From a virus, in the IMG/VR virus record IMGVR_UViG_3300047388_000185, positions 1-64,000 of that record: a stretch of 64,000 nt of DNA; one strand, written 5' to 3'. The notes below the pieces were generated by a model. The model saw nothing but the letters and a program-made list of their open reading frames with translations, was not told the origin of the DNA and did not search any database. The first letter of the stretch is position 1. Each line of letters begins with the position of its first letter. This document shows positions 1 to 64,000 of this stretch, piece after piece. The position numbers and the translations under genes were made by a program.

Positions 1-540
1 GGGTTAACCCTAATCTCGTGCCTCATTTTTAGGCAGTTCCGATGTTTTTGACTGAGTTCCGAAAAAAGGTTGGAACTTTCTGAAATTATTTTTTAGAAAG
101 TAGAACCGAAATATTGTTATAAATCAACGACTTAGGTGCTAAGTTCCGAAAATCTGACGTTTTTCCGGAAATATATAAGAGACTATTTTTTCGCCACAGA
201 ACAGGAGGCTTGGGTAGGCCCCCTAATAATAATAATGTCTTCTCTAAACAGTATATATATATATAGGGTTTCAGTCCCAAAACATCGGAACTGTGGTAGC
301 TAAGCAACAAAATCTGTCTCGCTGACTTTTGGCCCAACCCTTTTCCATTTTTTATTTTTCTGCGGCGAAAAAATAGTCTCTTATATATTTCCGGAAAAAC
401 GTCAGATTTTCGGAACTTAGCACCTAAGTCGTTGATTTATAACAATATTTCGGTTCTACTTTCTAAAAAATAATTTCAGAAAGTTCCAACCTTTTTTCGG
501 AACTCACCTAAAAAGATCGGAACTTGGGTCCAAAAAGTAA
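1..540. other. AT-rich intergenic block with iteron-like 8-mers; replication-origin candidate
   Basis: No convincing gene lies here. The octamer AGTTCCGA occurs at 35-42, 55-62 and 142-149, and its complement TCGGAACT at 285-292, 410-417, 497-504 and 517-524. The block also has a TAA microsatellite near 225-236 and an alternating TA run near 251-264. Clustered short repeats, AT-richness and a long palindrome resemble iteron-type replication origins; that function is inference. It could instead be a packaging-related site or a transcribed structured RNA. Confidence 0.45.
53..506. repeat. 149-bp near-perfect inverted repeat with 156-bp spacer
   Basis: The left arm is 53-201 and the right arm 358-506. 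The two arms are exact reverse complements except for one pair (196 against 363), checked base by base, including all homopolymer runs. The spacer 202-357 holds a GC-rich patch (AGGAGG and GGCCCCC), a TAA microsatellite and a TA run. As RNA this would be an extremely stable hairpin. Nothing similar was seen elsewhere in the window. Confidence 0.95.
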
Positions 541-559
541 AAAACCACCCGAAGGTGGT
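532..559 (-). terminator. Rho-independent terminator of the lysis/tail operon
   Basis: On the minus strand the stem ACCACC, loop TTCG and GGTGGT is followed directly by a T run. It lies about 30 nt downstream of the stop codon at 587 and ends the long leftward transcript. Confidence 0.85.
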
Positions 560-586
560 CTTAGATTGGTATTAACTTAGTCAGCT

Positions 587-916
587 TTAAGTCAGGATGA
601 CTGGGGGCTCGACTGTCATGAATCCTTTATACGTCACCGTGGCGATATGGGACGTCGTATTGGTCCCGACAACGCGATACGAATAATTACCGCCGATGAA
701 GATCGGAGGGCTGGCATTCGGGATACTGAATATCACCGCATTACCGGTTGCCGACACTGGAGTGGTATTGAGATAGAGACTCGTCCCATATGAATCAAAC
801 GCCTCGAACGTCCAAGTTGACAGCGTCACATCTATGTCGACACCGAAGTCAGTGGTCATGAGGAAGGTATATACAGGTGGAAAGCCTGGGGTATAGTCTA
901 GGTTTAGGTATTTCAT
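587..916 (-). CDS. Small beta-rich protein, unknown function
   Basis: The 109-residue product has no signal peptide or membrane segment and is rich in Thr, Val and Gly with alternating hydrophobic residues, which suggests a small beta-sandwich (Ig-like) domain. The ATG at 916 is chosen over an in-frame TTG at 922; it lies just after the TGA of the upstream gene. It is the last gene of the leftward cluster and follows two membrane proteins and a lysozyme, so it may be a late virion or lysis accessory protein. I do not recognise the family. That it is a gene is fairly sure because the frame fills the gap before a clear terminator. Confidence 0.65.
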   Translation of the reverse strand: MKYLNLDYTPGFPPVYTFLMTTDFGVDIDVTLSTWTFEAFDSYGTSLYLNTTPVSATGNAVIFSIPNASPPIFIGGNYSYRVVGTNTTSHIATVTYKGFMTVEPPVILT

Positions 917-918
917 AA

Positions 919-1455
919 TCAAGCGGCTGGTACATCACCTGTCGGAAGTCCGGCATTGAACTTCTGCGGGACAAGAGTGTGACCGAATTCTGAACGCACT
1001 TGAGCATCAAAAGCACACTTATCATACTCAACGAAATAGAATGACTCGTACTGGCGTGGATTAGCTTGGATTTCTACAACTGAATCCTTACTCCAGCCAA
1101 ATGATGCTGCCGGTAGGGAATAGTCTTTGGGGTCAACAAAGTTAGCAGGTACTCTCGTTTCAACTTTATCTTTGTCGATCAAGTATACGTCCAATGCCAC
1201 CGGGTGACATTTTCTGGCGAAATGAGGTTCGATCCCCGTATACATTCTATGAGACTGAACTTCCAGAACTGTTATATTGGCATCGGCAACAGCCGGGATC
1301 GTTTCTGAAAAATAATTCCAGACGTTGACTGCTCCGATGACACATAGGAAAATCGGTGTATATTTGAGCGCTGGATGTAAGTCCTTAGTAGGACGACTGA
1401 TAGCAACTACGCCCGCTAGGAAAGCGAAGCCTCCGATGACTGCTTCTAGAAGCAT
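919..1455 (-). CDS. Membrane-anchored protein of the lysis cluster
   Basis: The product has 178 residues. Residues about 3-20 and 32-50 are hydrophobic and would be membrane segments; the rest is a soluble domain with two separated cysteines (in HFARKCHPV and YDKCAFD) that could pair in the periplasm. The start codon overlaps the preceding stop in a TAATG junction, so it is translated with the holin-like gene. Position beside a holin-like protein and an endolysin suggests a role in lysis or in the envelope, for example a spanin-like or holin-regulating role, but no family motif was recognised. A lipobox was not seen. Confidence 0.7.
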   Translation of the reverse strand: MLLEAVIGGFAFLAGVVAISRPTKDLHPALKYTPIFLCVIGAVNVWNYFSETIPAVADANITVLEVQSHRMYTGIEPHFARKCHPVALDVYLIDKDKVETRVPANFVDPKDYSLPAASFGWSKDSVVEIQANPRQYESFYFVEYDKCAFDAQVRSEFGHTLVPQKFNAGLPTGDVPAA

Positions 1456-1874
1456 TACTTGTTTCCTCCAAAAATAGCGGCTAGCTTGTCTCCGATGGCG
1501 CTGACGACCTTATCTTTGACAATACCCCACTTGTTATTAGTCCAACCGATGACGAATGAGACGACACTGAGTAGAGCGTATGGTGTCAAACCGTAATCCT
1601 TAGGGATAACGCTGACCACTACTTGATCCAAGATTTCCGCAAATACAAAGCTGAGAACAACACCCCGGAAAATAACTTTCGTAGCCATCCAGGCAGATTC
1701 CCAGGCAGATGTGGAATGTGTCAAGTCATCTTGATCTATAAGAGATACAAGTGTTCCCAGCAATCCCATCCCGATGATGATTGCAAATTCACCTACCAGA
1801 GGACCCAGTAGATATGTCGCTAGCGTAGAGATACTCGCTCCCGCGACGAGGGCTGTTGAGGTAGGTTCTGCCAT
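1455..1874 (-). CDS. Holin candidate
   Basis: The 139-residue product has about three hydrophobic segments (residues roughly 20-45, 63-84 and 95-112) and a lysine-containing C-terminus (GDKLAAIFGGNK), the usual arrangement for a phage holin that opens the inner membrane for the endolysin. The gene sits directly downstream of the lysozyme gene, which supports this. The start is preceded, 6 nt away, by TAAAATA at 1881-1887 and has no Shine-Dalgarno. Holin families are very diverse, so the assignment rests on topology and neighbourhood rather than on motifs. Confidence 0.6.
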   Translation of the reverse strand: MAEPTSTALVAGASISTLATYLLGPLVGEFAIIIGMGLLGTLVSLIDQDDLTHSTSAWESAWMATKVIFRGVVLSFVFAEILDQVVVSVIPKDYGLTPYALLSVVSFVIGWTNNKWGIVKDKVVSAIGDKLAAIFGGNK

Positions 1875-1880
1875 GGCTTC

Positions 1881-1887
1881 TATTTTA
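1881..1887 (-). promoter_or_regulatory. Late-type motif TAAAATA, 6 nt before the ATG at 1874
   Basis: One instance of the recurrent start-proximal motif described in the findings. Confidence 0.5.
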
Positions 1888-1896
1888 GAGTTAGGG

Positions 1897-2364
1897 TTAC
1901 TCGGCGGTTAAAAACAAAGTCCGTTCTTTTAGACGACGATTTAAAAGACCTTGTAATACATGGCCTTCTGCTACATCCCACTTGGGAAATTCATCTGCAG
2001 CACCTTGTACATCCCCTACATTCAACTTCTTTGCAAGAGTAGATCCAGCTAAACCCCCGACACCTTCATTATATTCAAACGATAGTAGGGCAGCGTATTG
2101 ATTTGAATTGATCACATCTGAACCATGAAACGTCTTGAGAATACCTGGGAAAAACTCCGTCTCTAGCTTGTAGGAAAGTAGATCAAGAGCTTCCTGTTCC
2201 GAAATCGACGAATCACTCATTGTCACCCTCGTACCATCTCGGTAGTACGTCGTCCCATATCCGATGGTTGGAACCTTGACACTATCAAGGTAAGGCGCAG
2301 GCTCAAACCCCTCACAACTTTTAATGAGCACAGTGGCTAGTGTTAGAATCTTATTTTTATCCAT
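1897..2364 (-). CDS. Endolysin, T4-type lysozyme (GH24)
   Basis: The 155-residue protein would cleave the glycan strands of peptidoglycan. The triad spacing of T4 lysozyme (E11, D20, T26) is reproduced as E18 in SCEGF, D27 in PYLDS and T33 in VPTIGYGT. The length fits single-domain phage lysozymes. There is no N-terminal signal, so release depends on the downstream holin candidate. CTAAG lies just before the ATG. Family assignment is firm; the substrate is inferred from the family. Confidence 0.93.
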   Translation of the reverse strand: MDKNKILTLATVLIKSCEGFEPAPYLDSVKVPTIGYGTTYYRDGTRVTMSDSSISEQEALDLLSYKLETEFFPGILKTFHGSDVINSNQYAALLSFEYNEGVGGLAGSTLAKKLNVGDVQGAADEFPKWDVAEGHVLQGLLNRRLKERTLFLTAE

Positions 2365-2367
2365 GAC

Positions 2368-3900
2368 TTAGGTCCCCCGTACTTCAATGACCAACGTAAT
2401 GTCTCGTGTTCCGCCGCCATTCTGGCCGATATTGACAGTGCAGCCAGTTAGGCTAGACGTGACAACGGAGGCATCTACAAAGTTGGAGGCGCCGAGACTG
2501 GCCAGATTAGCATCGAAGACTTGAATGCGCGGCTTACCAGCACCCGTAGAAAAAGCAACTGGATAAGTAATGGTGACAATACCGCCGCCAGCCGCTGCCT
2601 CAAACTGTTCAAACCACTGTTCGATGATACCACTAGATACGTGAGTTTTAGTTCCTGCCGTTGCGTTCCCAGTGAAGACGATTGAATTACGGACAAAAGC
2701 TGTCGTAGCAAGCTGAGTGGTGTTCGTACCATTCGCAGCTGTAGGTGCAGCGGGTACTCCTGTGAAGGTAGGGCTTGCCAGTGGAGCATAAACCGTTAAG
2801 TTCGGTGTCCCACTCACGTTGGCATAAGGTACGGTACCTACTGCTAGGATGCCGGCATCCCAACGCCAGTCCCAGGTAGTATCTGAGACGGAATAGACAC
2901 CGCTGGACTTGGCGGTCGTAGAAGCCAACAGGGCTTGACTATGGAAGGCGCCAGAGAAGTTGAAACCGGCATATCCCCCGTTGACCGCTGCTACTGTGTA
3001 GCTACCGATACTAGAAGTTGTCGACGCAACGTAATTTAGGGGATAGTTATTCCAGGTCGCACCATCATACATCTGGAAGCTACCGACGTTTAGACGTTTG
3101 TCCCCGTTGAGGTAGTTGATCGTCGAAGTAACGAATGTTGGATCTAATAATTGTCGTTGCTGAGTTGCATTAACAGAAACATTAGTGCCCACGTGTCGAT
3201 AAACACTATATGTATCTGAACTTCCAGGGGCACCTGAAAGAGCAGCATGTAATGTAATCGTACTTGACGTCATCGAAGAGATAAATCGGGCAGTTCCTTT
3301 TTGGGCTCCTGAAGTGAACTGTAAGATGTATACGAGGCTACCTTGATCCGGAAGTACAGTCGTAGCAGTGGCGACGTTAATCACAGTGGTCGTTGCACCT
3401 GCACCGGCTGTACTCGTGTAAATAATGGCAGGATAACCTACGAAGGACCAGATATCCAGTACTGTATTGGCTACTGCAGTAATAGTTGCGTTACTAGGTC
3501 CATTGTCTCCTAGGACATATGAATTGCCATCCATCGTCGAAGGTAAGGCAAGCGACGAAAGACCGGTGAGCGGAACCATTCTATCTGTCAGTCTAGCAAA
3601 GCTAGAAAAATCAGCGGCCGTTGCTCGTTGCCCTACAGTTGTAACTGCAGCGGTGAATGCATGAGCCGTAGTTCCCTGTTGAGCTCGGGTAACTGTAAAA
3701 GTAGAACCAGAGACGGCTGTGACCTTGACGATCTCGATATTGACCGTGTCAAACAGAGTTACATAGAAAAACTGTCCGGCTGAAAGAGAAGTAGGAAACA
3801 ATGAGGGATCAGCGACGGTGAAGCTGACAGAAGACGTAGTAATAGTCGACCCTAATGTGGTCCGACCATTATTAACGTAGAGGGTTTGAGATTTTGCCAT
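2368..3900 (-). CDS. Tail fibre with gp53-like C-terminal receptor-binding region
   Basis: The 510-residue protein begins with a beta-rich region (SVSFTVADPSLFPT, TFTVTRAQQGTTAHAF) typical of baseplate-proximal fibre domains. Near residues 375-405 it has the phage fibre signature APLASPTFTGVPAAPT followed by TTQLATTAFV. The C-terminal 100 residues (SSGIIEQWFEQ, then VTITYPVAFSTG) resemble the putative tail fibre gp53-like C-terminal domain, a trimeric tip that binds host receptors. It lies between baseplate genes and the lysis cluster. The exact receptor cannot be read. Confidence 0.8.
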   Translation of the reverse strand: MAKSQTLYVNNGRTTLGSTITTSSVSFTVADPSLFPTSLSAGQFFYVTLFDTVNIEIVKVTAVSGSTFTVTRAQQGTTAHAFTAAVTTVGQRATAADFSSFARLTDRMVPLTGLSSLALPSTMDGNSYVLGDNGPSNATITAVANTVLDIWSFVGYPAIIYTSTAGAGATTTVINVATATTVLPDQGSLVYILQFTSGAQKGTARFISSMTSSTITLHAALSGAPGSSDTYSVYRHVGTNVSVNATQQRQLLDPTFVTSTINYLNGDKRLNVGSFQMYDGATWNNYPLNYVASTTSSIGSYTVAAVNGGYAGFNFSGAFHSQALLASTTAKSSGVYSVSDTTWDWRWDAGILAVGTVPYANVSGTPNLTVYAPLASPTFTGVPAAPTAANGTNTTQLATTAFVRNSIVFTGNATAGTKTHVSSGIIEQWFEQFEAAAGGGIVTITYPVAFSTGAGKPRIQVFDANLASLGASNFVDASVVTSSLTGCTVNIGQNGGGTRDITLVIEVRGT

Positions 3901-3903
3901 GGA

Positions 3904-4263
3904 TTAAAGAGGATAGGTTTGTGACGAAGGGGCCGTGAAATTCAGATAATCGTTTCTAAAGGCCTGGCAATTTGAGACGAAGGTAGGAGCAACAGTTGAA
4001 AAATCAACATTGACGTCTAAGTCCTTTTGTCCAAATGTTTGCTTTACATACTTATTTCCAAATACGGGAATAGTCGTACCTGTATAGGTTTGAAAACGCT
4101 GGTAGTCAGAGAGAGCACAGACGGCAAAGAAAGTACCAGGTTGCCCATTATCATTTTCGTAGAGGAAAATATCTGATGGAATATCCGCACCAGAGTTTAC
4201 GGTGCAGGTGATACTTCTAGTAGTACCGTTTACTACCGTGTTAATTGTTACAGTCGCAGTCAT
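3904..4263 (-). CDS. Small tail/baseplate-associated protein, unknown
   Basis: The 119-residue product has beta-type composition and three cysteines and no membrane segment. The start has a good ribosome binding site (AAGGATAAAG just before the ATG). It lies 3 nt upstream of the fibre gene and downstream of baseplate genes, in one leftward operon, so a fibre-attachment or baseplate-periphery role is plausible. I do not recognise a family. Confidence 0.65.
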   Translation of the reverse strand: MTATVTINTVVNGTTRSITCTVNSGADIPSDIFLYENDNGQPGTFFAVCALSDYQRFQTYTGTTIPVFGNKYVKQTFGQKDLDVNVDFSTVAPTFVSNCQAFRNDYLNFTAPSSQTYPL

Positions 4264-4272
4264 TCTTTATCC

Positions 4273-4797
4273 TTAAACGACACTGATCGTCCATTGAAAA
4301 TTCACGGAGAAACTCCACGTCTTCTGAATGCCAGGGAAGACTTTGATATTGAACATCTGATCATTGCCGGAGAAGAATCCAGCTTCGTTAATAAACGAAC
4401 CATTAGCCTGAGAATTATCAAGATTGGCAATGAGAGTGATAGATGGGACACTCAAATCCTGACTCACCTTTGTGATACCCACCCTAGTCAACGGGGAATA
4501 CAGATCTGTCAGTGAGACAATCGGAGTCTTGAGCAGCGAACCGTCTCCTCCTGGAGGAGGATTAGTTGATCCGCCTGTCCCGACTTTGGCATAGGTCAAA
4601 GAGTCGTTCAGGGAATACGTATATAGGCTCAGTAATGCAATTTGTTTACCAGTAGCGACAATAAGATTGTCATCTTCGTAGTGCAAATGTTGATTACCGT
4701 CTTGACCAACGATATAGATGGCAACCCGACCGTGATATCCAAACTTACCCGAGTCTTCGACAGTTACATTATCCAATTTCTTGTCCATTGATTTCAT
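4273..4797 (-). CDS. Baseplate/fibre-junction protein, unknown family
   Basis: The product has 174 residues from the ATG at 4797; an ATG at 4788 and a TTG at 4812 are alternatives, and none has a clear ribosome binding site. The start overlaps the end of the upstream wedge gene. A Gly/Pro loop (GTGGSTNPPPGGDG) sits mid-protein, followed by a beta-rich half containing NEAGFFSG, a phrase I associate with tail-fibre or collar proteins. Its place between the wedge gene and the fibre suggests it connects fibres to the baseplate. This is inference from position and composition. Confidence 0.6.
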   Translation of the reverse strand: MKSMDKKLDNVTVEDSGKFGYHGRVAIYIVGQDGNQHLHYEDDNLIVATGKQIALLSLYTYSLNDSLTYAKVGTGGSTNPPPGGDGSLLKTPIVSLTDLYSPLTRVGITKVSQDLSVPSITLIANLDNSQANGSFINEAGFFSGNDQMFNIKVFPGIQKTWSFSVNFQWTISVV

Positions 4798-6007
4798 TGA
4801 AGTTAATCTCAAGTAAAGATCCTGCGATCTGTGGCCCGATTGTGAAGTTGCTTTCTTGTAGGCCGTACGAATCGTTCGTCCCAGTATTTACATCGATAGT
4901 CCAAGTATAGACTGGTTGAGTGTAGGAGGGCTTGGCCTTGATGATAACTTCAGCCAGTTTATCAAAGATGTTCGTATTCTGAAAAGTTCCAACATTGATC
5001 TTCACCAGGAATGCATGCGGATATAGATACGTATTCATGATATGCCAGAACGTCGAGTTTGGCGCAGCAAATCTATTTGACTGACTCGGTGGCTGAAGAG
5101 GAATCAAACTACTTGGAATACTGAGACCGGTCCACCACGCTCCATTTGATTCGTAGTCCTCGATTTGAATGGCCAATCCTAAGAGATCCCCTGGGATCAA
5201 TGTTTGTCCAATCACCACGGACGTAGGAATTCCAGCCGGAAGTAAGTATTGATTTTGATCAGTTAGTACTAAATATTGATTGGAGTCAAGATAGTTACGG
5301 ACATCGATAACGCGTTCACTTGCCCTTGCAAGGGGGATACCTAAGACAAGATTCGCACCCTTCTGCATGTTGGAAAGGGTCGGACCATTGTTGTAAAGAT
5401 AGTAGAGACCGTAGATAAAATTAGAGAAGATGTCGGACGAATTGGATAAATCTTCACCGATAAGATTCCCATAGTACCGAGACATAAGCTTCTCATCGAT
5501 AATCGCATCAACGAGCCACACTGCGTATTGAGTCGTACCATCTGAAAGGACACGTTGGGAAAACGCCGATAACGGATCTGTGAGAGGACGAGCAAGACGT
5601 AGAGTGGTCGAAGTCAGACCCTGTTCTATTTCAAATCCAATACCATTTTCTAACGTAACCGTGGGGAAAAGAGGGGAATTCGCAACATACGCTGCTGATG
5701 TGATGAATTGATCAATGGTGTATGTCGTAGCATCGATCTGATTTTCGGGGCTTAAAAACACCAGTTTCAATGCAACGCCAAGGGTTGTCTGGATAGTCTC
5801 CAGAGATAGAGTCGAAGTGAGTTGGAGAAACTTACTGTAGATCTCGGATGCAACCATTGCATTGCATTCCAGCATAAGATTGACTTGGTCCTGATCTTCA
5901 AAGATATAGGTGAAGAAATCAGAGATTCCCATCAAATAGGTCATACTCCGACTTGACTTGCCGACGTCAGCTCCCCCAGTTGTAAAAAGAGAAATCGGAG
6001 TAGTCAT
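4769..6007 (-). CDS. Baseplate wedge protein candidate
   Basis: The 412-residue product follows directly on the J/gp6-like wedge gene, which it overlaps in a TAATG junction; this fixes the start as the ATG at 6007 (MTTPISLF) rather than an earlier in-frame codon. No known motif was recognised. It is rich in aromatic residues and amphipathic stretches (GLYYLYNNGPTLSN, STFWHIMNTYLYPH) as in wedge subunits. In contractile-tail phages the gene after gpJ/gp6 usually encodes the next wedge component (gpI or gp7 position), so that role is inferred from order. Confidence 0.65.
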   Translation of the reverse strand: MTTPISLFTTGGADVGKSSRSMTYLMGISDFFTYIFEDQDQVNLMLECNAMVASEIYSKFLQLTSTLSLETIQTTLGVALKLVFLSPENQIDATTYTIDQFITSAAYVANSPLFPTVTLENGIGFEIEQGLTSTTLRLARPLTDPLSAFSQRVLSDGTTQYAVWLVDAIIDEKLMSRYYGNLIGEDLSNSSDIFSNFIYGLYYLYNNGPTLSNMQKGANLVLGIPLARASERVIDVRNYLDSNQYLVLTDQNQYLLPAGIPTSVVIGQTLIPGDLLGLAIQIEDYESNGAWWTGLSIPSSLIPLQPPSQSNRFAAPNSTFWHIMNTYLYPHAFLVKINVGTFQNTNIFDKLAEVIIKAKPSYTQPVYTWTIDVNTGTNDSYGLQESNFTIGPQIAGSLLEINFNEINGQEIG

Positions 6008-7965
6008 TACAGATAGACCTGGGACATCGTAACATTTCCAAGCAGGAATACACAAAGACCTGAGCTAACTCGAAGTACATCAGTTACTGTACTGGAGATT
6101 GGAGTGAAAAGATCCTTGGTGTATAGGTGATACGAGATACTAGAGGCAGTTGCCAGGGACGTGATACCACTTCCATTTAGAGCCGCCATCAAATCAGAAA
6201 CGATAAGATCCACACCCGGGGTTAATCCGGTCAAATATGGAGTTAGTATTGAGGAAACAGCCCCTGTTGTAGGCATAGGATTTTCGTAGGAAAACAGGGT
6301 CAGATCAAGAACATAGATATCATAACCTCGAGCCAATAAGTTTCCACAGAGGACTCTATTCTCTGCAAGACTCAAATACGTCTGAATATTTGCAACCTTA
6401 TCAAAACTAGAGGCCGCAACGGTAACAATACCATTTGCTGATCCGCCTCCGAAATCGATCGTTAGAATTTGAGACTCAGAAAATCCAGTATCCAATCTAG
6501 GATCTACATATGTCAAAACCGAGTTTGTACCAGAGATAGAATAGATCGGTTGATAACTATTACCTAATAGAACTGTATTACCATCCGGAACACCTGATAC
6601 TGCAAAGGTGGTAGTTGTACCATTAGTAGGGAAATTACTAAGTTGTACTAGACGACCGATAGTCAATGGATGATTTTTAATTACAACGGTGACAATGTGA
6701 GTAGAAGAATCTTGACTAATAGTAATATCACCACGACTTGCATACCCTGCAAAACTTGTCGTGAAGGAAGTAGGATAAGTAACCGTATCCCCAACAGTAC
6801 CGTTTATCTGACTGATTGAATAGACGGGCCCGGGAATATGAGCTCGACCGGACACGTCCAAGTGAAGGGTGATCGGGTTACTTACGACCGTATCTCCGAC
6901 GTAGACATCTACCATGCCCCCGGCATGTACGTAGGAATCTGGATCAATAGAATATAGAGAGAACTGATTTAAAGTTCTGGAACCGGTTGAGAATCCAAGG
7001 TTGACGATGAAGTTATTGGCATCAACAATACTGGCGATACTAGCAGATTGAAGTACTAAACCTCCGGTTCCAGATTCAACAGCATTGATTGTCTGGCCGA
7101 CAATATATGCATGGCTAGTAACACCCATTTGAATTTGAGTATTCGAATTTACTAAAACAGCACTAGTTGTGAACTTTGTCGGACCCTGATTTCCTCGCAC
7201 ATAGATTTGATCCCTGTGCATATACTGGTTACCGGCTCCGACAGAAATCAGCCGATCCACGTAGTTGAAATTCGAAGTGATATTATATTCGATCGATGGC
7301 GTATTGATCAGATTACGGGAACTGATAGCCGATTTGCCACGGGTAATGAACTGAGTATTCGTTTCAGCTGCTGTCGAAGTTTGACTGAGGTAATTTATTT
7401 CACCGTGAAGGAAGAACGGATCAAAGTTTGAGAAGTAGAGCAAACTGCCCGATGAGATGTTATAGTCCGTGCCCTTAGCTGCAGCGATAAGGTCTACGTC
7501 AATGTAGTACTCATCTTGGTACTGATCATACGACATGGCATTGGCCGGCAGAGATACGGCAGAGACTGGAAAGAATAACAGCGTTCCATCTGTTGAAAAG
7601 CTTGTAGTCGTTGAAATTGTAATGGCTTTATTTCTAGCGAAGAATAATCGCGCATTGATAACTGCAAAAGTGCCTTCATTTCGGGTTAGAAACAGATTAC
7701 TCATCAAACCATCGACGAGACTAGTTGAGGTATTGTCATCCACCCCCGCTATAGTATTCTGAGAGAAGTAGTAGTCCAAGCCCTTTTTACAGATGGCCAG
7801 AATGAAAGCCGATGGACGAATGACGAGATCTCGAACTCCGGTGCCTTCTCGAAGATCCAAATCTGGGAACTGAGCCGCAAGGATTTGCCGAGCCAATAGC
7901 TCCGCTTCGAGAATGTCTTGTTGATCCGGCTCTATGCCGGCGATAACACTATACAGGTCCGCCAT
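6007..7965 (-). CDS. Baseplate wedge protein, gpJ/T4 gp6-like
   Basis: The 652-residue protein begins with the arrangement usual for baseplate J-like wedge proteins: DLREGTGVRDLVIRPSAFIL near residues 37-56, then a long beta-rich middle (PVSAVSLPANAMSYDQY) and a C-terminal region with PMPTTGAVSSILTPYLTGLTPGVDL that matches the C-terminal domain in which the wedge ring is built. It would form the inner baseplate ring that triggers sheath contraction. It is longer than P2 gpJ and close to T4 gp6 (660). TAAACTA at 7971-7977 lies 5 nt before the ATG. Confidence 0.85.
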   Translation of the reverse strand: MADLYSVIAGIEPDQQDILEAELLARQILAAQFPDLDLREGTGVRDLVIRPSAFILAICKKGLDYYFSQNTIAGVDDNTSTSLVDGLMSNLFLTRNEGTFAVINARLFFARNKAITISTTTSFSTDGTLLFFPVSAVSLPANAMSYDQYQDEYYIDVDLIAAAKGTDYNISSGSLLYFSNFDPFFLHGEINYLSQTSTAAETNTQFITRGKSAISSRNLINTPSIEYNITSNFNYVDRLISVGAGNQYMHRDQIYVRGNQGPTKFTTSAVLVNSNTQIQMGVTSHAYIVGQTINAVESGTGGLVLQSASIASIVDANNFIVNLGFSTGSRTLNQFSLYSIDPDSYVHAGGMVDVYVGDTVVSNPITLHLDVSGRAHIPGPVYSISQINGTVGDTVTYPTSFTTSFAGYASRGDITISQDSSTHIVTVVIKNHPLTIGRLVQLSNFPTNGTTTTFAVSGVPDGNTVLLGNSYQPIYSISGTNSVLTYVDPRLDTGFSESQILTIDFGGGSANGIVTVAASSFDKVANIQTYLSLAENRVLCGNLLARGYDIYVLDLTLFSYENPMPTTGAVSSILTPYLTGLTPGVDLIVSDLMAALNGSGITSLATASSISYHLYTKDLFTPISSTVTDVLRVSSGLCVFLLGNVTMSQVYL

Positions 7966-7970
7966 GGCCG

Positions 7971-7977
7971 TAGTTTA
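7971..7977 (-). promoter_or_regulatory. Late-type motif TAAACTA, 5 nt before the ATG at 7965
   Basis: Here a TTGACA also lies 17 nt upstream, so a sigma70-like promoter is possible at this site; most other instances of the motif have no -35 element. Confidence 0.5.
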
Positions 7978-7996
7978 GGCCCCTTCTGGCGAGTTG

Positions 7997-8491
7997 TCAA
8001 GCTGTTAGACCAAACTCTGGGAAGGGAACAGCAATAGATGCAGTAACCCCATTGGAAGTCGTCAGAGAAACGTATAGCGTCAGAGAATCAGCGATCTTAT
8101 CCAGGCCTAGAATCGTGACTCTATCTAGGCAAGAAGACAGATCTGAATTTTGAAAGTTCAGCCCAGATTTCACTTGGCTTTCTGCATCCTTAATAGCGTC
8201 AGTAATTGTCTGAACGTAGACTGAATCATTAACGCTTTGGTTTGCTCCAACTGTCAATCCGGAAAAAGCCGTACCTTTGGATGGATAAAAAGGATCGGAT
8301 CCCTTGGAAGTCAGCAACGTCTTCATGAAGACTTGAGCTACTTTCTGTAGCCCAGTAATCTTCATCGGAGTATCATATAGTCCAAAAGTAATTTGTCCCT
8401 CTGGAAACGTACCGACAAACTTAACGAAGAGTAGATCATAGGACCCCCCTACTTGAAGATTTGTTGCGGTGCCGATACGTGTAGTTGTCAT
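7997..8491 (-). CDS. gp25/gpW-like baseplate wedge protein
   Basis: The 164-residue product carries the layout of gp25-like proteins: an early helix (TGLQKVAQVFMKTLLTSKGS) followed by the loop DPFYPSKGTAFSGL, corresponding to the segment where gp25-like proteins fix the first sheath ring, then a region with paired helices and a beta strand end. It sits beside the J-like wedge gene, as gp25/W does in many contractile phages. The N-terminus is longer than in T4 gp25. TAAACTA overlaps the stop codon of the upstream gene, 5 nt before the ATG. Confidence 0.75.
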   Translation of the reverse strand: MTTTRIGTATNLQVGGSYDLLFVKFVGTFPEGQITFGLYDTPMKITGLQKVAQVFMKTLLTSKGSDPFYPSKGTAFSGLTVGANQSVNDSVYVQTITDAIKDAESQVKSGLNFQNSDLSSCLDRVTILGLDKIADSLTLYVSLTTSNGVTASIAVPFPEFGLTA

Positions 8492-8496
8492 GGCGA

Positions 8497-8503
8497 TAGT
8501 TTA
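8497..8503 (-). promoter_or_regulatory. Late-type motif TAAACTA, 5 nt before the ATG at 8491
   Basis: The motif contains the TAA stop of the upstream gene; there is no Shine-Dalgarno in the 5-nt gap. Confidence 0.45.
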
Positions 8504-8878
8504 GGCCTGTGAGCCAGTAGTCGATGAGCCGCTTAGAACACCAACTTGATAAGTGGCAGTATCAGAGTAAATCTGGGCTTCCGATGATGCTTCCCCTGCA
8601 GCAGAAGACATGAGTTGAGTCTTGGTTAATCGGCTGAGATCTAACTCCCGCTGAATAGCCGCAAAGTCAGATAGGGCTTCAATACCTAACCCCACTGCAA
8701 AACTACCACCCTGCTGGGCAGAGGCACGAACGTAAGTAAGCAAGTCCTCATACTTAAGTGTACCATCCAGGGTCGAAATATCAACTTCCACGCCAGTACT
8801 GTTTAAATACTCAGCCATTCCTTTATAGAATGCAGCAACAGCTCCGGAGCCCGTTTGAACTTCTGAGATTACAGTCAT
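8501..8878 (-). CDS. Small virion-cluster protein, unknown
   Basis: The 125-residue product is helical in character (TLKYEDLLTYVRASAQQ, QRELDLSRLTKTQLMSSA), has a Gly-rich middle and no membrane anchor. The ATG at 8878 overlaps the stop of the sigma-like gene by 4 nt, so translation is coupled. It lies between a sigma-like protein and gp25 in the baseplate operon. It could be a small baseplate subunit or a partner of the sigma-like protein; no family was recognised. Confidence 0.65.
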   Translation of the reverse strand: MTVISEVQTGSGAVAAFYKGMAEYLNSTGVEVDISTLDGTLKYEDLLTYVRASAQQGGSFAVGLGIEALSDFAAIQRELDLSRLTKTQLMSSAAGEASSEAQIYSDTATYQVGVLSGSSTTGSQA

Positions 8879-9768
8879 TCGTATCCTACTTCTTCTTGGA
8901 GCTTCTTAATCTTGGCCCAGAGTTTACGCTGCTCATAGTTCAAGCGATTAATATCAAAACCTAATTTTTTAGCCAATTCAGGAGCTGGAATTGTGCCTTT
9001 AAGTTCAGCGATCATTCTCTCCTGGGGGGTCAGCCGATTCATAATCTCTTGGAAGAGCATATTCGAATCGCTGTACTCGGACATCTGAGATGCGTTCTCG
9101 GAGCCACTCTCGATCAGATCTGAGAACAGGCGACCCTTGAACTTGACCGTATAACCTTTACTCCAACCAAGATGCTTAGCCAGTTCTTCATCTGATGGAT
9201 CCCTACCAAGATCATTTTCCAGATTGGCCTTAGCCTTGGAATACTCCCGATACTGACGTTGTTGGTTTTCAGGTAATCGAGCCGCGTTTTGATGTTTATA
9301 GTTGAGTCTGCGAACTTTTGGCAGGTAATTCATAACGTGTGTGCTTAGCGCAAAACCCTTGCTCGGATCAAATGTCTTGATAGCCTTCATTGTCCAAATC
9401 TTTGCTTCAGCAGCTAGAGCAGCCTTGGGTAAAGTTCCGGACTGGCGTTGTACCTCTGAGTAGATGAGGGGAGACAGGTGCTTCATTAAAGCGGTCATGT
9501 TCGGCCCAGTCTTATTTTGAGCCCATTGATCATACAAAACTTTATCCTTGGCTCGGTAGTCTGGCTTTTCGGCCACTTCAGGGGCCGGCCCAGGAGTTTC
9601 ATCTACGGGCATTTCCGAGGCATAGTCTTCCATTCCCGCTAACTCGGGGTTAGCCAGATCAAGTTCAGGGTCTGCTACGACCCCAAAATCTCCCCCAAGA
9701 GGGCCATGTGAAGGGACATACGGATGCAGAACGGGATCTGCCTTCTTTTCAAACGGCATAGATTGCAT
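8875..9768 (-). CDS. RNA polymerase sigma-70-like factor in the tail cluster
   Basis: The 297-residue protein has an acidic N-terminal third, then sigma-like regions: a region-2-like helix set (WTMKAIKTFDPSKGFALSTHV), a region-3-like segment (LENDLGRDPSDEELAKHLGW) and a region-4-like C-terminus (LTPQERMIAEL, then PAPELAKKLGFDINRL). Sigma-like proteins among virion genes are known from some large phages. It may direct RNA polymerase to late promoters, possibly the TAAA(A/C)T(A/C) motif of this window, or be packaged in the virion. The ATG overlaps the upstream gene by 20 nt; a second ATG (MPFEKK) 9 nt inside is an alternative. Region 2.4 residues are diverged, so promoter contacts cannot be predicted. 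Confidence 0.8.
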   Translation of the reverse strand: MQSMPFEKKADPVLHPYVPSHGPLGGDFGVVADPELDLANPELAGMEDYASEMPVDETPGPAPEVAEKPDYRAKDKVLYDQWAQNKTGPNMTALMKHLSPLIYSEVQRQSGTLPKAALAAEAKIWTMKAIKTFDPSKGFALSTHVMNYLPKVRRLNYKHQNAARLPENQQRQYREYSKAKANLENDLGRDPSDEELAKHLGWSKGYTVKFKGRLFSDLIESGSENASQMSEYSDSNMLFQEIMNRLTPQERMIAELKGTIPAPELAKKLGFDINRLNYEQRKLWAKIKKLQEEVGYE

Positions 9769-9955
9769 AATTGGATACGGTCATGTTGACATAAGAGATC
9801 ATGAAAGCCTGGAGTTTTTCGCTGAACTGTTGATTGACGAAACAGTTGGGAGCTGAACTATCTTTAGCCATAACTCCAGCCTCCCTCATGTTAGTCGGAA
9901 TGGACTGAACAGCTGGGAGACCAGAATAGGCGCTGAGGACAGTAGGAGTAGTCAT
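9749..9955 (-). CDS. Small protein between hub and sigma-like genes
   Basis: The 68-residue product starts in a 4-nt ATGA overlap with the hub gene and ends inside the sigma-like gene, so it is tightly coupled. It has one cysteine and no membrane segment. Family and function are unknown; a small hub-associated structural role is possible from position. Confidence 0.6.
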   Translation of the reverse strand: MTTPTVLSAYSGLPAVQSIPTNMREAGVMAKDSSAPNCFVNQQFSEKLQAFMISYVNMTVSNYAIYAV

Positions 9956-12537
9956 GAACGGGTTCCTTGAATATAATTTGGCGTTTCCATATAATCCAGA
10001 AACATAGATGCTCCAGGCTCTAAAAAGAAGTTCGAAGCGAGAACAGGATTGAGATAGTTAGTAAAACTAGAATTGTAGAATTCAGGACTGATATCGATGA
10101 AGTTCATGGAGAACTTTGATTGAATACTTTCCTTACGCTCAATCTGTCGGGATATCAACCGCATATTACCTACTGAAGAATAATAGTCATTTGGTTCCCG
10201 TCCCGTCACTGATGGAGTATGCGCCAAATTTGGAGTTGCCATCTGGACATTACTCAGGGACGGCACTAAGATACCAGCTTGTTTGGTCAAAGGGTACGCC
10301 CGACCAGATTGGAAATAGATTAGATCATCTGGGGCAACTGCTCCCACGCCTAGAACTTGCTGATAGAATTTATCTGCCATCTTCTTGGCCTCAGGATTTC
10401 CAATCAACGTTGAAACTGTATTCGTATATGGCTTAGTATCTCCTGGACTGCCGGCTGCTACTGCAGCAGCATCGACAGTACCATTAACCATCTTTAATGC
10501 TGTTTGAATGAAGGGGTGGACGGGTGGAAGATAGTAATTAGAAAGCTCCGCATAGGATACTGCCGCAGTAATTCCAATGGATGTACTGATTGATCGAGAC
10601 GTAATAGTATGCGTAACAGACGTACACATTCCGTGGAAAGATGGATGATTTGGACTATCGTCTACGATATCCATGGGGTAGCCTGGGACAATGTACGGAT
10701 TGAAAAGTGCATCTACCGTGCCCGAACGAGCTCCTGCAAATGCACGGGAGAACTCGTAATCGATCGAATGATAGAAAATCCGTTCGTACGCCAGAACGCC
10801 TCTAACAGTTGGGTTGAAAGGATTTAGTCCTTGCTTAGATGTGTTAGCCGACTTCGCCGCTACGAAAGTACCGTTATTCTCAGTAAGGTCGGTTCCATTA
10901 CGTACATCCCATTCGGTAGCTAAGAGCATGAGATTATCATATTCAGCCGAACCCTTGACTGGAGTTTCCTCGCTACCTTGTGATCCTTGAGATTCTTTTT
11001 CACTAGCCAAAATAGCTAGCCACCAAGGCATGGAGATACGTACAGGACGAATTCCTTGACCCTGTTCGTACTTCCCTGGGATCGAATATGAATAACCCTT
11101 TGTATCATCAAGACTCAAACTACTCGAGACATTGAACGGAATAGGATTTCCAGCTGAATCAACATCAGCACCTCCGGTACCTCTCCCGACATTGGCAGAC
11201 GACCGTTTTAGAAGAGCATTATAAGCAACAGCCTCCCGAATAGACGCCGGACCCCGAAAGCTAATACCAATTCTCTCCGCGCCAGAAGAGCCTGGGAGGG
11301 CGTCATGAAAGGCTGTCATACGTGTTGGCACAGACGATTCATCTTGAGAGATATTGATCGACGAGTACATTCTGGGTAGTAGCACATTACAGCTTGGGCT
11401 GAAATAGAACGGCATCCGAGGTTTAATAATCGTCTCAACCGTTGAGCATTCAATATTACCCTTAGTAATATCATCGGCCAAAATAGAAGGATCTGCTGCT
11501 ACTTCCGCTGGGGAAGCAAGTGTGACCATATCGTACATTGTCGTATCATAAAATCCTTCTAGCAATTGGTTGAAAGTAGTTAACTCCCCGCTGAAAGATG
11601 CGATATTCTGGATTCCCTTGGCGGTAATTTCTTGTTGTACGGCCGAAGACATGCCCGTTCTAAAACAGGGGGGAACCATAACTTGAGATTCCTTATTAGT
11701 ACTACCGTGACAATATGGGACCTTCGTAGTTTGAATTTGATCTTCGAGTATAGGGTGGCCAGAAATCCTTTTGAAATAGCCGATACCTTCATCCAATAAG
11801 GGGGCCCACATATTCTGCATGGCTGCATTGGAGTATGTATCAATATAGCAACCTTTCTTAAGTTGATTCCAGAGATTAAGTACCATCCCAGGCATACCTG
11901 AGAATCTGCGGAAAACTTTGGAAAGAGTCGGATCTACCTTATCAACTGGGGCATCTTTGATACTTGAGTTGCCGGGGACAATCTGTTCACTATCTGATGC
12001 GATAGAAGTAATTCCCTCCATAGCAGTAATAACCATCTGTAGGGAATTGAATGCGGAGGGAACTACTCCGCCCCCCTGACTTGTCAATGTCGGGTCAGTT
12101 GCTGCTTCTTGGGTGTTTGTATTCCATTTGGCAAAATCTAAGACGAAGCTATCGATCAGCTTGTTCTTATGCGTACATTGGAAATTAATGAATGAGCCCC
12201 CACTTCGACTTTTAGAATATGAGCACGCAGTAATGTGACCCCAGAAGAGAAGTCTATCCCCCCCAGTGATGTCGTCCGTATAGAAGATATGTACCTTCGG
12301 CTGATACCCGCGCGTAATATCCAAGAGCCCACCGGCTGGAGGAATTTGTATAGCAGCAATTGGAAGTTGTTTATAGGCTTGAGAAATAGATACCGATTCG
12401 AATGGAACTTGAACCCCTTCGATATAGACTTTGACGTTCGGGGCAATAATATCGGTATTGTTCTTATCTGTTGCGGCCGGCTGTTCAGTTGCCTCAGAAT
12501 ATACTAGATTGGAAGAAAATGCAGAAAACGTAGCCAT
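9952..12537 (-). CDS. Baseplate hub protein, gp27/gpD-like
   Basis: The 861-residue protein starts with the fold signature of gp27/VgrG-type hub proteins: NVKVYIEGVQVPFESVSISQ, then PKVHIFYTDD, LLFWGHITACSYSKS and a beta-barrel segment. Such trimers join the tail tube to the spike. The C-terminal region (VALFNPYIVPGYPMDIVDD style followed by HGMCTSVTHTITSRSI) matches the second barrel domain of tail hub proteins. It is longer than T4 gp27 (391), with added segments near residues 140-560. GTAGGATAACGT before the ATG supplies an AGGA ribosome binding site. It lies upstream of the sigma-like and wedge genes. Confidence 0.8.
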   Translation of the reverse strand: MATFSAFSSNLVYSEATEQPAATDKNNTDIIAPNVKVYIEGVQVPFESVSISQAYKQLPIAAIQIPPAGGLLDITRGYQPKVHIFYTDDITGGDRLLFWGHITACSYSKSRSGGSFINFQCTHKNKLIDSFVLDFAKWNTNTQEAATDPTLTSQGGGVVPSAFNSLQMVITAMEGITSIASDSEQIVPGNSSIKDAPVDKVDPTLSKVFRRFSGMPGMVLNLWNQLKKGCYIDTYSNAAMQNMWAPLLDEGIGYFKRISGHPILEDQIQTTKVPYCHGSTNKESQVMVPPCFRTGMSSAVQQEITAKGIQNIASFSGELTTFNQLLEGFYDTTMYDMVTLASPAEVAADPSILADDITKGNIECSTVETIIKPRMPFYFSPSCNVLLPRMYSSINISQDESSVPTRMTAFHDALPGSSGAERIGISFRGPASIREAVAYNALLKRSSANVGRGTGGADVDSAGNPIPFNVSSSLSLDDTKGYSYSIPGKYEQGQGIRPVRISMPWWLAILASEKESQGSQGSEETPVKGSAEYDNLMLLATEWDVRNGTDLTENNGTFVAAKSANTSKQGLNPFNPTVRGVLAYERIFYHSIDYEFSRAFAGARSGTVDALFNPYIVPGYPMDIVDDSPNHPSFHGMCTSVTHTITSRSISTSIGITAAVSYAELSNYYLPPVHPFIQTALKMVNGTVDAAAVAAGSPGDTKPYTNTVSTLIGNPEAKKMADKFYQQVLGVGAVAPDDLIYFQSGRAYPLTKQAGILVPSLSNVQMATPNLAHTPSVTGREPNDYYSSVGNMRLISRQIERKESIQSKFSMNFIDISPEFYNSSFTNYLNPVLASNFFLEPGASMFLDYMETPNYIQGTRS

Positions 12538-12540
12538 ACG

Positions 12541-13419
12541 TTATCCTACCATGTAAAGAGCATTTAGTAAAGAGATGAAGATGGCCTTCTCAAGGGTCCC
12601 TTCTACTTTTGACAGCCAGGTAGCAACCGAGGGTGGAGTTAGGGGTGAACCTAGTAGACGCGCTTCGAGAAGATCAACTTCTCCAGTCGGAAGTAAGGCT
12701 TCATGTAGATCTTGACGAATAGGAAGATATTGAACGGGGAGTTTAGACATTCCAAGCAATGAACCAGAATACGTGGCTGCCAACCAGTGCACAAAGGGCA
12801 CGTATGTACGAACCCCATATCTCACAGTAATCGTCGATACAGCCGATCCTGCTCCAGCTCCGGTATCTGCCGGTGGAGCAACAAGGAAAGTCACGGTAGA
12901 GCCTGATATCGTATAACTTGAGGGGGCCATAAGTCCCGCTGAAGAATAGATATAAATGATATCGTACTGAGTAGCATCATACGAGATTGGCCAAACCGTT
13001 TGCCCCGTCAAAGCTTCGAAGGTCTCGGTTTGAATAATAAATTCTGGTGTAACTTTATTAATACTGCCAAGGCTGACTGTATCATATTGACGAGTCGCTT
13101 CCCAGCATTTCTTGCAAATTCCATTTGGGGAAATACAGCTACTCATTGAGCGAACAAAAAGGGAAGTTAGGCCTGAAGTTGATGCCGCGTTTAGCCGAGC
13201 TCGATTGATAATCAATCCCGTGGCCAATTCGACTCTACCGATCAATCCAAGAGAGATGAGTTGCTTCTCTCCGAGTTTTGTTCCGCAGTCCGAGACATTC
13301 GGATCTATGGTCACGAGCGGCTGAAGTAGGCGGGTCACGGAATTGTAGACGATCGTCTGCCCCGTCGGGATAAGATCCAACGCTTCTTCAAACAAGATGG
13401 TACTGGTTATACTTCTCAT
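12541..13419 (-). CDS. Tail/baseplate protein with a cysteine cluster
   Basis: The 292-residue product has four clustered cysteines in SSCISPNGICKKCWE and CGTKLGE upstream, which could form a zinc site. The second half is beta-rich (SAVSTITVRYGVRTYVPF). It overlaps the next upstream gene by 4 nt (ATGA) and is 3 nt from the hub gene, so it is part of the hub operon. The family is not recognised. A baseplate-hub accessory role is inferred from position only. Confidence 0.65.
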   Translation of the reverse strand: MRSITSTILFEEALDLIPTGQTIVYNSVTRLLQPLVTIDPNVSDCGTKLGEKQLISLGLIGRVELATGLIINRARLNAASTSGLTSLFVRSMSSCISPNGICKKCWEATRQYDTVSLGSINKVTPEFIIQTETFEALTGQTVWPISYDATQYDIIYIYSSAGLMAPSSYTISGSTVTFLVAPPADTGAGAGSAVSTITVRYGVRTYVPFVHWLAATYSGSLLGMSKLPVQYLPIRQDLHEALLPTGEVDLLEARLLGSPLTPPSVATWLSKVEGTLEKAIFISLLNALYMVG

Positions 13420-14951
13420 AGCTTAGGATTCGCAGAGCTATATGCAGGAATACCGCCTAGCAGGGCTACTTTAGAAGGGGAAGGAGGACTACCAATCGGT
13501 AGTGTGGGTCTAGTAAAACTGAGTTTCGAGAATGTAGCCAAAAATGGCGTATTGATAGTAAGAGCAGAATTCGTAAACATAGCCTGAATACTTTGGGAAA
13601 CAGTAAGGGGAGCGGTGGCAATAGCTCCAGATGCTTTTCCCAGAGTTGAAATAGCAGTTTGAAAGTCCGTACTCAATCCGGACAGTGTCCCACTTACATA
13701 TCTTCCCAGCCCAGAAATCGAGGTATTAACTAGATTGACCAGAGAGATAGCTTGCTTGCTAATATTCGTGATATCACGAAGAATATTGCGAACCGGATTA
13801 ATCACTGATGCAACTAGACCTGTAGCTGTCCCAAATGTATTCTTAACCAATTTAGTCAATGACGACATAACACCGTATACAGGACTTGTCAAGTCCAGAC
13901 GAACGCCAGCCAGTGAACTCTCAACTGTCTGGAACAGCGAAGAGGTAGTGACCGCAGCCGTGAAGTTTTGCTGTGCAGTTGTCCAGCTATCGATCGTAGC
14001 TGTCGTACCAGTTAGAGCAGAATTCGAATTTTGTAGGAAAGTGCCATAAGCCCCTCCAGTCGTTGTTCCGAGACTAGCCAAGGCAGTGGCCTTGTCAGAT
14101 AAAGAAGATAGAGGATTTGCCAGGACTTGTTCCAGTGTTGAAACTTGACCCTTCAGGGAATTAATCTGAGATTGTCCAGTGAAAGCTGCGACATGACTGA
14201 AATCTACTCCGTTGAGAAGATTGGTCGTCGGCATCTTGAGGCCAGTAGCTGTAGTAGGCTCGATTACCTTGGCTATGAACTGGAACGAGAACGGCATATC
14301 CACGTCCCGATTTGAATCTTGACTGTAATTAAAACCCGAGATAGTTCCAGTGATTGCCATGTTTGGCAATACAATCTTCAGAAGTTCGTAGTTCTTGGCG
14401 AGCTGAGTTCCACGTAAAAACTCAGAATACATCTTGAGCCATTGTGCGAACCAGTCGTTATCGGGACTATCAATCAAGACACCGGAGATATTGAAGATAA
14501 CCGGATCACGGCCGAAGTAGTAGACAACTTCGTTGTCACCGAAGACTTGAGTGACTTGAGTCTTCTCAGTCATCGAGCAACTAACAGCAGTGATCAGAAA
14601 CTTATCATAGCCAAACGTATTCGTTCCCAAAGGATCGGACATATCGGTTACGTCTCCTGATTGACCGACCAAGTCTTTATATGCATTGGTTCTAGTCGTA
14701 GTTCCATCAGCATAGGACTTATATTGCGTTTGACTTGTAATCAACTTGATATACGCCCAAGATCCTCGATTTCCACCAAGTTGACCGAGGCCGGGACGAG
14801 TAGGGTCAGTCTCTTTAGCCGCGTACCGAGCCCGATTAGTCAACAGCCTTTCACTCTGCGTTATAGAACCGTCCGAGTTCAGAAGGTTATTTGACGAAGT
14901 GGAAGTGGGAATGTTTGGGAAATAACCCAGAACGGTATCTTGTGCGGACAT
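13416..14951 (-). CDS. Tail/baseplate structural protein, large
   Basis: The 511-residue protein has a conserved-looking N-terminal half (DKFLITAVSCSMTEKTQVTQ, then FGRDPVIFNISGVLIDSPDN and LRGTQLAKNYELLKIVLPNM) that resembles a baseplate domain found next to hub genes in large myophages, and a C-terminal half of Ser/Thr/Ala-rich helical stretches ending in Pro-rich sequence (FTRPTLPIGSPPSPSK). I cannot assign a standard name. TAAACTA lies 5 nt before the ATG, marking a possible transcription start for the hub operon. Confidence 0.65.
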   Translation of the reverse strand: MSAQDTVLGYFPNIPTSTSSNNLLNSDGSITQSERLLTNRARYAAKETDPTRPGLGQLGGNRGSWAYIKLITSQTQYKSYADGTTTRTNAYKDLVGQSGDVTDMSDPLGTNTFGYDKFLITAVSCSMTEKTQVTQVFGDNEVVYYFGRDPVIFNISGVLIDSPDNDWFAQWLKMYSEFLRGTQLAKNYELLKIVLPNMAITGTISGFNYSQDSNRDVDMPFSFQFIAKVIEPTTATGLKMPTTNLLNGVDFSHVAAFTGQSQINSLKGQVSTLEQVLANPLSSLSDKATALASLGTTTGGAYGTFLQNSNSALTGTTATIDSWTTAQQNFTAAVTTSSLFQTVESSLAGVRLDLTSPVYGVMSSLTKLVKNTFGTATGLVASVINPVRNILRDITNISKQAISLVNLVNTSISGLGRYVSGTLSGLSTDFQTAISTLGKASGAIATAPLTVSQSIQAMFTNSALTINTPFLATFSKLSFTRPTLPIGSPPSPSKVALLGGIPAYSSANPKL

Positions 14952-14956
14952 GGGCC

Positions 14957-14963
14957 TAGTTTA
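14957..14963 (-). promoter_or_regulatory. Late-type motif TAAACTA, 5 nt before the ATG at 14951
   Basis: The motif includes the stop codon of the small upstream gene; no Shine-Dalgarno is present. Confidence 0.5.
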
Positions 14964-15194
14964 GGAGTTTCCAGGAAGTTGGAAGTCAACGATTTCAATA
15001 GTAGCATTTGCGACCAATGCTTCCTGCTGTCCTGCCAACCCGCCTACTTGGAATGGGATAAAATCGTATCCAGAAGTTCGGGCCCGAAGATTGTTTGTAA
15101 TTGCCCCCATACGTTCACAGTAGAGATTGAGGGTGGTCAAAGGAATTATTCGAGCATTAACGTACTGAGATTGTGCAGATGATATTACGGCCAT
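14961..15194 (-). CDS. Small tail protein, unknown
   Basis: The 77-residue product has no membrane segment. It abuts the tape-measure candidate, whose stop codon immediately precedes its ATG at 15194. The composition is mixed with a short beta-like C-terminus (EALVANATIEIVDFQLPGNS). Position between tape-measure candidate and baseplate genes suggests a tail-tip or tube-attachment component. No family was recognised. Confidence 0.65.
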   Translation of the reverse strand: MAVISSAQSQYVNARIIPLTTLNLYCERMGAITNNLRARTSGYDFIPFQVGGLAGQQEALVANATIEIVDFQLPGNS

Positions 15195-17840
15195 TTAGCC
15201 TCCTGGAGTTTGCATTTTAGCCCTACCTCTGGACATGAGCCAATCAGTTAGGGATGAGGATTTACCGTCATCTCCAGCAACTGATTTAACCCCGGGCATT
15301 GCAGCAACCGCCGTAGCAAACTTATCTACGGAGTCGTCAAATTTCTTCATGGATCCGATCACGGAAGTCCAATTAGTATCAGACTTCGACGCATCCAGGG
15401 TTGATTGATGAGCCTCATCCGTAGCCCGAGTTGTCGAAATCATTTTAGCGATATCTGAGACCGGACTGTTAAAGTCAAAGTTAACGCGTTGACCGTCTAA
15501 TTTCTTGGTACGATCATTATAGCCGTAACGTGAGGAATATGCTGCATCATATTTAACTGCTGCTGCACGCTGACTTGGAGAATACTTGGCCAGTTGTGCT
15601 GAAAGTTCAGGGCGATTCTTTAACAACGAATCCATATCCGTCCCCAGACTCAGACCATTCTTATCCGCTTCCATGACTACGTCACGGGCCTGGCCAGCAA
15701 TGCGTAAGCTTCCATCCATATCAACAGAATACGGTAGGGAGAATGGAACATCCTTGTTAGTAGTAGCCTTACCATCAGCGTACGTAACTTTGCTATCATT
15801 CAGATCAGATGAGAACTCGCCATATAAACCTGGACCGTTCTCCATCGACGAAACAACACTGTCTAATCCTGCGTCTCGGGCAAACTGAGCCACAGACTTA
15901 CTGTCGGCTTGTCCTCCGAGAATCTTGCGGGCCTGATCTCCGAGAGCTCCAGGCCGACCGGCTTCCAGATTAAGGGAATCGTATAGACTATCCCGATCCG
16001 AGTTTCCACTGACCATCCGGCCTAGCAGCCCCGCTAAACCACCTGCAACTGAACCCCCACCCTTGTGAATGCGTTTGCCGCCACTAAAGTCATTGGATTT
16101 ACCCGGTGCAGTCGATCCATACATCGCTTCTTGATATGCACCTGCGGCCCAATCCGAGACTCGAGCAGCAGCGTTGGCAACGGGGTATGCCAGATTATTA
16201 GCGATACTGCTTTGGACAGCATGGACTCCATGACGAGCTGACGTTACAGCTCGGCCAAATGTTCCGTCATACATACCATTCTGAGTGATAGTTTGCATTA
16301 GCTGCTCTCGCCCTTGAGCATCGATGCCAGATAGACGTTGTTTTAGGGTCTCTGGATCTGTGTCAGTCGCACGTTGCGAAGCGTAGGCCCGTACTTGGTC
16401 ATCCGACATTCCCATCGATTGGAATGCCATGGCTTTTTGTTCTGGAGTAAATAGTCCTCCGGGACCAGCCGGACGAACCCCGTGCGAGTGAAGAAGAACC
16501 GAAGCTTGATCGTCAGCGGCACGGCCACCAATTTCTCGACTTTGTTTGCTTAGCATAGCTGGTCCATACAGGAGCATGCCGCCAGCGGCTTGAAGGGGAT
16601 TGCGGGAACCCAACGCACCGAAACCTTGAGCTACTCCGGTCATTGACCCGTTAGGTCCCGCTCCTCCGAAATTCTGATTGTACAAACTCGCCATGTTGTA
16701 CGAACTATGGCCGGCAGCAAGCTGACCCCCTAACGCCGAGTTTGTAGCCCCCTGCAGGCCCCCCATTCGAGCCAGGACCTCGGGGGATAGCGACCCGGCT
16801 CTGAAAGCCGCGCTAAAGCCCGCATATGCGTTCCCAGCGGCCATCTGTCCCAGGTATGGAGTCATCCCGTTGGCCTGGTACATGTACTGGCCTTGCTGAG
16901 AAGCGGCCATCAGTTGTTGAACCGAGACTCCAGCCGCACTGGCTTGCATACCCATTTGTTGGAATGCTCGGGCCGCTGTAGAATGAATTCCTCCAGAGAT
17001 AGAGGCGCCGCCCGCACGAAGCTGAGAGAGTTGCTCAATTGCAGATTGGATATTCGGATCCTTAGAGATAGATACCAATAACTTGACTTGAGCTGCAATG
17101 TCTTTGAACCTAGTTTGAATCTGCCCAGCACCGACATCATCAAATAATCCGGCCCGCATCCCCATACCGGCGATGCTATGCATCTGACTGGTACCAAATG
17201 TCATATCTCGAATACCAGCTCGGTCGATACCTTGAGCCATACCGGAGGCAGAATAGTTGCTCAAGCCTCGACCGGAAATAGGATTCCCAGCAGTTCCCCC
17301 GAACGCAATGCCGGAGAAGTTACGAGCGATATCCTCTGTTTGTTGACGGGTCCGAATGTAGGGTTGAAAGATAGCAGCATCAACAGCATGAGCGGCAGCC
17401 GTACCAATAGCGAACGGAAGGCCGAATGAGCCAATCGTCCCAAGGACTCCCCCTGCACCTCGAGCAATTAATCCTGAACCAAACATGCCCTGCGCAAGAC
17501 CTTGACCCATACTACGGCCAGCACCGGCAAACATAGCGGATGATGCACCGAACACGGCTGCTGGCATGGCAATTCTCTGACCAACCCAGGCAGCTGCATC
17601 AAATGGTTTGGTGCCCAAAGACTGGAATGCCGTAGAATTATTATCGACTGGATTTCCCCAATAGGGATCCTTGGAAAATGGACTGATTAACTGATGCGCT
17701 GCACCCATCCATGTGGGTTTACCTTGAGGTCCATACGGACTTGATCCCTGGTATCCTGATTGAACAGATCCCCAGCCGGGAAACATAGAGGCATCAGAGC
17801 CTTGATTGGGACCGCCACCTTGGACGCCATAGGGATTCAT
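15195..17840 (-). CDS. Tape-measure protein candidate
   Basis: The 881-residue protein has a Gly/Pro/Gln-rich start, then a hydrophobic Gly/Ala stretch at about residues 95-155 (VFGASSAMFAGAGRSMG, GVLGTIGSFGLPFAIGTAAA), a long helical Gln/Ala/Met-rich middle (TRFKDIAAQVKLLVSISKD) and a helical charged end. This mixture of hydrophobic segments and long helix is the usual picture for tail tape-measure proteins, which set tail length and pass into the host membrane. It lies between tail genes and the hub cluster. If it is a tape measure, its length predicts a tail of about 130 nm using the usual 1.5 A per residue. A different internal virion protein remains possible. TAAACTA lies 5 nt before the ATG. 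Confidence 0.65.
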   Translation of the reverse strand: MNPYGVQGGGPNQGSDASMFPGWGSVQSGYQGSSPYGPQGKPTWMGAAHQLISPFSKDPYWGNPVDNNSTAFQSLGTKPFDAAAWVGQRIAMPAAVFGASSAMFAGAGRSMGQGLAQGMFGSGLIARGAGGVLGTIGSFGLPFAIGTAAAHAVDAAIFQPYIRTRQQTEDIARNFSGIAFGGTAGNPISGRGLSNYSASGMAQGIDRAGIRDMTFGTSQMHSIAGMGMRAGLFDDVGAGQIQTRFKDIAAQVKLLVSISKDPNIQSAIEQLSQLRAGGASISGGIHSTAARAFQQMGMQASAAGVSVQQLMAASQQGQYMYQANGMTPYLGQMAAGNAYAGFSAAFRAGSLSPEVLARMGGLQGATNSALGGQLAAGHSSYNMASLYNQNFGGAGPNGSMTGVAQGFGALGSRNPLQAAGGMLLYGPAMLSKQSREIGGRAADDQASVLLHSHGVRPAGPGGLFTPEQKAMAFQSMGMSDDQVRAYASQRATDTDPETLKQRLSGIDAQGREQLMQTITQNGMYDGTFGRAVTSARHGVHAVQSSIANNLAYPVANAAARVSDWAAGAYQEAMYGSTAPGKSNDFSGGKRIHKGGGSVAGGLAGLLGRMVSGNSDRDSLYDSLNLEAGRPGALGDQARKILGGQADSKSVAQFARDAGLDSVVSSMENGPGLYGEFSSDLNDSKVTYADGKATTNKDVPFSLPYSVDMDGSLRIAGQARDVVMEADKNGLSLGTDMDSLLKNRPELSAQLAKYSPSQRAAAVKYDAAYSSRYGYNDRTKKLDGQRVNFDFNSPVSDIAKMISTTRATDEAHQSTLDASKSDTNWTSVIGSMKKFDDSVDKFATAVAAMPGVKSVAGDDGKSSSLTDWLMSRGRAKMQTPGG

Positions 17841-17845
17841 GGCCG

Positions 17846-17852
17846 TAGTTTA
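17846..17852 (-). promoter_or_regulatory. Late-type motif TAAACTA, 5 nt before the ATG at 17840
   Basis: The motif contains the TAA stop of the upstream small gene, and no ribosome binding site separates it from the start codon. Confidence 0.5.
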
Positions 17853-18071
17853 GGGCTTTAGATTACGGTTGCGGTCGAAGTTATATGCGTTCTTACAATG
17901 ATCTTCGTTGGCGAAGAGCCAGTTGATAAAGCCCTGAGTCCATTTATAACCTGTCCCGTCTCTGTTCTTGCGGTACGCAACAGAGGATAGTGTTTCATCA
18001 GGATCTCCATTGATAATTGCGTTTATCATTCGGTCAAAAGCAATGAGAATATTTAAGAGATAGCGGCCCAT
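17850..18071 (-). CDS. Small conserved phage-type protein (MGRYLLNILIAFD start)
   Basis: The 73-residue product begins with a hydrophobic helix (YLLNILIAFDRMINAI) followed by NGDPDETLSSVAYRK and an aromatic region (WTQGFINWLFANEDHC). I recognise this pattern as a small uncharacterised protein common in phages and prophages, but I know no function. It overlaps the DUF4376-type gene by 19 nt and precedes the tape-measure candidate. The hydrophobic start is short for a true membrane anchor. Confidence 0.7.
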   Translation of the reverse strand: MGRYLLNILIAFDRMINAIINGDPDETLSSVAYRKNRDGTGYKWTQGFINWLFANEDHCKNAYNFDRNRNLKP

Positions 18072-18658
18072 GTGATTCCTTGTAGAGTTGAGAGAGAAGT
18101 AGCAGCATCGATCTGATTACGAAGAGCCACGCCGGCCGTAAAAACATTTTGAACAAACGTTCCTAAAGCGATACCGACAGCGATCATTTCGCTACCAGAC
18201 ATTGTACGGGTCGTGTTGTCGAATAGAGTCCAGGTGATGCTAAAGGGTTGACCAACAGCCGCAGCTAGGGAAGCTAGCTGAACTGCCCCTTGGATCCGTT
18301 GTTGGGACACATCATCTGAGTCGAACTTTGATCCATTCCAGGTAAATCCAGCTGCCAAATTAGCGTCCCTAGCAACTTTCATGGCTGACCAAGTTTGATC
18401 CTTGGCGTCGGACAGCGATCTTGTATCCACCCAAGTAAAGGATGAATTGCTCCATGTTGCTGCATATGCAGGGATCGCAGCCTTGATAGCCGCTTGTGAT
18501 GTCGTATACGCAACTATTTGTCCATTAGATATGAAGTGCGTAGCATACGTGCCGACTCCAGTTAGAACAAGATCACTAGGATCAATAGGAATAGGGAATT
18601 CAGATTCCCCCCAGGTTTTGATTTCCCCAGTACTTGGGGTATAAGTAACGTAGTTCAT
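18053..18658 (-). CDS. DUF4376-type fibre-associated protein
   Basis: The 201-residue protein has the C-terminal signature of the DUF4376 family: ARDANLAAGFTWNGSKFDSD, QRIQGAVQLASLAA, SITWTLFDNTTRTMSGSEM and LRNQIDAATSLSTLQGITW. DUF4376 proteins are typically encoded next to tail-fibre genes and thought to act in fibre assembly or as fibre-tip proteins. Here the gene overlaps the stop of the giant fibre by 4 nt, which fits an accessory or chaperone role for that fibre. Confidence 0.8.
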   Translation of the reverse strand: MNYVTYTPSTGEIKTWGESEFPIPIDPSDLVLTGVGTYATHFISNGQIVAYTTSQAAIKAAIPAYAATWSNSSFTWVDTRSLSDAKDQTWSAMKVARDANLAAGFTWNGSKFDSDDVSQQRIQGAVQLASLAAAVGQPFSITWTLFDNTTRTMSGSEMIAVGIALGTFVQNVFTAGVALRNQIDAATSLSTLQGITWAAIS

Positions 18659-21600
18659 GCTTTGAATTCTCTCACGGTAGCAATGCCTTCGGCGTAGATA
18701 GATGATCCGGTAACAACGTTCCCTCCACCAGATCCATTTCTGAATGTTGCAGCGACATAGAATCCAATGAGTTTTGATCCACTACCTATCGTAGCACCCG
18801 GAACAACGAAAGATGGGCAGAAGTTAAGGGTTACACCCCAGTTATAGGCAGTTGCGCCAGTGCCTGCCGCAAGAGCCATTGGAGTGCTTTGTGTCAACGC
18901 GCCTTCCCATTCTGGAAGGTGACCAGAGGGAGAGTAAACGGCACCTGCAATCATTGGATTGAACTGGACTTGAAGTGGAGTATTGGTATTAGTCATAATT
19001 ACTACGTTGACATTGTACATTACCAAAACGTCATTGCCAGATGCGACATAAGTAAGGACAGTTAGTCCACCGGTATTGATGCCAGACGATCCACCTCCAT
19101 TAGTCGCTGTTGAAGAAATCGAGCCAGATGACGCGCCTTGGGAAGCAGTACCCGTGGCCAAGAGACCGGCGAAGTATGCATTACCAGTAGATGCATCAAT
19201 ACTGAATGTCGTTGTTCCACTGGAGTTAGTACCCAGCAATCCACCTGGAGTCAATGCAACGCCTGAACCACCTGTACGTGCTCCAGAGCCATTCCAAGTC
19301 AAGTTACCGGCAACGAAGCCAGCTCCGCTGACCGCGTTGATGCTAATGGTAGAGGAGAGAATACTTGGCGAAGCCTTTAGCAGGGTATACGAATTCGAGA
19401 CCTGGGTTCCAGCACCAGAGCCGATACCTTGAAGATTTCCTGAACCGTCTATGGTGATGCTGGTGTTGATGAGACCAGACGCTGCTTGAGCTGTGCTTAC
19501 TGGCAAATCAACGTTGAATGTGAATGGACCGAAGACCATTGACATTCCCGCCGTAGTCATACCACCTGGGAATCCAGTCCAACCAGCCATCTGATAGATG
19601 GTTATATTGTAAATAGGAGCGCCGCCAGCGGTCGCCGTCCAAGGAACCTTCTGCCATCCTCCAGTCCCCGGGTGAGGGCATGGCACTAGATTATCCACAT
19701 AAGTGGTCAAAGCAGAATTAGTAAATAGTCTAATGAGATATCCAGGGGTAGCCGTACCACCATTCAACATCTGTATAGAATATGAACCCGTTAGAGTTGT
19801 CCCCGCCGACAACGGAGCGCCTGTATTGCTCCAACTATTGACCATCCCAACACTACCGTAGGTGACATCTGCGGAGCTAATTGTGTACAAAGCCCCGTAC
19901 TGCATACCTGGCGTATTATACGCAACAGTCTTGATCGGGGGGCTATTGCCCCACTGACTCCAATTATCCGGTAAGGCTCCAGCCCAAGCTGAGAAGCTGG
20001 GGTTAAAGCCGAGACTAGTCGCCACGTCTGCCTGGATCAATCCAGCTGTCGGAGCGATGTTGGTCATAGGACCAAAACGGACATTAGTCAGGCAGAGACC
20101 TACATCATACAAAGATGAATCAAAGTATAATTTCAGTCCCGATCCTACCAAAACAGGCCCATATCTAAGCACCCCATTCTGATAATAGTTAACATTTAGC
20201 CCATCATAGGTAATTGTAAAGACGTCTCCGGCAACGTAGGTGAGTCCCGAAAGTACGGCAGCACCGGATTGATAAACGACCAACCCGCCACCCGGTTGGA
20301 CATACCATGCATAATCCAAGCTTGTAAAGCTACTGTCCGTTAATGGATCAGTGTTCAGCCCGAACATAGTGTGAGTCGAGGTATTCGGTGCAACGGCAGA
20401 TGCGAATGCCCCACCCGTGAAAGATTCTTTACTATATACGTCCGAGTCCCAAGATCCGCCACTCGCAGTCTTACTGATACTATTTCCAGCAACAGCCGCG
20501 TAAACTCGGGGAACAAGACTGATATCAGCAGAGGCATTCAGAGCCCCAGTATATCCCAGACCCCCAATGGTCACCGCACCACCCCCAGCACCAGACAATG
20601 TCCCGCTAGAGCTGATACTGATATTGGAATTATTGACTGCTACACCTCCAGCCCCGGACGGATTACCTCGTAAAGTACCCGTAGAGTCTACATACTGTAA
20701 AGGAGCCCAGCCAGAGGGTACCAGGCCAGTTTCAATTTGAATACATGAGAAATCAAGTTGAACCCCGCTATTTGGATTTAGGGCTGTATACATAAACCCA
20801 TTTGCATCTAACGTATTATTACCAAAATTTACCTGGCATACATAACGTTGCCAGCTAGTAGTCAAAGATGGATTTTGGAGCCACGTAAAATTGGCAGGAA
20901 AGTGATTCCAAGCCGGGGCCATCCCTGCACCAGTGACATTACCGCCAATTGGAGCCCGTGCATAAAAACTCCATACGTAATCCACATTTTGTTGCCAACC
21001 AGCCCATCCTCCGCTCAGGAAATATCCAACATTGCTAGTCGCATTGGCATTCATAACCATATGCCAGTATCCGGCTGTACCAACAGCTCCGCCGGAAGAA
21101 ACGACCGTATTGGTTATCGAGATTGGGGTACTGTTATAAACAGTAAAGCCAGTTGGAATTCCCGAGGAGAAGAGTGAGAAATCAGTGTTCTGATATAGGT
21201 TTCCACTACCAGCCACAACGTTAGTATTAATCCATCCCGCAGAAGGCGTGATATTTGAACTAGTCAAAGGAACGCCCGCACTCAGGATGACATTGCCGGA
21301 GCCATCTTTAATGGACAATCCACGAGCATCTATTTGACCAGCTGTGATTCCTGCAGTCGCACTGATCTGAGCAGCAGTAATAGTATTTGCTGTAATCTTA
21401 TTGGCAGAAATAGCCCCATCAACAATAAGGTTGCCACCATTCATCCGACGAACTTGGACATTGGTAGCGTAATGTCCAGCACCATTAGCAGTGAAGGGTT
21501 GGCTACCCCCAGGCCCAGCAATCTGAACCCAAACGGTGGCGTATGCTGCACCGGCTACTGCAGTAAGAGATCCAGCGATAGATACAAATCCACTGGTAAC

Positions 21601-24600
21601 AGTATTTCTAGTTGCACCAGCAACGTAACTTACGACACCTCCATTTGCATCCGTAAATACCAGTCCAATAGCGAATGTATAAGCGGAAACTCCTCCTCCA
21701 AACGGAAGGGTGTCCATTGCGACATAGAATTGGTCCGTAGGTAAAATGGAAAACGGGGTTCCATAGAAATTGTCTCTGGATTCGAACTGGAGAGCGGTCG
21801 AGGAAACTGATCCGGTCGGCCAAAATACAGCGCCAGTAATAGACGTGGGAGCGACATTACTTGCCGTCCAACCATCCGCAGAATTACCCTTACCGTTAAA
21901 GACGAGATTTTGAAAATCCGATAGAACAAGCTTCGAAGCAGTGACGGATCCAGCGGCTAGCTTAGTAGTATTGATGGACCCAACTGAGATAGCTGCGGCC
22001 CCGACAGTACCGGTAACTAGGAGATTTCCGTCGAGAACTTGGGTAACCACGACCCAGGAAGTTCCATTCCAGAACCGGGTCTGAGAGAAGCCAACTGAGC
22101 TGTTAGACTCAACCACTTGATCATTTAGGACCGGACCTCCACCTCCTGATGAAGCGGTATTGGCCAGCGAATCACTCCAGGTTGCCGTCACTCCGCCGAG
22201 GGTGACATAGAATGTCTGAGATCCACGTTGCCCATTAGAGCCGTTCGTCCCATTTACCCCATTTGTCCCGGCAGCTCCAGCCGCAGCGAAAGTGAACGAA
22301 GTCGATGCATTCAATACGCCGAAAGAGGCATCGAGCGCTAGTTTTAAACCCGCTCCGACTGCAAGGGTGCGGACGATAGTACCGTTCAATGTGTAGTAAA
22401 CATTGGCATTGTCGTATCGAACTCCGAGAACGTCTCCAGTAGAAACTGCACCGAAATTACCCCGATACGTTCCACTTTCGTAGATCTGCATGATATTCGA
22501 GCTGACCGTGACTGCGTAGTCAATTCCGGCATAGCCAGTACCACCGCTAGTCAACGGATCAGTATTCAGACCTGCAACGATATTGTCTGTACCGTTGACA
22601 GCCATCGTCATCTGGGCACCATTCGAATAGGACTGCGAGGTATACACCTGGCCGTTATACGTGTTGCCACCTGCCGTCTTAGTTACGGTCGCACCATTGA
22701 CTGTCATGTTCGCATTGGGAACTAGCGTAAACATGCTGGCGCCCGGAGCACCGTCTTGAGCTAAGAGGCTGACCGTAGCCCATTCACCTGTGGCAATCGT
22801 ATCTGTCGCCCCTGTGGCTAGGGCAGTGGCAGTGGTCATCCACCGATAGATTCCCCCAGTAGGTACCAAACTCTGGCTCCAACCATTATTGACGCCGGCT
22901 GCCAAGCCCGTTGCAAAGGTATACGTCACAGTGGCGGAGGGGACCGATGGAGCAGTAGATGTAGCCGTTCTCTGGAACAAGTAGACCGTAGCGGCGTTCA
23001 ATGCAGCGGTTCCATTCTGAGCCAAGACTACTGGAGTAGCCCACTCACCTGTGGCGATAGTATCAGTCGTACCACTAGCAGCGGCTGTCGCCGATGTTAC
23101 GTAGATGGGATCCGTACCTGCTGGGATAGTAGCCAGCCATCCATTAGTCAGGCCGGTAACACTAGCTGTAGCAAAGGTATAGGTAACTGTAGCACTTGGA
23201 ACAGAAGGGGAAGAAGTAGCCCTCTGGTACACCATAACAACCGCATTATTCAATCCATCAGCCCCAGGATTACCCTGAGCTCCAGTACCGCCAGTAGCTC
23301 CCGTAGCACCATCCGCAGCTAAAAGTGCGGCCGGAGCCCATTCGCTGGAATTAATGGTATCAGTGGATGTGTTACTGAGAGCGCTCGCTGTGGTAATCCA
23401 ACGGTAGGAACCGCCAGAAGTAGGGAGGCTCTGTGTCCAGCCGTTATTCACCCCCGTTGCAACTCCAGTAGCAAAGGTATACGTAACTGTTGTGCTCGGA
23501 AGAGTCGGAGCAGAATTTGTTCCCGTGACCTTGTACAGGAAGATCGTGGCCGTATTCAACCCCGCAGTACCATCTTGAGCTAACACTACGGGACTAGCCC
23601 ATTCAGCTGTGCCGATTGTATCAGTACTACCTGCGTTACTTGCCGAAGCTATGGTGACGTAAAGAGGGGATGATCCAGTCGGAGGAGTCGAAGTCCATCC
23701 ATTATTCAGGCCAGTCGTAACTCCAGTTGCGAATGTATAGGTAACGGTCGCACTTGGTACTGACGGGAGAGAACTGGCACGTTGATATGCATAGACGATT
23801 GCATTGTTCAAGCCGGCCGAACCATCCTGAGAAAGTAGGCTGGCAGTCGCCCATTCGCTTGGTAAAATGGTATCGGTATCAGTTGTGCTTAGAGCAGTTG
23901 CAGTGGTGATCCAGCGATATGATCCCCCTGACGTAGGCAAACTTTGAACCCAGCCGTTATTCACCCCTGATGCCGTCGCAGTCGAGAATGTGTAAGTAGC
24001 TGCTGCACTCGGCAATGCCGGAGGTGTGCTGGTAGAAGTGACTTTATATAGAAAGATGGTCGATGTATTCAAGCCGGCAGTGCCATTTTGCGCAAAGACA
24101 ATCGGAGGAGCCCATTCTGCGGGTTGGATAGTATCTGATGGATTAACGCTAGAAGCCGATGCGACCGTTACGTAGATGGGATCAGTTCCATCCGGAGGAG
24201 TTGATGTCCAACCATTATCCAAGCCAACAGCGACACCCGTAGTGAACGTGTAAGTTACCACTGCGGTAGGAAGAGAAGGAGCGGTGGCGGAACGTTGATA
24301 GGCGTAGACGATTGCGTTATTTAGGCCAACCTGGCCATTAGTACCGTCTTGAGCAAGTAAGCTAACTGCTGCCCACTCACTGGCATTGATAACGTCAGTA
24401 GATTGACCGCTGGGAGCCAGCGCTGAAGCGGTAGTCATCCAACGATACGACCCCCCAGTTGTAGGTAGACTTTGAGTCCATCCATTATCCAATCCGGTTG
24501 CGATACCATTGGCAAAAGTATACGTAACTGGAGCATCTGGAACCGGCGGCGGGGTCGCTGTTGTAGTCCGTTGAAAGAGAAAAATAGATCCTGAACTGAT

Positions 24601-25269
24601 ACCATTCTGAGACAAGATAACAGACGTCGCCCATTCGCTTGGTGCAATTGTGTCTGTAGGGCCACGAGCACTAGCAACGGCCGAGGTTACGTAAACCGGA
24701 TCTGTTCCAGGGGGGATGCTTGCTTGCCAGCCATTAGAGAGCCCAGTGAAGGCACCCGTCGCAAATGTGTAAATAACAGACAGATTCGGAAGGGGAGGAG
24801 CTCCTGTATTCGAGCGTTGATAGATGAAGATTCCGGAGTTATTAAGTCCATCCGTTCCCGCTGGACTACCGTTACCAGTTACCGCCGTAAAGTGGAGACC
24901 ATCGGTTGAAATGTGGTAGAGAATCGTTGGATCAGTATCAGCATAGAAAAGCGCTCCTGGACCCAGTTCCTTATCGGCATGACTTGGTGCTGATGCAATT
25001 TGGAATCCGGTACGGCGAACAAGTTTCGCTACAGCCGTATCCGAACTTTCCAGTAAAAACTGATTGATATGAACGCCAAAAGTCTTGCTATCGTCTAAGT
25101 AACACGACAAGTTCCCGTACGCATCCAGAGTCGTTTCACCCTGTGAATTAACGATTGTGCCATCTTGCAGCGCAATGAGAGCAGGAGTCGCATTACCAAC
25201 TTCCAGAATACGAACTCGGAAATTAGCTGAGCTAAGGCCGTAGGAACCAGTGAACAGGGAATATGCCAT
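18655..25269 (-). CDS. Giant tail fibre with eight tandem repeats, 2204 residues
   Basis: Residues 1-95 form the N-terminal module shared with the fibres at 32129 and 34787. Residues about 140-840 hold eight repeats of 80-95 residues, each with an (I/V)(F/Y)-x-(Y/F)-(Q/K) start and an EWA...L-(A/S)-Q-(D/N)-G end. Then come a collagen-like patch (GATGGTGAQG, near the seventh repeat), a jelly-roll (SPRY/concanavalin-like) domain near 850-1000, a lambda-J-like region (DGNLLVTGTVGAAAISVGSI), a second jelly-roll near 1670-1740 and a C-terminal beta domain. It should be a long side or tip fibre that recognises the host surface. TAAAATA lies 5 nt before the ATG. Confidence 0.85.
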   Translation of the reverse strand: MAYSLFTGSYGLSSANFRVRILEVGNATPALIALQDGTIVNSQGETTLDAYGNLSCYLDDSKTFGVHINQFLLESSDTAVAKLVRRTGFQIASAPSHADKELGPGALFYADTDPTILYHISTDGLHFTAVTGNGSPAGTDGLNNSGIFIYQRSNTGAPPLPNLSVIYTFATGAFTGLSNGWQASIPPGTDPVYVTSAVASARGPTDTIAPSEWATSVILSQNGISSGSIFLFQRTTTATPPPVPDAPVTYTFANGIATGLDNGWTQSLPTTGGSYRWMTTASALAPSGQSTDVINASEWAAVSLLAQDGTNGQVGLNNAIVYAYQRSATAPSLPTAVVTYTFTTGVAVGLDNGWTSTPPDGTDPIYVTVASASSVNPSDTIQPAEWAPPIVFAQNGTAGLNTSTIFLYKVTSTSTPPALPSAAATYTFSTATASGVNNGWVQSLPTSGGSYRWITTATALSTTDTDTILPSEWATASLLSQDGSAGLNNAIVYAYQRASSLPSVPSATVTYTFATGVTTGLNNGWTSTPPTGSSPLYVTIASASNAGSTDTIGTAEWASPVVLAQDGTAGLNTATIFLYKVTGTNSAPTLPSTTVTYTFATGVATGVNNGWTQSLPTSGGSYRWITTASALSNTSTDTINSSEWAPAALLAADGATGATGGTGAQGNPGADGLNNAVVMVYQRATSSPSVPSATVTYTFATASVTGLTNGWLATIPAGTDPIYVTSATAAASGTTDTIATGEWATPVVLAQNGTAALNAATVYLFQRTATSTAPSVPSATVTYTFATGLAAGVNNGWSQSLVPTGGIYRWMTTATALATGATDTIATGEWATVSLLAQDGAPGASMFTLVPNANMTVNGATVTKTAGGNTYNGQVYTSQSYSNGAQMTMAVNGTDNIVAGLNTDPLTSGGTGYAGIDYAVTVSSNIMQIYESGTYRGNFGAVSTGDVLGVRYDNANVYYTLNGTIVRTLAVGAGLKLALDASFGVLNASTSFTFAAAGAAGTNGVNGTNGSNGQRGSQTFYVTLGGVTATWSDSLANTASSGGGGPVLNDQVVESNSSVGFSQTRFWNGTSWVVVTQVLDGNLLVTGTVGAAAISVGSINTTKLAAGSVTASKLVLSDFQNLVFNGKGNSADGWTASNVAPTSITGAVFWPTGSVSSTALQFESRDNFYGTPFSILPTDQFYVAMDTLPFGGGVSAYTFAIGLVFTDANGGVVSYVAGATRNTVTSGFVSIAGSLTAVAGAAYATVWVQIAGPGGSQPFTANGAGHYATNVQVRRMNGGNLIVDGAISANKITANTITAAQISATAGITAGQIDARGLSIKDGSGNVILSAGVPLTSSNITPSAGWINTNVVAGSGNLYQNTDFSLFSSGIPTGFTVYNSTPISITNTVVSSGGAVGTAGYWHMVMNANATSNVGYFLSGGWAGWQQNVDYVWSFYARAPIGGNVTGAGMAPAWNHFPANFTWLQNPSLTTSWQRYVCQVNFGNNTLDANGFMYTALNPNSGVQLDFSCIQIETGLVPSGWAPLQYVDSTGTLRGNPSGAGGVAVNNSNISISSSGTLSGAGGGAVTIGGLGYTGALNASADISLVPRVYAAVAGNSISKTASGGSWDSDVYSKESFTGGAFASAVAPNTSTHTMFGLNTDPLTDSSFTSLDYAWYVQPGGGLVVYQSGAAVLSGLTYVAGDVFTITYDGLNVNYYQNGVLRYGPVLVGSGLKLYFDSSLYDVGLCLTNVRFGPMTNIAPTAGLIQADVATSLGFNPSFSAWAGALPDNWSQWGNSPPIKTVAYNTPGMQYGALYTISSADVTYGSVGMVNSWSNTGAPLSAGTTLTGSYSIQMLNGGTATPGYLIRLFTNSALTTYVDNLVPCPHPGTGGWQKVPWTATAGGAPIYNITIYQMAGWTGFPGGMTTAGMSMVFGPFTFNVDLPVSTAQAASGLINTSITIDGSGNLQGIGSGAGTQVSNSYTLLKASPSILSSTISINAVSGAGFVAGNLTWNGSGARTGGSGVALTPGGLLGTNSSGTTTFSIDASTGNAYFAGLLATGTASQGASSGSISSTATNGGGSSGINTGGLTVLTYVASGNDVLVMYNVNVVIMTNTNTPLQVQFNPMIAGAVYSPSGHLPEWEGALTQSTPMALAAGTGATAYNWGVTLNFCPSFVVPGATIGSGSKLIGFYVAATFRNGSGGGNVVTGSSIYAEGIATVREFKA
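22752..24852 (-). repeat. Eight tandem coding repeats in the giant fibre
   Basis: Eight units of about 240-285 bp, seen as recurring GLNNA or GLNT starts and SEWA/GEWA ends in the translation. Two sub-types alternate over most of the array: one with NGWTSTPP-type loops, the other with NGW-QSLPTSGGSYRW. Confidence 0.85.
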
Positions 25270-25274
25270 GGGGG

Positions 25275-25281
25275 TATTTTA
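25275..25281 (-). promoter_or_regulatory. Late-type motif TAAAATA, 5 nt before the ATG at 25269
   Basis: The start of the giant fibre gene has no ribosome binding site; the five bases between motif and ATG are all C. Confidence 0.55.
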
Positions 25282-25284
25282 GAT

Positions 25285-25653
25285 TTACTCTTTCTTCAGA
25301 AAGTCGATAATGTCACCAGCAGCTTCAGCTTGTCCATTCTCTTTCAGTCGAATCAATAGCTTAGATTTCTTGACGATCTTTGAGTAGTAATCCATGAGTT
25401 TCTTTTCCTCTACGCTGTGCTCCTGAGGCTCGACACCCCACATCAAAGAGATATAAGAATCAAAAGATTTCTTGGTCTTCCCGATCCACTCACGACGATC
25501 TGCTCCTTCAGGCATCGAGCCGATAGCAGTATATAAAGACAATTCTTGTCTTTTGGCTTCAAGCCGTTGTTCGTGGACCAGGTAGTCTCGGTAGACTCGA
25601 TCCCTGGGGCTACCTAGTGCTGGAACTTCTATTCCACGCATATGCAACTTCAT
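25285..25653 (-). CDS. Tail assembly chaperone, T-type extension (frameshift partner)
   Basis: From the ATG at 25653 the independent product would be 122 residues. The frame is open upstream through the stop codon of the preceding gene, and reading it from the slippery site gives LKHPWALQRMKLHMRG at the junction, a natural linker. The expressed form is therefore probably a 307-residue fusion with the upstream 176-residue chaperone. The segment is helical and charged (VHEQRLEAKRQELSLYTAIG, KKLMDYYSKIVKKSKLLIR), as the T domain of lambda G/GT-type systems is. It would bind the tape measure during tail assembly. The absence of a ribosome binding site before the ATG supports expression through frameshifting. 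Confidence 0.75.
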   Translation of the reverse strand: MKLHMRGIEVPALGSPRDRVYRDYLVHEQRLEAKRQELSLYTAIGSMPEGADRREWIGKTKKSFDSYISLMWGVEPQEHSVEEKKLMDYYSKIVKKSKLLIRLKENGQAEAAGDIIDFLKKE

Positions 25654-25676
25654 TCGTTGCAAAGCCCAAGGATGTT

Positions 25677-25686
25677 TTAGAAATTT
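25677..25686 (-). promoter_or_regulatory. Programmed -1 frameshift site A-AAT-TTC next to UAA
   Basis: On the minus strand the heptamer AAATTTC occupies 25686-25680 in the X-XXY-YYZ phase (zero-frame codons AAT, TTC), and the zero-frame stop TAA (25679-25677) follows at once. After slipping, the next codon is CTA and the -1 frame stays open to 25285. Confidence 0.75.
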
Positions 25687-26207
25687 GCTTCTTCTCGGCA
25701 GGCCGCTTGAATCTTAGTATCAAAGTCGCTCATCGCAGTCAAAAGCATGCCGATGACCGGACCCGCTAGTTGACCGATGAACTCGGAACGGTCTTTCTTG
25801 GAAAGGCCCGTAAGATCCTTGCCGTTGAAACTGACCAAGGCTTGCTCTAGACCGAGAAGCATTCGACGTTGCTCAATCGAAGAGATGAGGGTCAGACCGG
25901 CGGAATCCAGAGCGTCCTGGATCTCTCCAACTTGCTTAGCCGTGCGAGTTGAGAACTTCACGGGAAGTCGGCCTCGGATAATAACTTCTTCAATGTACTC
26001 ACCAGAGAAGATGATGTCGTCGAAGATTCGGAGAAGTTCGGTCTGATCGTACTTTTCAGGGGCCGGTATTTCCTTGCTAACAGCTGCAACCTTCTCAGGG
26101 GTCTCGGCAGTCACGTCTGAAACTACTTCAGCTAAAGGCTTTTTAGTAGGCATCGGCTTAACAGAATTCTTGTTGGACTTGGCTGGGATTTCAAAATCAT
26201 TTGACAT
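25677..26207 (-). CDS. Tail assembly chaperone, G-type
   Basis: The 176-residue product has a low-complexity charged start (KNSVKPMPTKKPLAEVV) and a helical core (TARTAKQVGEIQDALDSAG-like) followed by SIEQRRMLLGLEQALVSFNG. The gene ends in GCA AAT TTC TAA, so a -1 slip on AAATTTC carries ribosomes into the frame of the next gene. This arrangement is the hallmark of the tail assembly chaperone pair of tailed phages, in which the short and long forms coat the tape measure. The motif TATACTA precedes the ATG by 7 nt. Sequence similarity to known chaperones was not verified, so the call rests on the frameshift architecture. Confidence 0.7.
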   Translation of the reverse strand: MSNDFEIPAKSNKNSVKPMPTKKPLAEVVSDVTAETPEKVAAVSKEIPAPEKYDQTELLRIFDDIIFSGEYIEEVIIRGRLPVKFSTRTAKQVGEIQDALDSAGLTLISSIEQRRMLLGLEQALVSFNGKDLTGLSKKDRSEFIGQLAGPVIGMLLTAMSDFDTKIQAACREEANF

Positions 26208-26231
26208 AGGCGCCTAGTATAACGCAATTCT

Positions 26232-27833
26232 TTAGTAAGTGAAAGTGGTATCTGGACCAGAATCTTTATCTTGATACGTAAATTGACCGGTATGAACCAT
26301 TTGAGCCAAGAAAGCAAAGGTTAATGAATGGATAAAATCATCCGGAGCATCTTCGTCCTTCTTATAAAGACGTCGACCAGCAAGAGATTCTTCTTCATAG
26401 ATATGCAGAGCATCAGTCCAGAAGTTGTTCATCAGATCCCAGCATGGAGTTTCTATACGGCCGGCACCCATCTTTACCTTGATGACGGCCGTGTCAATTG
26501 CCAGAGTTCTATCGGCAGCAAAGAAGTCGCCTTGCTTGTCGTAGCGAAGGTTAGTCTTGGCAGTAACATACTGCATCATACTGACCTGTTCTTGACCCAA
26601 GGCCCGCTTCATTATTTGACCTTGAAGAACGCCGACGCCTCTATCCGAACCCATATGAGTGCATTTGAAATGCTGAAAGACCATAATGACTCTATCCACC
26701 TGGGCAAGGATATCGATACTATTTAGGCGTTGGGCGTAGAGGACATATGCCTTACCAGCTGAATCAAAGCCCACGACGGTAATGACTGTGAAACTCTTGG
26801 CAGAACCTGTGACTGACCAATCCACTCCCAAGACGGTATACAGGATATTTCGACTATCTCCGATTTCGGGAAAGCCTCCATCAAACTGAGTCCGTTCGGG
26901 ATTACAGACGGCCATCACCTGACGGATAGAGAGGGGACGACCACCAGCTCCAACTGGAAGTCCAAAGACTTCGTTGCTTAACTTAATCTGGTCGTATTTC
27001 GCTACCTTGTCAACTAGTTCAGGCCACTTCTTTGGCGTCGTGCGTGCAGGAATTGAAAACTGCGGGATGTGAACCCCGATGTGTTCTTTGACTGAAGGTA
27101 CCCCTGCCATCCACTGGCCGGTTTTCATGTCGAGTATATTTCCACAATGAGGGCAGGCGGGGCCAAGAGGGTTCATGGTCGCCATCTTCAGGCAAGTCTC
27201 GAACTCATTAGGGATAGCCCACCGAGCACAGTGAGGGCATTTGACTACCCACTCCATCATGTTGGAACGTTTGAACAAAATGGTCAGAGTATTCGCTTCT
27301 CCTTTAGCCGTACCGGTATATCGACGGAATGAATAGTCTGAAGCCGAGAGGGTCTCTTCCAAAATAGGGAGGGCTTCTATCGAAGCATCCTGAACTTCGT
27401 CATAGAACATTGCGTCTGCTGCGACTCCCCGTACTCGGTCGGCGTCCTGCTCAGTTTCAGCATACCCCAGGGTTACAGAGGAACCATTACTAAAGGTCTT
27501 AGAGAAGACGTTCTTGGTTTCTGTCGAAGTAATGTAATGATTCTTGACGATCGCGGAATTACAGAACGGGCCTAGATAGGTCGCGGAGAACCTAGAGGTT
27601 TGTTGAGAAAGCGGGGAGATAAACAGGGTCGAGAAATGTTCTCTAAGGATACTGTTCGAAATAATGGACGCAGCTAGGGAAACTGACTTACCAATTTGTC
27701 GGCCGCAGCAAGCTGTAAGCGTACGAGGAGCAAGATCGTAGATTAGTTCGAACGGCTTATATTCAGAGAGATTGAGCGGCTTACCCTTAAGTGTCAAGAT
27801 TGCTTGGGCTAACTGCGAAGGTAGTACTTCCAT
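26232..27833 (-). CDS. Terminase large subunit
   Basis: The 533-residue protein has an ATPase with Walker A CCGRQIGKS at about residues 42-50 and Walker B DAMFYDEVQD near 145, a CPHC...CPHC zinc-type insert near 195-230, and an RNase-H-like nuclease with the first aspartate in VLGVDWSVTG near 330 and the last acidic pair in DDFIHSL near 505. It drives DNA into the prohead and cuts it. The ATG at 27833 is chosen because the only upstream in-frame start is a TTG lying inside a terminator hairpin. TAAAATA sits 6 nt before it. The ATP-binding cysteine-rich P-loop is unusual but conserved in phase. Confidence 0.93.
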   Translation of the reverse strand: MEVLPSQLAQAILTLKGKPLNLSEYKPFELIYDLAPRTLTACCGRQIGKSVSLAASIISNSILREHFSTLFISPLSQQTSRFSATYLGPFCNSAIVKNHYITSTETKNVFSKTFSNGSSVTLGYAETEQDADRVRGVAADAMFYDEVQDASIEALPILEETLSASDYSFRRYTGTAKGEANTLTILFKRSNMMEWVVKCPHCARWAIPNEFETCLKMATMNPLGPACPHCGNILDMKTGQWMAGVPSVKEHIGVHIPQFSIPARTTPKKWPELVDKVAKYDQIKLSNEVFGLPVGAGGRPLSIRQVMAVCNPERTQFDGGFPEIGDSRNILYTVLGVDWSVTGSAKSFTVITVVGFDSAGKAYVLYAQRLNSIDILAQVDRVIMVFQHFKCTHMGSDRGVGVLQGQIMKRALGQEQVSMMQYVTAKTNLRYDKQGDFFAADRTLAIDTAVIKVKMGAGRIETPCWDLMNNFWTDALHIYEEESLAGRRLYKKDEDAPDDFIHSLTFAFLAQMVHTGQFTYQDKDSGPDTTFTY

Positions 27834-27839
27834 TGCCGA

Positions 27840-27846
27840 TATTTTA
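27840..27846 (-). promoter_or_regulatory. Late-type motif TAAAATA, 6 nt before the terminase ATG
   Basis: A terminator hairpin on the opposite (upstream) side begins only 11 nt from the motif, so an independent transcription start here is likely. Confidence 0.6.
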
Positions 27847-27856
27847 ACACTAAATG

Positions 27857-27877
27857 AAAAACCCGTCAATTGACGGG
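27857..27877 (-). terminator. Terminator between the 804-residue protein and terminase
   Basis: Minus strand stem CCCGTC, loop AATT, GACGGG then TTTTT. It ends the transcript coming from the glycosidase-like gene. Confidence 0.85.
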
Positions 27878-27902
27878 CTTCGTGGTGATTCAGATTCAGG
27901 AA

Positions 27903-30317
27903 TTAACTGAATTGAACCGTATGGGGAAAGATATTCGAGGGGGCCGTAGCGCAACTGATAAATACGTAGTTCATACCAGGCGTCAGAGTAATTGTGCAAT
28001 TGCCTAATGCTCCAGCAACGGTATTATGCGGCGCTGTAAACGTGTTGGCGGTTCCACCGAGAGGCTGGACACTGATGACCCGATTACTGGTGGACGTGTT
28101 ATCTCCCATTACCGTACATGTCACAGTCTGTGTCGTCTCACTCCAGACGCGATAGGTTTGTCCAGTGGAACTTGGGCCCTGATACGAGGCGTAGCCGTAG
28201 GGTAGATTGGTGCCGGATAACGCCGGCCAAACACCCCCAGTAATGACAACGGCCTCATTTCCAACGCAGTCCCATCCGCTGAGAACACAGGGGAACGCAT
28301 GCTCGGCATACGCACTAGTCGGAGGAGTAAGTGAATCAACGAGGCCTCGGAACTTCGGACTTTGGCCGCTAGATGGAGTTGTGTAGTCGATTTCATTTGG
28401 TGTTTGTCCAAGATTGAAACCGCCATAACCCGTCTGTGTACCGGCTCCGCATTGATACCACCCGAGCTTGGTGAATCCCAAAGCTTGGAGATTGCGCATC
28501 CATTTCAACGTCATGGCTTCGATGTTTGCCCCGTAATTCGTGTAGTCTACTTGGTACGCATCTTTAGCCGTACGAACAGCGCCAGATTCACCGGGAGCAG
28601 TTGTCAAATCCATACCGATTTCATAACCCCAGGCCTCGAGACCCTGAGCTCTTACCCAGGAGATAAACGATGTATATTGGTAAGCGCCAAGGGCACTATC
28701 AACAACCTGTTGCACCTGAGTATTAATCGCAGCTGATGTGACAAGACTAGGATCAGTCTGTGATTTGGTATATCCAAAGCCTGGGTTGATAACACCCTGG
28801 GCTGCGCCGAAATACCCGCCAATTGCAATGGCTGTCAGACGAGTTGAGAGAGCTACTCCGAAGATAGCAGTGATGAATGTATCAACTTTCTTATTACCGA
28901 AGAGGTACTGCTGACCAGCTTGAAGAGCTTGGAGGGGCTTGCAATCGGAGAGTGAACGACCAACAGCAGTGAATGCAGCACGAACTAAGGCTGCCATTTG
29001 GAATGTCCGACGAACATGCCAGTAGAAACTCAGGTCAAAAGCCGAAGCAAGGAACCCTGAGGCGACTAACTGCGTTGAAGCGTCAAGTGCGATAAATCCA
29101 GAATTTCCGAGAACAGCAACGCCGGTCACGGTACCGCCTGTACTAGCTTGACTACAGGGGTAGGTTACAGTGACCGAGTTAATGACTGTAATCGTGGCAC
29201 CAACCGGGGCAAAACCTGTGAAGCCAGTTTGCGCTCCGAAAATCTTCATCGTTGTGCCTGAGGTTGCTCCGTGGGCCTGTGCAAATACAACAGTAGCAGT
29301 TGTACCGTCACTAGAAAAACTCACAGCGCCCTGACTCGTACCGATGAATCTATTCCCACTTGTAGCTGCCATAGAACCGTGGCACTCAGTCAGAGCAGCA
29401 ACACCAGCTTTATGATAGCAGTAGAATCCGCCACCAGTATTCCACCGTTCGTTGCCAAGTTCAAACGAAGCCCATGTACCAACTGGCATATTTTGAGCAA
29501 CATATGTAGCAAACTGCGTGATATAATCATCACTGGCTAATTCACTGATATTGAACCAACCACTTTTATTGGAGGCTATACAAAGTTCAACTTGCCACTC
29601 AAGAGGAATACCAGCCATCATACCGTCGAGATCATTTAGGTGGTAATTGGTCGGGGTACGACGATCCGTCCAGTTAATCACAGAGGGCCAGGTAAACGAG
29701 GAAGTCGTTACATAGTCCCCGTTGACCGCTGAGATATCCATCATACGACCGTACGAATACGGAACAAGGGTCCGAAGATATTGAGTATTAAATCGAGGGA
29801 CAGAAGTTCCTGCAATCGCAGTCGCAGAGGTCGTAGGATCGTAAACTTTAATATCAGTTACTGCACCGTCAAATACTGGCATCAACGCGGCACTGCGTGC
29901 AGTATATGTGAACTGTACTCGCCCCGTTCCAGAGAGAAAGGTATGAACTGTGATTGAACCGGTGTTCGAATTAACCCAGGTGATATTGCGTTGAATGGAG
30001 CTTTGGTATTCCATATACCAAGTTCCAGTAACCGACGGGTCGTATGCGAATTGACCTACTCCACCTTCTGCTACCTTAATAGAGAACGCAGTAGTAGGCA
30101 TTCCATTGGCATCCCGTGATCCCGAGGGTAAAAGCGCATTTCCCGCAGTGTTGTACATGCCTGCCGCAAGAGCTCGATCGTTGAAAACCCGCATCGTTGT
30201 ATAGGCATTATCACCTGGCACGTTTTGGCCAAGATCTGTCTGAGGCCAGTAAAACGACGTTTTGGGAACGTAAGCCCGAAGAATAGAATTCAGTTGAAAT
30301 CTGCTAATAGTTGTCAT
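27903..30317 (-). CDS. Tail protein with glycoside-hydrolase-like barrel
   Basis: The 804-residue product has an enzymatic core resembling a TIM-barrel family in which IPLEWQVELC and ELASDDYITQFATYVAQNMP precede an acidic active-site segment, here FELGNERWN near residue 287. The glutamates in ELGNE are the likely catalytic pair. A beta module (about residues 326-396) that also occurs in the neighbouring SGNH-type protein is inserted in the barrel. A beta-sandwich C-terminus with WSETTQTVTCTVMGDN ends the protein. The likely role is degrading a host surface polysaccharide during adsorption. TAAGATC is found 8 nt before the ATG, a variant of the late motif with longer spacing. Confidence 0.7.
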   Translation of the reverse strand: MTTISRFQLNSILRAYVPKTSFYWPQTDLGQNVPGDNAYTTMRVFNDRALAAGMYNTAGNALLPSGSRDANGMPTTAFSIKVAEGGVGQFAYDPSVTGTWYMEYQSSIQRNITWVNSNTGSITVHTFLSGTGRVQFTYTARSAALMPVFDGAVTDIKVYDPTTSATAIAGTSVPRFNTQYLRTLVPYSYGRMMDISAVNGDYVTTSSFTWPSVINWTDRRTPTNYHLNDLDGMMAGIPLEWQVELCIASNKSGWFNISELASDDYITQFATYVAQNMPVGTWASFELGNERWNTGGGFYCYHKAGVAALTECHGSMAATSGNRFIGTSQGAVSFSSDGTTATVVFAQAHGATSGTTMKIFGAQTGFTGFAPVGATITVINSVTVTYPCSQASTGGTVTGVAVLGNSGFIALDASTQLVASGFLASAFDLSFYWHVRRTFQMAALVRAAFTAVGRSLSDCKPLQALQAGQQYLFGNKKVDTFITAIFGVALSTRLTAIAIGGYFGAAQGVINPGFGYTKSQTDPSLVTSAAINTQVQQVVDSALGAYQYTSFISWVRAQGLEAWGYEIGMDLTTAPGESGAVRTAKDAYQVDYTNYGANIEAMTLKWMRNLQALGFTKLGWYQCGAGTQTGYGGFNLGQTPNEIDYTTPSSGQSPKFRGLVDSLTPPTSAYAEHAFPCVLSGWDCVGNEAVVITGGVWPALSGTNLPYGYASYQGPSSTGQTYRVWSETTQTVTCTVMGDNTSTSNRVISVQPLGGTANTFTAPHNTVAGALGNCTITLTPGMNYVFISCATAPSNIFPHTVQFS

Positions 30318-30329
30318 GTTGGGGTGATC

Positions 30330-32123
30330 TTAGGTGAACGCAGCGACCAACGTGGCCAGAGAAGTTGAAACTGTACCGGATTGGGTTGTAGCCGTCCCTG
30401 CGGTACGGATATTCAATTCGTAACCAACTGCAGATTCATGCTTACCGTCGGAAGTCGTATAGAAAGCTGTGCCATTAACACCCCACTGCCAGTACGGAAG
30501 ACCACTAGTGCCAGCACGTTCAGCTTGAGACTGATAATACGTCAGATTGACATCTGAGGAGGTCCAACCCTTAAGTGTCGTTTCGTAAGTCTCGCCAGTA
30601 CCCCCGACACTCCAGCCGGTAGTAGCAACCTGGCCCGTCAGCGTCCGGAAGTTATCCAAGGCCACGGGACTTCCCGTCGCGGTGCTACCGGGGGCCGATC
30701 CGGACGTATAGGTAAATGTTGTTCCATTTGAGATGGAGACTACATAACTTCCGTTATAAGCCGCAGGTGTCGCACCAGAGATAGTATACGTACCCCCGTT
30801 GACCATCGCTGCAGTACTTGCCACAGTAGCAGTACAAGCGCTACCGGTGGACACAAGACTAGTAATAGAGACGGACTGAGAAGTCGTGTTAGGGGTCATA
30901 CTTCTCTGAATGATCTTACTAATCCCAGCCGTACGCACAATACCATAAAGTGTCTGTTGCTGAGTCGTTTGAAATCCATTTGTACCGTAACCTATAACTG
31001 CATGAGTACCATACTGGAGAAGAGACGAGGCTAATGTAATATCTGCTCCACCAACAGAAGTGCTCCATTCTGCGGCGTTACCCGATGGCACACCCATATT
31101 GAGAACTGGGAAAATTGCTGTTGCTGGATTAGTAGCGTCAGTGTAAACAAGTCGGCTCATACCTCCTGCACCGGTTCCAACAGGGGCAGCATCACCCGTT
31201 CCATACGTCTTAGAATCTCCTATCATTACTGGGACGGGAGACGAATGATACCCCAGGATAAGCGGCATATAGATGCCAAAAGGAGAAACGACGTCTACGA
31301 GGTTATTGTTAATTGCACTAATTGTTAAAGAACCTGTTGCCGTAGCACTCGGAGCGCTCGTCGCAGTGTACGAAATAGTAACACCATCTACGACGTTGAT
31401 GGTGAAGGTGCCATTATAGTTCAGAGCCGTGCCGGTTCCAGTAGCTCCACCTACGATATAGTTCGTACCAGAGACAATCCCGGTCGTACTAGCAACCGTG
31501 GCCGTCACAGCCGTGCCGGTAGCTGTGGCACCTGTAAGAGCAACGCTCTGCATTGTAAAAGTGAATAGCCCAGTTCCGAGAATACCGTTGGTGATCGTGA
31601 GTTTTCTCGGATCGTACCTATAGCAAGAGGTAAGGCCTTTGCCACCACCCATACTTGGTATCTGGTCAGTTGCCGGAGTTGTATATCGAAAGCGGGTCCG
31701 TACCCATCCAACTGTACCCTTTGTGAACTTAGATAAACTAAATGTGGATGCCTGTAAAGCATCGCTGAGATTATTAGATCCGCTAGTGAAAGTAGCTGAA
31801 GCTGAACCCCCGAAGAATACTTGTTTGAAAGTACCGTTATATTCAAATGCGCATTCGATAACCGCCATCGAATTTCCAGGATTCTTCACCCCAAGTGAAG
31901 CTTGGAAAAACCAATTGGGAAACAAAATGGTTATCGCAGTTACATCCGCTCCGATAACCATCTGAACACGTTGGATAATTTCGACTGTCGGGGCTGCAAT
32001 TACGTTAGTAATAGGGACTCCGGAAGCCGATTGAGGACCGAAATTATTAGACGCAGCTGAACGAAGCTTGAGAGTGACAAGCTTGTGAACTGCGTGAGAG
32101 ACTGTTTGAAGTGCTGGGCGCAT
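30330..32123 (-). CDS. Tail protein with SGNH/GDSL hydrolase domain
   Basis: The 597-residue product contains block I VMIGDSKTYGTGD near residue 300, a block III-like GYGTNGF near 380 and a block V D-x-x-H in SDGKHESAVGYEL near 560, which together define an SGNH/GDSL hydrolase; the catalytic Ser and His are present. Such enzymes in phage tails usually remove acetyl groups from capsular or O-antigen sugars. Two copies of a beta module (about residues 191-268 and 414-488, with ATVASTTGIVSGTNY and ATVASTAAMVNGGTY) flank or interrupt the enzyme, the second lying between blocks III and V. It is 5 nt from the upstream fibre gene. Confidence 0.75.
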   Translation of the reverse strand: MRPALQTVSHAVHKLVTLKLRSAASNNFGPQSASGVPITNVIAAPTVEIIQRVQMVIGADVTAITILFPNWFFQASLGVKNPGNSMAVIECAFEYNGTFKQVFFGGSASATFTSGSNNLSDALQASTFSLSKFTKGTVGWVRTRFRYTTPATDQIPSMGGGKGLTSCYRYDPRKLTITNGILGTGLFTFTMQSVALTGATATGTAVTATVASTTGIVSGTNYIVGGATGTGTALNYNGTFTINVVDGVTISYTATSAPSATATGSLTISAINNNLVDVVSPFGIYMPLILGYHSSPVPVMIGDSKTYGTGDAAPVGTGAGGMSRLVYTDATNPATAIFPVLNMGVPSGNAAEWSTSVGGADITLASSLLQYGTHAVIGYGTNGFQTTQQQTLYGIVRTAGISKIIQRSMTPNTTSQSVSITSLVSTGSACTATVASTAAMVNGGTYTISGATPAAYNGSYVVSISNGTTFTYTSGSAPGSTATGSPVALDNFRTLTGQVATTGWSVGGTGETYETTLKGWTSSDVNLTYYQSQAERAGTSGLPYWQWGVNGTAFYTTSDGKHESAVGYELNIRTAGTATTQSGTVSTSLATLVAAFT

Positions 32124-32128
32124 GTGAA

Positions 32129-34177
32129 TTAACCGTTGTAAACGCGCCAGTTGTCTTGCGACACCTGGTATGCATAACCACTAGCAAGCTGCTCGCTTGT
32201 AGAATAGGAATACGTTGACCGCTTGGTTAACGTGACACCGGCACCAGCGGCAATAGTCACAACGCCAGCCCCTGCTTGGGTATACGGAAGGAGCGTTCCG
32301 ACTGGATACGGTACAGAAGAATGCGGGGGAATCGTCGCTGTAATGGAGGCCACATTGCTAAGATCCACGTTTTGACCTGCATCGGCCAAGACGAACGTGT
32401 AAGTAGTACCTGTCTGAGCATTGATCGTCTGCACTGAAAGAGCGGCAGTATTAGCCGCTACTTGAGCGTTCAATGCCGCACCGTCAGTTAGATCAGTCGT
32501 AGCAAGTTTGCCGGTCATTTGACCCACTGGCACTTTCGTGTCACTACCGAGACTGGCAACACCACTCGCAGCAGCTACCTGAGCAGAAGTAACTTGTTGA
32601 ACCCAAGCGGTTCCGTTGCTTTGATAGATGAGGTATGGGGCAGAACTACCAACCGAAGCAAATTCCCCCTGATAGCTAGCGGCTGGGTAGGCAGTCTGTA
32701 GAGCCGCCGTGGAAGCGTACGTGCCCAGATTGGTTAGAACCAAGTTCCAGTTGGTGCCATCACTGGCATAGATAGAATAGGGGGCGGCTGAGCCGACTAG
32801 GCCACGATTACCACCGTTCGATCCGGCAGGAAACGCCGCTTGAAGTGCTGCGACGTTGGCATAAGTACCAACCACGCGAGTAATATTTGCGCTGTCAGAG
32901 AGATCTGTCGAAGCTGGCTGAGCAAGGCTTGGAACTCCAGAGGTGCTGATTCCAGTTACAAACTGATGGGAGACGAGAGCTGCTGATTGAACTCCGCCAA
33001 GCGTACTAGCAGTTGGGGCGGGTAATTGCGCCGCAGGAATATGTGTCGTACTATCAAGAGACGCCACACCACTGGCAGCACCCTTCTGGGCCGCAGGCAG
33101 AGCAGCATTAGCTGTCGTCTTGATTGTATTGACTGAAGGATTATTAACACCGAGGTCATAAGTACCCATGTCTGTAAGGGCAGCAAGAGTTGTCGAGCCG
33201 CCTCCGCCAGCACCTAGGACACTCCAAGCCGACCCATTGCTAGCGTACAGGACGCCACTGATGAGAGCGGTACAAGCGACATTGCTGGCCGCAGGATATG
33301 CCGTCTGAAGAGCACCCGTTGAGCCGAACGTACCTAGATAGCCACCTCCCAAGACAACCTTGGTGTAGACGCCACTGCTGAATACAGCCATGTCCGTCGG
33401 GTTAAAGGTCAGTCCATCGAGGACAGCGCTGGTCGAACCGTTATAGATGAAAGCGTTGGTGCCGTATGTCGGGAAAGGATTGGTACTAGAGACGAGCGCC
33501 GGAGTCGTGCCGTTCCAATTCTGAGGGATACCGATCTTGCCGGTTATTGCCGTAGTGTTATTTCCAACCGCCGTATTCAGCGCCGCGCCGTCCGTAAGAT
33601 CGGTCGTGGCTAGCTTACCCGTAATCTGGCCAGTCGGAACCTTAGAGTCTCCACCGAGTGAAGCAACGCCGTTCGCGGCTCCTACTGCAGTGGTGGCAAC
33701 CTTCGCAGCCAAGGGAGTAACGAGATTGGTAGTGTAGTCAGATGCACCGGTCAGAGAAGTAATGCCCCCGCCTCCACCCGTAACTGCAACATACTGAGTC
33801 TTATCGGCGCTAATACGGTACTGTGCCGCAGGATTAGTGTCCAAGAAGAACGTAGCTCCGAAACCCTGTCCAATATCCGAAAGGGTAGGGGTCCCGGCTA
33901 ACTGTGAGGCCGTTCTTTGAATTTCCGTAGCGAGACTAATTCCACTAGCCCCTAGTTGAAATTGGTTATACCAGACCGTGAAGGTCTTAGAACTATCGAG
34001 GTAAACGGATAGATTGCCTGAGCTATCGAGGAAAACGTTACCGTGAGCGCTAAGCATCCCGCTAGTGGCAGTTGCCATAATGATAGCAGGAGCTCCAGTA
34101 GCTTGTTCTAGAATACGAACTCTGAGGTTCGCATAATTTACTCCGTAGGAAGCTGTGAATAGGGTATAAGTTGCCAT
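32129..34177 (-). CDS. Tail fibre with shared N-terminal anchor module
   Basis: The 682-residue product starts with a module (MATYTLFTASYGVNYANLRV, then LDSSGNLSVYLDSSKTF) homologous to those of the fibres at 18655 and 34787. Behind it lie two copies of a shaft unit with KVPTGQITGKLATTDLTDGA, short Gly-rich connectors and a C-terminal beta domain with AGAGVVTIAAGAGVTLTKRS, typical of phage fibre tips. It probably attaches to the baseplate by the N-terminal module and recognises the host by its C-terminus. TAAAATA stands 5 nt before the ATG, right behind a terminator. Confidence 0.8.
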   Translation of the reverse strand: MATYTLFTASYGVNYANLRVRILEQATGAPAIIMATATSGMLSAHGNVFLDSSGNLSVYLDSSKTFTVWYNQFQLGASGISLATEIQRTASQLAGTPTLSDIGQGFGATFFLDTNPAAQYRISADKTQYVAVTGGGGGITSLTGASDYTTNLVTPLAAKVATTAVGAANGVASLGGDSKVPTGQITGKLATTDLTDGAALNTAVGNNTTAITGKIGIPQNWNGTTPALVSSTNPFPTYGTNAFIYNGSTSAVLDGLTFNPTDMAVFSSGVYTKVVLGGGYLGTFGSTGALQTAYPAASNVACTALISGVLYASNGSAWSVLGAGGGGSTTLAALTDMGTYDLGVNNPSVNTIKTTANAALPAAQKGAASGVASLDSTTHIPAAQLPAPTASTLGGVQSAALVSHQFVTGISTSGVPSLAQPASTDLSDSANITRVVGTYANVAALQAAFPAGSNGGNRGLVGSAAPYSIYASDGTNWNLVLTNLGTYASTAALQTAYPAASYQGEFASVGSSAPYLIYQSNGTAWVQQVTSAQVAAASGVASLGSDTKVPVGQMTGKLATTDLTDGAALNAQVAANTAALSVQTINAQTGTTYTFVLADAGQNVDLSNVASITATIPPHSSVPYPVGTLLPYTQAGAGVVTIAAGAGVTLTKRSTYSYSTSEQLASGYAYQVSQDNWRVYNG

Positions 34178-34182
34178 GAGGG

Positions 34183-34189
34183 TATTTTA
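34183..34189 (-). promoter_or_regulatory. Late-type motif TAAAATA, 5 nt before the ATG at 34177
   Basis: The terminator T run ends only about 6 nt upstream of the motif; the fibre gene must be transcribed from a start at or next to its ATG, or by read-through. Confidence 0.6.
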
Positions 34190-34195
34190 GGGCGT

Positions 34196-34217
34196 AAAAA
34201 AGGGTCCCGAAGGACCC
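34196..34217 (-). terminator. Terminator of the Ig-like gene
   Basis: Minus strand GGGTCC, loop TTCG, GGACCC followed by TTTTTT. Confidence 0.9.
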
Positions 34218-34239
34218 CTGTAGATAAACTCGTTTAAGT

Positions 34240-34548
34240 TTACAGTTGTGTCAGAGCGATACTCATCGACACGGCTTCGCCCGGGGTCGGGGGAACCACG
34301 ACAATAGCGTCGAACGAAACGTCAACAGAAGCGGTGAGAGCACCAGAAGTGACAGTCACGACCGTCGAGCCAGCAACGCCCGTGGGGACGATCTGAGCCG
34401 ACAAGCCATCGGCAGACGGCGTCACGGTAAACAGAGTAGCATCCGCAACAACCCAAACCGGCAGGGCCGGGAACTGAGTCGTAGCAAGACCATTGGCATC
34501 GATGCCAGAGAGAACGGCATTTGCGCCGGGATTGAGAATAGCAGTCAT
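34240..34548 (-). CDS. Ig-like small virion protein
   Basis: The 102-residue product (ATG at 34548 with AAGGA ribosome binding site) is beta-rich with FPALPVWVVADATLF, GVAGSTVVTVTSGALTASVD and a Pro-rich linker VVVPPTPGEA, as in bacterial Ig-like (BIG2-type) domains that decorate phage capsids or fibres. A 50-codon in-frame extension to 34698 was rejected because the ribosome binding site fits 34548. It stands between two fibre genes and has its own terminator, so it can be expressed at a different level from them. Confidence 0.7.
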   Translation of the reverse strand: MTAILNPGANAVLSGIDANGLATTQFPALPVWVVADATLFTVTPSADGLSAQIVPTGVAGSTVVTVTSGALTASVDVSFDAIVVVPPTPGEAVSMSIALTQL

Positions 34549-34786
34549 GTTTGAATCCTTAAAGGTTAGTGAAGAGACTGGAAAGAGAATAACTAAAGAA
34601 CGAGCAGGTTTAGGAAACAATTCATGCAAGGCATGGCGAATGATTGCTTCAAAATGGGCCCACGCCCGCCTTAATTGTCTGATGAATTGGTATACCATCC
34701 ATCCATGTTAACAGAAGAATCGATTGAAAAACCAAGCTTTACGCCTGATTTCATTTGAGCTAAAGGTTACTGTAAGGTTAACCGAG
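34549..34786. other. Leader region of the Ig-like gene, no gene called
   Basis: The 238-bp gap between two minus genes holds an open frame that continues into the Ig-like gene, a palindromic GGTATACC at 34688-34695 and a GGATGGATGG run. No clear promoter of either class is seen. Confidence 0.4.
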
Positions 34787-36751
34787 TTAAGACCCAGTAA
34801 TGACAATCGGCGCCGTAGCGGACGTCTGGGAAGTTGATGCAGTTGTAACTGCAATCCGAGCAAAGCGAGCGGCCATCCCAGGGGCTGCAGTGTACGCCGT
34901 GGTCGCACTTGCAACAGCGGCTACCGAAGCACTGGCTGGAAGAATGTTAACTTGATCTGCGCTGAACTGAAGCTGATAGGAAGCGGGGCCTGATGCAACG
35001 CCCAGCGGAACCCAACCTGTGACGCTGGTGCAACCTGAAACGTCATACCAAGCCGTAGCAGTGCTGACAGTCCCGGCAAGAGCTCCAGCAGTTCGGTCAA
35101 ACCATTGACGTTGGACCGTGGCCGGTGAAATAGACAACCGGGTAGCTGTTACCACAACAGTAGCGGTAGTCGCAGCCGTTGCCGTGTTGCTTGAGTTCAC
35201 GTTTATCCAACGATATCGACGACGACCTGGAAGCATGATGGCTGGAATAAACGCATGACCCGCTGCGGTCAGACGCTCAACTTGCCAGTAATCATACCAA
35301 GTCGTACCACCGTCTGGAGACCATTGAAGCCAAATATCGATACCAACGGCACTGCCTCCGGTGTACGCAGAGAGATTGATGTCCATGGAACAAGTACCTC
35401 CTACGCCGTCGGCTATAGTAGAACTGTTACCAGATGAGGCTGACCAGGAAGTCGAGGAAACATCAGTCCCGTGTGTCGGCGCGCTCAGAACTACTCCCAA
35501 ACTAGCATTAGCACTACCGCCAACCTGGCCTAATGTTGAAGCAGTGGATGAGCTGTTATACTGCGTCAAGTTTACGGTTGTAACAGTGGTGGCTGAAGCG
35601 ACACTGGCATTTAAGCTGGCAGTCAAGGTTCCAGACACCGTAGCCGAATTTGCTGACAAGCGAAACGCCTTTGCGCCTGCAACTTTCCACTGGAAGGCAC
35701 CAGTAACTGAGGTAGCAATCGTGGCAGAAGAAACGGATACCTGAGGAGTGTTGGTCGGGGTCGTGTATTCGGACAAGGATTGCCAGTTCGAACCATCGTA
35801 ACTAATCTGAGCTGTTACCTGTGCACCTAAGGTATTCGCCGTAATGGACGCTACGACAACTGCCTGACCATTCAAAGCGATAGAAATGGTCGAATTCGCA
35901 GTAGCTGTTCCGCTAGAAACGTTCAAGTTCTGAGCGGTGATATTCGTGGAAGTCGTGGACACGTCAGCCGGAGCCCCAACGGTCACTGGATTATTAGGAC
36001 TCAAAGCGACAACTAGCGCCGGATCGGTTGCGACGGCAGCAGTGGAGGCTGCTTTAACAACGGCAGTGGCGACGATAGGGGCGGCTGCAATAGTAGCGAG
36101 CGAAGTATTACCAGTATCTTGCTTGGCACTAGTAGCAGCACCAGTCGTATTGGTAGCAATAGTAGCTAGAGAAGTATTACCAGTCGTTTGATTGGCAGCA
36201 GTCGAAGCTCCAGTTGTATTGGTAGCAATAGTAGCGAGCGAAGTGTTACCTGTCGTTTGATTGGCCGCAGTAGAAACGCCTGATACAGTTACAGGGACAG
36301 CAGCTTGGTCAGAAGCGATAACAACCGGAGTAGAATTCGCAGAATTTGCAGATCCCTTTGCGGGAAGTTTCGTATCAATACTGGCAAGAGAAGTATTGCC
36401 AGTAGTTTGCAAAGCCGAAGTAGCACTCCCTCCGCCCCCGCCAGCTGTATTGGTAGCGATGGTTTGAACCGCAGTCTTAACCAATAGCTGAGTGGATTCT
36501 TGCGTGTTCGAACTCGAAGCTGTTGAGCCAGGAATGGGGTAGAGGTCTACCTGCCAGGTTTTGGAACTATCAAGATAGGCAGCCAGATTTCCGCTGCTGT
36601 CAAGGGTCGCAACACCCAATGAATTGACTAGACCTCCCGTAGCTGAGGCCATGACAATGGCCGGGGCTTGGGTTACAGTGTCAAAGATCTTGACTGGGGT
36701 GTTAGCGTAGGATGCGCCAAACGATGCGTTATATAGAGCGTAAGTTGCCAT
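34787..36751 (-). CDS. Tail fibre with TTGNTSLATIATNT repeats
   Basis: The 654-residue protein has the shared N-terminal module (MATYALYNASFGASYANTPV), followed near residues 110-220 by a short helical repeat, TTGNTSLATIATNT, in five to six copies, which would form a coiled trimeric shaft. The C-terminal part has beta-rich domains with WLQWSPDGGTTWYDYWQVER and YRWINVNSSNTATAATTATV. It is the first gene of the leftward fibre operon and lies back to back with the Ubl gene. TAAAATC lies 5 nt before the ATG. Confidence 0.8.
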   Translation of the reverse strand: MATYALYNASFGASYANTPVKIFDTVTQAPAIVMASATGGLVNSLGVATLDSSGNLAAYLDSSKTWQVDLYPIPGSTASSSNTQESTQLLVKTAVQTIATNTAGGGGGSATSALQTTGNTSLASIDTKLPAKGSANSANSTPVVIASDQAAVPVTVSGVSTAANQTTGNTSLATIATNTTGASTAANQTTGNTSLATIATNTTGAATSAKQDTGNTSLATIAAAPIVATAVVKAASTAAVATDPALVVALSPNNPVTVGAPADVSTTSTNITAQNLNVSSGTATANSTISIALNGQAVVVASITANTLGAQVTAQISYDGSNWQSLSEYTTPTNTPQVSVSSATIATSVTGAFQWKVAGAKAFRLSANSATVSGTLTASLNASVASATTVTTVNLTQYNSSSTASTLGQVGGSANASLGVVLSAPTHGTDVSSTSWSASSGNSSTIADGVGGTCSMDINLSAYTGGSAVGIDIWLQWSPDGGTTWYDYWQVERLTAAGHAFIPAIMLPGRRRYRWINVNSSNTATAATTATVVVTATRLSISPATVQRQWFDRTAGALAGTVSTATAWYDVSGCTSVTGWVPLGVASGPASYQLQFSADQVNILPASASVAAVASATTAYTAAPGMAARFARIAVTTASTSQTSATAPIVITGS

Positions 36752-36756
36752 AGCCG

Positions 36757-36763
36757 GATTTTA
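36757..36763 (-). promoter_or_regulatory. Late-type motif TAAAATC, 5 nt before the ATG at 36751
   Basis: It opens the fibre operon in the divergent intergenic region shared with the Ubl gene promoter. Confidence 0.55.
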
Positions 36764-36786
36764 GCTCTGCATCAACGATTAGAAAT

Positions 36787-36815
36787 TTCAATAATTTACG
36801 ATTTCGAGGTATAAG
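36787..36815 (+). promoter_or_regulatory. Extended -10 promoter of the Ubl gene
   Basis: TTCAAT at 36787-36792, 17-bp spacer, TATAAG at 36810-36815. The leader carries a short hairpin CTCTC/GAGAG followed by TTTCTTTTC near 36836-36860. Confidence 0.65.
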
Positions 36816-36885
36816 AGTTTGTATACAAAGTATGCCTCTCAGATCAGAGAGTTTCTTTTCTTAGTTAACTTAGAAAGCACTACAA

Positions 36886-37089
36886 ATGAAGACCATCGTT
36901 TCCATCCCGTCGCAAGGTACCGAATCCCCGGCCATGGGCGGCGACCTGAGCGAAGCGCAAGTTCGCACCATGTTCGCCCCGCAAGTCCCCGGCATCGCCA
37001 ACATGGTTGCCACGAGCACCCTGGGCAGCGACGCTGACGGCCAAGTGCGCACCTGGACGTTCCAGCCGCGTACCGGCAACAAGGGCTGA
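36886..37089 (+). CDS. PRTRC protein C-type ubiquitin-like protein (Prok_Ub)
   Basis: The 67-residue protein matches the PRTRC protein C family in its conserved half: DLSEAQVRTMFAPQVPGIAN corresponds to the LSPEEVR..YA..YPEL stretch, and WTFQPRTGNKG to the terminal YTF.RAVGTKG, ending at the glycine that is the usual conjugation end of this family. It would be activated by the E1-like protein at 42059 and attached to targets or to itself. Codon use is noticeably GC-richer than in neighbours, and it has its own promoter, leader hairpin and downstream structured RNA, all suggesting high expression. The ribosome binding site is weak. Confidence 0.8.
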   Translation: MKTIVSIPSQGTESPAMGGDLSEAQVRTMFAPQVPGIANMVATSTLGSDADGQVRTWTFQPRTGNKG

Positions 37090-37176
37090 GTTAGCCTCTG
37101 AGCTGAGACCTGAGCGAATAATGAACTCCAACCTGAAGCTCTGTGTGGGCTCTAGCGCAAGTGCGCAGAGGTTAGC
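37090..37176 (+). ncRNA. Structured RNA element after the Ubl gene
   Basis: GTTAGCCTCTG (37090-37100) pairs with CAGAGGTTAGC (37166-37176) over 11 bp with two wobble pairs. Inside are GCGC-AAGT-GCGC (37155-37166, partly competing with the outer stem) and four CTGAG copies around 37085-37114. It starts directly at the stop codon; it may stabilise the Ubl mRNA or be a processed small RNA. Confidence 0.4.
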
Positions 37177-37222
37177 GTAGTTTCTTTTCGCTTAGGTTTG
37201 AAAGCTTAAATAACTCAAAGAA

Positions 37223-37246
37223 AGCAGGCACAAGTCTGCTTTTTTT
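37223..37246 (+). terminator. Terminator of the Ubl transcript
   Basis: AGCAGGC, loop ACAA, GTCTGCT followed by TTTTTT. It separates the Ubl gene from the rest of the cassette. Confidence 0.85.
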
Positions 37247-37291
37247 AGTCGTATCATTTACAATTGCCGCACGCACGCAAGGAGAGCAACC

Positions 37292-38359
37292 ATGGCCAAG
37301 AAGCCTACGATTAGACTAAAGAAAACAGAACTTCCCATCGATCCCCTGGCAGCACATGACCATGCGACTCAAAACCAAGATCGGTTCTATCAACATGCTT
37401 CCCGTCTATTGGCCGAGTTTCATACGGTCGACGGTGTAGCGTCTCGTAGCCGGTTTAAAACCGACTTCGAAGCATCCGCTTTTGTTCCAAGAGTTCGAGC
37501 TCCCCTGAAACTTCACCGAAATTTCCCAGTTGTTGCCAGTCGCCGATTAGTGGACGCTGCATCACACCGGGCCCCGTGGATTTGGAAAGTACGAGAATCG
37601 GTTAGCCCCGTCGAGTATTTCAGCAATGGAAAGGCTAGTGCGGAAACGTTCGTCGGCCAATCAGATTCTCATCCATTTTGCTTTGAAATTGCTTTTGAAG
37701 GAAAAGTATTTACGGAAGCAGTCGATGCAGATACCCGAAAGCACTTGAGTGACAGTTTCGAGAAATCCAAGGAGATTCGGGCTCTGAAGCGCTACCTTGC
37801 AAGGATCAATCTGCAGTGCGTCAAAGAGGCGATTCCAGTTTTCTTAACGAGTGCTTCGAGAGAACCCCTGGGTCGAAATTGGACCGAGCCTGATTGGGAA
37901 GGTGATCGAATTTTCTGCCCAGGAATAGTCATCAGAACCGAATTCTGCAAGACGTGGTTGACGAACTATGACTACAACGCAACTTCACTGATCGACGGAA
38001 GCAATCTCGGCCGCATTCCGGCTGAATACGATTTGGAACGAGCGGCAATGGGCTTCCGAGGAAATGCCGACGTAGAGTTTCTACGTCGGGAGATGAATCT
38101 CGAAGTCGCATTCCAAGTTATCTCTGGTACCCACTATCCCGTGACCGTTCCGACAGCTTGGACTAAGGAGATGATATTTGGCACGGATCCGAATCCGGAG
38201 GATGTTCGTTCCGGAAAGGCTCCAATTCCGCCAAAAGCGGAGGTGGTAATGGTGACAACATTGCTGGAGAGAATTCCTGAAATGAAACGCATCATTAGTA
38301 CTCTTATGAGGATCGCACGACCATATGATCACGCATCTTTTCTCCCAACTGATCTCTGA
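37292..38359 (+). CDS. Unknown 355-residue protein of the ubiquitin-like cassette
   Basis: It starts at an ATG with a strong AAGGAG ribosome binding site. The basic N-terminus (KKPTIRLKKTELP) is followed by mixed alpha/beta sequence; conserved-looking parts include FCFEIAFEGKVFTEAVDAD and FCPGIVIRTEFCKTWLTNYD. No catalytic motif was recognised. PRTRC clusters carry a protein F of similar size, so a diverged member is possible, but this could not be confirmed. Its end overlaps the next gene by 35 nt. Position between the Ubl and E2-like genes points to a target, adaptor or regulator of conjugation. Confidence 0.75.
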   Translation: MAKKPTIRLKKTELPIDPLAAHDHATQNQDRFYQHASRLLAEFHTVDGVASRSRFKTDFEASAFVPRVRAPLKLHRNFPVVASRRLVDAASHRAPWIWKVRESVSPVEYFSNGKASAETFVGQSDSHPFCFEIAFEGKVFTEAVDADTRKHLSDSFEKSKEIRALKRYLARINLQCVKEAIPVFLTSASREPLGRNWTEPDWEGDRIFCPGIVIRTEFCKTWLTNYDYNATSLIDGSNLGRIPAEYDLERAAMGFRGNADVEFLRREMNLEVAFQVISGTHYPVTVPTAWTKEMIFGTDPNPEDVRSGKAPIPPKAEVVMVTTLLERIPEMKRIISTLMRIARPYDHASFLPTDL

Positions 38360-38582
38360 GCTAACCGGGGATCTGAGCCCCTCCGGGATTCAGAAAGAAA
38401 TCCTGGCAAAGCCCATCGAGACCCTGACCCCCGTCCAAAATGTTGGCCTCTTCCTGTTCTGGAATCATCTCGCTGGAGCATCGACTTCAGGGGCCGCCAG
38501 GTTGGATCCGTCAGTCGTCATGGCAGTAATGACTGGACTTCCCGAAGTCCAAGATGCTACCGATGACTTCTACTTTATCTGA
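38325..38582 (+). CDS. Small helical protein of the ubiquitin-like cassette
   Basis: The 85-residue product is predicted to be helical (HLFSQLISELTGDLSPSGIQ, QNVGLFLFWNHLAGA) and is overlapped by the upstream gene. It starts inside the 355-residue gene, so it is probably made by translational coupling. No family was recognised. Position directly ahead of the E2-like gene suggests a small partner of conjugation. Confidence 0.65.
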   Translation: MITHLFSQLISELTGDLSPSGIQKEILAKPIETLTPVQNVGLFLFWNHLAGASTSGAARLDPSVVMAVMTGLPEVQDATDDFYFI

Positions 38583-38592
38583 AAGGATATCC

Positions 38593-39378
38593 GTGAGCAC
38601 TGAAACACTCGAGGCTGTCTCTGCTGTAGAAGCCCCCACCGCAACTCCCACCCCCGTGGAAAACCCCGCAGACTTTACTGAGGTTCACGGTACCCGAGTC
38701 GATCTTCTTGAGAATGCTGTCAAGCTTCATCTGAGCAACGGCACGACTCGTATCGTCAGTTACAGCGATTTCTCTCAGACATTGCTGACGTTCCTCGACA
38801 AGGCCCAAGAGTCCAAGGTTGCAACCCTGCGCTTGCTCCCGTCAAATGTATACGCTATCGAGGAAGGAGTTAGCCATTTGAATTTGGGCTTCTATTTCCC
38901 GGAGACAATTCAGAATGTCAACTTCCTCGGGGACATTGAACGTCGAGTTGTCCCAAACATCATCCTCACGGTGTATTTGACCCGGGGAGCCGGAGATAAG
39001 AAGTTCGACTTCAAGTTCCGCGATGCTCGCTATTACTGCACGAATCTGCCGCTGGCCCGGCTGCCCCGAGAGATCGTGAGCAAGACGGGACCGAGCATCT
39101 CGATCCTTCCGTTCACTAACGTGTACTCGGAAGCGAATCTGTGCATGGGGAACAACTCGATCATCTCGGACTTCTTGAATAATGATCTGAGGGCAACTAG
39201 CTGGTACCACGACATGCTCTGGGCCAGCCCATTCAACAACGATCTCGGTGTCCGAGCCTTGAAAGAAAGCAGTAAGTACCGGGATAGCAACAGCAGTTGG
39301 TACAAGCATCTTGCCAAACTAGCCAAAGATGGCAAGGGATTTCCTTACGAGGAAGTCCGAAACATGACTCAATCCTGA
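38593..39378 (+). CDS. PRTRC protein B-type E2-like protein (Prok-E2_D)
   Basis: The 261-residue protein starts at a GTG preceded by AAAGGAT; an in-frame ATG at 38554 lies inside the upstream gene. The diagnostic region is LPFTNVYSEANLCMGNNS, matching the PF.NVY.DGRVC.G signature of PRTRC protein B, the prokaryotic E2 family D. Cys184 in NLCMG is the likely thioester-forming residue; the downstream SWYHDMLWASPFNND resembles the family's W..FF.S.F.H. stretch. It would pass the Ubl from the E1-like protein to a target. The N-terminal half is acidic and Ala/Pro-rich. Confidence 0.8.
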   Translation: MSTETLEAVSAVEAPTATPTPVENPADFTEVHGTRVDLLENAVKLHLSNGTTRIVSYSDFSQTLLTFLDKAQESKVATLRLLPSNVYAIEEGVSHLNLGFYFPETIQNVNFLGDIERRVVPNIILTVYLTRGAGDKKFDFKFRDARYYCTNLPLARLPREIVSKTGPSISILPFTNVYSEANLCMGNNSIISDFLNNDLRATSWYHDMLWASPFNNDLGVRALKESSKYRDSNSSWYKHLAKLAKDGKGFPYEEVRNMTQS

Positions 39379-39387
39379 AAGAACCTC

Positions 39388-41967
39388 ATGCATCACGTCC
39401 TCATTCCAGGCTTCGCCTGCGTCGTCATGGCCCCCGTTACGGGAGAGCCGGACTATCTCCAAGCTGCTATTGATGCGGCTTATCCGATCATCTACATCAT
39501 CACCAACAACGGTGACAAGTACGTTCGCCGGCTGCAGCCAGGCAAGAATGCTGAGGGTAAGGATCGTTTCGTCACGATGAAGATCCCTACCATCCCAGGC
39601 TTCAAGGTCGGTGATATCAAGGAAGAGAACGCGTTTTTGCCGGCCGGCAAGATTCCGTTCGCCTTGATGAAGTCGGTCGAGAAGTTCTTCAAGGACGTGA
39701 TCGCCAAGTTCGGCGATACGAATCTGGAATCCATGATTTGGATCATGTGGAACCCGGAACAAGGCTACTTCCTCCACGTTCCCAATCAAACGGTGGCTGG
39801 CGCTGCTGTGACGTACGACTGGGGAAACCTGCCGGAAAACAGCAAGATCATTGTTGATATCCATTCTCATGCCAACTTCGCTGCGTTCTTCAGCGGAACG
39901 GACGATCGGGATGACTCCAACACTGTTCGCTACAGCGGCGTGTTCGGATACAACCGTCGACCTGATCCGGAAAAGAAGTTCCGGTTTAACTTCATGGACG
40001 TGAAGAAGATCGTGGAAATTGGTGAGATCTTCGAGGCTCCGACGGTCCAGGTGGAAGATACTCCTTCGGAATGGCTTGACAAGGTTCAGGTCACGGCCTA
40101 CATCGCCGGCAAGGGTGGCGCCAGCTATCCAGGCCAATCGCGTCACTCAGTTCATGGCGCAGGAGGAAACCCCAACGGCTACTCGCATCCTTCGTACTGG
40201 GATGGTCCGGACCCCGAACGCTACAAGGCTGTTAAGCCCAGTAACGCCACCGCAGTGGGGTTTCGAGGCGGCGCTAGGGGTTGGTGCTTGAAGGGTGGGG
40301 GATTCGTCTCATTCGACGACTGGGAGAAGGAGTATCCGGTTGCTCTGGCTGAACAAAAAGCAGAGCAGGCAGAGAAGGAAGCTGAAAAGCGGCGCAAGGC
40401 TGAGGAGAAAGCAGCTCGTAAGACTGGTACTTCGACTGAAGGAGGTCAGCAAGGAACCAGCCCTTTGGAACTAGTCGTTCGGGAAACCGAACAAAGCTTG
40501 GCCTCCCAAAAGGAGCAAACCGAAAGCAGACTCGACGCGACAAGCAACTTACTGCCGAGCGTGAACGAGAACAACTCGAGCAGCTTGGTAACTCGATTCC
40601 CCTCAACAACGTTTCCGTCGTCCCAACCCTCGAACAATCAGACCTTCAACCCGTCATCCCGGGAACTACCCACACTGCCAGTGACGGATCGGGACTTCCA
40701 GGTGGGCCCGGGAGCCCGACAACTCACTGGACAAACGCAAGTGACTCCGAGTTCGAGGACGTCGTCTTCGGAGGCCCCTTCGACCGTCCAGTCCAACGAG
40801 AAGAGTTCACCAACAACGGAGCCCGACCCAGTGGTCAACAAGGCTTCGGACACGTCGCAAACTTCGGATTCGACTCCGAAGAATACGACGTCCTCTGGGG
40901 GTTTGGCGGATCCTCTGGGGATTTTCACTGAGCTTGTCAATCGTCCGGTCGGCTATGTGAGCGAACCGCAAGAGGATGGCACTTACGTCCTGAAGACCGT
41001 CGTCATGGACTTTCGAGGAGGGGTCACGCAGGCTCAAAATGAGGCTCTGACCGAGCTCGAGCAGGCTACCTACCAGCAGGAACTTCGGGACGCTCAAAAG
41101 GCGCTCCAGAGCGGTTCTAAGAGCGCTCTTTTGGAAGAGACGGGAAAGGCACCGGAAGGAATTTTGCAAGTGGAGATTCCAACAGCACCGACCTTGGTTC
41201 GCAAAGCCGTGATTGGAAGTAGCGAGGTGAGCCCGCTGGGTGGAGGGTTTTTGCCGGCCCCGGTCAGTGCTCCAGTTCTGCAACAGCGTCAAACTGTTCC
41301 TACGGTCCAACAGCAAGCCCCGTCCCTGATTCGGACAACTCACTCCGATCACGGGGTTCGGGTAACGAGTCATGTTGGGGAAACTGGTGGCGCTAGGAAC
41401 GGCTGGACTCGGGATCAATGGCTTGCGCGCAATCGTAGCCAGAGATCTGAGCCCGACTACGTTGCAGGGGAATCGGTCCAGAACTGGTTGGATCGACGTG
41501 CTGCACAGATCGAACGAGATCTTGGCATCATGGGTGCGGCAGTGAATCCGATCAGTGAATCTTCGATCGATCGCATGCACGAACGGCAACGACAAGAGGA
41601 TCTTTTGCATGACTCTGAGGAGTTGGCTACGCTTCAAGAGGGCGCAGCTATTCTCTTTCAGAAGTCAACTCCTTCCGGAGTCATCAATATCCTACCTGAC
41701 AACGTAGTTACTTTGAGATTGGAGGAGGGTGATCTCCCCGCTTCTTTCAATGCCGACTGTGTTGATTATGGTACGGCTGCGGCTGGTGCAAAGGCTCTTA
41801 TCGATGTGGCAGCCCAACAAATCTTCAGCAACGGCAGTTTGTTGCGAAAGACGGTACAGGGGTTGTTCGAGCAAGTCAACGAAGATGAGCGGCTTCCGCT
41901 ATTCCGGACCCTGGCTCATAGTCTGACCTCAAAGGCCCGAGACGATCTTGGTGTGAACGGGCTCTAA
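39388..41967 (+). CDS. PRTRC protein A-type JAB/JAMM metalloprotease, extended
   Basis: The 859-residue protein has a JAMM motif near residues 155-175, DIHSHANFAAFFSGTDDRDD, with H-x-H, the Ser and the two aspartates that bind zinc in JAB deconjugases; an upstream MIWIMWNPEQGYFLHVP region and downstream YSGVFGYNRRPD fit the fold. PRTRC protein A is normally a short protein of this kind, so this one carries about 600 extra residues: a helical charged part, a long Ser/Thr/Gln/Pro-rich linker (about 370-560) and a helical C-terminus. It may remove or mature the Ubl. Two GGAR(G/N)GW motifs lie in it, in VGFRGGARGW and TGGARNGW. Confidence 0.8.
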   Translation: MHHVLIPGFACVVMAPVTGEPDYLQAAIDAAYPIIYIITNNGDKYVRRLQPGKNAEGKDRFVTMKIPTIPGFKVGDIKEENAFLPAGKIPFALMKSVEKFFKDVIAKFGDTNLESMIWIMWNPEQGYFLHVPNQTVAGAAVTYDWGNLPENSKIIVDIHSHANFAAFFSGTDDRDDSNTVRYSGVFGYNRRPDPEKKFRFNFMDVKKIVEIGEIFEAPTVQVEDTPSEWLDKVQVTAYIAGKGGASYPGQSRHSVHGAGGNPNGYSHPSYWDGPDPERYKAVKPSNATAVGFRGGARGWCLKGGGFVSFDDWEKEYPVALAEQKAEQAEKEAEKRRKAEEKAARKTGTSTEGGQQGTSPLELVVRETEQSLASQKEQTESRLDATSNLLPSVNENNSSSLVTRFPSTTFPSSQPSNNQTFNPSSRELPTLPVTDRDFQVGPGARQLTGQTQVTPSSRTSSSEAPSTVQSNEKSSPTTEPDPVVNKASDTSQTSDSTPKNTTSSGGLADPLGIFTELVNRPVGYVSEPQEDGTYVLKTVVMDFRGGVTQAQNEALTELEQATYQQELRDAQKALQSGSKSALLEETGKAPEGILQVEIPTAPTLVRKAVIGSSEVSPLGGGFLPAPVSAPVLQQRQTVPTVQQQAPSLIRTTHSDHGVRVTSHVGETGGARNGWTRDQWLARNRSQRSEPDYVAGESVQNWLDRRAAQIERDLGIMGAAVNPISESSIDRMHERQRQEDLLHDSEELATLQEGAAILFQKSTPSGVINILPDNVVTLRLEEGDLPASFNADCVDYGTAAAGAKALIDVAAQQIFSNGSLLRKTVQGLFEQVNEDERLPLFRTLAHSLTSKARDDLGVNGL

Positions 41968-41973
41968 CAGCCG

Positions 41974-42003
41974 TTCAATAAAAGCTGTAAATGTTGGTAA
42001 AAG
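41974..42003 (+). promoter_or_regulatory. Extended -10 promoter of the E1-like gene
   Basis: TTCAAT at 41974-41979, 18-bp spacer ending TTGG, then TAAAAG at 41998-42003. Confidence 0.55.
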
Positions 42004-42028
42004 AAGGGGTAGGAAACTATCCCTTCTT
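42001..42028 (+). promoter_or_regulatory. Leader hairpin of the E1-like mRNA
   Basis: AAGAAGGGGTA pairs with TATCCCTTCTT (11 bp, one wobble) around the loop GGAAAC. There is no T run, so it may stabilise the mRNA or regulate translation. Confidence 0.5.
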
Positions 42029-42058
42029 AGCCGTTCCATCCACATTCGAGGTATTTCC

Positions 42059-43309
42059 ATGTTTGCATATTTCCCCCACTTTCTACCAACTTCGATTGTT
42101 GTGATTGGAGCGGGTGGGACAGGATCTAGACTGATTCCCCCGATGGCACAGTTGATCAAAACGTGTCTTCGCAAACACAACCCAGCAGCAATGCTGGACA
42201 AATGTGATATCTACGTCATTGACGGAGACATCGTAGAAGAGAAGAACCTGAGTCGTCAGAACTTCATCACGCCAGACGTCGGTCGTAACAAGGCTTTGGT
42301 TGTGGCGGAGAGATACGCTCGAGCGTTTGGTATCAATGTCATCCCCTGCACGGAATTTTTGACGCCCACGACGAGGCCGACATTTGATGGTCCGGCTGGA
42401 GAAATCGCCTTCAAAACTGTATTTGAAAATGCAGTTGTGATCTTTTGCGTTGACTCCGCAAAGGCTCGCAAGGAGATTCTCCAGTTCATGAATAAGTACT
42501 GCACATCAAATCTCTTCGTTATCGACGCAGGAAACGAAGATGACTTCGGGCAGATCAAGATGTTCACCGGCCATTTGCTGCTGAACTCTGGATCCGAGAC
42601 GAAGAAGACTCTGGCCGGCATGCCGAAGGATGTCCCGTGCTCGTTGACGACGGGGTTCATTCCAATGGACTTCGAGTACTACGAAAATCTCGGTGAATCG
42701 GTGAGTGAACGGAGTTGCGCTGATCTGCCACAAACTCTGGCTATCAACACGATGATGGCAACGTTGATTCTGTGTACGTTGCAGAACTTCATGCAGCTTC
42801 GCCCCATGACTTACGATGGTCAAAGCTACAGTCTCACGGGGGGAACTTCAACCAGTTGGAATACCCCTCGACGCTGGGCTCAACGGGTCGTGGATTGGGA
42901 CAATGCGAAGGCGGCCCATCATAACTTCATTCGAGGAAATGGTCGGATCAATGCGGGTACCGCTCTGAAGGCCAGCGGGGACGAAAATGGAGACATTTTC
43001 TTCAAGCTGCGAAACGAAGCGAAAGCCAGCTATAAGGCGTCGGGAATGAGGCTACTCAGCTCCGGTGAATTGGAGCAGATCGCACCGCCTCCTCCTCCGG
43101 AGATGAAGGTCGTGGCTGAAATTCCAGAAGCACCTGTTCTGAAAACGATCCCTACGATTGAAATTCCGGAGGCAGCACCAGCCCAGGTACCGACGGCACC
43201 GCCGTTGGCTCGTCGCACGCGGACACTTCGAGAAGTGGCTGTCGAAGTGTTTACGGCGGAGGACTTGGTTGCCACTGCTCTTCAACCGCCAGCGCCCTTC
43301 GATTTCTAA
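42059..43309 (+). CDS. PRTRC ThiF/E1-like adenylating enzyme
   Basis: The 416-residue protein has the E1-type nucleotide loop GAGGTGS at residues 17-23, the adenylation signature YVIDGDIVEEKNLSRQNF, then GRNKALVVAERYARAFG and VIFCVDSAKARKEIL, as expected of ThiF/MoeB/E1 enzymes of the PRTRC type. It would adenylate the Ubl C-terminus and pass it on as a thioester. The family is usually shorter; here residues about 270-416 add an aromatic region and a Pro/Ala-rich C-terminal tail. A bidirectional terminator follows. The start has a ribosome binding site-like GAGG about 9 nt before the ATG. Confidence 0.88.
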   Translation: MFAYFPHFLPTSIVVIGAGGTGSRLIPPMAQLIKTCLRKHNPAAMLDKCDIYVIDGDIVEEKNLSRQNFITPDVGRNKALVVAERYARAFGINVIPCTEFLTPTTRPTFDGPAGEIAFKTVFENAVVIFCVDSAKARKEILQFMNKYCTSNLFVIDAGNEDDFGQIKMFTGHLLLNSGSETKKTLAGMPKDVPCSLTTGFIPMDFEYYENLGESVSERSCADLPQTLAINTMMATLILCTLQNFMQLRPMTYDGQSYSLTGGTSTSWNTPRRWAQRVVDWDNAKAAHHNFIRGNGRINAGTALKASGDENGDIFFKLRNEAKASYKASGMRLLSSGELEQIAPPPPPEMKVVAEIPEAPVLKTIPTIEIPEAAPAQVPTAPPLARRTRTLREVAVEVFTAEDLVATALQPPAPFDF

Positions 43310-43315
43310 GTCAAC

Positions 43316-43350
43316 GAGAAACGCCCCGATAATTCGAGGCGTTTTCTTTT
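43316..43350. terminator. Bidirectional terminator between convergent genes
   Basis: AACGCC...GGCGTT stem with a small internal region around CGATAATTCG, followed by TTTTCTTTT on the plus strand and T-rich sequence on the minus strand. It ends both the E1-like gene and the gene at 43364. Confidence 0.8.
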
Positions 43351-43363
43351 AGTTTTCCAAGAT

Positions 43364-43762
43364 TTAACTGATACGTTCTCTGCTCGACTGAAGCAGTGAA
43401 TCCAGGGCAGTATGAGTCGCCAAGGTTGTACCATTTTGACGTAGGATGGTCAAGGTTCCAGTTGTCTTATCCCACGTCCAACTGCCAAGGGCTTCGTCCT
43501 CGATATTGGCTACCATCTGCGAAGTCAACTTAGAAACGCAGGGAATTCGGAATTGGATAATGCCGAACGCATAGAGAGAGTAGATACCCGTCGCGGTCGG
43601 AGTAAAAGATACGCTCCAAAAGGGGGTTGAGCCCTGATGCACGAATGTTGGGGTAATCCCGGATGCTGCACCGTTTAAATATAGGGCGCCATTCGGGGCC
43701 GTAGTGGTATCCGGTCCAGCAACAACCGTAGTAAATACAGCGTTAATTGCAGCTTCAAGCAT
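43364..43762 (-). CDS. Small virion-type protein with SWTWDKTTGTLTI motif
   Basis: The 132-residue product ends in GSWTWDKTTGTLTILRQNGT and then LDSLLQSSRERI, a pattern I associate with short tail or head-tail accessory proteins in phages. The first half is beta-rich. It overlaps the stop of the upstream gene by 8 nt. No exact family name is known to me; function is not assigned. Confidence 0.7.
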   Translation of the reverse strand: MLEAAINAVFTTVVAGPDTTTAPNGALYLNGAASGITPTFVHQGSTPFWSVSFTPTATGIYSLYAFGIIQFRIPCVSKLTSQMVANIEDEALGSWTWDKTTGTLTILRQNGTTLATHTALDSLLQSSRERIS

Positions 43763-44276
43763 GGCTAAGTCCAGTCATATGATCGATGTACGCCTTGAGG
43801 CCAATCTCTTTGAGCTTGGTATCTTCTTCGGTCTGGCCTGGCTTGAGGAGTTTAGGTTCGATGAATTCGAATGGAGCCAGAGGCTGAGAGAATCCATCCT
43901 CGTTTAGAAAGTACTCCAAGGTCGCTTTAAGTTCGTCCGTCGGTTCCCAAGTCTGATCGGATAGCGTGGCAATCCGTTTCGCCTGCTCTATAGTCCAAGC
44001 CAACTCAAGGCTAGTCGGTATCGTGATTGTCTCAAACTCAGCGGGTTCATTGTTTACCACAGAAGTCATCCACAGCAGGAATTCTGGATAGGCTAGAACT
44101 TTATTGATGCCATACATACAGATTTGCAGAACGTTGATCTTCTCGATCAAGAGGGGTTCCGTCTCACCTAATTCGATCATGATCGTGACCGGATCGTAAC
44201 TCGGCCAATCTTCTGGTTCGATGACAGTGTCTAGAACTTTCAGTAGTTCGGCAAGGGAAATATCACGATTTAGCAA
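43755..44276 (-). CDS. Unknown protein, virion operon
   Basis: The 173-residue product is read from a TTG at 44276 because the next in-frame ATG lies 33 codons inside. Acidic and helical (ELLKVLDTVIEPEDWPSYDP), with no membrane segment. It lies between two proteins of the same leftward operon and is probably a virion or assembly protein. No family was recognised; the start is uncertain. Confidence 0.6.
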   Translation of the reverse strand: MLNRDISLAELLKVLDTVIEPEDWPSYDPVTIMIELGETEPLLIEKINVLQICMYGINKVLAYPEFLLWMTSVVNNEPAEFETITIPTSLELAWTIEQAKRIATLSDQTWEPTDELKATLEYFLNEDGFSQPLAPFEFIEPKLLKPGQTEEDTKLKEIGLKAYIDHMTGLSHA

Positions 44277-44284
44277 TTGAAGGC

Positions 44285-45175
44285 TCAGCAGCTTTTGATA
44301 ACAGAATTCAGAACACTATGCATATCGGCAGGAAGGGACTCGATGACAGCCTTGGCTGTATGCGGATCCGAAAGACTAGAGGCCACATCAGCACCGAGAT
44401 AGTTACTGAGATGATGTTTCGGAATGCGCATGATTCTCTCGATTGGATATTCTTGTTTACCAACTTTGACCTTAACAGACTTGGCCGCAGCAGTCTTAGT
44501 CAGCAAACACTCTTTGTAGATATCGAAGCCTTTCCAATCAAGACCAGCCAATTTATCCATGCCTGTGATGGTTTCACAGAAGTTCTTAACCAGAGGGCCA
44601 GAAGGAACCAGAGATTCTTCCATACCCAACGCAGCAGCGAGCTTAACAAACATATCATTCTTTGTCAAGGCATATCGCTGATGAAGACCGTTGATAGCAG
44701 CTTCCTTATCCATCCATGCGTCGCACGAATATCGCAGTACGTGGTCAGCCGGCTCTTGTCCCAGGGTGCGAGCTTCTTCCAATAGGACTTCAGCTTGTTT
44801 GACAAGGCCTTGAATGTCCTTGTATCCACAGAGTCCCGCTTCCATTTGAGCTTGCTTTTCAAGATAGGCTTCAGGGGCAACAGCAATACTAGCTGATTTC
44901 TCCATACGGCCATTATGCTCAGAGACCATCTCCGCCGAGATACGGCTCACAACTTCGCCTAAGTCATAAACTTCAACCGCCATGGCAACCTTTTCCATGA
45001 TATCAATATCCACGGACTTGCCGAGAATATCAGTCTCATAAGCAACCCGCAGAGCCGACGCAATCGCATCACTCTTGTTGCTCAGAGGATAGTCCTCTTC
45101 GTAGTGAGCTTGCTTCAGAAGCGGAAAGGCTTCCGGCACAAGGGTGAGGATTTGTTTGATTGAGTAGGAGATCAT
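44285..45175 (-). CDS. Head-associated protein with K-x-A motifs
   Basis: The 296-residue helical protein contains repeated (E/V/L)K-x-A motifs: LLKQA, MEKVA, MEKSASIA, YLEKQA, LVKQA, MDKEA and MDKLAG. The MEK-x-ASIA phrase recurs near the N-terminus of the major capsid protein, and similar motifs fill the proteins at 60921-64000. That points to a role in the head, such as a scaffold-associated, portal-adjacent or packaged internal protein. No known fold was recognised. It is followed by 173- and 132-residue genes in one operon. Confidence 0.7.
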   Translation of the reverse strand: MISYSIKQILTLVPEAFPLLKQAHYEEDYPLSNKSDAIASALRVAYETDILGKSVDIDIMEKVAMAVEVYDLGEVVSRISAEMVSEHNGRMEKSASIAVAPEAYLEKQAQMEAGLCGYKDIQGLVKQAEVLLEEARTLGQEPADHVLRYSCDAWMDKEAAINGLHQRYALTKNDMFVKLAAALGMEESLVPSGPLVKNFCETITGMDKLAGLDWKGFDIYKECLLTKTAAAKSVKVKVGKQEYPIERIMRIPKHHLSNYLGADVASSLSDPHTAKAVIESLPADMHSVLNSVIKSC

Positions 45176-45176
45176 A

Positions 45177-45827
45177 TTAGTTAGGGCGATTGATATCTGG
45201 CTGAGTCTTATTCAAGTGCTTGATTTCGTTTTGGGCATGCTCGGCGTAATGATCCATAACAAATTCGTCAGGCTTGAAGTTTTCTTCCATCTCTTTACGA
45301 ACCCGTTGCAAAATTAGATTGGAAGTGAGAGTGTTTCGTTGATGAATATTGTCAGCGGACAATACCCCGATTGCATTAGTTGTCGTAGGATCTTTCATGA
45401 CGTTTTCCAGGTTATCCCGGACTGCCTGACGATGAGCTAGGGCTTGCTTTGCCTGCATATACGCAAGCATGCTGCCAACGCCAACGCCAATAACGGCTCC
45501 GCCAAGTCCAACTTTTAACACAGTGGAAGCATGAAGGCCCGGAAGTACTCCTCTGAGAGAACCTTTTAGTCCCAACGTAAGGGCTGCGGGAAGCACGGGC
45601 CAGGCGTTCAACAGTGCACTGGTAGCATAGTACTTCTTTTCTCCGGGAGTCAAGCTTTCACTAGAACCCGCATGAATTTCCCCAGCATACTTCTTGATCG
45701 CCTCAATCTTGTCATAGACTTTCATCGACTGCCAGGTAGGATCTCCCAGCAACGCAGTCATATCTACGCCCGTGCGCTTGTAGTAGGCAACAAGGCTAGA
45801 AATGATATCTTCATTGGTGATCGGCAT
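45177..45827 (-). CDS. Head-cluster protein with hydrophobic helices
   Basis: The 216-residue product has two hydrophobic stretches (LLNAWPVLPAALTLGLKGSL and VLKVGLGGAVIGVGVGSMLA at about residues 70-125) and a charged helical C-terminus. The hydrophobic Gly-rich hairpin resembles those in the protein at 61211. It may be a membrane-active internal head protein ejected with the DNA, but the family is not recognised. TAAAATC lies 5 nt before the ATG and starts inside the stop codon region of the upstream nuclease gene. Confidence 0.65.
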   Translation of the reverse strand: MPITNEDIISSLVAYYKRTGVDMTALLGDPTWQSMKVYDKIEAIKKYAGEIHAGSSESLTPGEKKYYATSALLNAWPVLPAALTLGLKGSLRGVLPGLHASTVLKVGLGGAVIGVGVGSMLAYMQAKQALAHRQAVRDNLENVMKDPTTTNAIGVLSADNIHQRNTLTSNLILQRVRKEMEENFKPDEFVMDHYAEHAQNEIKHLNKTQPDINRPN

Positions 45828-45832
45828 CTCGA

Positions 45833-45839
45833 GATTTTA
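45833..45839 (-). promoter_or_regulatory. Late-type motif TAAAATC, 5 nt before the ATG at 45827
   Basis: The motif overlaps the TAA stop of the nuclease gene. Confidence 0.5.
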
Positions 45840-46394
45840 ACCTGTCAAGTCTTCAAGGACTTCCATCAAGTCTGTGTGCAAACAGGGGGTGTTGGCGGTG
45901 TTGATAACAAAGCTAGTTTTGATACGATCAGGATAATCATTTGAAGAGGGTAGATATTTGTTAGCGATGAAGTAGAAGTCCCATCCCTGTCCGATGGCAA
46001 ACGCTGAGATAGCAAGTATGTCAAACTGCCCCCGCTCCAAGCACTTCGTCGAAGTCCCGTCTTCTATAGTCCGGGAGTCAGAAGCCCCGACTTGAACAGT
46101 TCCTACCCAACCTCCATTTAATAGATCTTCCTTGACAGACGCTGTTTTTAAGCTCTTGACTTCAATGGTTAATTCCCTGCCTTTATACATGAACTGAAAG
46201 TCGCCTTTCTTAGCGTCATGATCTCGAATCTTTTCTACTTCAGAAAGTTCAGACATGGCAGCGAGTTTTCTCTTAAGAAACATTTCGGCCACATAACCTT
46301 GAAGGTACCCTCGCAGAGAAGGATTTTCAGTGGCTAGATCCTCAATGTCTTCAAGAGAGACTCCCACTAGTAGATTTTTGCCAGAAATTTGCAT
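45837..46394 (-). CDS. PD-(D/E)XK nuclease-like protein
   Basis: The 185-residue protein has GDFQFMYKGRELTIEVKSLK near residues 75-95, which fits the D-(X)n-E-X-K core of PD-(D/E)XK nucleases, with an upstream helix (GYVAEMFLKRKLAAMSEL) carrying the expected glutamate. Such phage enzymes act in DNA packaging, recombination or attack on host DNA. The ATG at 46394 is preferred to a TTG at 46430. It is the first gene of a leftward operon that continues with head-associated proteins, so a packaging or virion-linked role is possible; the target is unknown. Confidence 0.75.
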   Translation of the reverse strand: MQISGKNLLVGVSLEDIEDLATENPSLRGYLQGYVAEMFLKRKLAAMSELSEVEKIRDHDAKKGDFQFMYKGRELTIEVKSLKTASVKEDLLNGGWVGTVQVGASDSRTIEDGTSTKCLERGQFDILAISAFAIGQGWDFYFIANKYLPSSNDYPDRIKTSFVINTANTPCLHTDLMEVLEDLTG

Positions 46395-46438
46395 TCTACC
46401 AGTGTAACCTGATGGATCCCACAGAGTCAATAGTTGGG

Positions 46439-46467
46439 CTCAATAATCGCCGTATTCCTGGTATAAG
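46439..46467 (+). promoter_or_regulatory. Extended -10 promoter of the small-ORF/RT region
   Basis: CTCAAT at 46439-46444, 17-bp spacer ending CTGG, TATAAG at 46462-46467. Confidence 0.6.
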
Positions 46468-46474
46468 AACGTAT

Positions 46475-46494
46475 CAGGCAACATAGCCTGTTTT
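46475..46494 (+). terminator. Terminator-like leader hairpin
   Basis: CAGGC, loop AACATA, GCCTG followed by TTTT, starting only 8 nt after the -10 element; it resembles an attenuator. Confidence 0.55.
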
Positions 46495-46524
46495 CTCAAT
46501 AATAACAATAAGAACGAGTACTTC

Positions 46525-46662
46525 ATGTTTGAAAAACTTCTCCCCTATCTCCACCTCGGCATCAACTTTCTCAACGGACTGCTGGACTTTGTAGCAGAAC
46601 TTCTGAGGCTGCTGGTGAACGCGGAGGAGACAATCTCTGGACATCAAACGACTGCTTTCTGA
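46525..46662 (+). CDS. Small 45-residue protein
   Basis: Reads MFEKLLPYLHLGINFLNGLL, with a hydrophobic amphipathic middle (LLDFVAELLRLLV) and a polar end. The ATG follows a weak upstream AG-rich stretch, and the gene lies between a promoter and a terminator, which supports it as a real transcribed unit. The helix may associate with membranes. Function unknown; toxin-like small membrane peptides are one possibility, not shown. Confidence 0.55.
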   Translation: MFEKLLPYLHLGINFLNGLLDFVAELLRLLVNAEETISGHQTTAF

Positions 46663-46703
46663 TTGTCAGAACGGTTTGATATCGTAGAGTCATAGGTCAC
46701 CCG

Positions 46704-46725
46704 GGGCTGCAACAGCCCTATTTTT
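46704..46725 (+). terminator. Terminator after the 45-residue gene
   Basis: GGGCTG, loop CAA, CAGCCC followed by TATTTTT, 17 nt before the next start codon. Confidence 0.8.
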
Positions 46726-46741
46726 ATTAAGGATTTCTCTC

Positions 46742-47455
46742 ATGACAAACACCTTGAAAAACTACGGGCCACAACAAGCCCTCAATCCGGCAAACTTCAT
46801 CCGGCAAAACGCCGAGGGGCTCGGACTTACGACCGAAGATCTGAAAGTTTCTTTTGAGACGATCATACCTCTACCCAAAGGCGCAGCGGGGACCCCAACT
46901 CTTGTCAGAGCCTCGAAGAAGTACATTGTACCTTTCAATGGGAAATTCTATTCATATCCTATGGTGTTAGTAGACCACCCAACGAGCAGAGACCTGCTGA
47001 AGATCCAAGCTCCGATTCCAAACATTCTCCGAGAGGGAATGGTAGTTGTGGGCGGTGAAGTTCTGTTTGTCAAGTTAGAAGATTTGAAGAGAGGGATCGT
47101 TCGAAAGAGCAGAAAACTGCCGATCCCACCGAAACGCACGATCACGTATAAAGACTTCATCGATGGACTTGCTTGTACCCAATCCGCCGACCTCCCCGTC
47201 GACCATTACTACTCTACTGCCTCCGTCGTCAAACGCCGAGCAGCCCTTGACGCCGCCGCCGGATGTTCGCCGACCCCTGGACCTGAAGAAGCTGGGGCAC
47301 CTGTCGATCTCCTCCCACGAGGAGATGAAGGCTCAATTGACCTGGACGAAGAATCTAGGCTCATTAACCTGGCTTTCCAGGAGCAAGTCGGATCACTATA
47401 CTGTGATCCGAATGAAGAAGAAGACTGGCAAGACGAGGACGATTCACAATCCTGA
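46742..47455 (+). CDS. Unknown protein overlapping the RT gene
   Basis: The 237-residue product starts with a good AAGGA ribosome binding site at the ATG. The first 140 residues look like a folded beta-rich domain (KKYIVPFNGKFYSYPMVLVD, REGMVVVGGEVLFVKLED); the rest is Ala/Pro and strongly acidic, ending NEEEDWQDEDDSQS. The acidic end is encoded by the same DNA as the N-terminus of the reverse transcriptase in another frame. The upstream gene of a retron-type RT is often its effector or accessory protein, but no such family was recognised here. Confidence 0.7.
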   Translation: MTNTLKNYGPQQALNPANFIRQNAEGLGLTTEDLKVSFETIIPLPKGAAGTPTLVRASKKYIVPFNGKFYSYPMVLVDHPTSRDLLKIQAPIPNILREGMVVVGGEVLFVKLEDLKRGIVRKSRKLPIPPKRTITYKDFIDGLACTQSADLPVDHYYSTASVVKRRAALDAAAGCSPTPGPEEAGAPVDLLPRGDEGSIDLDEESRLINLAFQEQVGSLYCDPNEEEDWQDEDDSQS

Positions 47456-48353
47456 CGCCCAAATGCGCCGAGCCCAGTGGCGTATTTGTTCGAACATCCT
47501 GAACCAAGTCCCTATCCCGGAGTATATCTGGGGATTCGAACGGGGAAAGTCAGTTCCAAAGATGGCAGAAGTACATCGTGGGAAGAACGTCGTCATCAGC
47601 CTAGATATCAAGGATTTCTTCCCGTCGATCAAACAGGTCGACGTAAAGAGGATCTTCGAGGCACTGGGAGTTAGTCATGGTCCATCCGCCCAGATCCTTA
47701 GTGAACTCTGCACCTATAAGGCATTCGTGCCCCAGGGAGCACTGACCTCACCGAAGCTGAGCAACATCATGGTGGCTGCTACGTTCGGGCCTTTGGTCAA
47801 ACGATTCTGTGACATTTACAAGCTGAATCTCAGTATCTACGCTGACGATGTCACGATCTCGTTTGATGGTGTTCCAGAAGTTGTTGATAATCAAACGGAC
47901 ATGTCTCAACGAGACTTCGTCAAGAAGACCATCAACTTCGTTCGTATCAGTCTGGGAGAGTATCATTTCCGCTTGAACCCCGACAAGATCAAAGTCATGC
48001 GTCGTCATAACCGTCAATGGGTATGTGGGGCAGTTGTCAATGATCGCGTCAACATGATGAAGAGAGATCGATCCAACCTTCGGGCCCTCGTTCACAACTG
48101 TGAATTGCATGGCATTGAAGCAGAGGCTGGTAAGACCGGATCAAAGACTTTGGCATTCATCCAGAAGTTCGGAGGCAAGTTGAACTGGTATCGTCAACTT
48201 AATCCCGAGAAGGGTGGACCGCTTTATACCCGATTTAAGAAGTTGAGTATACCTTTGACGAAGCAGTACCCAGGTTTCGACTTGGATAAGATTGTCTACG
48301 ATTCAGGCATTGAGAATCCGGAGACGAGAGAGCAGATGGAAGCAACCAAGTAA
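47163..48353 (+). CDS. Retron-type reverse transcriptase
   Basis: The 396-residue frame (342 if it starts at the ATG at 47325) has RT0/1 motifs KKKTGKTRTIHNPDAQMRRA, IPEYIWGFERGKSV and LDIKDFFPSI, the motif-4 VPQGALTSPKLSN, the catalytic YADD and a VCGAVVN region close to the VTGLVVN of retron RTs. It should copy RNA into DNA. The first 55 residues are Pro/Ser/Thr-rich and overlap the neighbour's frame, so the true start is uncertain. Group II intron maturase domains are absent and the SQ motif of diversity-generating RTs is replaced by SP. No msr-msd RNA was identified with certainty. Confidence 0.9.
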   Translation: MDLLVPNPPTSPSTITTLLPPSSNAEQPLTPPPDVRRPLDLKKLGHLSISSHEEMKAQLTWTKNLGSLTWLSRSKSDHYTVIRMKKKTGKTRTIHNPDAQMRRAQWRICSNILNQVPIPEYIWGFERGKSVPKMAEVHRGKNVVISLDIKDFFPSIKQVDVKRIFEALGVSHGPSAQILSELCTYKAFVPQGALTSPKLSNIMVAATFGPLVKRFCDIYKLNLSIYADDVTISFDGVPEVVDNQTDMSQRDFVKKTINFVRISLGEYHFRLNPDKIKVMRRHNRQWVCGAVVNDRVNMMKRDRSNLRALVHNCELHGIEAEAGKTGSKTLAFIQKFGGKLNWYRQLNPEKGGPLYTRFKKLSIPLTKQYPGFDLDKIVYDSGIENPETREQMEATK

Positions 48354-48375
48354 ATACCCCATTTTTGGGTATTTT
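48352..48375 (+). terminator. First terminator after the RT gene
   Basis: AAATACCC, short loop, GGGTATTTT; directly after the stop codon. Confidence 0.75.
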
Positions 48376-48388
48376 GTCACGAACCCCT

Positions 48389-48408
48389 AAAGAGCTTCGG
48401 CTCTTTTT
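48389..48408 (+). terminator. Second terminator after the RT gene
   Basis: AAAGAGC, loop TTCG, GCTCTTTTT. Two terminators in tandem insulate the RT transcript from the hydrolase gene. Confidence 0.85.
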
Positions 48409-48451
48409 AGCTTTTCTTATTGAGTTGACACTGGATGAGTAGCTGGAAATT

Positions 48452-48459
48452 TTAAACTA
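48452..48459 (+). promoter_or_regulatory. Late-type motif TTAAACTA upstream of the hydrolase gene
   Basis: The only plus-strand copy noticed; it lies 31 nt before the ATG, which has its own GGGGAGG ribosome binding site, so here the mRNA would have a normal leader. Confidence 0.45.
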
Positions 48460-48490
48460 ACAACGGACTGACGTTGGGGAGGCAAGGTCT

Positions 48491-49006
48491 ATGAAAGCTA
48501 TTTTTACAATTCGCCAGGATCTACTTGGTGACGTCATATCCTGGGTCGATGGCGGCCCGTACAACCATTGTGGGGTATACGATAACGCAGTGGATAACAG
48601 GGGAGGTTTCATCATTGAAGCGACTCCATTCGAAGGGGTTCGACGTCGATTACTGGGACCGGTGCTTGGTTCCGTCGCCGGATTTGCTATCGTAGATCTA
48701 CCTCTACCAGAAGAAGAACAGGCGATGGCCTGGCTTCGGGCTCAAGTGGGGAAGGGTTATGATTGGATGGGTTTGGCTGGCATCCTGTTCGGAACTGATT
48801 GGATGCGAGATAACCGTTGGGTCTGCTCCCCTTTAACCATCATGACCTTTATGCAGGCTGGAGCTACGTTAGACGGAGGAGGACCCCCTGGATTTAACTA
48901 CGTAATGGGGGTAAGACAGGCGTACGATACATTACAGAATTTAGGAGCTAAGGTTACGTCCCTATCGAGTCCTATATCAAAGCCACCCCGGCTGCCGAAA
49001 CAATAA
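48491..49006 (+). CDS. Permuted papain-like (NlpC/P60-type) hydrolase
   Basis: The 171-residue product has a histidine in GPYNHCGVYDN near residue 26, an acidic residue in FIIEATPFEGV near 44 and a cysteine in RWVCSPLTIM near 114, the order seen in circularly permuted NlpC/P60-like amidases (YiiX type). It may cut peptidoglycan peptides or amide bonds, as an accessory lysis or tail enzyme. It has a strong GGGGAGG ribosome binding site. Its C-terminus overlaps the convergent spike gene by 35 nt. Confidence 0.7.
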   Translation: MKAIFTIRQDLLGDVISWVDGGPYNHCGVYDNAVDNRGGFIIEATPFEGVRRRLLGPVLGSVAGFAIVDLPLPEEEQAMAWLRAQVGKGYDWMGLAGILFGTDWMRDNRWVCSPLTIMTFMQAGATLDGGGPPGFNYVMGVRQAYDTLQNLGAKVTSLSSPISKPPRLPKQ

Positions 49007-50279
49007 CCCCGTGAGCTCCGTACATCAGACTTGATTCGGCCGCATTTAGAGTCAAGCTGGCGACACCGACTACTGAGGTAAGTGACGTTGCTGTCAACTC
49101 GACGGTTGCATCAGTAACTCCTGCGGAGATGAGAACGGGTGTCATAGATATATGGGGGTCTCCGGTCGTAGCTGAGATATTTGCGGATGTCATGGTCACC
49201 GTAGGAGTACCTGTCGTGGCCACAATCGTGCTAGCATCCATAGTTACGGTCGGGGTCCCACTGGTTGCTTGAATAGTATCGTTCGTCATTGTGACGTGGG
49301 TGGCCTCCATGTTCGCCTGGATGCCTGTGGAATTCATATTGATTTCGGCCCCATCGCTACGGATCAGATTGATCTGAGAGTCATTAATAGTTATCTTATG
49401 CTCGTCTTTCCAGGTGATTTGTAGCTGGTTTCCAGTTTGGGTCATACGGATAAACGTAGTCCCATCCAGCGTCACATAGATTTCCTGGTTACCCGTAGTA
49501 TCCAGAGTTCGATGCATCTTTTCCTGAGTTCCATCGGTGATCTGTTCTTTATACGTAATCTCCGTTACCGCAACAGGAGCGCCCCCGTTACTGCCATAAT
49601 AGTCATACCCGGTCTTGATATTCTCAGCAGCCGCACAATTGCCATAGTAGAAGTTGAGACGATAATCCTCGACCCTGGCAAGCTCGAATGTTTGGGCATA
49701 TCCGATATAACGATACAAAGAACCCTTGTAGTTCTTGATTACATCTGAGGAGATGTCTGTGAAGTGCTCCCAATTGCGGCTTACGATACGCACAAGCCCC
49801 CGGAGCTTGCTTGCCATGATCTCAGCCGTTCTGGCTGCACGCAGGATGATCGTTCCGGCTCGCATAGAGGCGAATAGAGAGCCTCCAGTCGAGGAGATGA
49901 CCCTATCCCCTTGGATAAGATCTGCAGGCTTGTTTTGATCCCCTTTAATGGCTGTGCCAGGGCTGTAGTTTCCTGTGGCCGGGCCAGGAGTACCATCTGT
50001 CAAGACTAACGGGGTTGCTCCGCTAGAAGATTGGATGCGTGGTAAAGATCCGAGGATGATGGGAGTCCCTAGTCCATAGTGTAAAACCACTCTACTTCCT
50101 ACGGCTGGGACGGATCGATCCCCCTCTCTAGCCGGGCCTAGATTCGTAGACATCCAGGCAACTGAGGAGAGCACCTGCCCAGTAAGTGTCTTTACTTTGC
50201 AGACAGAGGAAGCTACATCAACTGCAAGGACAACGCCTTCGTCTAGTTGTGCTGAGGGTTGAATGGGGTTTGTGAACAC
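48972..50279 (-). CDS. Baseplate spike (gp5/gpV-like) with beta-helix
   Basis: The 435-residue protein starts from a GTG and has an N-terminal OB-fold-like region (DVASSVCKVKTLTGQVLSSV, then GSRVVLHYGLGTPIILGSLP) like gpV/gp5-type spikes. The last third is a repeated beta-helix pattern with short imperfect units (ATSGTPTVTMDASTIV, ATTGTPTVTMTSANIS). It would form the trimeric membrane-piercing tip beneath the hub. TATACTA at 50285-50291 lies 5 nt before the GTG. A PAAR-type cone protein was not seen adjacent. Confidence 0.8.
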   Translation of the reverse strand: MFTNPIQPSAQLDEGVVLAVDVASSVCKVKTLTGQVLSSVAWMSTNLGPAREGDRSVPAVGSRVVLHYGLGTPIILGSLPRIQSSSGATPLVLTDGTPGPATGNYSPGTAIKGDQNKPADLIQGDRVISSTGGSLFASMRAGTIILRAARTAEIMASKLRGLVRIVSRNWEHFTDISSDVIKNYKGSLYRYIGYAQTFELARVEDYRLNFYYGNCAAAENIKTGYDYYGSNGGAPVAVTEITYKEQITDGTQEKMHRTLDTTGNQEIYVTLDGTTFIRMTQTGNQLQITWKDEHKITINDSQINLIRSDGAEINMNSTGIQANMEATHVTMTNDTIQATSGTPTVTMDASTIVATTGTPTVTMTSANISATTGDPHISMTPVLISAGVTDATVELTATSLTSVVGVASLTLNAAESSLMYGAHGVIVSAAGVALI

Positions 50280-50284
50280 AGTCG

Positions 50285-50291
50285 TAGTATA
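50285..50291 (-). promoter_or_regulatory. Late-type motif variant TATACTA, 5 nt before the GTG at 50279
   Basis: Same spacing as the other instances, with one base change. It lies in the short gap shared with a divergent plus-strand promoter. Confidence 0.45.
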
Positions 50292-50308
50292 ACTGAACGC
50301 AAGAAATA

Positions 50309-50338
50309 TTCAATAGTTGGGTGGGAAAATGGTATAAG
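50309..50338 (+). promoter_or_regulatory. Extended -10 promoter of the 57-residue gene
   Basis: TTCAAT at 50309-50314, 18-bp spacer ending ATGG, TATAAG at 50333-50338. Confidence 0.65.
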
Positions 50339-50376
50339 AATGTATAGGATAAACTTAACCTTTTCGGGAGATCATA

Positions 50377-50550
50377 ATGTTTGCAAAGATCAAGACCCTG
50401 TGCCGAGAATGGAATGAACGCCGCAAGTTCGCTCGCTTCAATCGACGGGTAGCACGAGAGATGAAGAAAGCGATCAAGGCGCAGAAGAGCCGGCACGCGG
50501 ATTGGCTGGCCTACATGGGTGTCGAAGATGAGTCCCAGCTATCGAAATGA
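50377..50550 (+). CDS. Small basic helical protein, 57 residues
   Basis: The product is strongly basic (REWNERRKFARFNRRVAREM, KKAIKAQKSRH) and probably a single long helix with a short acidic end (MGVEDESQLSK). A basic small protein could bind nucleic acid or host proteins. It stands alone between the spike and tube genes, with its own extended -10 promoter and terminator and an AG-rich ribosome binding site before the ATG. No family was recognised; early host-takeover function is a guess from the promoter class. Confidence 0.7.
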   Translation: MFAKIKTLCREWNERRKFARFNRRVAREMKKAIKAQKSRHADWLAYMGVEDESQLSK

Positions 50551-50567
50551 AGGTGGGAGGAGAAAGT

Positions 50568-50593
50568 AAAAGGGCCCCGTAAAGGACCCTTTT
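50568..50593. terminator. Bidirectional terminator between the 57-residue gene and tube gene
   Basis: AAAAGGG...CCCTTTT stem around CCCCGTAAAGGA, with T-rich tails in both directions. Confidence 0.75.
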
Positions 50594-50613
50594 CTTTAGC
50601 TTTGCAAGCTTGT

Positions 50614-51288
50614 TTAGTTCAACGATACTGGCAGGAATCGATCAAATTCGATACCGACTGATTCGACGATTACTGGCGAAGCTGAGGCAATCTGGAACGA
50701 GTAGTTCGAGAACATGCAGTACTCCAGGTACAGCGCAGTCAGAACCCGGCCGCCCGTTTCAGTGGCTTCGCTACCACCACGAGACTTGAAGATCAGCATC
50801 AGACCAAACGGGACACCGAAATATTCCGAGTCGATATTCATCATGATGTCAGCATTCGGGGAATCAGCTCCAGCCGCAGACGTCGGGCTGATGAAGGGCT
50901 TGTACGAATTCTGGCTCAGGGCTGCCAAGATGTTCTTTTGGTCAGCCAACATACGACCAAACGAGATGCCAGACGAAGTCTTACCCCGGGTGAAGAATGA
51001 GCGGTTAGAACCAATTTCAAACAGACGAGCCAGACTAGGGTTGGATTGAACAGCGATGTTGTCAGCCAAGCCGATAGGCACTAGAACCGATGCATCCCCG
51101 GACAGGCCAGTAAAACGAGCCGGGCCCGCATACATCATAGTCGTGTCTGGAGTGGCTGAGAACTGAGAAAAGCGCTCATATCCATCCGTCTCCAGTTGCG
51201 AGACATAGTTGGACTTCCAGTCCCAACCCGGTTGGAAGTTATTACCCTCAGCTGAGGGCAGTCGGTCATTCGTAGTATTAGCAGCCAT
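50614..51288 (-). CDS. Tail tube protein
   Basis: The 224-residue protein directly follows the sheath gene in the same direction, the usual position of the tube. It has beta-type composition with FGVPFGLMLIFKSRGGSE and a C-terminal region SFQIASASPVIVESVGIEFD as in tube-like folds with paired beta-sheets. It would form the inner tube under the sheath. Family identity is supported by order and length (T4 gp19 is 163; here 224). TAAACTA lies 5 nt before the ATG. Confidence 0.75.
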   Translation of the reverse strand: MAANTTNDRLPSAEGNNFQPGWDWKSNYVSQLETDGYERFSQFSATPDTTMMYAGPARFTGLSGDASVLVPIGLADNIAVQSNPSLARLFEIGSNRSFFTRGKTSSGISFGRMLADQKNILAALSQNSYKPFISPTSAAGADSPNADIMMNIDSEYFGVPFGLMLIFKSRGGSEATETGGRVLTALYLEYCMFSNYSFQIASASPVIVESVGIEFDRFLPVSLN

Positions 51289-51293
51289 GGGGG

Positions 51294-51300
51294 TAGTTTA
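51294..51300 (-). promoter_or_regulatory. Late-type motif TAAACTA, 5 nt before the ATG at 51288
   Basis: The five bases between motif and ATG are all C, as at 25269. Confidence 0.55.
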
Positions 51301-51310
51301 AGGGTTTAGT

Positions 51311-53548
51311 TTAGACAGTCAGATAGAAATTGACATAGTTCATGACTGTCGGGATGAACGCCCGGAACTGTACATCAACCATGTCCAGATTAGTTGCATT
51401 CTGGGCGACAGTGGTCAGGGTGAAGTCCGTCAGAGGAGCACCAATCTTCGGCAGGGTTTGACCTTGGAGATACTTCGCCCCGGCAATGATCGTCGTGCGC
51501 AGAGTTTGCAGACTATCCGGAGTAATGTTATAACGTCCCGGGAAGCCCTGGAGAATATCATGGAAGTAATAGCTGATGAAGTCAATATTCTTGAGTTGCT
51601 GAACTTCACGATACTGCAGAACCGTCATATCCGTCGTCAGTGAATGGCGAACGTAAGGGATCGTACCTTGAGCCTGTTGAACGACCAAGAACGTACCAGC
51701 GGCGGCCATTGTATCGAGCTGAGCACGAGTGAAGTAGAAGTTTGAGTGCTTCAGATCCGAGATACCAGCAACGCCGATATTGGTCAAGCCCTTCTGGGCC
51801 GGAAGGCCGGCGAAGAGGCCGGAATTAGCAGCGCAGAGGTAATAGCCAGGTAGGAACTTGACAGTGCCTTTCACATTCACTCCGACCAAGTCAGGTTGGA
51901 CGTGTACGACACGGCTCGAACCGAAGCTCGTGCTGTTCGCAGCGACGATCGCAGCTTGTTGAGTCTTCGACAGAGTACGTTGAATATACCAAGTCACAGC
52001 AGTGTAGTTTGCGGGGACGCCTGCTACGATCAGAGACTGGTTACTGACAACACCAGTGATGGTGAAGTTAGTTGCAGTCGTGATCGTCGGACTACCTGTT
52101 GCAGAAGTCACGACCAGAATGTCGCCTGGAACCACGCCGTCGCCGACGAAGTTCGAATTGTTATTAGCACCAGTGGGGCATAGCAGGACACCAGTACTCG
52201 TGCTCAGGGTATTACCTGAATTAGAGTTCACCAGAGTACTGGAGTAGACCCCAACGGGTTGACTAGCTGGGATCGCCGTGTTGACGATCGCAGCACGCCA
52301 CGAAGCCATTTGAGGAGTAGATAGACCTTCGACACGTTGTTGGATCATCTCCAACGTGGCAATATCTTGAGTCAACGGAACCACAGCATAGAGACGGACA
52401 TTTTCAGACACGTCCATAGCCGCAGTATAACCGGCCAAGTCGTTGCTTTGAACGGCAATAGCGAAGATGCGACCCGTGGTGTTAGCCAGGGCCAATTCGA
52501 CGCCAAGCGCCAGTGGATTTAGATCCGTGGCTTGCCCGAGAGTGCCGACTTGATCGTTGAGATCAGAGATTTCAAGAACTTGATTACCAAGGTCTTGGCG
52601 GAGAGCAGAATATTGAACATGAATTTCACCTGTTTTAAGAATACCATAAGAAAGCTGGACAGCGGGGTTTACAGTCACATAACCAGAGGTAGTAACGTTA
52701 CCAGTGGTATAGTTCGTGTTGGAGTTGTACGAAGCCGGGATAGGCAGGTTCGCAAAGTTTTTGCGGAACGTGACAACGTAGGTCGTAGCGTTAACGTTGG
52801 TCGAGGGAAACAGATCAGCTGTTTGGATCGACAGAATTTCATTTGCATTGACGCCAGTGGGGGTTACGCTGAGAACTGTAGTCTTGAATGAGCCAGCCGT
52901 TCCGGCAACATCAACAATATCACCAACTTCGATATTCAATGTCGAAGTAGCAGAATTTAGGTTGTAGATGGCCGCACGCGTAGTAACGTCAGCTGAAACC
53001 GTAGTCGAGGCTGTACGGTCAAGGGTTAGAACTGCGCCGGCTACATTTAGGATCCGGGCACGAAGTACACCACCGGCCACGCCTGACGTAGCGAAGTTAA
53101 TGACGTCGTTGATGTAGATTCCATGTCCAGTCGAAGACATCGTCACTGATGCGCTGCCGCTGGAGGTTGAAGCCGTGGCTCCAACTGAACCTGACGGGAC
53201 AGTTAGGGTATTCGTCGAGGGATTAGCTAGATATTTAGCAGTCTTGGTATCGACAACGGCAGCGTGCACATACACGGCCAGGGAGGTAGTATCGACTAGC
53301 TGGCCGACCTTCGTGCTACCAAGATAGGCATTGACGGAGACAGTGTTATCAGTAATGTTGCAAGCAGTGGTCCCATCGACTAGTGTTGCAAGACTGGCGG
53401 AGAGAGTAGCAGCGCTGGTCGTATCAAACGTAACGACGTTATTGCAAGGACCCACGATAACCGTGTCCAGGTCCGGGGTCGTCGAAGCGACGCCTGCATT
53501 GGCGGAGAGTTGTTGATAGACGAGGACTGACGGGACAATATAAGACAT
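51311..53548 (-). CDS. Tail sheath protein
   Basis: The 745-residue protein has the N-terminal PSVLVYQQLSANAGVA arm followed by TPDLDTVIVGPCNNV, the usual beginning of contractile sheath proteins, and the C-terminal DMVDVQFRAFIPTVMNYVNF that interlocks neighbouring subunits. The middle has inserted beta domains that make it longer than T4 gp18 (659). It forms the contractile outer tail. The ATG at 53548 has an AGGA stretch 10-14 nt upstream, so it is translated with a ribosome binding site. Confidence 0.9.
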   Translation of the reverse strand: MSYIVPSVLVYQQLSANAGVASTTPDLDTVIVGPCNNVVTFDTTSAATLSASLATLVDGTTACNITDNTVSVNAYLGSTKVGQLVDTTSLAVYVHAAVVDTKTAKYLANPSTNTLTVPSGSVGATASTSSGSASVTMSSTGHGIYINDVINFATSGVAGGVLRARILNVAGAVLTLDRTASTTVSADVTTRAAIYNLNSATSTLNIEVGDIVDVAGTAGSFKTTVLSVTPTGVNANEILSIQTADLFPSTNVNATTYVVTFRKNFANLPIPASYNSNTNYTTGNVTTSGYVTVNPAVQLSYGILKTGEIHVQYSALRQDLGNQVLEISDLNDQVGTLGQATDLNPLALGVELALANTTGRIFAIAVQSNDLAGYTAAMDVSENVRLYAVVPLTQDIATLEMIQQRVEGLSTPQMASWRAAIVNTAIPASQPVGVYSSTLVNSNSGNTLSTSTGVLLCPTGANNNSNFVGDGVVPGDILVVTSATGSPTITTATNFTITGVVSNQSLIVAGVPANYTAVTWYIQRTLSKTQQAAIVAANSTSFGSSRVVHVQPDLVGVNVKGTVKFLPGYYLCAANSGLFAGLPAQKGLTNIGVAGISDLKHSNFYFTRAQLDTMAAAGTFLVVQQAQGTIPYVRHSLTTDMTVLQYREVQQLKNIDFISYYFHDILQGFPGRYNITPDSLQTLRTTIIAGAKYLQGQTLPKIGAPLTDFTLTTVAQNATNLDMVDVQFRAFIPTVMNYVNFYLTV

Positions 53549-53611
53549 TAGGAGTTTTCCTGGTTAGAGCCCAAGCCAGTGCTTGTGCCACGAATTCTTG
53601 ATGAGTCTATT
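53549..53611 (-). promoter_or_regulatory. Leader of the sheath gene with TTAAAATA
   Basis: TTAAAATA at about 53606-53613, containing the stop codon of the upstream gene, lies about 57 nt before the ATG of the sheath gene. It may be a late promoter with a normal leader, as seen for the hydrolase gene on the plus strand. Confidence 0.4.
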
Positions 53612-54226
53612 TTAAGGCGCAAGGCCGCCGTTAGTCACTTGGATCAATAGCTTCTTCAGTTCCGGGCCGTCCGTTCGAGTCATCCAACGTTCTTCTTTTA
53701 GCCAGGGGATATTAATTTGGACCTGGAATTTGACGACGTTAGGATCTTCCCCCCCGGTAATATTGCAATCTGAAATTTGCATGGGGAGGCCAAATTGCTT
53801 CCAACCCTGGGTATCACAGAGCAGCGGCTGAGTCCACCCGACAAAGTGCATGACCATATCGGCCAGGAGTTCACACGCGCCTTTATTACGTGCTTCTACG
53901 AGGATTTGAGCTTGACCCTGATACATCACCATATTGGTATTGAGTTGATTTCCCCGGGTCGATCCGAAACTAGCTCCTCCCGAAAGGTTGTTGGAAAGGC
54001 CCGTGCCAGCAACTTGAAAAGAGCCACGGGTCACGACAACGCGAGGTTTTTCCCCCAGTGGGACTCGGTTCAAATCTTGCGATTCAAAGATGTCCATGGT
54101 ACGCAGTCTCTCGTCTTCATTCCATACGAAATTGGCTGCCGACGAATACGTTGAAAAGTAATAGCGCAAAGGAACGATGATTGCTTGGGCAACGGCTCCG
54201 ATGGAGAAGGTAGTTTCAGCAGTCAT
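53612..54226 (-). CDS. Tail terminator/neck protein candidate
   Basis: The 204-residue protein overlaps the upstream gene by 1 nt. Beta-rich sequence (IVVPLRYYFSTYSSA-like start, QISDCNITGGEDPNVVKFQV) and a position just upstream of sheath and tube genes agree with a tail-completion or sheath-terminator role (T4 gp15 position). No diagnostic motif was seen, so the name is from gene order. It lies in an operon with a zinc-ribbon-containing neighbour. Confidence 0.6.
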   Translation of the reverse strand: MTAETTFSIGAVAQAIIVPLRYYFSTYSSAANFVWNEDERLRTMDIFESQDLNRVPLGEKPRVVVTRGSFQVAGTGLSNNLSGGASFGSTRGNQLNTNMVMYQGQAQILVEARNKGACELLADMVMHFVGWTQPLLCDTQGWKQFGLPMQISDCNITGGEDPNVVKFQVQINIPWLKEERWMTRTDGPELKKLLIQVTNGGLAP

Positions 54227-55239
54227 CAGATTCTATATTTCAAAGGTAAATCACGAGTTTGTGTATCCTCTGGCACTGTCCAAATGGGATCATCGCTAGG
54301 GCTGGCATTAACTTGATTTCTCGGGAATCGCGTAAGAGAGAAGTTTCCTCCAAGGGATTCTAGATACGTTCCAAAATCATCCGTAACTTGTCGACTCAGT
54401 AGTGCATTTTCTATGTCATTTCGACTCAGTTGAGTCAATGTCAACATCTGACGCACTGGAGCTGTTTGAAGTTCCGTTGAATTATTACGAATGACGGAGT
54501 ACACGTTCCAGTCTCCAGATCGGATGATAATATCCGTTGGACTTATTTCTGGTACAGAAATTGTCCAAGCGCCAATTTGATTAGCTTCCAATTCACCGAA
54601 GTAAGTTGGAGTTCTGTCTTGAGGATTTGGCTCGTATTGCAGGAACACTGGAACCGGGTCCCAATATCCCCCGTCCCAACTGGTGCCATAACAGACATTG
54701 CACTTATCATCCATCACCTTTTCTTGAGAGGCGCTCCAGCAACGGGGGCAACGGTTTCCAAAATACTTAGCCTTAAACAAGTAGGACTTCACACCCGTGA
54801 ACTTGGTCAAGAGCATATATTCACGGCGTTGAATTTCGGAGGCCATTATCTCAATCTTGGTCCGACGTTTGTTGACCAGATTAATGGAGTAGCTACGAAA
54901 TTGTTGACCGTTAGGAAGAATTGCCTCTACGATATAATCCTCTGATCTATTGACCGAGGTTTCTCGAGATTGAGTATTCGTAAAACGAGGATTGGTTAAG
55001 GCCTGGGTCGTGAGACGTTGAAAGGCAGCCTCGTCGCCTTGACTAGAATAGACGTGGAAAGTACAGTTTCCCCAATCAGCGGGAATAGTCCAATCTAGGT
55101 TGACTTGTTTGAACCAGATGGGGTAGATATTTACATCGATGAAACGAGACGGTTCAGCAGTGCTTGGCGTGGTTAGCCTAGACTGAGTTGGGTAGGAACG
55201 GATCAACCAATCCTGAGCAAACGAAACCGTGAATGACAT
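54226..55239 (-). CDS. Neck/connector protein with zinc ribbon
   Basis: The 337-residue product has two CxxC pairs, in NRCPRCWSA and DKCNVCYGTSWDGGYWD, forming a likely zinc ribbon near residues 165-195. Virion proteins with this ribbon motif followed by a GGYW segment occur in large phages near neck and tail genes. The rest is beta-rich. It could be a head-tail connector or neck protein. TAAAATC lies 5 nt before the ATG. Confidence 0.65.
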   Translation of the reverse strand: MSFTVSFAQDWLIRSYPTQSRLTTPSTAEPSRFIDVNIYPIWFKQVNLDWTIPADWGNCTFHVYSSQGDEAAFQRLTTQALTNPRFTNTQSRETSVNRSEDYIVEAILPNGQQFRSYSINLVNKRRTKIEIMASEIQRREYMLLTKFTGVKSYLFKAKYFGNRCPRCWSASQEKVMDDKCNVCYGTSWDGGYWDPVPVFLQYEPNPQDRTPTYFGELEANQIGAWTISVPEISPTDIIIRSGDWNVYSVIRNNSTELQTAPVRQMLTLTQLSRNDIENALLSRQVTDDFGTYLESLGGNFSLTRFPRNQVNASPSDDPIWTVPEDTQTRDLPLKYRI

Positions 55240-55244
55240 GGGGT

Positions 55245-55251
55245 GATTTTA
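55245..55251 (-). promoter_or_regulatory. Late-type motif TAAAATC, 5 nt before the ATG at 55239
   Basis: It lies directly next to the divergent extended -10 promoter of the plus-strand gene at 55321. Confidence 0.5.
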
Positions 55252-55255
55252 GGCT

Positions 55256-55285
55256 TTCAAGAATGATCAGATTTAGTGGTATAAG
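55256..55285 (+). promoter_or_regulatory. Extended -10 promoter of the 105-residue gene
   Basis: TTCAAG at 55256-55261, 18-bp spacer ending GTGG, TATAAG at 55280-55285. Confidence 0.6.
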
Positions 55286-55320
55286 AAGATAGTGAAACCT
55301 ATTACATCCAGGGGAATAAA

Positions 55321-55638
55321 GTGACTAAGTTCTTTGGACGTAAGGATCCCAGTCCCTACGTAGAAATATCTTTTCGAGATCTGTGGAAGTCCTGTCGAGA
55401 TCTCTACGCCTTTCTTAGAGATGAAATTAGAATCTCTAAGAAAATGAGACAAGTCGAGAATCCGGCTGTCAGAGAAGTTCTGTTTCTCAGAATTCAATTG
55501 GAAGAAGCTCAGAATCGACAAGCTGATATCTTGGCAAATTCATCGGCAGAGATGATCCCGGATTGGCAACAGTTGACTATTCATATTCATGAACTCCAAT
55601 CAGAGATTGGAAAGAGGCAGCACGCGTTGCTTAAGTAG
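55321..55638 (+). CDS. Small helical protein, 105 residues
   Basis: The GTG start has AGGGGAATAAA before it. The product is rich in Glu, Arg and Lys and probably a coiled coil (RLQLEEAQNRQADILA-type heptads, then QQLTIHIHELQSEIGKRQ). It is a one-gene island with its own promoter and terminator between leftward tail genes. No family was recognised. Helical coiled-coil proteins of this type can bind host proteins; that is a guess. Confidence 0.7.
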   Translation: MTKFFGRKDPSPYVEISFRDLWKSCRDLYAFLRDEIRISKKMRQVENPAVREVLFLRIQLEEAQNRQADILANSSAEMIPDWQQLTIHIHELQSEIGKRQHALLK

Positions 55639-55647
55639 GAAACAACA

Positions 55648-55669
55648 ACAGGGCCTAAGCCCTGTTTTT
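55648..55669 (+). terminator. Terminator of the 105-residue gene
   Basis: ACAGGGC, loop CTAA, GCCCTGT followed by TTTT. Confidence 0.85.
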
Positions 55670-55684
55670 AGTTCGTTAGTAGAC

Positions 55685-56125
55685 TTACCACAACGGGAAG
55701 TTTCGTTCGTCGGAGAATACACAGCCCCACCCGGATTCCATATTGGCTGAGATTTTGTATTTCTGAGCCCCATCCTGGAACATCTCTCTGAACGTTGCTG
55801 CCAGTTGAGTGTATAGTTCAAACTTCTCTTCAACTGGAATTTGGAGGCCGCCATCTGAGTACGTCAGATTGTTACGAGCAGCTAGGGCGGCGCGACCTTG
55901 GAACATCATCCAACACGTTCCGTACAACAGAATACCCATTGACGGAAATCCATTTAAGGAGGCCGTAATCGCTATAGGCTGAATCGAGTTGAACTCGGAA
56001 ACAGCCAGCTGCATACACAGTTCGACGAATGTATCTGTAAATTCGGCTTTATCTAGTAATAGATTTTGCTCTTCGTAGTCTTGGAGAAACTCTCGAACTT
56101 GATCAACAGTAAGCGGTGCGGCCAT
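55685..56125 (-). CDS. Head-tail connector-like protein
   Basis: The 146-residue product is helical (DQVREFLQDYEEQNLLLDKA, EEKFELYTQLAATFREMFQ) with a hydrophobic centre (LYGTCWMMFQGRAALAAR), similar in style to helical connector proteins that sit at the portal vertex. It is between head/neck genes. TAAACTC lies 5 nt before the ATG. Assignment is from composition and position only. Confidence 0.55.
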   Translation of the reverse strand: MAAPLTVDQVREFLQDYEEQNLLLDKAEFTDTFVELCMQLAVSEFNSIQPIAITASLNGFPSMGILLYGTCWMMFQGRAALAARNNLTYSDGGLQIPVEEKFELYTQLAATFREMFQDGAQKYKISANMESGWGCVFSDERNFPLW

Positions 56126-56130
56126 GTCGA

Positions 56131-56137
56131 GAGTTTA
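56131..56137 (-). promoter_or_regulatory. Late-type motif TAAACTC, 5 nt before the ATG at 56125
   Basis: It is not part of the upstream stop codon here, so the motif is independent of stop codon placement. Confidence 0.5.
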
Positions 56138-56142
56138 ACGGA

Positions 56143-56745
56143 TTAAGACCAGGCGCCAGTATCAGCTGGAGGAGTAATTGCCTCGGCCTTCTTTGCAGCC
56201 TTTGGCTTCTTAGCTGCAGCCTCTTTGATGAACGGAACTGTCTCACCGAGCGTTTCAGTCTTGATACCTGATTCAGTCTCAGTTTGTGTTTCAGCAGCGG
56301 GGCCGCTGATCGGATCGTCAGCCGGAGGATTGAACGTAGTCGGAGCTTGGCCGATATCAGCAAGGCTTTCAGCAGTGATAGCTTCGGTCTTACCTGAGAG
56401 CGTACTTACGTGAACCTTGTCGACCTTGGTTGCGTTCTTAGCGGCCAGGAAAGCCTTGAGTTCTGCTTCGGTCATGGAACCATCGTCCAGCTTGGACTTA
56501 CGATCGGCAGCAGCACCGGGGGCTTCACGCTCAACTCGAGCCTTGTTATCCGGATGGGTCGGATCATACGTGGGGCGAGCATCGGCTTCGACAAGATAGA
56601 CCATCTTCATGCGACGCATTGAGTTGAAGGTACCATGATTGACCGAGTACTCAGACACTTCAGTCCAATGAGCCGGCTCAGCAGTGATCTCGTTACCGAG
56701 GAAGTACATGCGACCTGGGGCGGCGTTGTAGAGGAAATATGACAT
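56143..56745 (-). CDS. Virion protein with low-complexity C-terminus, unknown
   Basis: The 200-residue protein starts at the ATG at 56745 (MSYFLYNAAPGRMYFLGNEI); a CCTAAAC lies just before it. The first 65 residues look folded; the last 70 are Ala/Lys/Thr/Pro-rich (EAAAKKPKAAKKAEAITPPA) and likely flexible, as in linkers of head or scaffolding proteins. It lies first in the leftward neck operon. No family was recognised. Confidence 0.6.
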   Translation of the reverse strand: MSYFLYNAAPGRMYFLGNEITAEPAHWTEVSEYSVNHGTFNSMRRMKMVYLVEADARPTYDPTHPDNKARVEREAPGAAADRKSKLDDGSMTEAELKAFLAAKNATKVDKVHVSTLSGKTEAITAESLADIGQAPTTFNPPADDPISGPAAETQTETESGIKTETLGETVPFIKEAAAKKPKAAKKAEAITPPADTGAWS

Positions 56746-56816
56746 GTTGTTTAGGTTTATAGTTGGAAAGAAACTAGTGTAGTCGAAAAAGGGGGAACGT
56801 GTCAAGTCTCTGTAGT

Positions 56817-56845
56817 TTCAATTTACAACGTATTATTGGTATAAG
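56817..56845 (+). promoter_or_regulatory. Extended -10 promoter of the small-gene operon
   Basis: TTCAAT at 56817-56822, 17-bp spacer ending TTGG, TATAAG at 56840-56845; the leader has a small hairpin AGTGC-TTC-GCACT near 56866-56880. Confidence 0.65.
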
Positions 56846-56904
56846 AAGGTATCGGACAATTAATAGAGTGCTTCGCACTTGAGTCCTTAACTTGGAGAGC
56901 AAAG

Positions 56905-57090
56905 ATGGATGATACTCTGTACTGTGTCTTGCGACCCCGAGGCGATAAAGGCGCGTGTGATGTGTTGTTGCATTACACGTCTTTGAACGACGCTGCTGAT
57001 TTTCTGCGCAGTAATGAGTTGGAGAAAACGGGAGAAAAGCATCTCAAAGAAGTGGGATGGGGAACCCTGGTGCAATGGTGGGTTCAATGA
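56905..57090 (+). CDS. Small protein, 61 residues, first of the operon
   Basis: ATG with GGAGAG ribosome binding site. The product (MDDTLYCVLRPRGDKGACDV) has two cysteines and no membrane segment and looks like a small folded alpha/beta domain. It ends in an ATGA overlap with the next gene. Function unknown; probably an early or middle protein from its promoter class. Confidence 0.7.
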   Translation: MDDTLYCVLRPRGDKGACDVLLHYTSLNDAADFLRSNELEKTGEKHLKEVGWGTLVQWWVQ

Positions 57091-57401
57091 AAAAGACTCA
57101 ACCTATCTGGACTCCCGGCTGCGGACGACCTCACCCCGATCTTGCCCTCATTCTCTTATGGGCCGAAGGCAAGATCACGTTGATCGAAAAGCAACGAGTC
57201 AGCGACGAAGGCAAGAACTACGGTGAACCAGTCCGGGTGCAGTATCCCTGTTGGAACCCGGACAGCTGGAAGTTTGACGTGGCCCGCAATTCGCAGATGA
57301 CCCTGGACTTGACGGAAGCGCTGGTGTCGACCCGACCTGCGAAGGTTCGGAAGCTCCCATTGGGCCCTGGCCGCCAGCAAGACTACTCAGCTCAACGCTG
57401 A
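57087..57401 (+). CDS. Small protein, 104 residues
   Basis: The ATG at 57087 overlaps the preceding stop (ATGA); an earlier in-frame ATG lies inside the upstream gene and is less likely. The sequence (CGRPHPDLALILLWAEGKIT, GEPVRVQYPCWNPDSWKFDV) resembles no family I know. A terminator hairpin follows, so this two-gene unit may end there while part of the transcript continues. Confidence 0.7.
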   Translation: MKKTQPIWTPGCGRPHPDLALILLWAEGKITLIEKQRVSDEGKNYGEPVRVQYPCWNPDSWKFDVARNSQMTLDLTEALVSTRPAKVRKLPLGPGRQQDYSAQR

Positions 57402-57406
57402 ATTTC

Positions 57407-57428
57407 GCAAGGGTAAAACCTTGCTTTT
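57407..57428 (+). terminator. Internal terminator of the small-gene operon
   Basis: GCAAGG, loop GTAAAA, CCTTGC followed by TTTT. The next genes need read-through or another promoter; none clearly seen between 57429 and 57493. Confidence 0.7.
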
Positions 57429-57493
57429 AGCCGAGGCCAGCAGACCCCGAGCTTGGTTCTTTAATAAGTTAAACGGAAGTGCAGGAATTTGAA

Positions 57494-57736
57494 ATGCTAT
57501 TATTTACGATTTATGTGCTCATCGCCATATTCGCCTTCGCTGGAACGGTGTACGTAGTTACGCAATTGGACAGGGACGATTTCTGTCGTAATGATGCGTT
57601 TGTATGGGGGGCAGTAAGTTTATTCCCCTTTGTAAACTGTCTCCTTCTCCTCACCGTCGCGGTGTTCATCGGTCACCATATGATCAAGCACGCCAAGTTC
57701 GGCAACCCAGTCCTATTTCACAGGAAGAAGAAATGA
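57494..57736 (+). CDS. Small membrane protein, 80 residues
   Basis: The ATG at 57494 follows AGGAATTTGAA. The product has two hydrophobic segments (LFTIYVLIAIFAFAGTVYVV and GAVSLFPFVNCLLLLTVAVF) separated by a charged loop, so a two-pass membrane protein with a basic C-terminal tail. Overlaps the next gene in ATGA. Function unknown; membrane location fits a role in host takeover or superinfection control. Confidence 0.7.
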   Translation: MLLFTIYVLIAIFAFAGTVYVVTQLDRDDFCRNDAFVWGAVSLFPFVNCLLLLTVAVFIGHHMIKHAKFGNPVLFHRKKK

Positions 57737-58080
57737 ACAAGAAAGACTCATACGCTCTTGGCGTTGCAATGGCCCTGCTCGAGAAGCAGTATGGTATCGA
57801 ACTCGAGATCACGGCCAACGGCCCGGAAAAGCAAAAACATATTGATGCCTGGCTGGCTGGCCTAGCTTCTGTCGAAGGACAGGTTAGCGAATGGAACGAA
57901 GAAGATCCTCAGATTGATGGGGTCTATCAGGTCTTAAGCACCGATCCTGACTTTGGAACGAATCATGTCTGGGCTCGTTTCATTAAGAGTATGGGCTGGT
58001 CGAAGTACACAGAAAACAAGGCTGATCTAGATGCCCCAACATTGCCAATCGTCTCAGGAGCGTGGCTATGGAAGAAGTAG
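57733..58080 (+). CDS. Small soluble protein, 115 residues
   Basis: ATG in ATGA overlap with the membrane protein gene. The sequence (DSYALGVAMALLEKQYGIEL, HIDAWLAGLASVEGQVSEWN) is alpha/beta and acidic with no known motif. Translation coupled with its neighbours. Function unknown. Confidence 0.65.
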   Translation: MNKKDSYALGVAMALLEKQYGIELEITANGPEKQKHIDAWLAGLASVEGQVSEWNEEDPQIDGVYQVLSTDPDFGTNHVWARFIKSMGWSKYTENKADLDAPTLPIVSGAWLWKK

Positions 58081-58484
58081 GCGGCATGGATCTGTTGGCC
58101 GTTATATGGCTAGTCTGCATGTCTGGGATTATCTGCGTTATTCCATGTTTGTACCTTCACTCTGCTTGGAAAGAACGCCAGGAAAATACCTTGACTACAG
58201 TTTCGTTCGACAATCTCCCTTTCAAGGATCCTGGTCTTAGCAATGAAGAGCAAGGACTGTACAACAAGTTTGAAGTCTATCGCAGAGATGGCTCTGACGA
58301 GCCCGGGGGTAAGCATGATGGCTGCGATTATTTCGTCCTGGATCTGAGCCATGATCCTTTCGCAGCGGAAACGATCACGTACTACGCACGTGCATGCAAA
58401 GATACTCACCCTCTACTGGCTAAAGATTTGATGGATCGAGTTCGAGCAGCCTATCAAAAATTAGATGACGAGGGGAAGCTATGA
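58068..58484 (+). CDS. Membrane-anchored protein with HDGCDYFVLDL domain
   Basis: The ATG at 58068 has AGGAG 9 nt upstream. One N-terminal membrane segment (LLAVIWLVCMSGIICVIPCL) precedes a domain with RRDGSDEPGGKHDGCDYFVL, then LSHDPFAAETITYYARACKD, a pattern I have seen as an unnamed domain in other phage and bacterial proteins. The conserved His, Cys and Asp residues may be functional, but the activity is unknown. Confidence 0.65.
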   Translation: MEEVGGMDLLAVIWLVCMSGIICVIPCLYLHSAWKERQENTLTTVSFDNLPFKDPGLSNEEQGLYNKFEVYRRDGSDEPGGKHDGCDYFVLDLSHDPFAAETITYYARACKDTHPLLAKDLMDRVRAAYQKLDDEGKL

Positions 58485-58702
58485 CTGATCCTGGCGCAAA
58501 GAAAGTTGTCTTCTACCGGGCTGGAACTCAGATTGTCCAATCAATTGGAAAACCGGCATTTCTCAAGCCGGAAGGGAATCGAGAGATTGCTTCCTCCCGA
58601 ACTATCGTAACTTCGGATGTCGTTTGCTATGATGCCGCTTCGGGGACGATTGAAACTCTGCTTTGTTTCTATATTCCTTTTAAGACGGAGTTGAGAGAAT
58701 GA
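58481..58702 (+). CDS. Small protein, 73 residues
   Basis: Starts in ATGA overlap. Basic start, beta-rich, with two cysteines near the C-terminus (VTSDVVCYDAASG, LLCFYIPF). No membrane segment and no known motif. Translationally coupled within the operon. Confidence 0.6.
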   Translation: MTDPGAKKVVFYRAGTQIVQSIGKPAFLKPEGNREIASSRTIVTSDVVCYDAASGTIETLLCFYIPFKTELRE

Positions 58703-59046
58703 TCGTTGTAACGCGTTTGAAAAACGGAGAAATTGCCCACTTCCAAGCGGACTGCCTCAAACAAGAGGATGCCAGAAACGAGATCCGAAATGGTTTGGCT
58801 GCGGCAGGGCAGTTCTATGAAGACATGCCATTCTTGGTTGTCATCCCGGACTGTGGCCGGGACGTGAATAAGTCAGTTATGGCTCATCGGGTTCCGCCTA
58901 CCCGTAAGGATCCCCTACAAGGGGCCATAGACGCTCTTAATAAAGAGTTGACTAGTGGGACACCTCCGCAGTCTCAAGAGTTGCCGGACGGGGGTCTCCT
59001 CTACGTTCGTAGTGCCATCGATAACATGTTGGAGTTCGACGAATGA
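58699..59046 (+). CDS. Small protein, 115 residues
   Basis: Starts in ATGA overlap. The sequence begins with a beta-alpha pattern (MIVVTRLKNGEIAHFQADCL, EDARNEIRNGLAAAGQFYED) that could be a small regulator or binding domain, followed by a Pro-rich linker and a helical end. Function not recognised. Confidence 0.6.
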   Translation: MIVVTRLKNGEIAHFQADCLKQEDARNEIRNGLAAAGQFYEDMPFLVVIPDCGRDVNKSVMAHRVPPTRKDPLQGAIDALNKELTSGTPPQSQELPDGGLLYVRSAIDNMLEFDE

Positions 59047-59282
59047 GTACGATGCTAATCTACTGGTGGCTGGTCTCCTGCTGCTTCCTCTGGAACTTCG
59101 GAATTTGGTTTTCTTGGAGCGTCAATGATCCAGTAACCAAGAAGTGTCCATACTGGAATCATTTGATCGTAGCCGGGATCTGCGCTGGAATATTCTCCCC
59201 GTTCTTGATCATAGGATTATACATCGTGTACATTGGTACGAAGGATGCGAAGTATGGATGGTCGCTGAGGTATCCGAGATGA
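59043..59282 (+). CDS. Small membrane protein, 79 residues
   Basis: Starts in ATGA overlap. Two strongly hydrophobic segments (YWWLVSCCFLWNFGIWFSWS and LIVAGICAGIFSPFLIIGLY) make a two-pass membrane protein. Function unknown. Confidence 0.65.
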   Translation: MSTMLIYWWLVSCCFLWNFGIWFSWSVNDPVTKKCPYWNHLIVAGICAGIFSPFLIIGLYIVYIGTKDAKYGWSLRYPR

Positions 59283-59413
59283 GTTGGGACGTCTGGTTTT
59301 GGATTAGCATTTTTGTCGCCATCGGGATTTATATCTGGTTGGCTCTGATGTACGACTTGCCTGTCGTACCACTCTGGGATCCGTGGAACCCAGGGGATGA
59401 TAGCGAATTTTGA
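59279..59413 (+). CDS. Small membrane peptide, 44 residues
   Basis: Starts in ATGA overlap. One hydrophobic segment (VWFWISIFVAIGIYIWLALM) with a short acidic C-terminal tail (DPWNPGDDSEF). The last gene of the operon; function unknown. The frame is supported by the ATGA junction and terminator position. Confidence 0.6.
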   Translation: MSWDVWFWISIFVAIGIYIWLALMYDLPVVPLWDPWNPGDDSEF

Positions 59414-59420
59414 GACGCAA

Positions 59421-59450
59421 AAAAGCCTGGATAAACCAGGCTTTTCTTTT
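59421..59450. terminator. Bidirectional terminator between small-gene operon and capsid gene
   Basis: AAAAGCCTGG, loop ATAAA, CCAGGCTTTT; T-rich on both strands. Confidence 0.85.
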
Positions 59451-59467
59451 AGTCTACTTAGAAAAGA

Positions 59468-60364
59468 TTAGACGAAGTCGATGACGATTGCACCATTAAC
59501 ATTACCTAATCCAATTCCTAAAGCCTCGTAGGTTTGGAACTGTATGATATCCAATTCTGCCTTCACGAACACCGTCGGGGCTTGCAGTTCATAGAACTGA
59601 CCCAGATATTGCGGGGTTGTGAAGATGATCATGCGGGACGCGCCCAACAGATCGACCTTATTGGTCGTGATGACCTTGACACCATACAGCGATTCCAGCG
59701 AGCCACGGCCGGCATACAGTTCCGAGGCCAGCGGCGAACCGACGGTCGTCGCAGGTTGCGACAGGAACGAGTTGTACAGGCTTTGCGACATCAGGACGCA
59801 GCCGATCGGCAGCTTGCGGGCAGCCATGAACGACATAGCAGTCGTGAAGGCTGAGGCCGACACGGAGCCAACATTATGCTGATTGCCGTTGGCAGTTGCC
59901 AGGGCCACGATGTTGTTATAGAAGCCAATGTCTTCTTGCTCTTGCAGATCCTTGATGCTGTTTTCTTGCAGCAGGGTACGGATGTCCGTGCGATACGTCA
60001 TCAGTTCCCACTTGCTCTTGCGGAAGTCAGCGGAGGTCAGCTTTTGGAAGTTAACCGCATAACGGCCAGCCTTCCAGTAGCGCATTTCCGAACGACCCAT
60101 CAGCGGCAGGCTTACGGCCACCGAGTCAGGTTCCGTTTCGCAAATCACGATAGGCTCTTCCGAGTTGACTTGACGGTCAAGTTCGGCAGCAGTGATCGCT
60201 TGCGGCGGGAGAATCTTACGCGCAAAGCCGTCTTCACGGAGCTTTTGGCGGACGAACAGCGAAGCAGCAATGCTGGCTTCCTTTTCCATACCCTTTTCAA
60301 TCTTGTCCAGGAAGGACGCGTTGATGAACTGGACGTTCGGGGTTTCAGTGTTGTAGTTACTCAT
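59468..60364 (-). CDS. Major capsid protein, HK97-type
   Basis: The 298-residue protein has the elements of a compact HK97-fold capsid protein: a long helical N-terminus, an E-loop-like region (VSLPLMGRSEMRYWKAGRYA), spine helix (TDIRTLLQENSIKDLQEQED) and a P-domain with SLESLYGVKVITTNKVDLLG and a C-terminal AELDIIQFQTYEALGIGLGN. The N-terminus has MEKEASIAASLF, close to a phrase in the 44285 protein. The gene has a GAGGAATAACTAAAA ribosome-binding leader and follows a decoration-like gene. Start codon ATG at 60364. Confidence 0.88.
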   Translation of the reverse strand: MSNYNTETPNVQFINASFLDKIEKGMEKEASIAASLFVRQKLREDGFARKILPPQAITAAELDRQVNSEEPIVICETEPDSVAVSLPLMGRSEMRYWKAGRYAVNFQKLTSADFRKSKWELMTYRTDIRTLLQENSIKDLQEQEDIGFYNNIVALATANGNQHNVGSVSASAFTTAMSFMAARKLPIGCVLMSQSLYNSFLSQPATTVGSPLASELYAGRGSLESLYGVKVITTNKVDLLGASRMIIFTTPQYLGQFYELQAPTVFVKAELDIIQFQTYEALGIGLGNVNGAIVIDFV

Positions 60365-60382
60365 TTTTAGTTATTCCTCGAT

Positions 60383-60817
60383 TTACTTGAACACAGCCAC
60401 GATAGACCAATCACCATTCGTCGGGGGCGAGCCTTGGCTGCCATTGACGTCAAGCACTTGACCAACGATCGGATCGGTACCGAACGTACCCAGGGCGACC
60501 TTACCACTCTTGATGGTGAGGTTATTACCCGGAGCAAAAGTCACACCCGTAGGCAGATTCTTGATCTGAGCTTCGAAGCCACTCCACAGGACAACAGCCT
60601 TGTTAGCCGTAGTAGCTGACGACGAGTCGCCGTTACCACGGATAACCAGACCAGCTTGAGCGGCACCAGAGCCAGAAAGAGACACGGTATTATCCGAGTT
60701 CTTCGTGACCCAATCGCCATTCGACAGCGTTTGACCAGCGGCGATGACTTCACTGCGTTCCAGAGCACCATCCATGGGCCAACCACGGAGGATCTGGACG
60801 TTGTATTCCATCTTCAT
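60383..60817 (-). CDS. Capsid decoration protein candidate
   Basis: The 144-residue product is beta-rich with GQTLSNGDWVTKNSDNTVSL and FEAQIKNLPTGVTFAPGNNL, sitting immediately before the major capsid gene in the same direction, the place of lambda gpD-type stabilisers or a small scaffold-related protein. The ATG has AAAGGA 6-8 nt upstream, the strongest ribosome binding site in the head cluster. Length fits a decoration protein. No exact family was identified. Confidence 0.65.
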   Translation of the reverse strand: MKMEYNVQILRGWPMDGALERSEVIAAGQTLSNGDWVTKNSDNTVSLSGSGAAQAGLVIRGNGDSSSATTANKAVVLWSGFEAQIKNLPTGVTFAPGNNLTIKSGKVALGTFGTDPIVGQVLDVNGSQGSPPTNGDWSIVAVFK

Positions 60818-60907
60818 TTTGATATTCCTTTTAGTTTGTTTTCGTAAAATACCCTGACTAGGTCAAGGTTCGATATTCTCGATACACATATGTTAATACA
60901 CGGATAT
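60818..60907 (-). promoter_or_regulatory. Promoter region of the decoration/capsid operon
   Basis: The gap between the terminator at 60908 and the ATG at 60817 must hold the start of the capsid transcript. CTAAAAGG lies in the leader but a full late motif is not present; the exact promoter is not identified. Confidence 0.35.
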
Positions 60908-60930
60908 AAAAAAGAGCCCCTCAGGGCTCT
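60908..60930 (-). terminator. Terminator overlapping the stop of the 95-residue gene
   Basis: Minus strand AGAGCCC, loop TGAG, GGGCTCT then TTTTTT; the stop codon TGA is inside the loop. Confidence 0.85.
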
Positions 60931-61208
60931 AAATTGTTTAGTATCGACTTACCTAAGTGGTAGGCCCCGGTGGCGCCCGCTACTGCGAGGCCTGTTTTGA
61001 TTCCAACTGTAAGTCTCTTTTTAGTTAATAAAGACTTGGCTTTATCAAGTCGAGCAGATCTACGGACGGAGTGTTCTGTTAGATTAGGATCAATTGTTTT
61101 CTTCCCATCCCATTGCATGTTCCGCATGCCTGGGATGTGAGGATGAGTAGAAGGCTGCGGGGTGAGAAAGGTTCTCTTGGCAGCGATCTTCTCAAGGTAC
61201 TTGTTCAT
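60921..61208 (-). CDS. Small head-cluster protein with MNKYLEKIA start
   Basis: The 95-residue product starts MNKYLEKIAAKRTF, sharing the N-terminal MNKYL(E/T)KIA with the protein at 62582. It is basic (RRSARLDKAKSLLTKKRLTV) with a short hydrophobic Gly/Ala stretch near the end. In this cluster such starts recur, suggesting a common targeting or processing signal for head proteins. Function unknown. Confidence 0.65.
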   Translation of the reverse strand: MNKYLEKIAAKRTFLTPQPSTHPHIPGMRNMQWDGKKTIDPNLTEHSVRRSARLDKAKSLLTKKRLTVGIKTGLAVAGATGAYHLGKSILNNLEP

Positions 61209-61210
61209 GC

Positions 61211-61984
61211 TTACTTCTTCGAAGCAGCCTTGGCCATCTCAGCCTTAGCCGAAGCGATCAGGGACGACTTGGCTTTGGGAGCTGTGCCACCGCCAGTTAC
61301 GTTCACCGGGCCTCCATTATCTTTCTCTTCCTTACGAAGAGCTTTATCCGCAGCGGCTGCGTACTTCTCGTGGGTTTCTTTGCGACCAATAGAGTTAGCC
61401 ACTCCGATAGCAGCGCCAGCAGCCATGCCTAGGCCTTTGCCAAAACCAACGCGCTGCATGTGAAGGCCACCGGGGATTTGATGCTTGCTAGTTACAGCAG
61501 CGATAACACCACCAGCGGCTTTTCCAGCATAGGCATCCACAGCAGTGAGGGCTGCATCCCGAACATGACGTAGGGCACCGTAGGGCTTCTTTTCTTCTGC
61601 TTGCTTGGTCTGCAGGGCTCTGTTCACAGCAGCGCCTGCGACAGCACCGCCGAACGCCGCTTTAGCCACACCTGGGTTTTGCTTGACTAGGTTCTTACCA
61701 ACAGAAGCGATGCCCTTAGCAACGTCTACTAGAGAGGCTTTCTTTTCGACAGTCTTTTTACGACCCAGGCGACCCGCTGCAAACCCTACGCCGGTTCCGA
61801 GAGCAGCACCAGTAATCGCCGCATCTTGAGCGAATCCTTCATTATGATAGATTTTGTTTGCAGCAGCAGCGATCCCGCCTCCAATCTTCTTGGGCGCGGA
61901 AGCTAAGCCTCCGATAATAGAACCGATTGCAGCCTGCTTCTCCAGCTGATACCCAGCCAAAGCCAGATCAATCAACTTAGACAT
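61211..61984 (-). CDS. Glycine/alanine-rich internal head protein candidate
   Basis: The 257-residue product has three Gly/Ala-rich hydrophobic stretches (AAIGSIIGGLASAPKKIGGG, ITGAALGTGVGFAAGRLG, AGAAVNRALQTKQAEE region) and basic linkers, a pattern typical of proteins that enter membranes after ejection or pack inside the head. Its start overlaps the stop of the upstream gene at 61984. Ends in EMAKAASKK, again an EMAKAA motif. The function is inferred from composition. Confidence 0.6.
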   Translation of the reverse strand: MSKLIDLALAGYQLEKQAAIGSIIGGLASAPKKIGGGIAAAANKIYHNEGFAQDAAITGAALGTGVGFAAGRLGRKKTVEKKASLVDVAKGIASVGKNLVKQNPGVAKAAFGGAVAGAAVNRALQTKQAEEKKPYGALRHVRDAALTAVDAYAGKAAGGVIAAVTSKHQIPGGLHMQRVGFGKGLGMAAGAAIGVANSIGRKETHEKYAAAADKALRKEEKDNGGPVNVTGGGTAPKAKSSLIASAKAEMAKAASKK

Positions 61985-62595
61985 TACTGGCCCCCGAGGC
62001 AGAACGCTTCCAGAGCATCAACTGCATCCGGGCGGCTCATTCCAGTCGGACGACCCATAGCCCACGGCTGTTGCGTGTCAGCCATCGAGGCAACCTTCGT
62101 CAGCGTTTCCGGACCGAGTTTGAGCAGGGCTTCCAGATCGGCATTGGTGAACTCGCCACTTTGAGCCAGACGGGAAACCGGATCTTCATGGTCTTCACGA
62201 CGCTCAGCAACCTTCTCCAGGCTTTCAACACGAGCCGAATAGCCAAGAGCTTGTGTGCGAACGCCTTCCAGTTCAGCTTCCAGAGCTTGCGCTTCCGAAG
62301 CCATCTTAGTCAGTGATTCCCACAGTTCTTCTTCGACGGACTTGGCCGGCTGATATGATTCCATTTCGGACAGCTTCACACCAGACTTCTTGACAAGCGA
62401 CAGGGCTTCGTCATAGTCGATTCCAGTAGCCGACAGAGTCGACGCAGCAGTCTTTTCCATTTCGCTCTGAGCCACTTCCAGGCGAGCCACGTCTTCAGAG
62501 ACGCCAGCTTGCTTGAGCAGATCAACGGCAACGAGGGTCGAAGAGGAAGCGCGGATGGTCGCAGCTTTTTCGAGTAGTTTCTTAGAGAGGGACAT
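61984..62595 (-). CDS. Head-cluster protein with K-x-A motifs, 203 residues
   Basis: ATG at 62595 (MSLSKKLLEKAATIR), overlapping the upstream gene by 14 nt; the frame can be extended 10 codons upstream without a ribosome binding site. The sequence contains LLEKAA, LLKQAG, MEKTAA, LEKVAE and LTKMAS, and TGIDYDEALSLVKKSGV, the same helical unit that is repeated in the 63001 protein. Acidic and helical, so scaffold-like or an internal head protein. Confidence 0.65.
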   Translation of the reverse strand: MSLSKKLLEKAATIRASSSTLVAVDLLKQAGVSEDVARLEVAQSEMEKTAASTLSATGIDYDEALSLVKKSGVKLSEMESYQPAKSVEEELWESLTKMASEAQALEAELEGVRTQALGYSARVESLEKVAERREDHEDPVSRLAQSGEFTNADLEALLKLGPETLTKVASMADTQQPWAMGRPTGMSRPDAVDALEAFCLGGQ

Positions 62596-62959
62596 TTGTT
62601 TCTTTCTTATTGTGAAAGCTTTCAAGGGCTTTGTTGATCTTTAATCCTGCGTAGTCAGCTGCAAGGCCCATGCCAGTGCTAATACCAAATACTAGTTTAT
62701 TGTTAGGCTTGTTCTTCAAGCCGCTGAGAATACGATGAGAAGCCATACCCGTCAGACCACCAAGACCACCGATCACAGCGGTGTCCTGCAGATCTTTAGC
62801 GTGTTCGCTTTTGAACTGAAAGGCCTTCTTGGTCAGATCCGGAAGTTTGGGAACCGGAACGCCTTCCATACCCGGAGTACCAGGAACGGACGAATCTCCA
62901 TGGACCCTTTGCAAGGTCAACGTGGAGATTTGAGCAATCTTAGTTAGATACTTGTTCAT
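62582..62959 (-). CDS. Head-cluster protein with MNKYLTKIA start
   Basis: The 125-residue product shares MNKYL(E/T)KIA with the 60921 protein and has a Gly-rich hydrophobic region (AVIGGLGGLTGMASHRIL) and a basic C-terminus. It probably belongs to the same set of head or internal virion proteins. Function unknown. Confidence 0.65.
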   Translation of the reverse strand: MNKYLTKIAQISTLTLQRVHGDSSVPGTPGMEGVPVPKLPDLTKKAFQFKSEHAKDLQDTAVIGGLGGLTGMASHRILSGLKNKPNNKLVFGISTGMGLAADYAGLKINKALESFHNKKETNVPL

Positions 62960-63000
62960 AGTAAAAGAAGGGCCGAGTTTCTATTCCCAGCCCGGTCTTC

Positions 63001-64000
63001 TTACTCGCCGAACAGTTCCTTCGACTTGGCTTCGATCAGGGCCGCAGCCTTGATGAAGTCCACGCCGTCAGCGATCAGTTGATCGAAAGCAGCCTTCTTC
63101 TTCATGAACATTTCCTTCTTGTCCATCTTGCCCTTAGCCGGCTTTTCATCCTTCTTGGCTTCCATTGTCTTCTTGGCAGCTTCTTTGACCATGTTGCAGG
63201 CGGTGTCGAAATCCACGCCGGAGGCGATGATTGTGGCCAGCGAAGCCGTCTTGACTTGGTTCGGCACAGCCGCATTACCTGAGCCATCAACTTCCGGGCC
63301 ATCAGCCACGGCCGAGGTAGGCGTACCACCTTGGGCCAGCATGTCAGCGACGATAGCGTTGTAGATGTCGGTCGCAGTACCTTGGTTGTTCATGCCATCA
63401 CCAGTGGGCATCGGCTTGATCGAAGCGTCATGCTCAGCAATCAGAGCAGCATTGTCACGAGCAGGCTTGGTCGGAACACCGTCCGTACCAGTCACGCCGT
63501 CCATCGTGTTGACATCGCCAACACCAGCTTGCTTGATCAGTTCCACGGCTTGATCGAAGTCAACACCGTTAGCAACCATTTCAGCCAGAGCAGCTTGCTT
63601 CGTGTGGCTAATTTCTTCACGGACCAGATCTTCAGCAGCTTGCTTGACCAGATTGGCAGCTTCGTCGAAGTCGATGCCTTCAGCAACCAGGGCTTGAACA
63701 GCAGCCATCTTCTCATGCTGGTCCATCAGATACGCTTCAGCAGCTTTGACATGTTCCAGGGCGGTTTCGAAGTCGGCGCCATCGGCAACCAGGGCTTCAA
63801 TCGCAGCCATCTTTTCAATGTTCGAATAACCAGCAGTCTTGACTTGGTTCGGCACAGCCTTGTTACCAGAGCCGTCCACTTCCGGACCATCAGGGACAGC
63901 AGTCGTCGGGGTTCCGCCTTGGGCGGTCATATCGGCAACGATAGCGTTGTAGATGTCCGTAGCAGTACCTTGATTCTTGATGCCGTCGCCAGTAGGCATC
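63001..64000 (-). CDS. Repeat-rich head/scaffold-type protein, 5' end outside the window
   Basis: The visible 332 residues end at a TAA at 63001. Five copies of a helical unit near 26-30 residues, consensus K-x-A-A-h-x-x-h-V-A-(D/N)-G-h-D-F-D-x-A-x-x-h-h-K-x-A, fill the sequence: for example KMAAVQALVAEGIDFDEAAN and KQAALAEMVANGVDFDQAVE. A 57-residue segment (MPTGDG-type start) occurs twice, at 63829-63999 and 63241-63411. The ATG at 63999 lies within the repeat, so the true start is beyond the window. Possibly a scaffold or a packaged head protein. Confidence 0.75.
   Translation of the reverse strand, partial: MPTGDGIKNQGTATDIYNAIVADMTAQGGTPTTAVPDGPEVDGSGNKAVPNQVKTAGYSNIEKMAAIEALVADGADFETALEHVKAAEAYLMDQHEKMAAVQALVAEGIDFDEAANLVKQAAEDLVREEISHTKQAALAEMVANGVDFDQAVELIKQAGVGDVNTMDGVTGTDGVPTKPARDNAALIAEHDASIKPMPTGDGMNNQGTATDIYNAIVADMLAQGGTPTSAVADGPEVDGSGNAAVPNQVKTASLATIIASGVDFDTACNMVKEAAKKTMEAKKDEKPAKGKMDKKEMFMKKKAAFDQLIADGVDFIKAAALIEAKSKELFGE
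63241..63999 (-). repeat. Two 171-bp direct repeats inside the 63001 gene
   Basis: Copies at 63829-63999 and 63241-63411, about 80% identical by eye, encode DGxxNQGTATDIYNAIVADM-type segments; the stretch between them encodes three of the helical units. Confidence 0.8.

Follow-up and report, generated by a model that had tools for sequence, protein, structure and literature searches.

The operon at positions 36886-43309 of the window (i.e., the whole 64,000-nucleotide stretch analyzed here, which comes from a virus record of 192,737 bases, or 192.7 kb) encodes on its plus strand a ubiquitin-like protein (Ubl), ORF2, ORF3, an E2-like conjugating enzyme, a JAB/JAMM protease and an E1-like activating enzyme in one compact arrangement. 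Judged from its sequence, this cassette very probably conjugates a Ubl to protein, and it probably forms a working Ubl conjugation system, complete in its parts and fixed in a family of phages. Salmonella phage Arash and Vibrio phages D69, D148 and D181 carry the cassette, so that the proposal is testable now. Bacterial E1/E2/JAB systems have lately been studied chiefly as anti-phage defence, a picture that a conserved, phage-owned version reverses; if our reading is true, Ubl conjugation is a core viral process and not host defence only. The findings suggest that Ubl tagging of proteins is a routine step in the reproduction of the phages of this family. A limited search of the open-access literature found no description of a phage-encoded Ubl/E1/E2/JAB set.

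Layout of the cassette

The cassette lies on the plus strand of a window whose remainder consists mostly of minus-strand virion genes:

26232-27869, minus strand: large terminase, the family marker (45% identity to the Arash terminase)
36752-36885, intergenic: putative promoter region (from sequence), between a divergent tail gene (34787-36751, minus strand) and the Ubl gene
36886-37089, plus strand: Ubl, 67 aa, C-terminus -RTGNKG (PRTRC_C profile, AF2 model, invariant Gly64/Lys66/Gly67)
37292-38359, plus strand: ORF2, 355 aa, at the position of PRTRC_F or the type 6d helical protein (position, similarly placed ORF in relatives)
38325-38582, plus strand: ORF3, 85 aa (small ORF, same place in several relatives)
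38554-39378, plus strand: E2-like conjugating enzyme, 274 aa, predicted active-site Cys197 (PF14460, hhalign to PRTRC_B)
39388-41967, plus strand: JAB/JAMM protease, 859 aa (PF14464, PRTRC_A, hhalign)
42059-43309, plus strand: E1-like activating enzyme, 416 aa, predicted catalytic Cys220 (PF00899, PRTRC_ThiF, hhalign, tree)

A sequence-only reading of this DNA had recognized Ubl, E2-like, JAB and E1 proteins by their motifs, and all four were found on the plus strand; it had overlooked ORF2 and ORF3. The motif that it gave for the E2-like protein, NVYSEANLCMG, is present, and the protein is 274 aa long when counted from the first ATG; the length of 261 aa given earlier would need a later start. 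The absence of a ParB partner, noted previously for the window, extends to the entire 192.7-kb record, in which no ParB_N domain was found anywhere. Matches to sigma-70-like promoters in the presumed promoter region of the cassette were no commoner than in shuffles, promoter and terminator scans gave nothing above shuffled sequence, and a search of Rfam returned no matches.

Identity of the components

Three of the proteins pass the Pfam cut-offs, namely the E2-like protein as Prok-E2_D (PF14460; 29.9 bits, cut-off 25), the 859-aa protein as Prok-JAB (PF14464; 28.9 bits, cut-off 25) and the E1 as ThiF (PF00899; 41.5 bits, cut-off 28.1). The 67-aa Ubl has no Pfam Ub match. The NCBIfam PRTRC models match their counterparts below cut-off: PRTRC_C matches the Ubl at 18.9 bits (E=0.0012; cut-off 45.95), PRTRC_B the E2 at 17.7 bits (cut-off 131.45), PRTRC_A the JAB at 69 bits (cut-off 101.8) and PRTRC_ThiF the E1 at 84.6 bits (cut-off 144.75). 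When alignments of the phage proteins were compared all-against-all with alignments of bacterial plasmid PRTRC proteins (hhalign), the matching pairs gave E=4e-5 for Ubl and PRTRC_C, E=6e-5 for E2 and PRTRC_B, E=9e-21 for JAB and PRTRC_A, and E=1e-30 for E1 and PRTRC_ThiF, and the off-diagonal pairs gave E values of at least 0.1, i.e., the scores are confined to matching components. The family assignments proposed for the four proteins from sequence alone were thus upheld in Pfam for E2, JAB and E1, while that of the Ubl failed there and was recovered only profile to profile.

The AF2 model of the Ubl (pLDDT 82) has the element order b-b-a-b-b, and its best Foldseek match had E=0.21 and a TM score below 0.5, with protein L and p97/p47 included among the top entries. 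The model of the E2 (pLDDT 75) had no significant Foldseek match, Ube2T appearing only at rank 37 (TMt 0.38), and sequence profiles from the PDB were uninformative for JAB, E2 and Ubl alike. The fold evidence for the Ubl and the E2 is thus weak, and profiles, motifs and context carry the argument.

The motifs are strongly conserved within the phage family. Among 11 aligned phage Ubls, Gly64, Lys66 and Gly67 of the C-terminal G-x-K-G are invariant. In the E2, Cys197 (in LCMG) and Gly199 are invariant in all 22 genomes, as is N228-x-D230-L231 in the phage family; no downstream His column reaches 50% among the 22 phage-family E2s, whereas this His is found in 6 of 7 PRTRC_B rows, that of Burkholderia phage BgVeeders33 among them. 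The JAB protein, whose motif sequence is HSHANFAAFFSGTDD, has its catalytic domain at approximately residues 1-240, followed by a long C-terminal extension rich in Ser, Gly and Thr; the JAMM motif E ... H-S-H-x7-S-x2-D is complete (E114, H159, H161, S169 and D172 in 22/22 genomes), and the N-terminal region is present with R60 invariant. Within the genome collection, the JAB finds its best relative (35%) on a Thermoplasmata MAG contig (L111, JAGLME010000016.1), a 9.3-kb contig that also holds a weak reverse transcriptase match and that could be a mis-binned phage fragment.

The E1 carries GAGGTGS and IDGDIVEEKNLSRQNF, with a nucleotide loop GxGGxG (G17-x-G19-G20), the Asp pair D55/D57, RQxF and the predicted catalytic Cys220 (in SCADL). 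G17/G19/G20, D55/D57 and Cys220 are invariant, the Asp pair and Cys220 (family motif SC[AV]DL) across 22 genomes. The D69 row of the E1 alignment is shortened by the chosen start. The conserved N-terminal nucleotide loop of that protein (gp301, L003:8944-9957) precedes the annotated start and is encoded in an open frame that offers no ATG, GTG or TTG, which may reflect an unusual start codon or a sequence error.

ORF2 had no Pfam, NCBIfam or PHROG matches and aligns poorly even inside the phage family, in which an ORF of its type occupies the same slot in relatives; its dN/dS is 0.16-0.26 in Arash-like pairs. A candidate identity as PRTRC_F was set aside, as hhalign revealed no similarity (E=0.93). 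ORF3 showed no sequence match; several relatives have a small ORF at the same place.

A phage family and its inherited cassette

The source genome shows genome-wide synteny with Arash, with identities of about 26-55%, that takes in the terminase, the virion and capsid genes, the two subunits of RNA polymerase and the tail. It is also related to D69, D148 and D181. A search of viral contigs with the single E1 sequence gave no matches; an alignment-based search succeeded. The family was sampled by selecting viral contigs by terminase alone and then searching them for E1 and JAB, which were found in 24/27 and 25/27 of the records, respectively. In two of the exceptions (G009 and G019) the contig stops right at the terminase, on the side where the cassette would lie, and in G005 JAB begins at base 928 and E1 would fall off the contig. 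In 16 further fetched loci, Ubl, E2 and JAB are present in all 16 and E1 in 15, the exception again being G005. The set is single-copy in the family. It adjoins the terminase and is divergent from it in all 24 relatives measured, its far end lying 4.4-7.9 kb from the terminase; in the source genome the distance is 15.4 kb, with tail-fibre-like genes between.

The 24 family rows of the E1 tree make up a single phage-only clade (100/100 support), and the cassettes of BgVeeders33 and of phages like Bacillus phage KLEB27-3 fall elsewhere, adjoining plasmid sequences. Distances between cassette proteins track terminase distances (Mantel r=0.92 for E1, 0.92 for JAB and 0.87 for E2; 0 of 9999 permutations reach it), and dN/dS is 0.09-0.29 for all cassette genes tested, including ORF2, in Arash-like pairs, which shows purifying selection. 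The simplest reading would be that of one old acquisition, kept since. On these comparisons the cassette is a vertically inherited, fixed part of the phage family and not a stray plasmid cassette.

Tandem Ubl genes

The Ubl of the window itself is a single unit in which the Gly is already terminal. Several relatives encode more: there are two units in G007, G013, G017, G025, G026 and G027, three in Vibrio phage D69 and five in L032. The Ubl of G006 has a C-terminal extension beyond GTKG, and those of L028 and L038 have one additional Cys. Between the Ubl units of G007, 28/60 codons differ with 0 amino-acid changes, and between those of G027, 21/60 codons differ, again with 0. Outside the family, KLEB27-3 has four Ubl units, of which the second and third are identical in protein despite 32 nucleotide differences; the four are encoded head-to-tail by gp199 (L004:3784-4491), which ends VKAGVKG and is annotated as hypothetical.

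These are prokaryotic genes with a polyubiquitin signature, i.e., protein-identical, silently diverged units. Eukaryotic polyubiquitin genes are likewise built of head-to-tail units that are identical in protein, diverge silently and need release by a protease, although the phage units belong to another Ubl family, end in -TGxKG rather than -RGG and come from a prokaryotic virus. Units that have diverged silently and yet remain identical in protein imply that selection acts on the released unit, and the tandem units, the C-terminal extension and the additional Cys all imply that the Ubl is matured by proteolysis, a step most readily assigned to the JAB. We infer that Ubl precursors would be cut by the JAB, exposing the -TGxKG end.

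The Ubl of Arash (66 aa), on the reverse strand of OQ632216 at 180516-180713 (L002:107-307), is missing from the GenBank annotation, in which gp251c is a wrong-frame ORF overlying the true Ubl.

Relation to known systems

The cassette is related to the PRTRC and Iyer type 6d Ubl systems and would be expected to work like one. Like PRTRC plasmids (ParB-E-C-F-B-A-ThiF), it has the order Ubl, middle protein, E2, JAB, E1, and the C, B, A and ThiF profiles match its counterparts; the order C-F-B-A-ThiF is satisfied with ORF2 in the F slot. Unlike the plasmids, it has no ParB, no adjacent E, a middle protein unlike F, model scores below cut-off, a replaced E2 His and, in several relatives, tandem Ubls. 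The cassette is not filed as PRTRC because it lacks ParB, misses the cut-offs, has no recognisable F and has lost the E2 His. The sequence-only reading was right to relate a Ubl/E2/JAB/E1 set without ParB in a phage to PRTRC; its further view of a displaced plasmid PRTRC cassette gives way before the sub-threshold models, an ORF2 unlike PRTRC_F, and the phage-only E1 clade co-inherited with the terminase.

Type 6d operons, in the portion of the account by Iyer et al. 2006 drawn on here (PMC1779556), share with the cassette a small Ubl with a terminal Gly, a slot for a helical protein, a Cys-bearing E2, a JAB with an N-terminal region and an E1. In type 6d the N-terminal JAB domain bears a strict Arg and Trp. 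There the operons are described in bacteria and with a downstream E2 His, which the phage E2 lacks, and for phages that portion gives only a Ubl/JAB pair in lambdoid/T1 tail-assembly genes (PMC1779556).

Phages like KLEB27-3 (L004, L039, L043 and L047) also have an E2-like protein, JAB and E1 in order, and the silent divergence of the four-unit Ubl of KLEB27-3 resembles that of the family's tandem Ubls; their E1, unlike that of the family, groups with a Cytobacillus plasmid and represents a separate acquisition. BgVeeders33 is another phage with genes in the C, F, B, A and ThiF positions; its E1 falls inside the plasmid PRTRC clade, and its set looks like a separate, later acquisition. The set of this 33-kb phage (L007:5240-9726) is near the plasmid form and includes an E-position protein.

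Proposed pathway and alternatives

In the proposed pathway, the JAB metalloprotease would cleave Ubl precursors after -TGxKG to expose the terminal Gly, which the E1 would adenylate before carrying the Ubl on Cys220; the E2 would then receive the Ubl on Cys197 and pass it to lysines in its targets, from which the JAB may also be able to strip it. ORF2 and ORF3 may serve as specificity or adaptor factors. As a moderate preference only, we favour structural proteins of the phage, or host proteins for normal replication and assembly, as targets over host defences, as the set is invariably present, single-copy, adjoins the terminase and tail genes and is possibly virion-associated. Virion or assembly proteins as the principal targets are offered tentatively, at somewhat below even. 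The broader proposal, that the phage family depends on a viral "polyubiquitin" pathway in which JAB-matured tandem Ubls are used by E1 and E2 to modify virion and/or host proteins, as would be required in every infection, we put just short of even.

The possible link to the virion comes from Arash, whose particles have been analyzed by mass spectrometry with a published protein table that contains Gp247, Gp248, Gp249 and Gp251 (PMC10585845). The numbering in Table 2 of that paper appears to run one ahead of GenBank (OQ632216) after gp240, and the coverage percentages fit the lengths of GenBank proteins one number lower (77.17% = 267/346, 61.41% = 253/412 and 76.25% = 244/320). With this one-number offset, the four entries become, in turn, E1, JAB, E2 (for which the offset is carried over) and ORF2, and we infer that these proteins appear, weakly, in Arash particles. 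The GenBank "structural protein" labels were not accepted at face value, the offset counting against them. All four could accordingly be packaged and injected with the RNA polymerase, whose subunits occur in the particle at high counts (PMC10585845), so that host proteins would be Ubl-modified at the start of infection. This early host takeover is an unlikely reading, in that the cassette proteins are represented by only 2-5 unique peptides each, the same table holds clearly non-virion enzymes such as primase, DNA ligase and RNR (PMC10585845), and the Ubl, being unannotated in Arash, was probably absent from the proteome search database.

The sequence-only reading had also offered that the cassette blocks host Ubl defences, and we regard such a role, in which it would block, mimic or strip CBASS Cap2/Cap3, Bil or Bub, as distinctly improbable. 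That the whole family has the cassette favours a core phage function. Genes for counter-defence usually show a patchy distribution, whereas this set is missing only where the contig ends short of it, and it follows the terminase. The JAB could take off host Ubls, but the phage brings its own Ubl and the whole forward pathway, not a protease alone. CBASS Cap2/Cap3, Bil and Bub share the E1/E2/JAB logic and, unlike the cassette, are host defence; a PADLOC/CBASS identity was rejected, with E1-E2 models matching at 15 bits only. Such bacterial defences do exist (e.g., PMC10097602).

Less probable still is a metabolic sulfur carrier, in which the Ubl would be thiocarboxylated like ThiS, MoaD or Urm1 and serve tRNA thiolation or the synthesis of cofactors. 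Such systems also have E1-like ThiF enzymes and a C-terminal Gly, but the E1 scores 84.6 bits with PRTRC_ThiF against about 25 with ThiF, a JAB and an E2 whose Cys is invariant always accompany it, and no ThiS-, MoaE- or rhodanese-type match was found among the cassette proteins in Pfam and NCBIfam. Least credible of all is a plasmid-type role in maintaining or partitioning a replicon, taken over from PRTRC plasmids, with whose operons the C-x-B-A-ThiF order agrees, given that the record has no ParB domain, the E1 clade stands apart from plasmid PRTRC and Arash is reported to be without lysogeny genes (PMC10585845).

Neighbouring genes

Among the tail genes, at 46742-48353 of the window (plus strand), is a retron-type reverse transcriptase with a YADD motif, which matches PADLOC RT_III-A (E=2.6e-61) and NCBIfam retron models and has an overlapping 237-aa ORF upstream. 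In L025-L030 it is likewise conserved on the downstream side of the cassette, and it may be another stable gene in part of the phage family. The locus had no Rfam ncRNA match, just a 10-nt inverted repeat nearby, and a diversity-generating retroelement was discounted, no direct repeat resembling a template/variable pair.

A 90-nt direct repeat (72%) at 25174-25263 and 34079-34168 of the window lies at the 5' ends of genes for tail-fibre-like proteins of 2204 aa and 682 aa, and suggests an attachment domain common to both. Homologues of the two Arash RNA polymerase subunits, at about 50-55% identity, are located at 92540-96136 and 78843-80729 of G000:C1 (both minus strand), and a homologue of the sigma-like Gp10 of Arash is at 8875-9768 of the window (minus strand); the phage thus encodes its own multi-subunit RNA polymerase.
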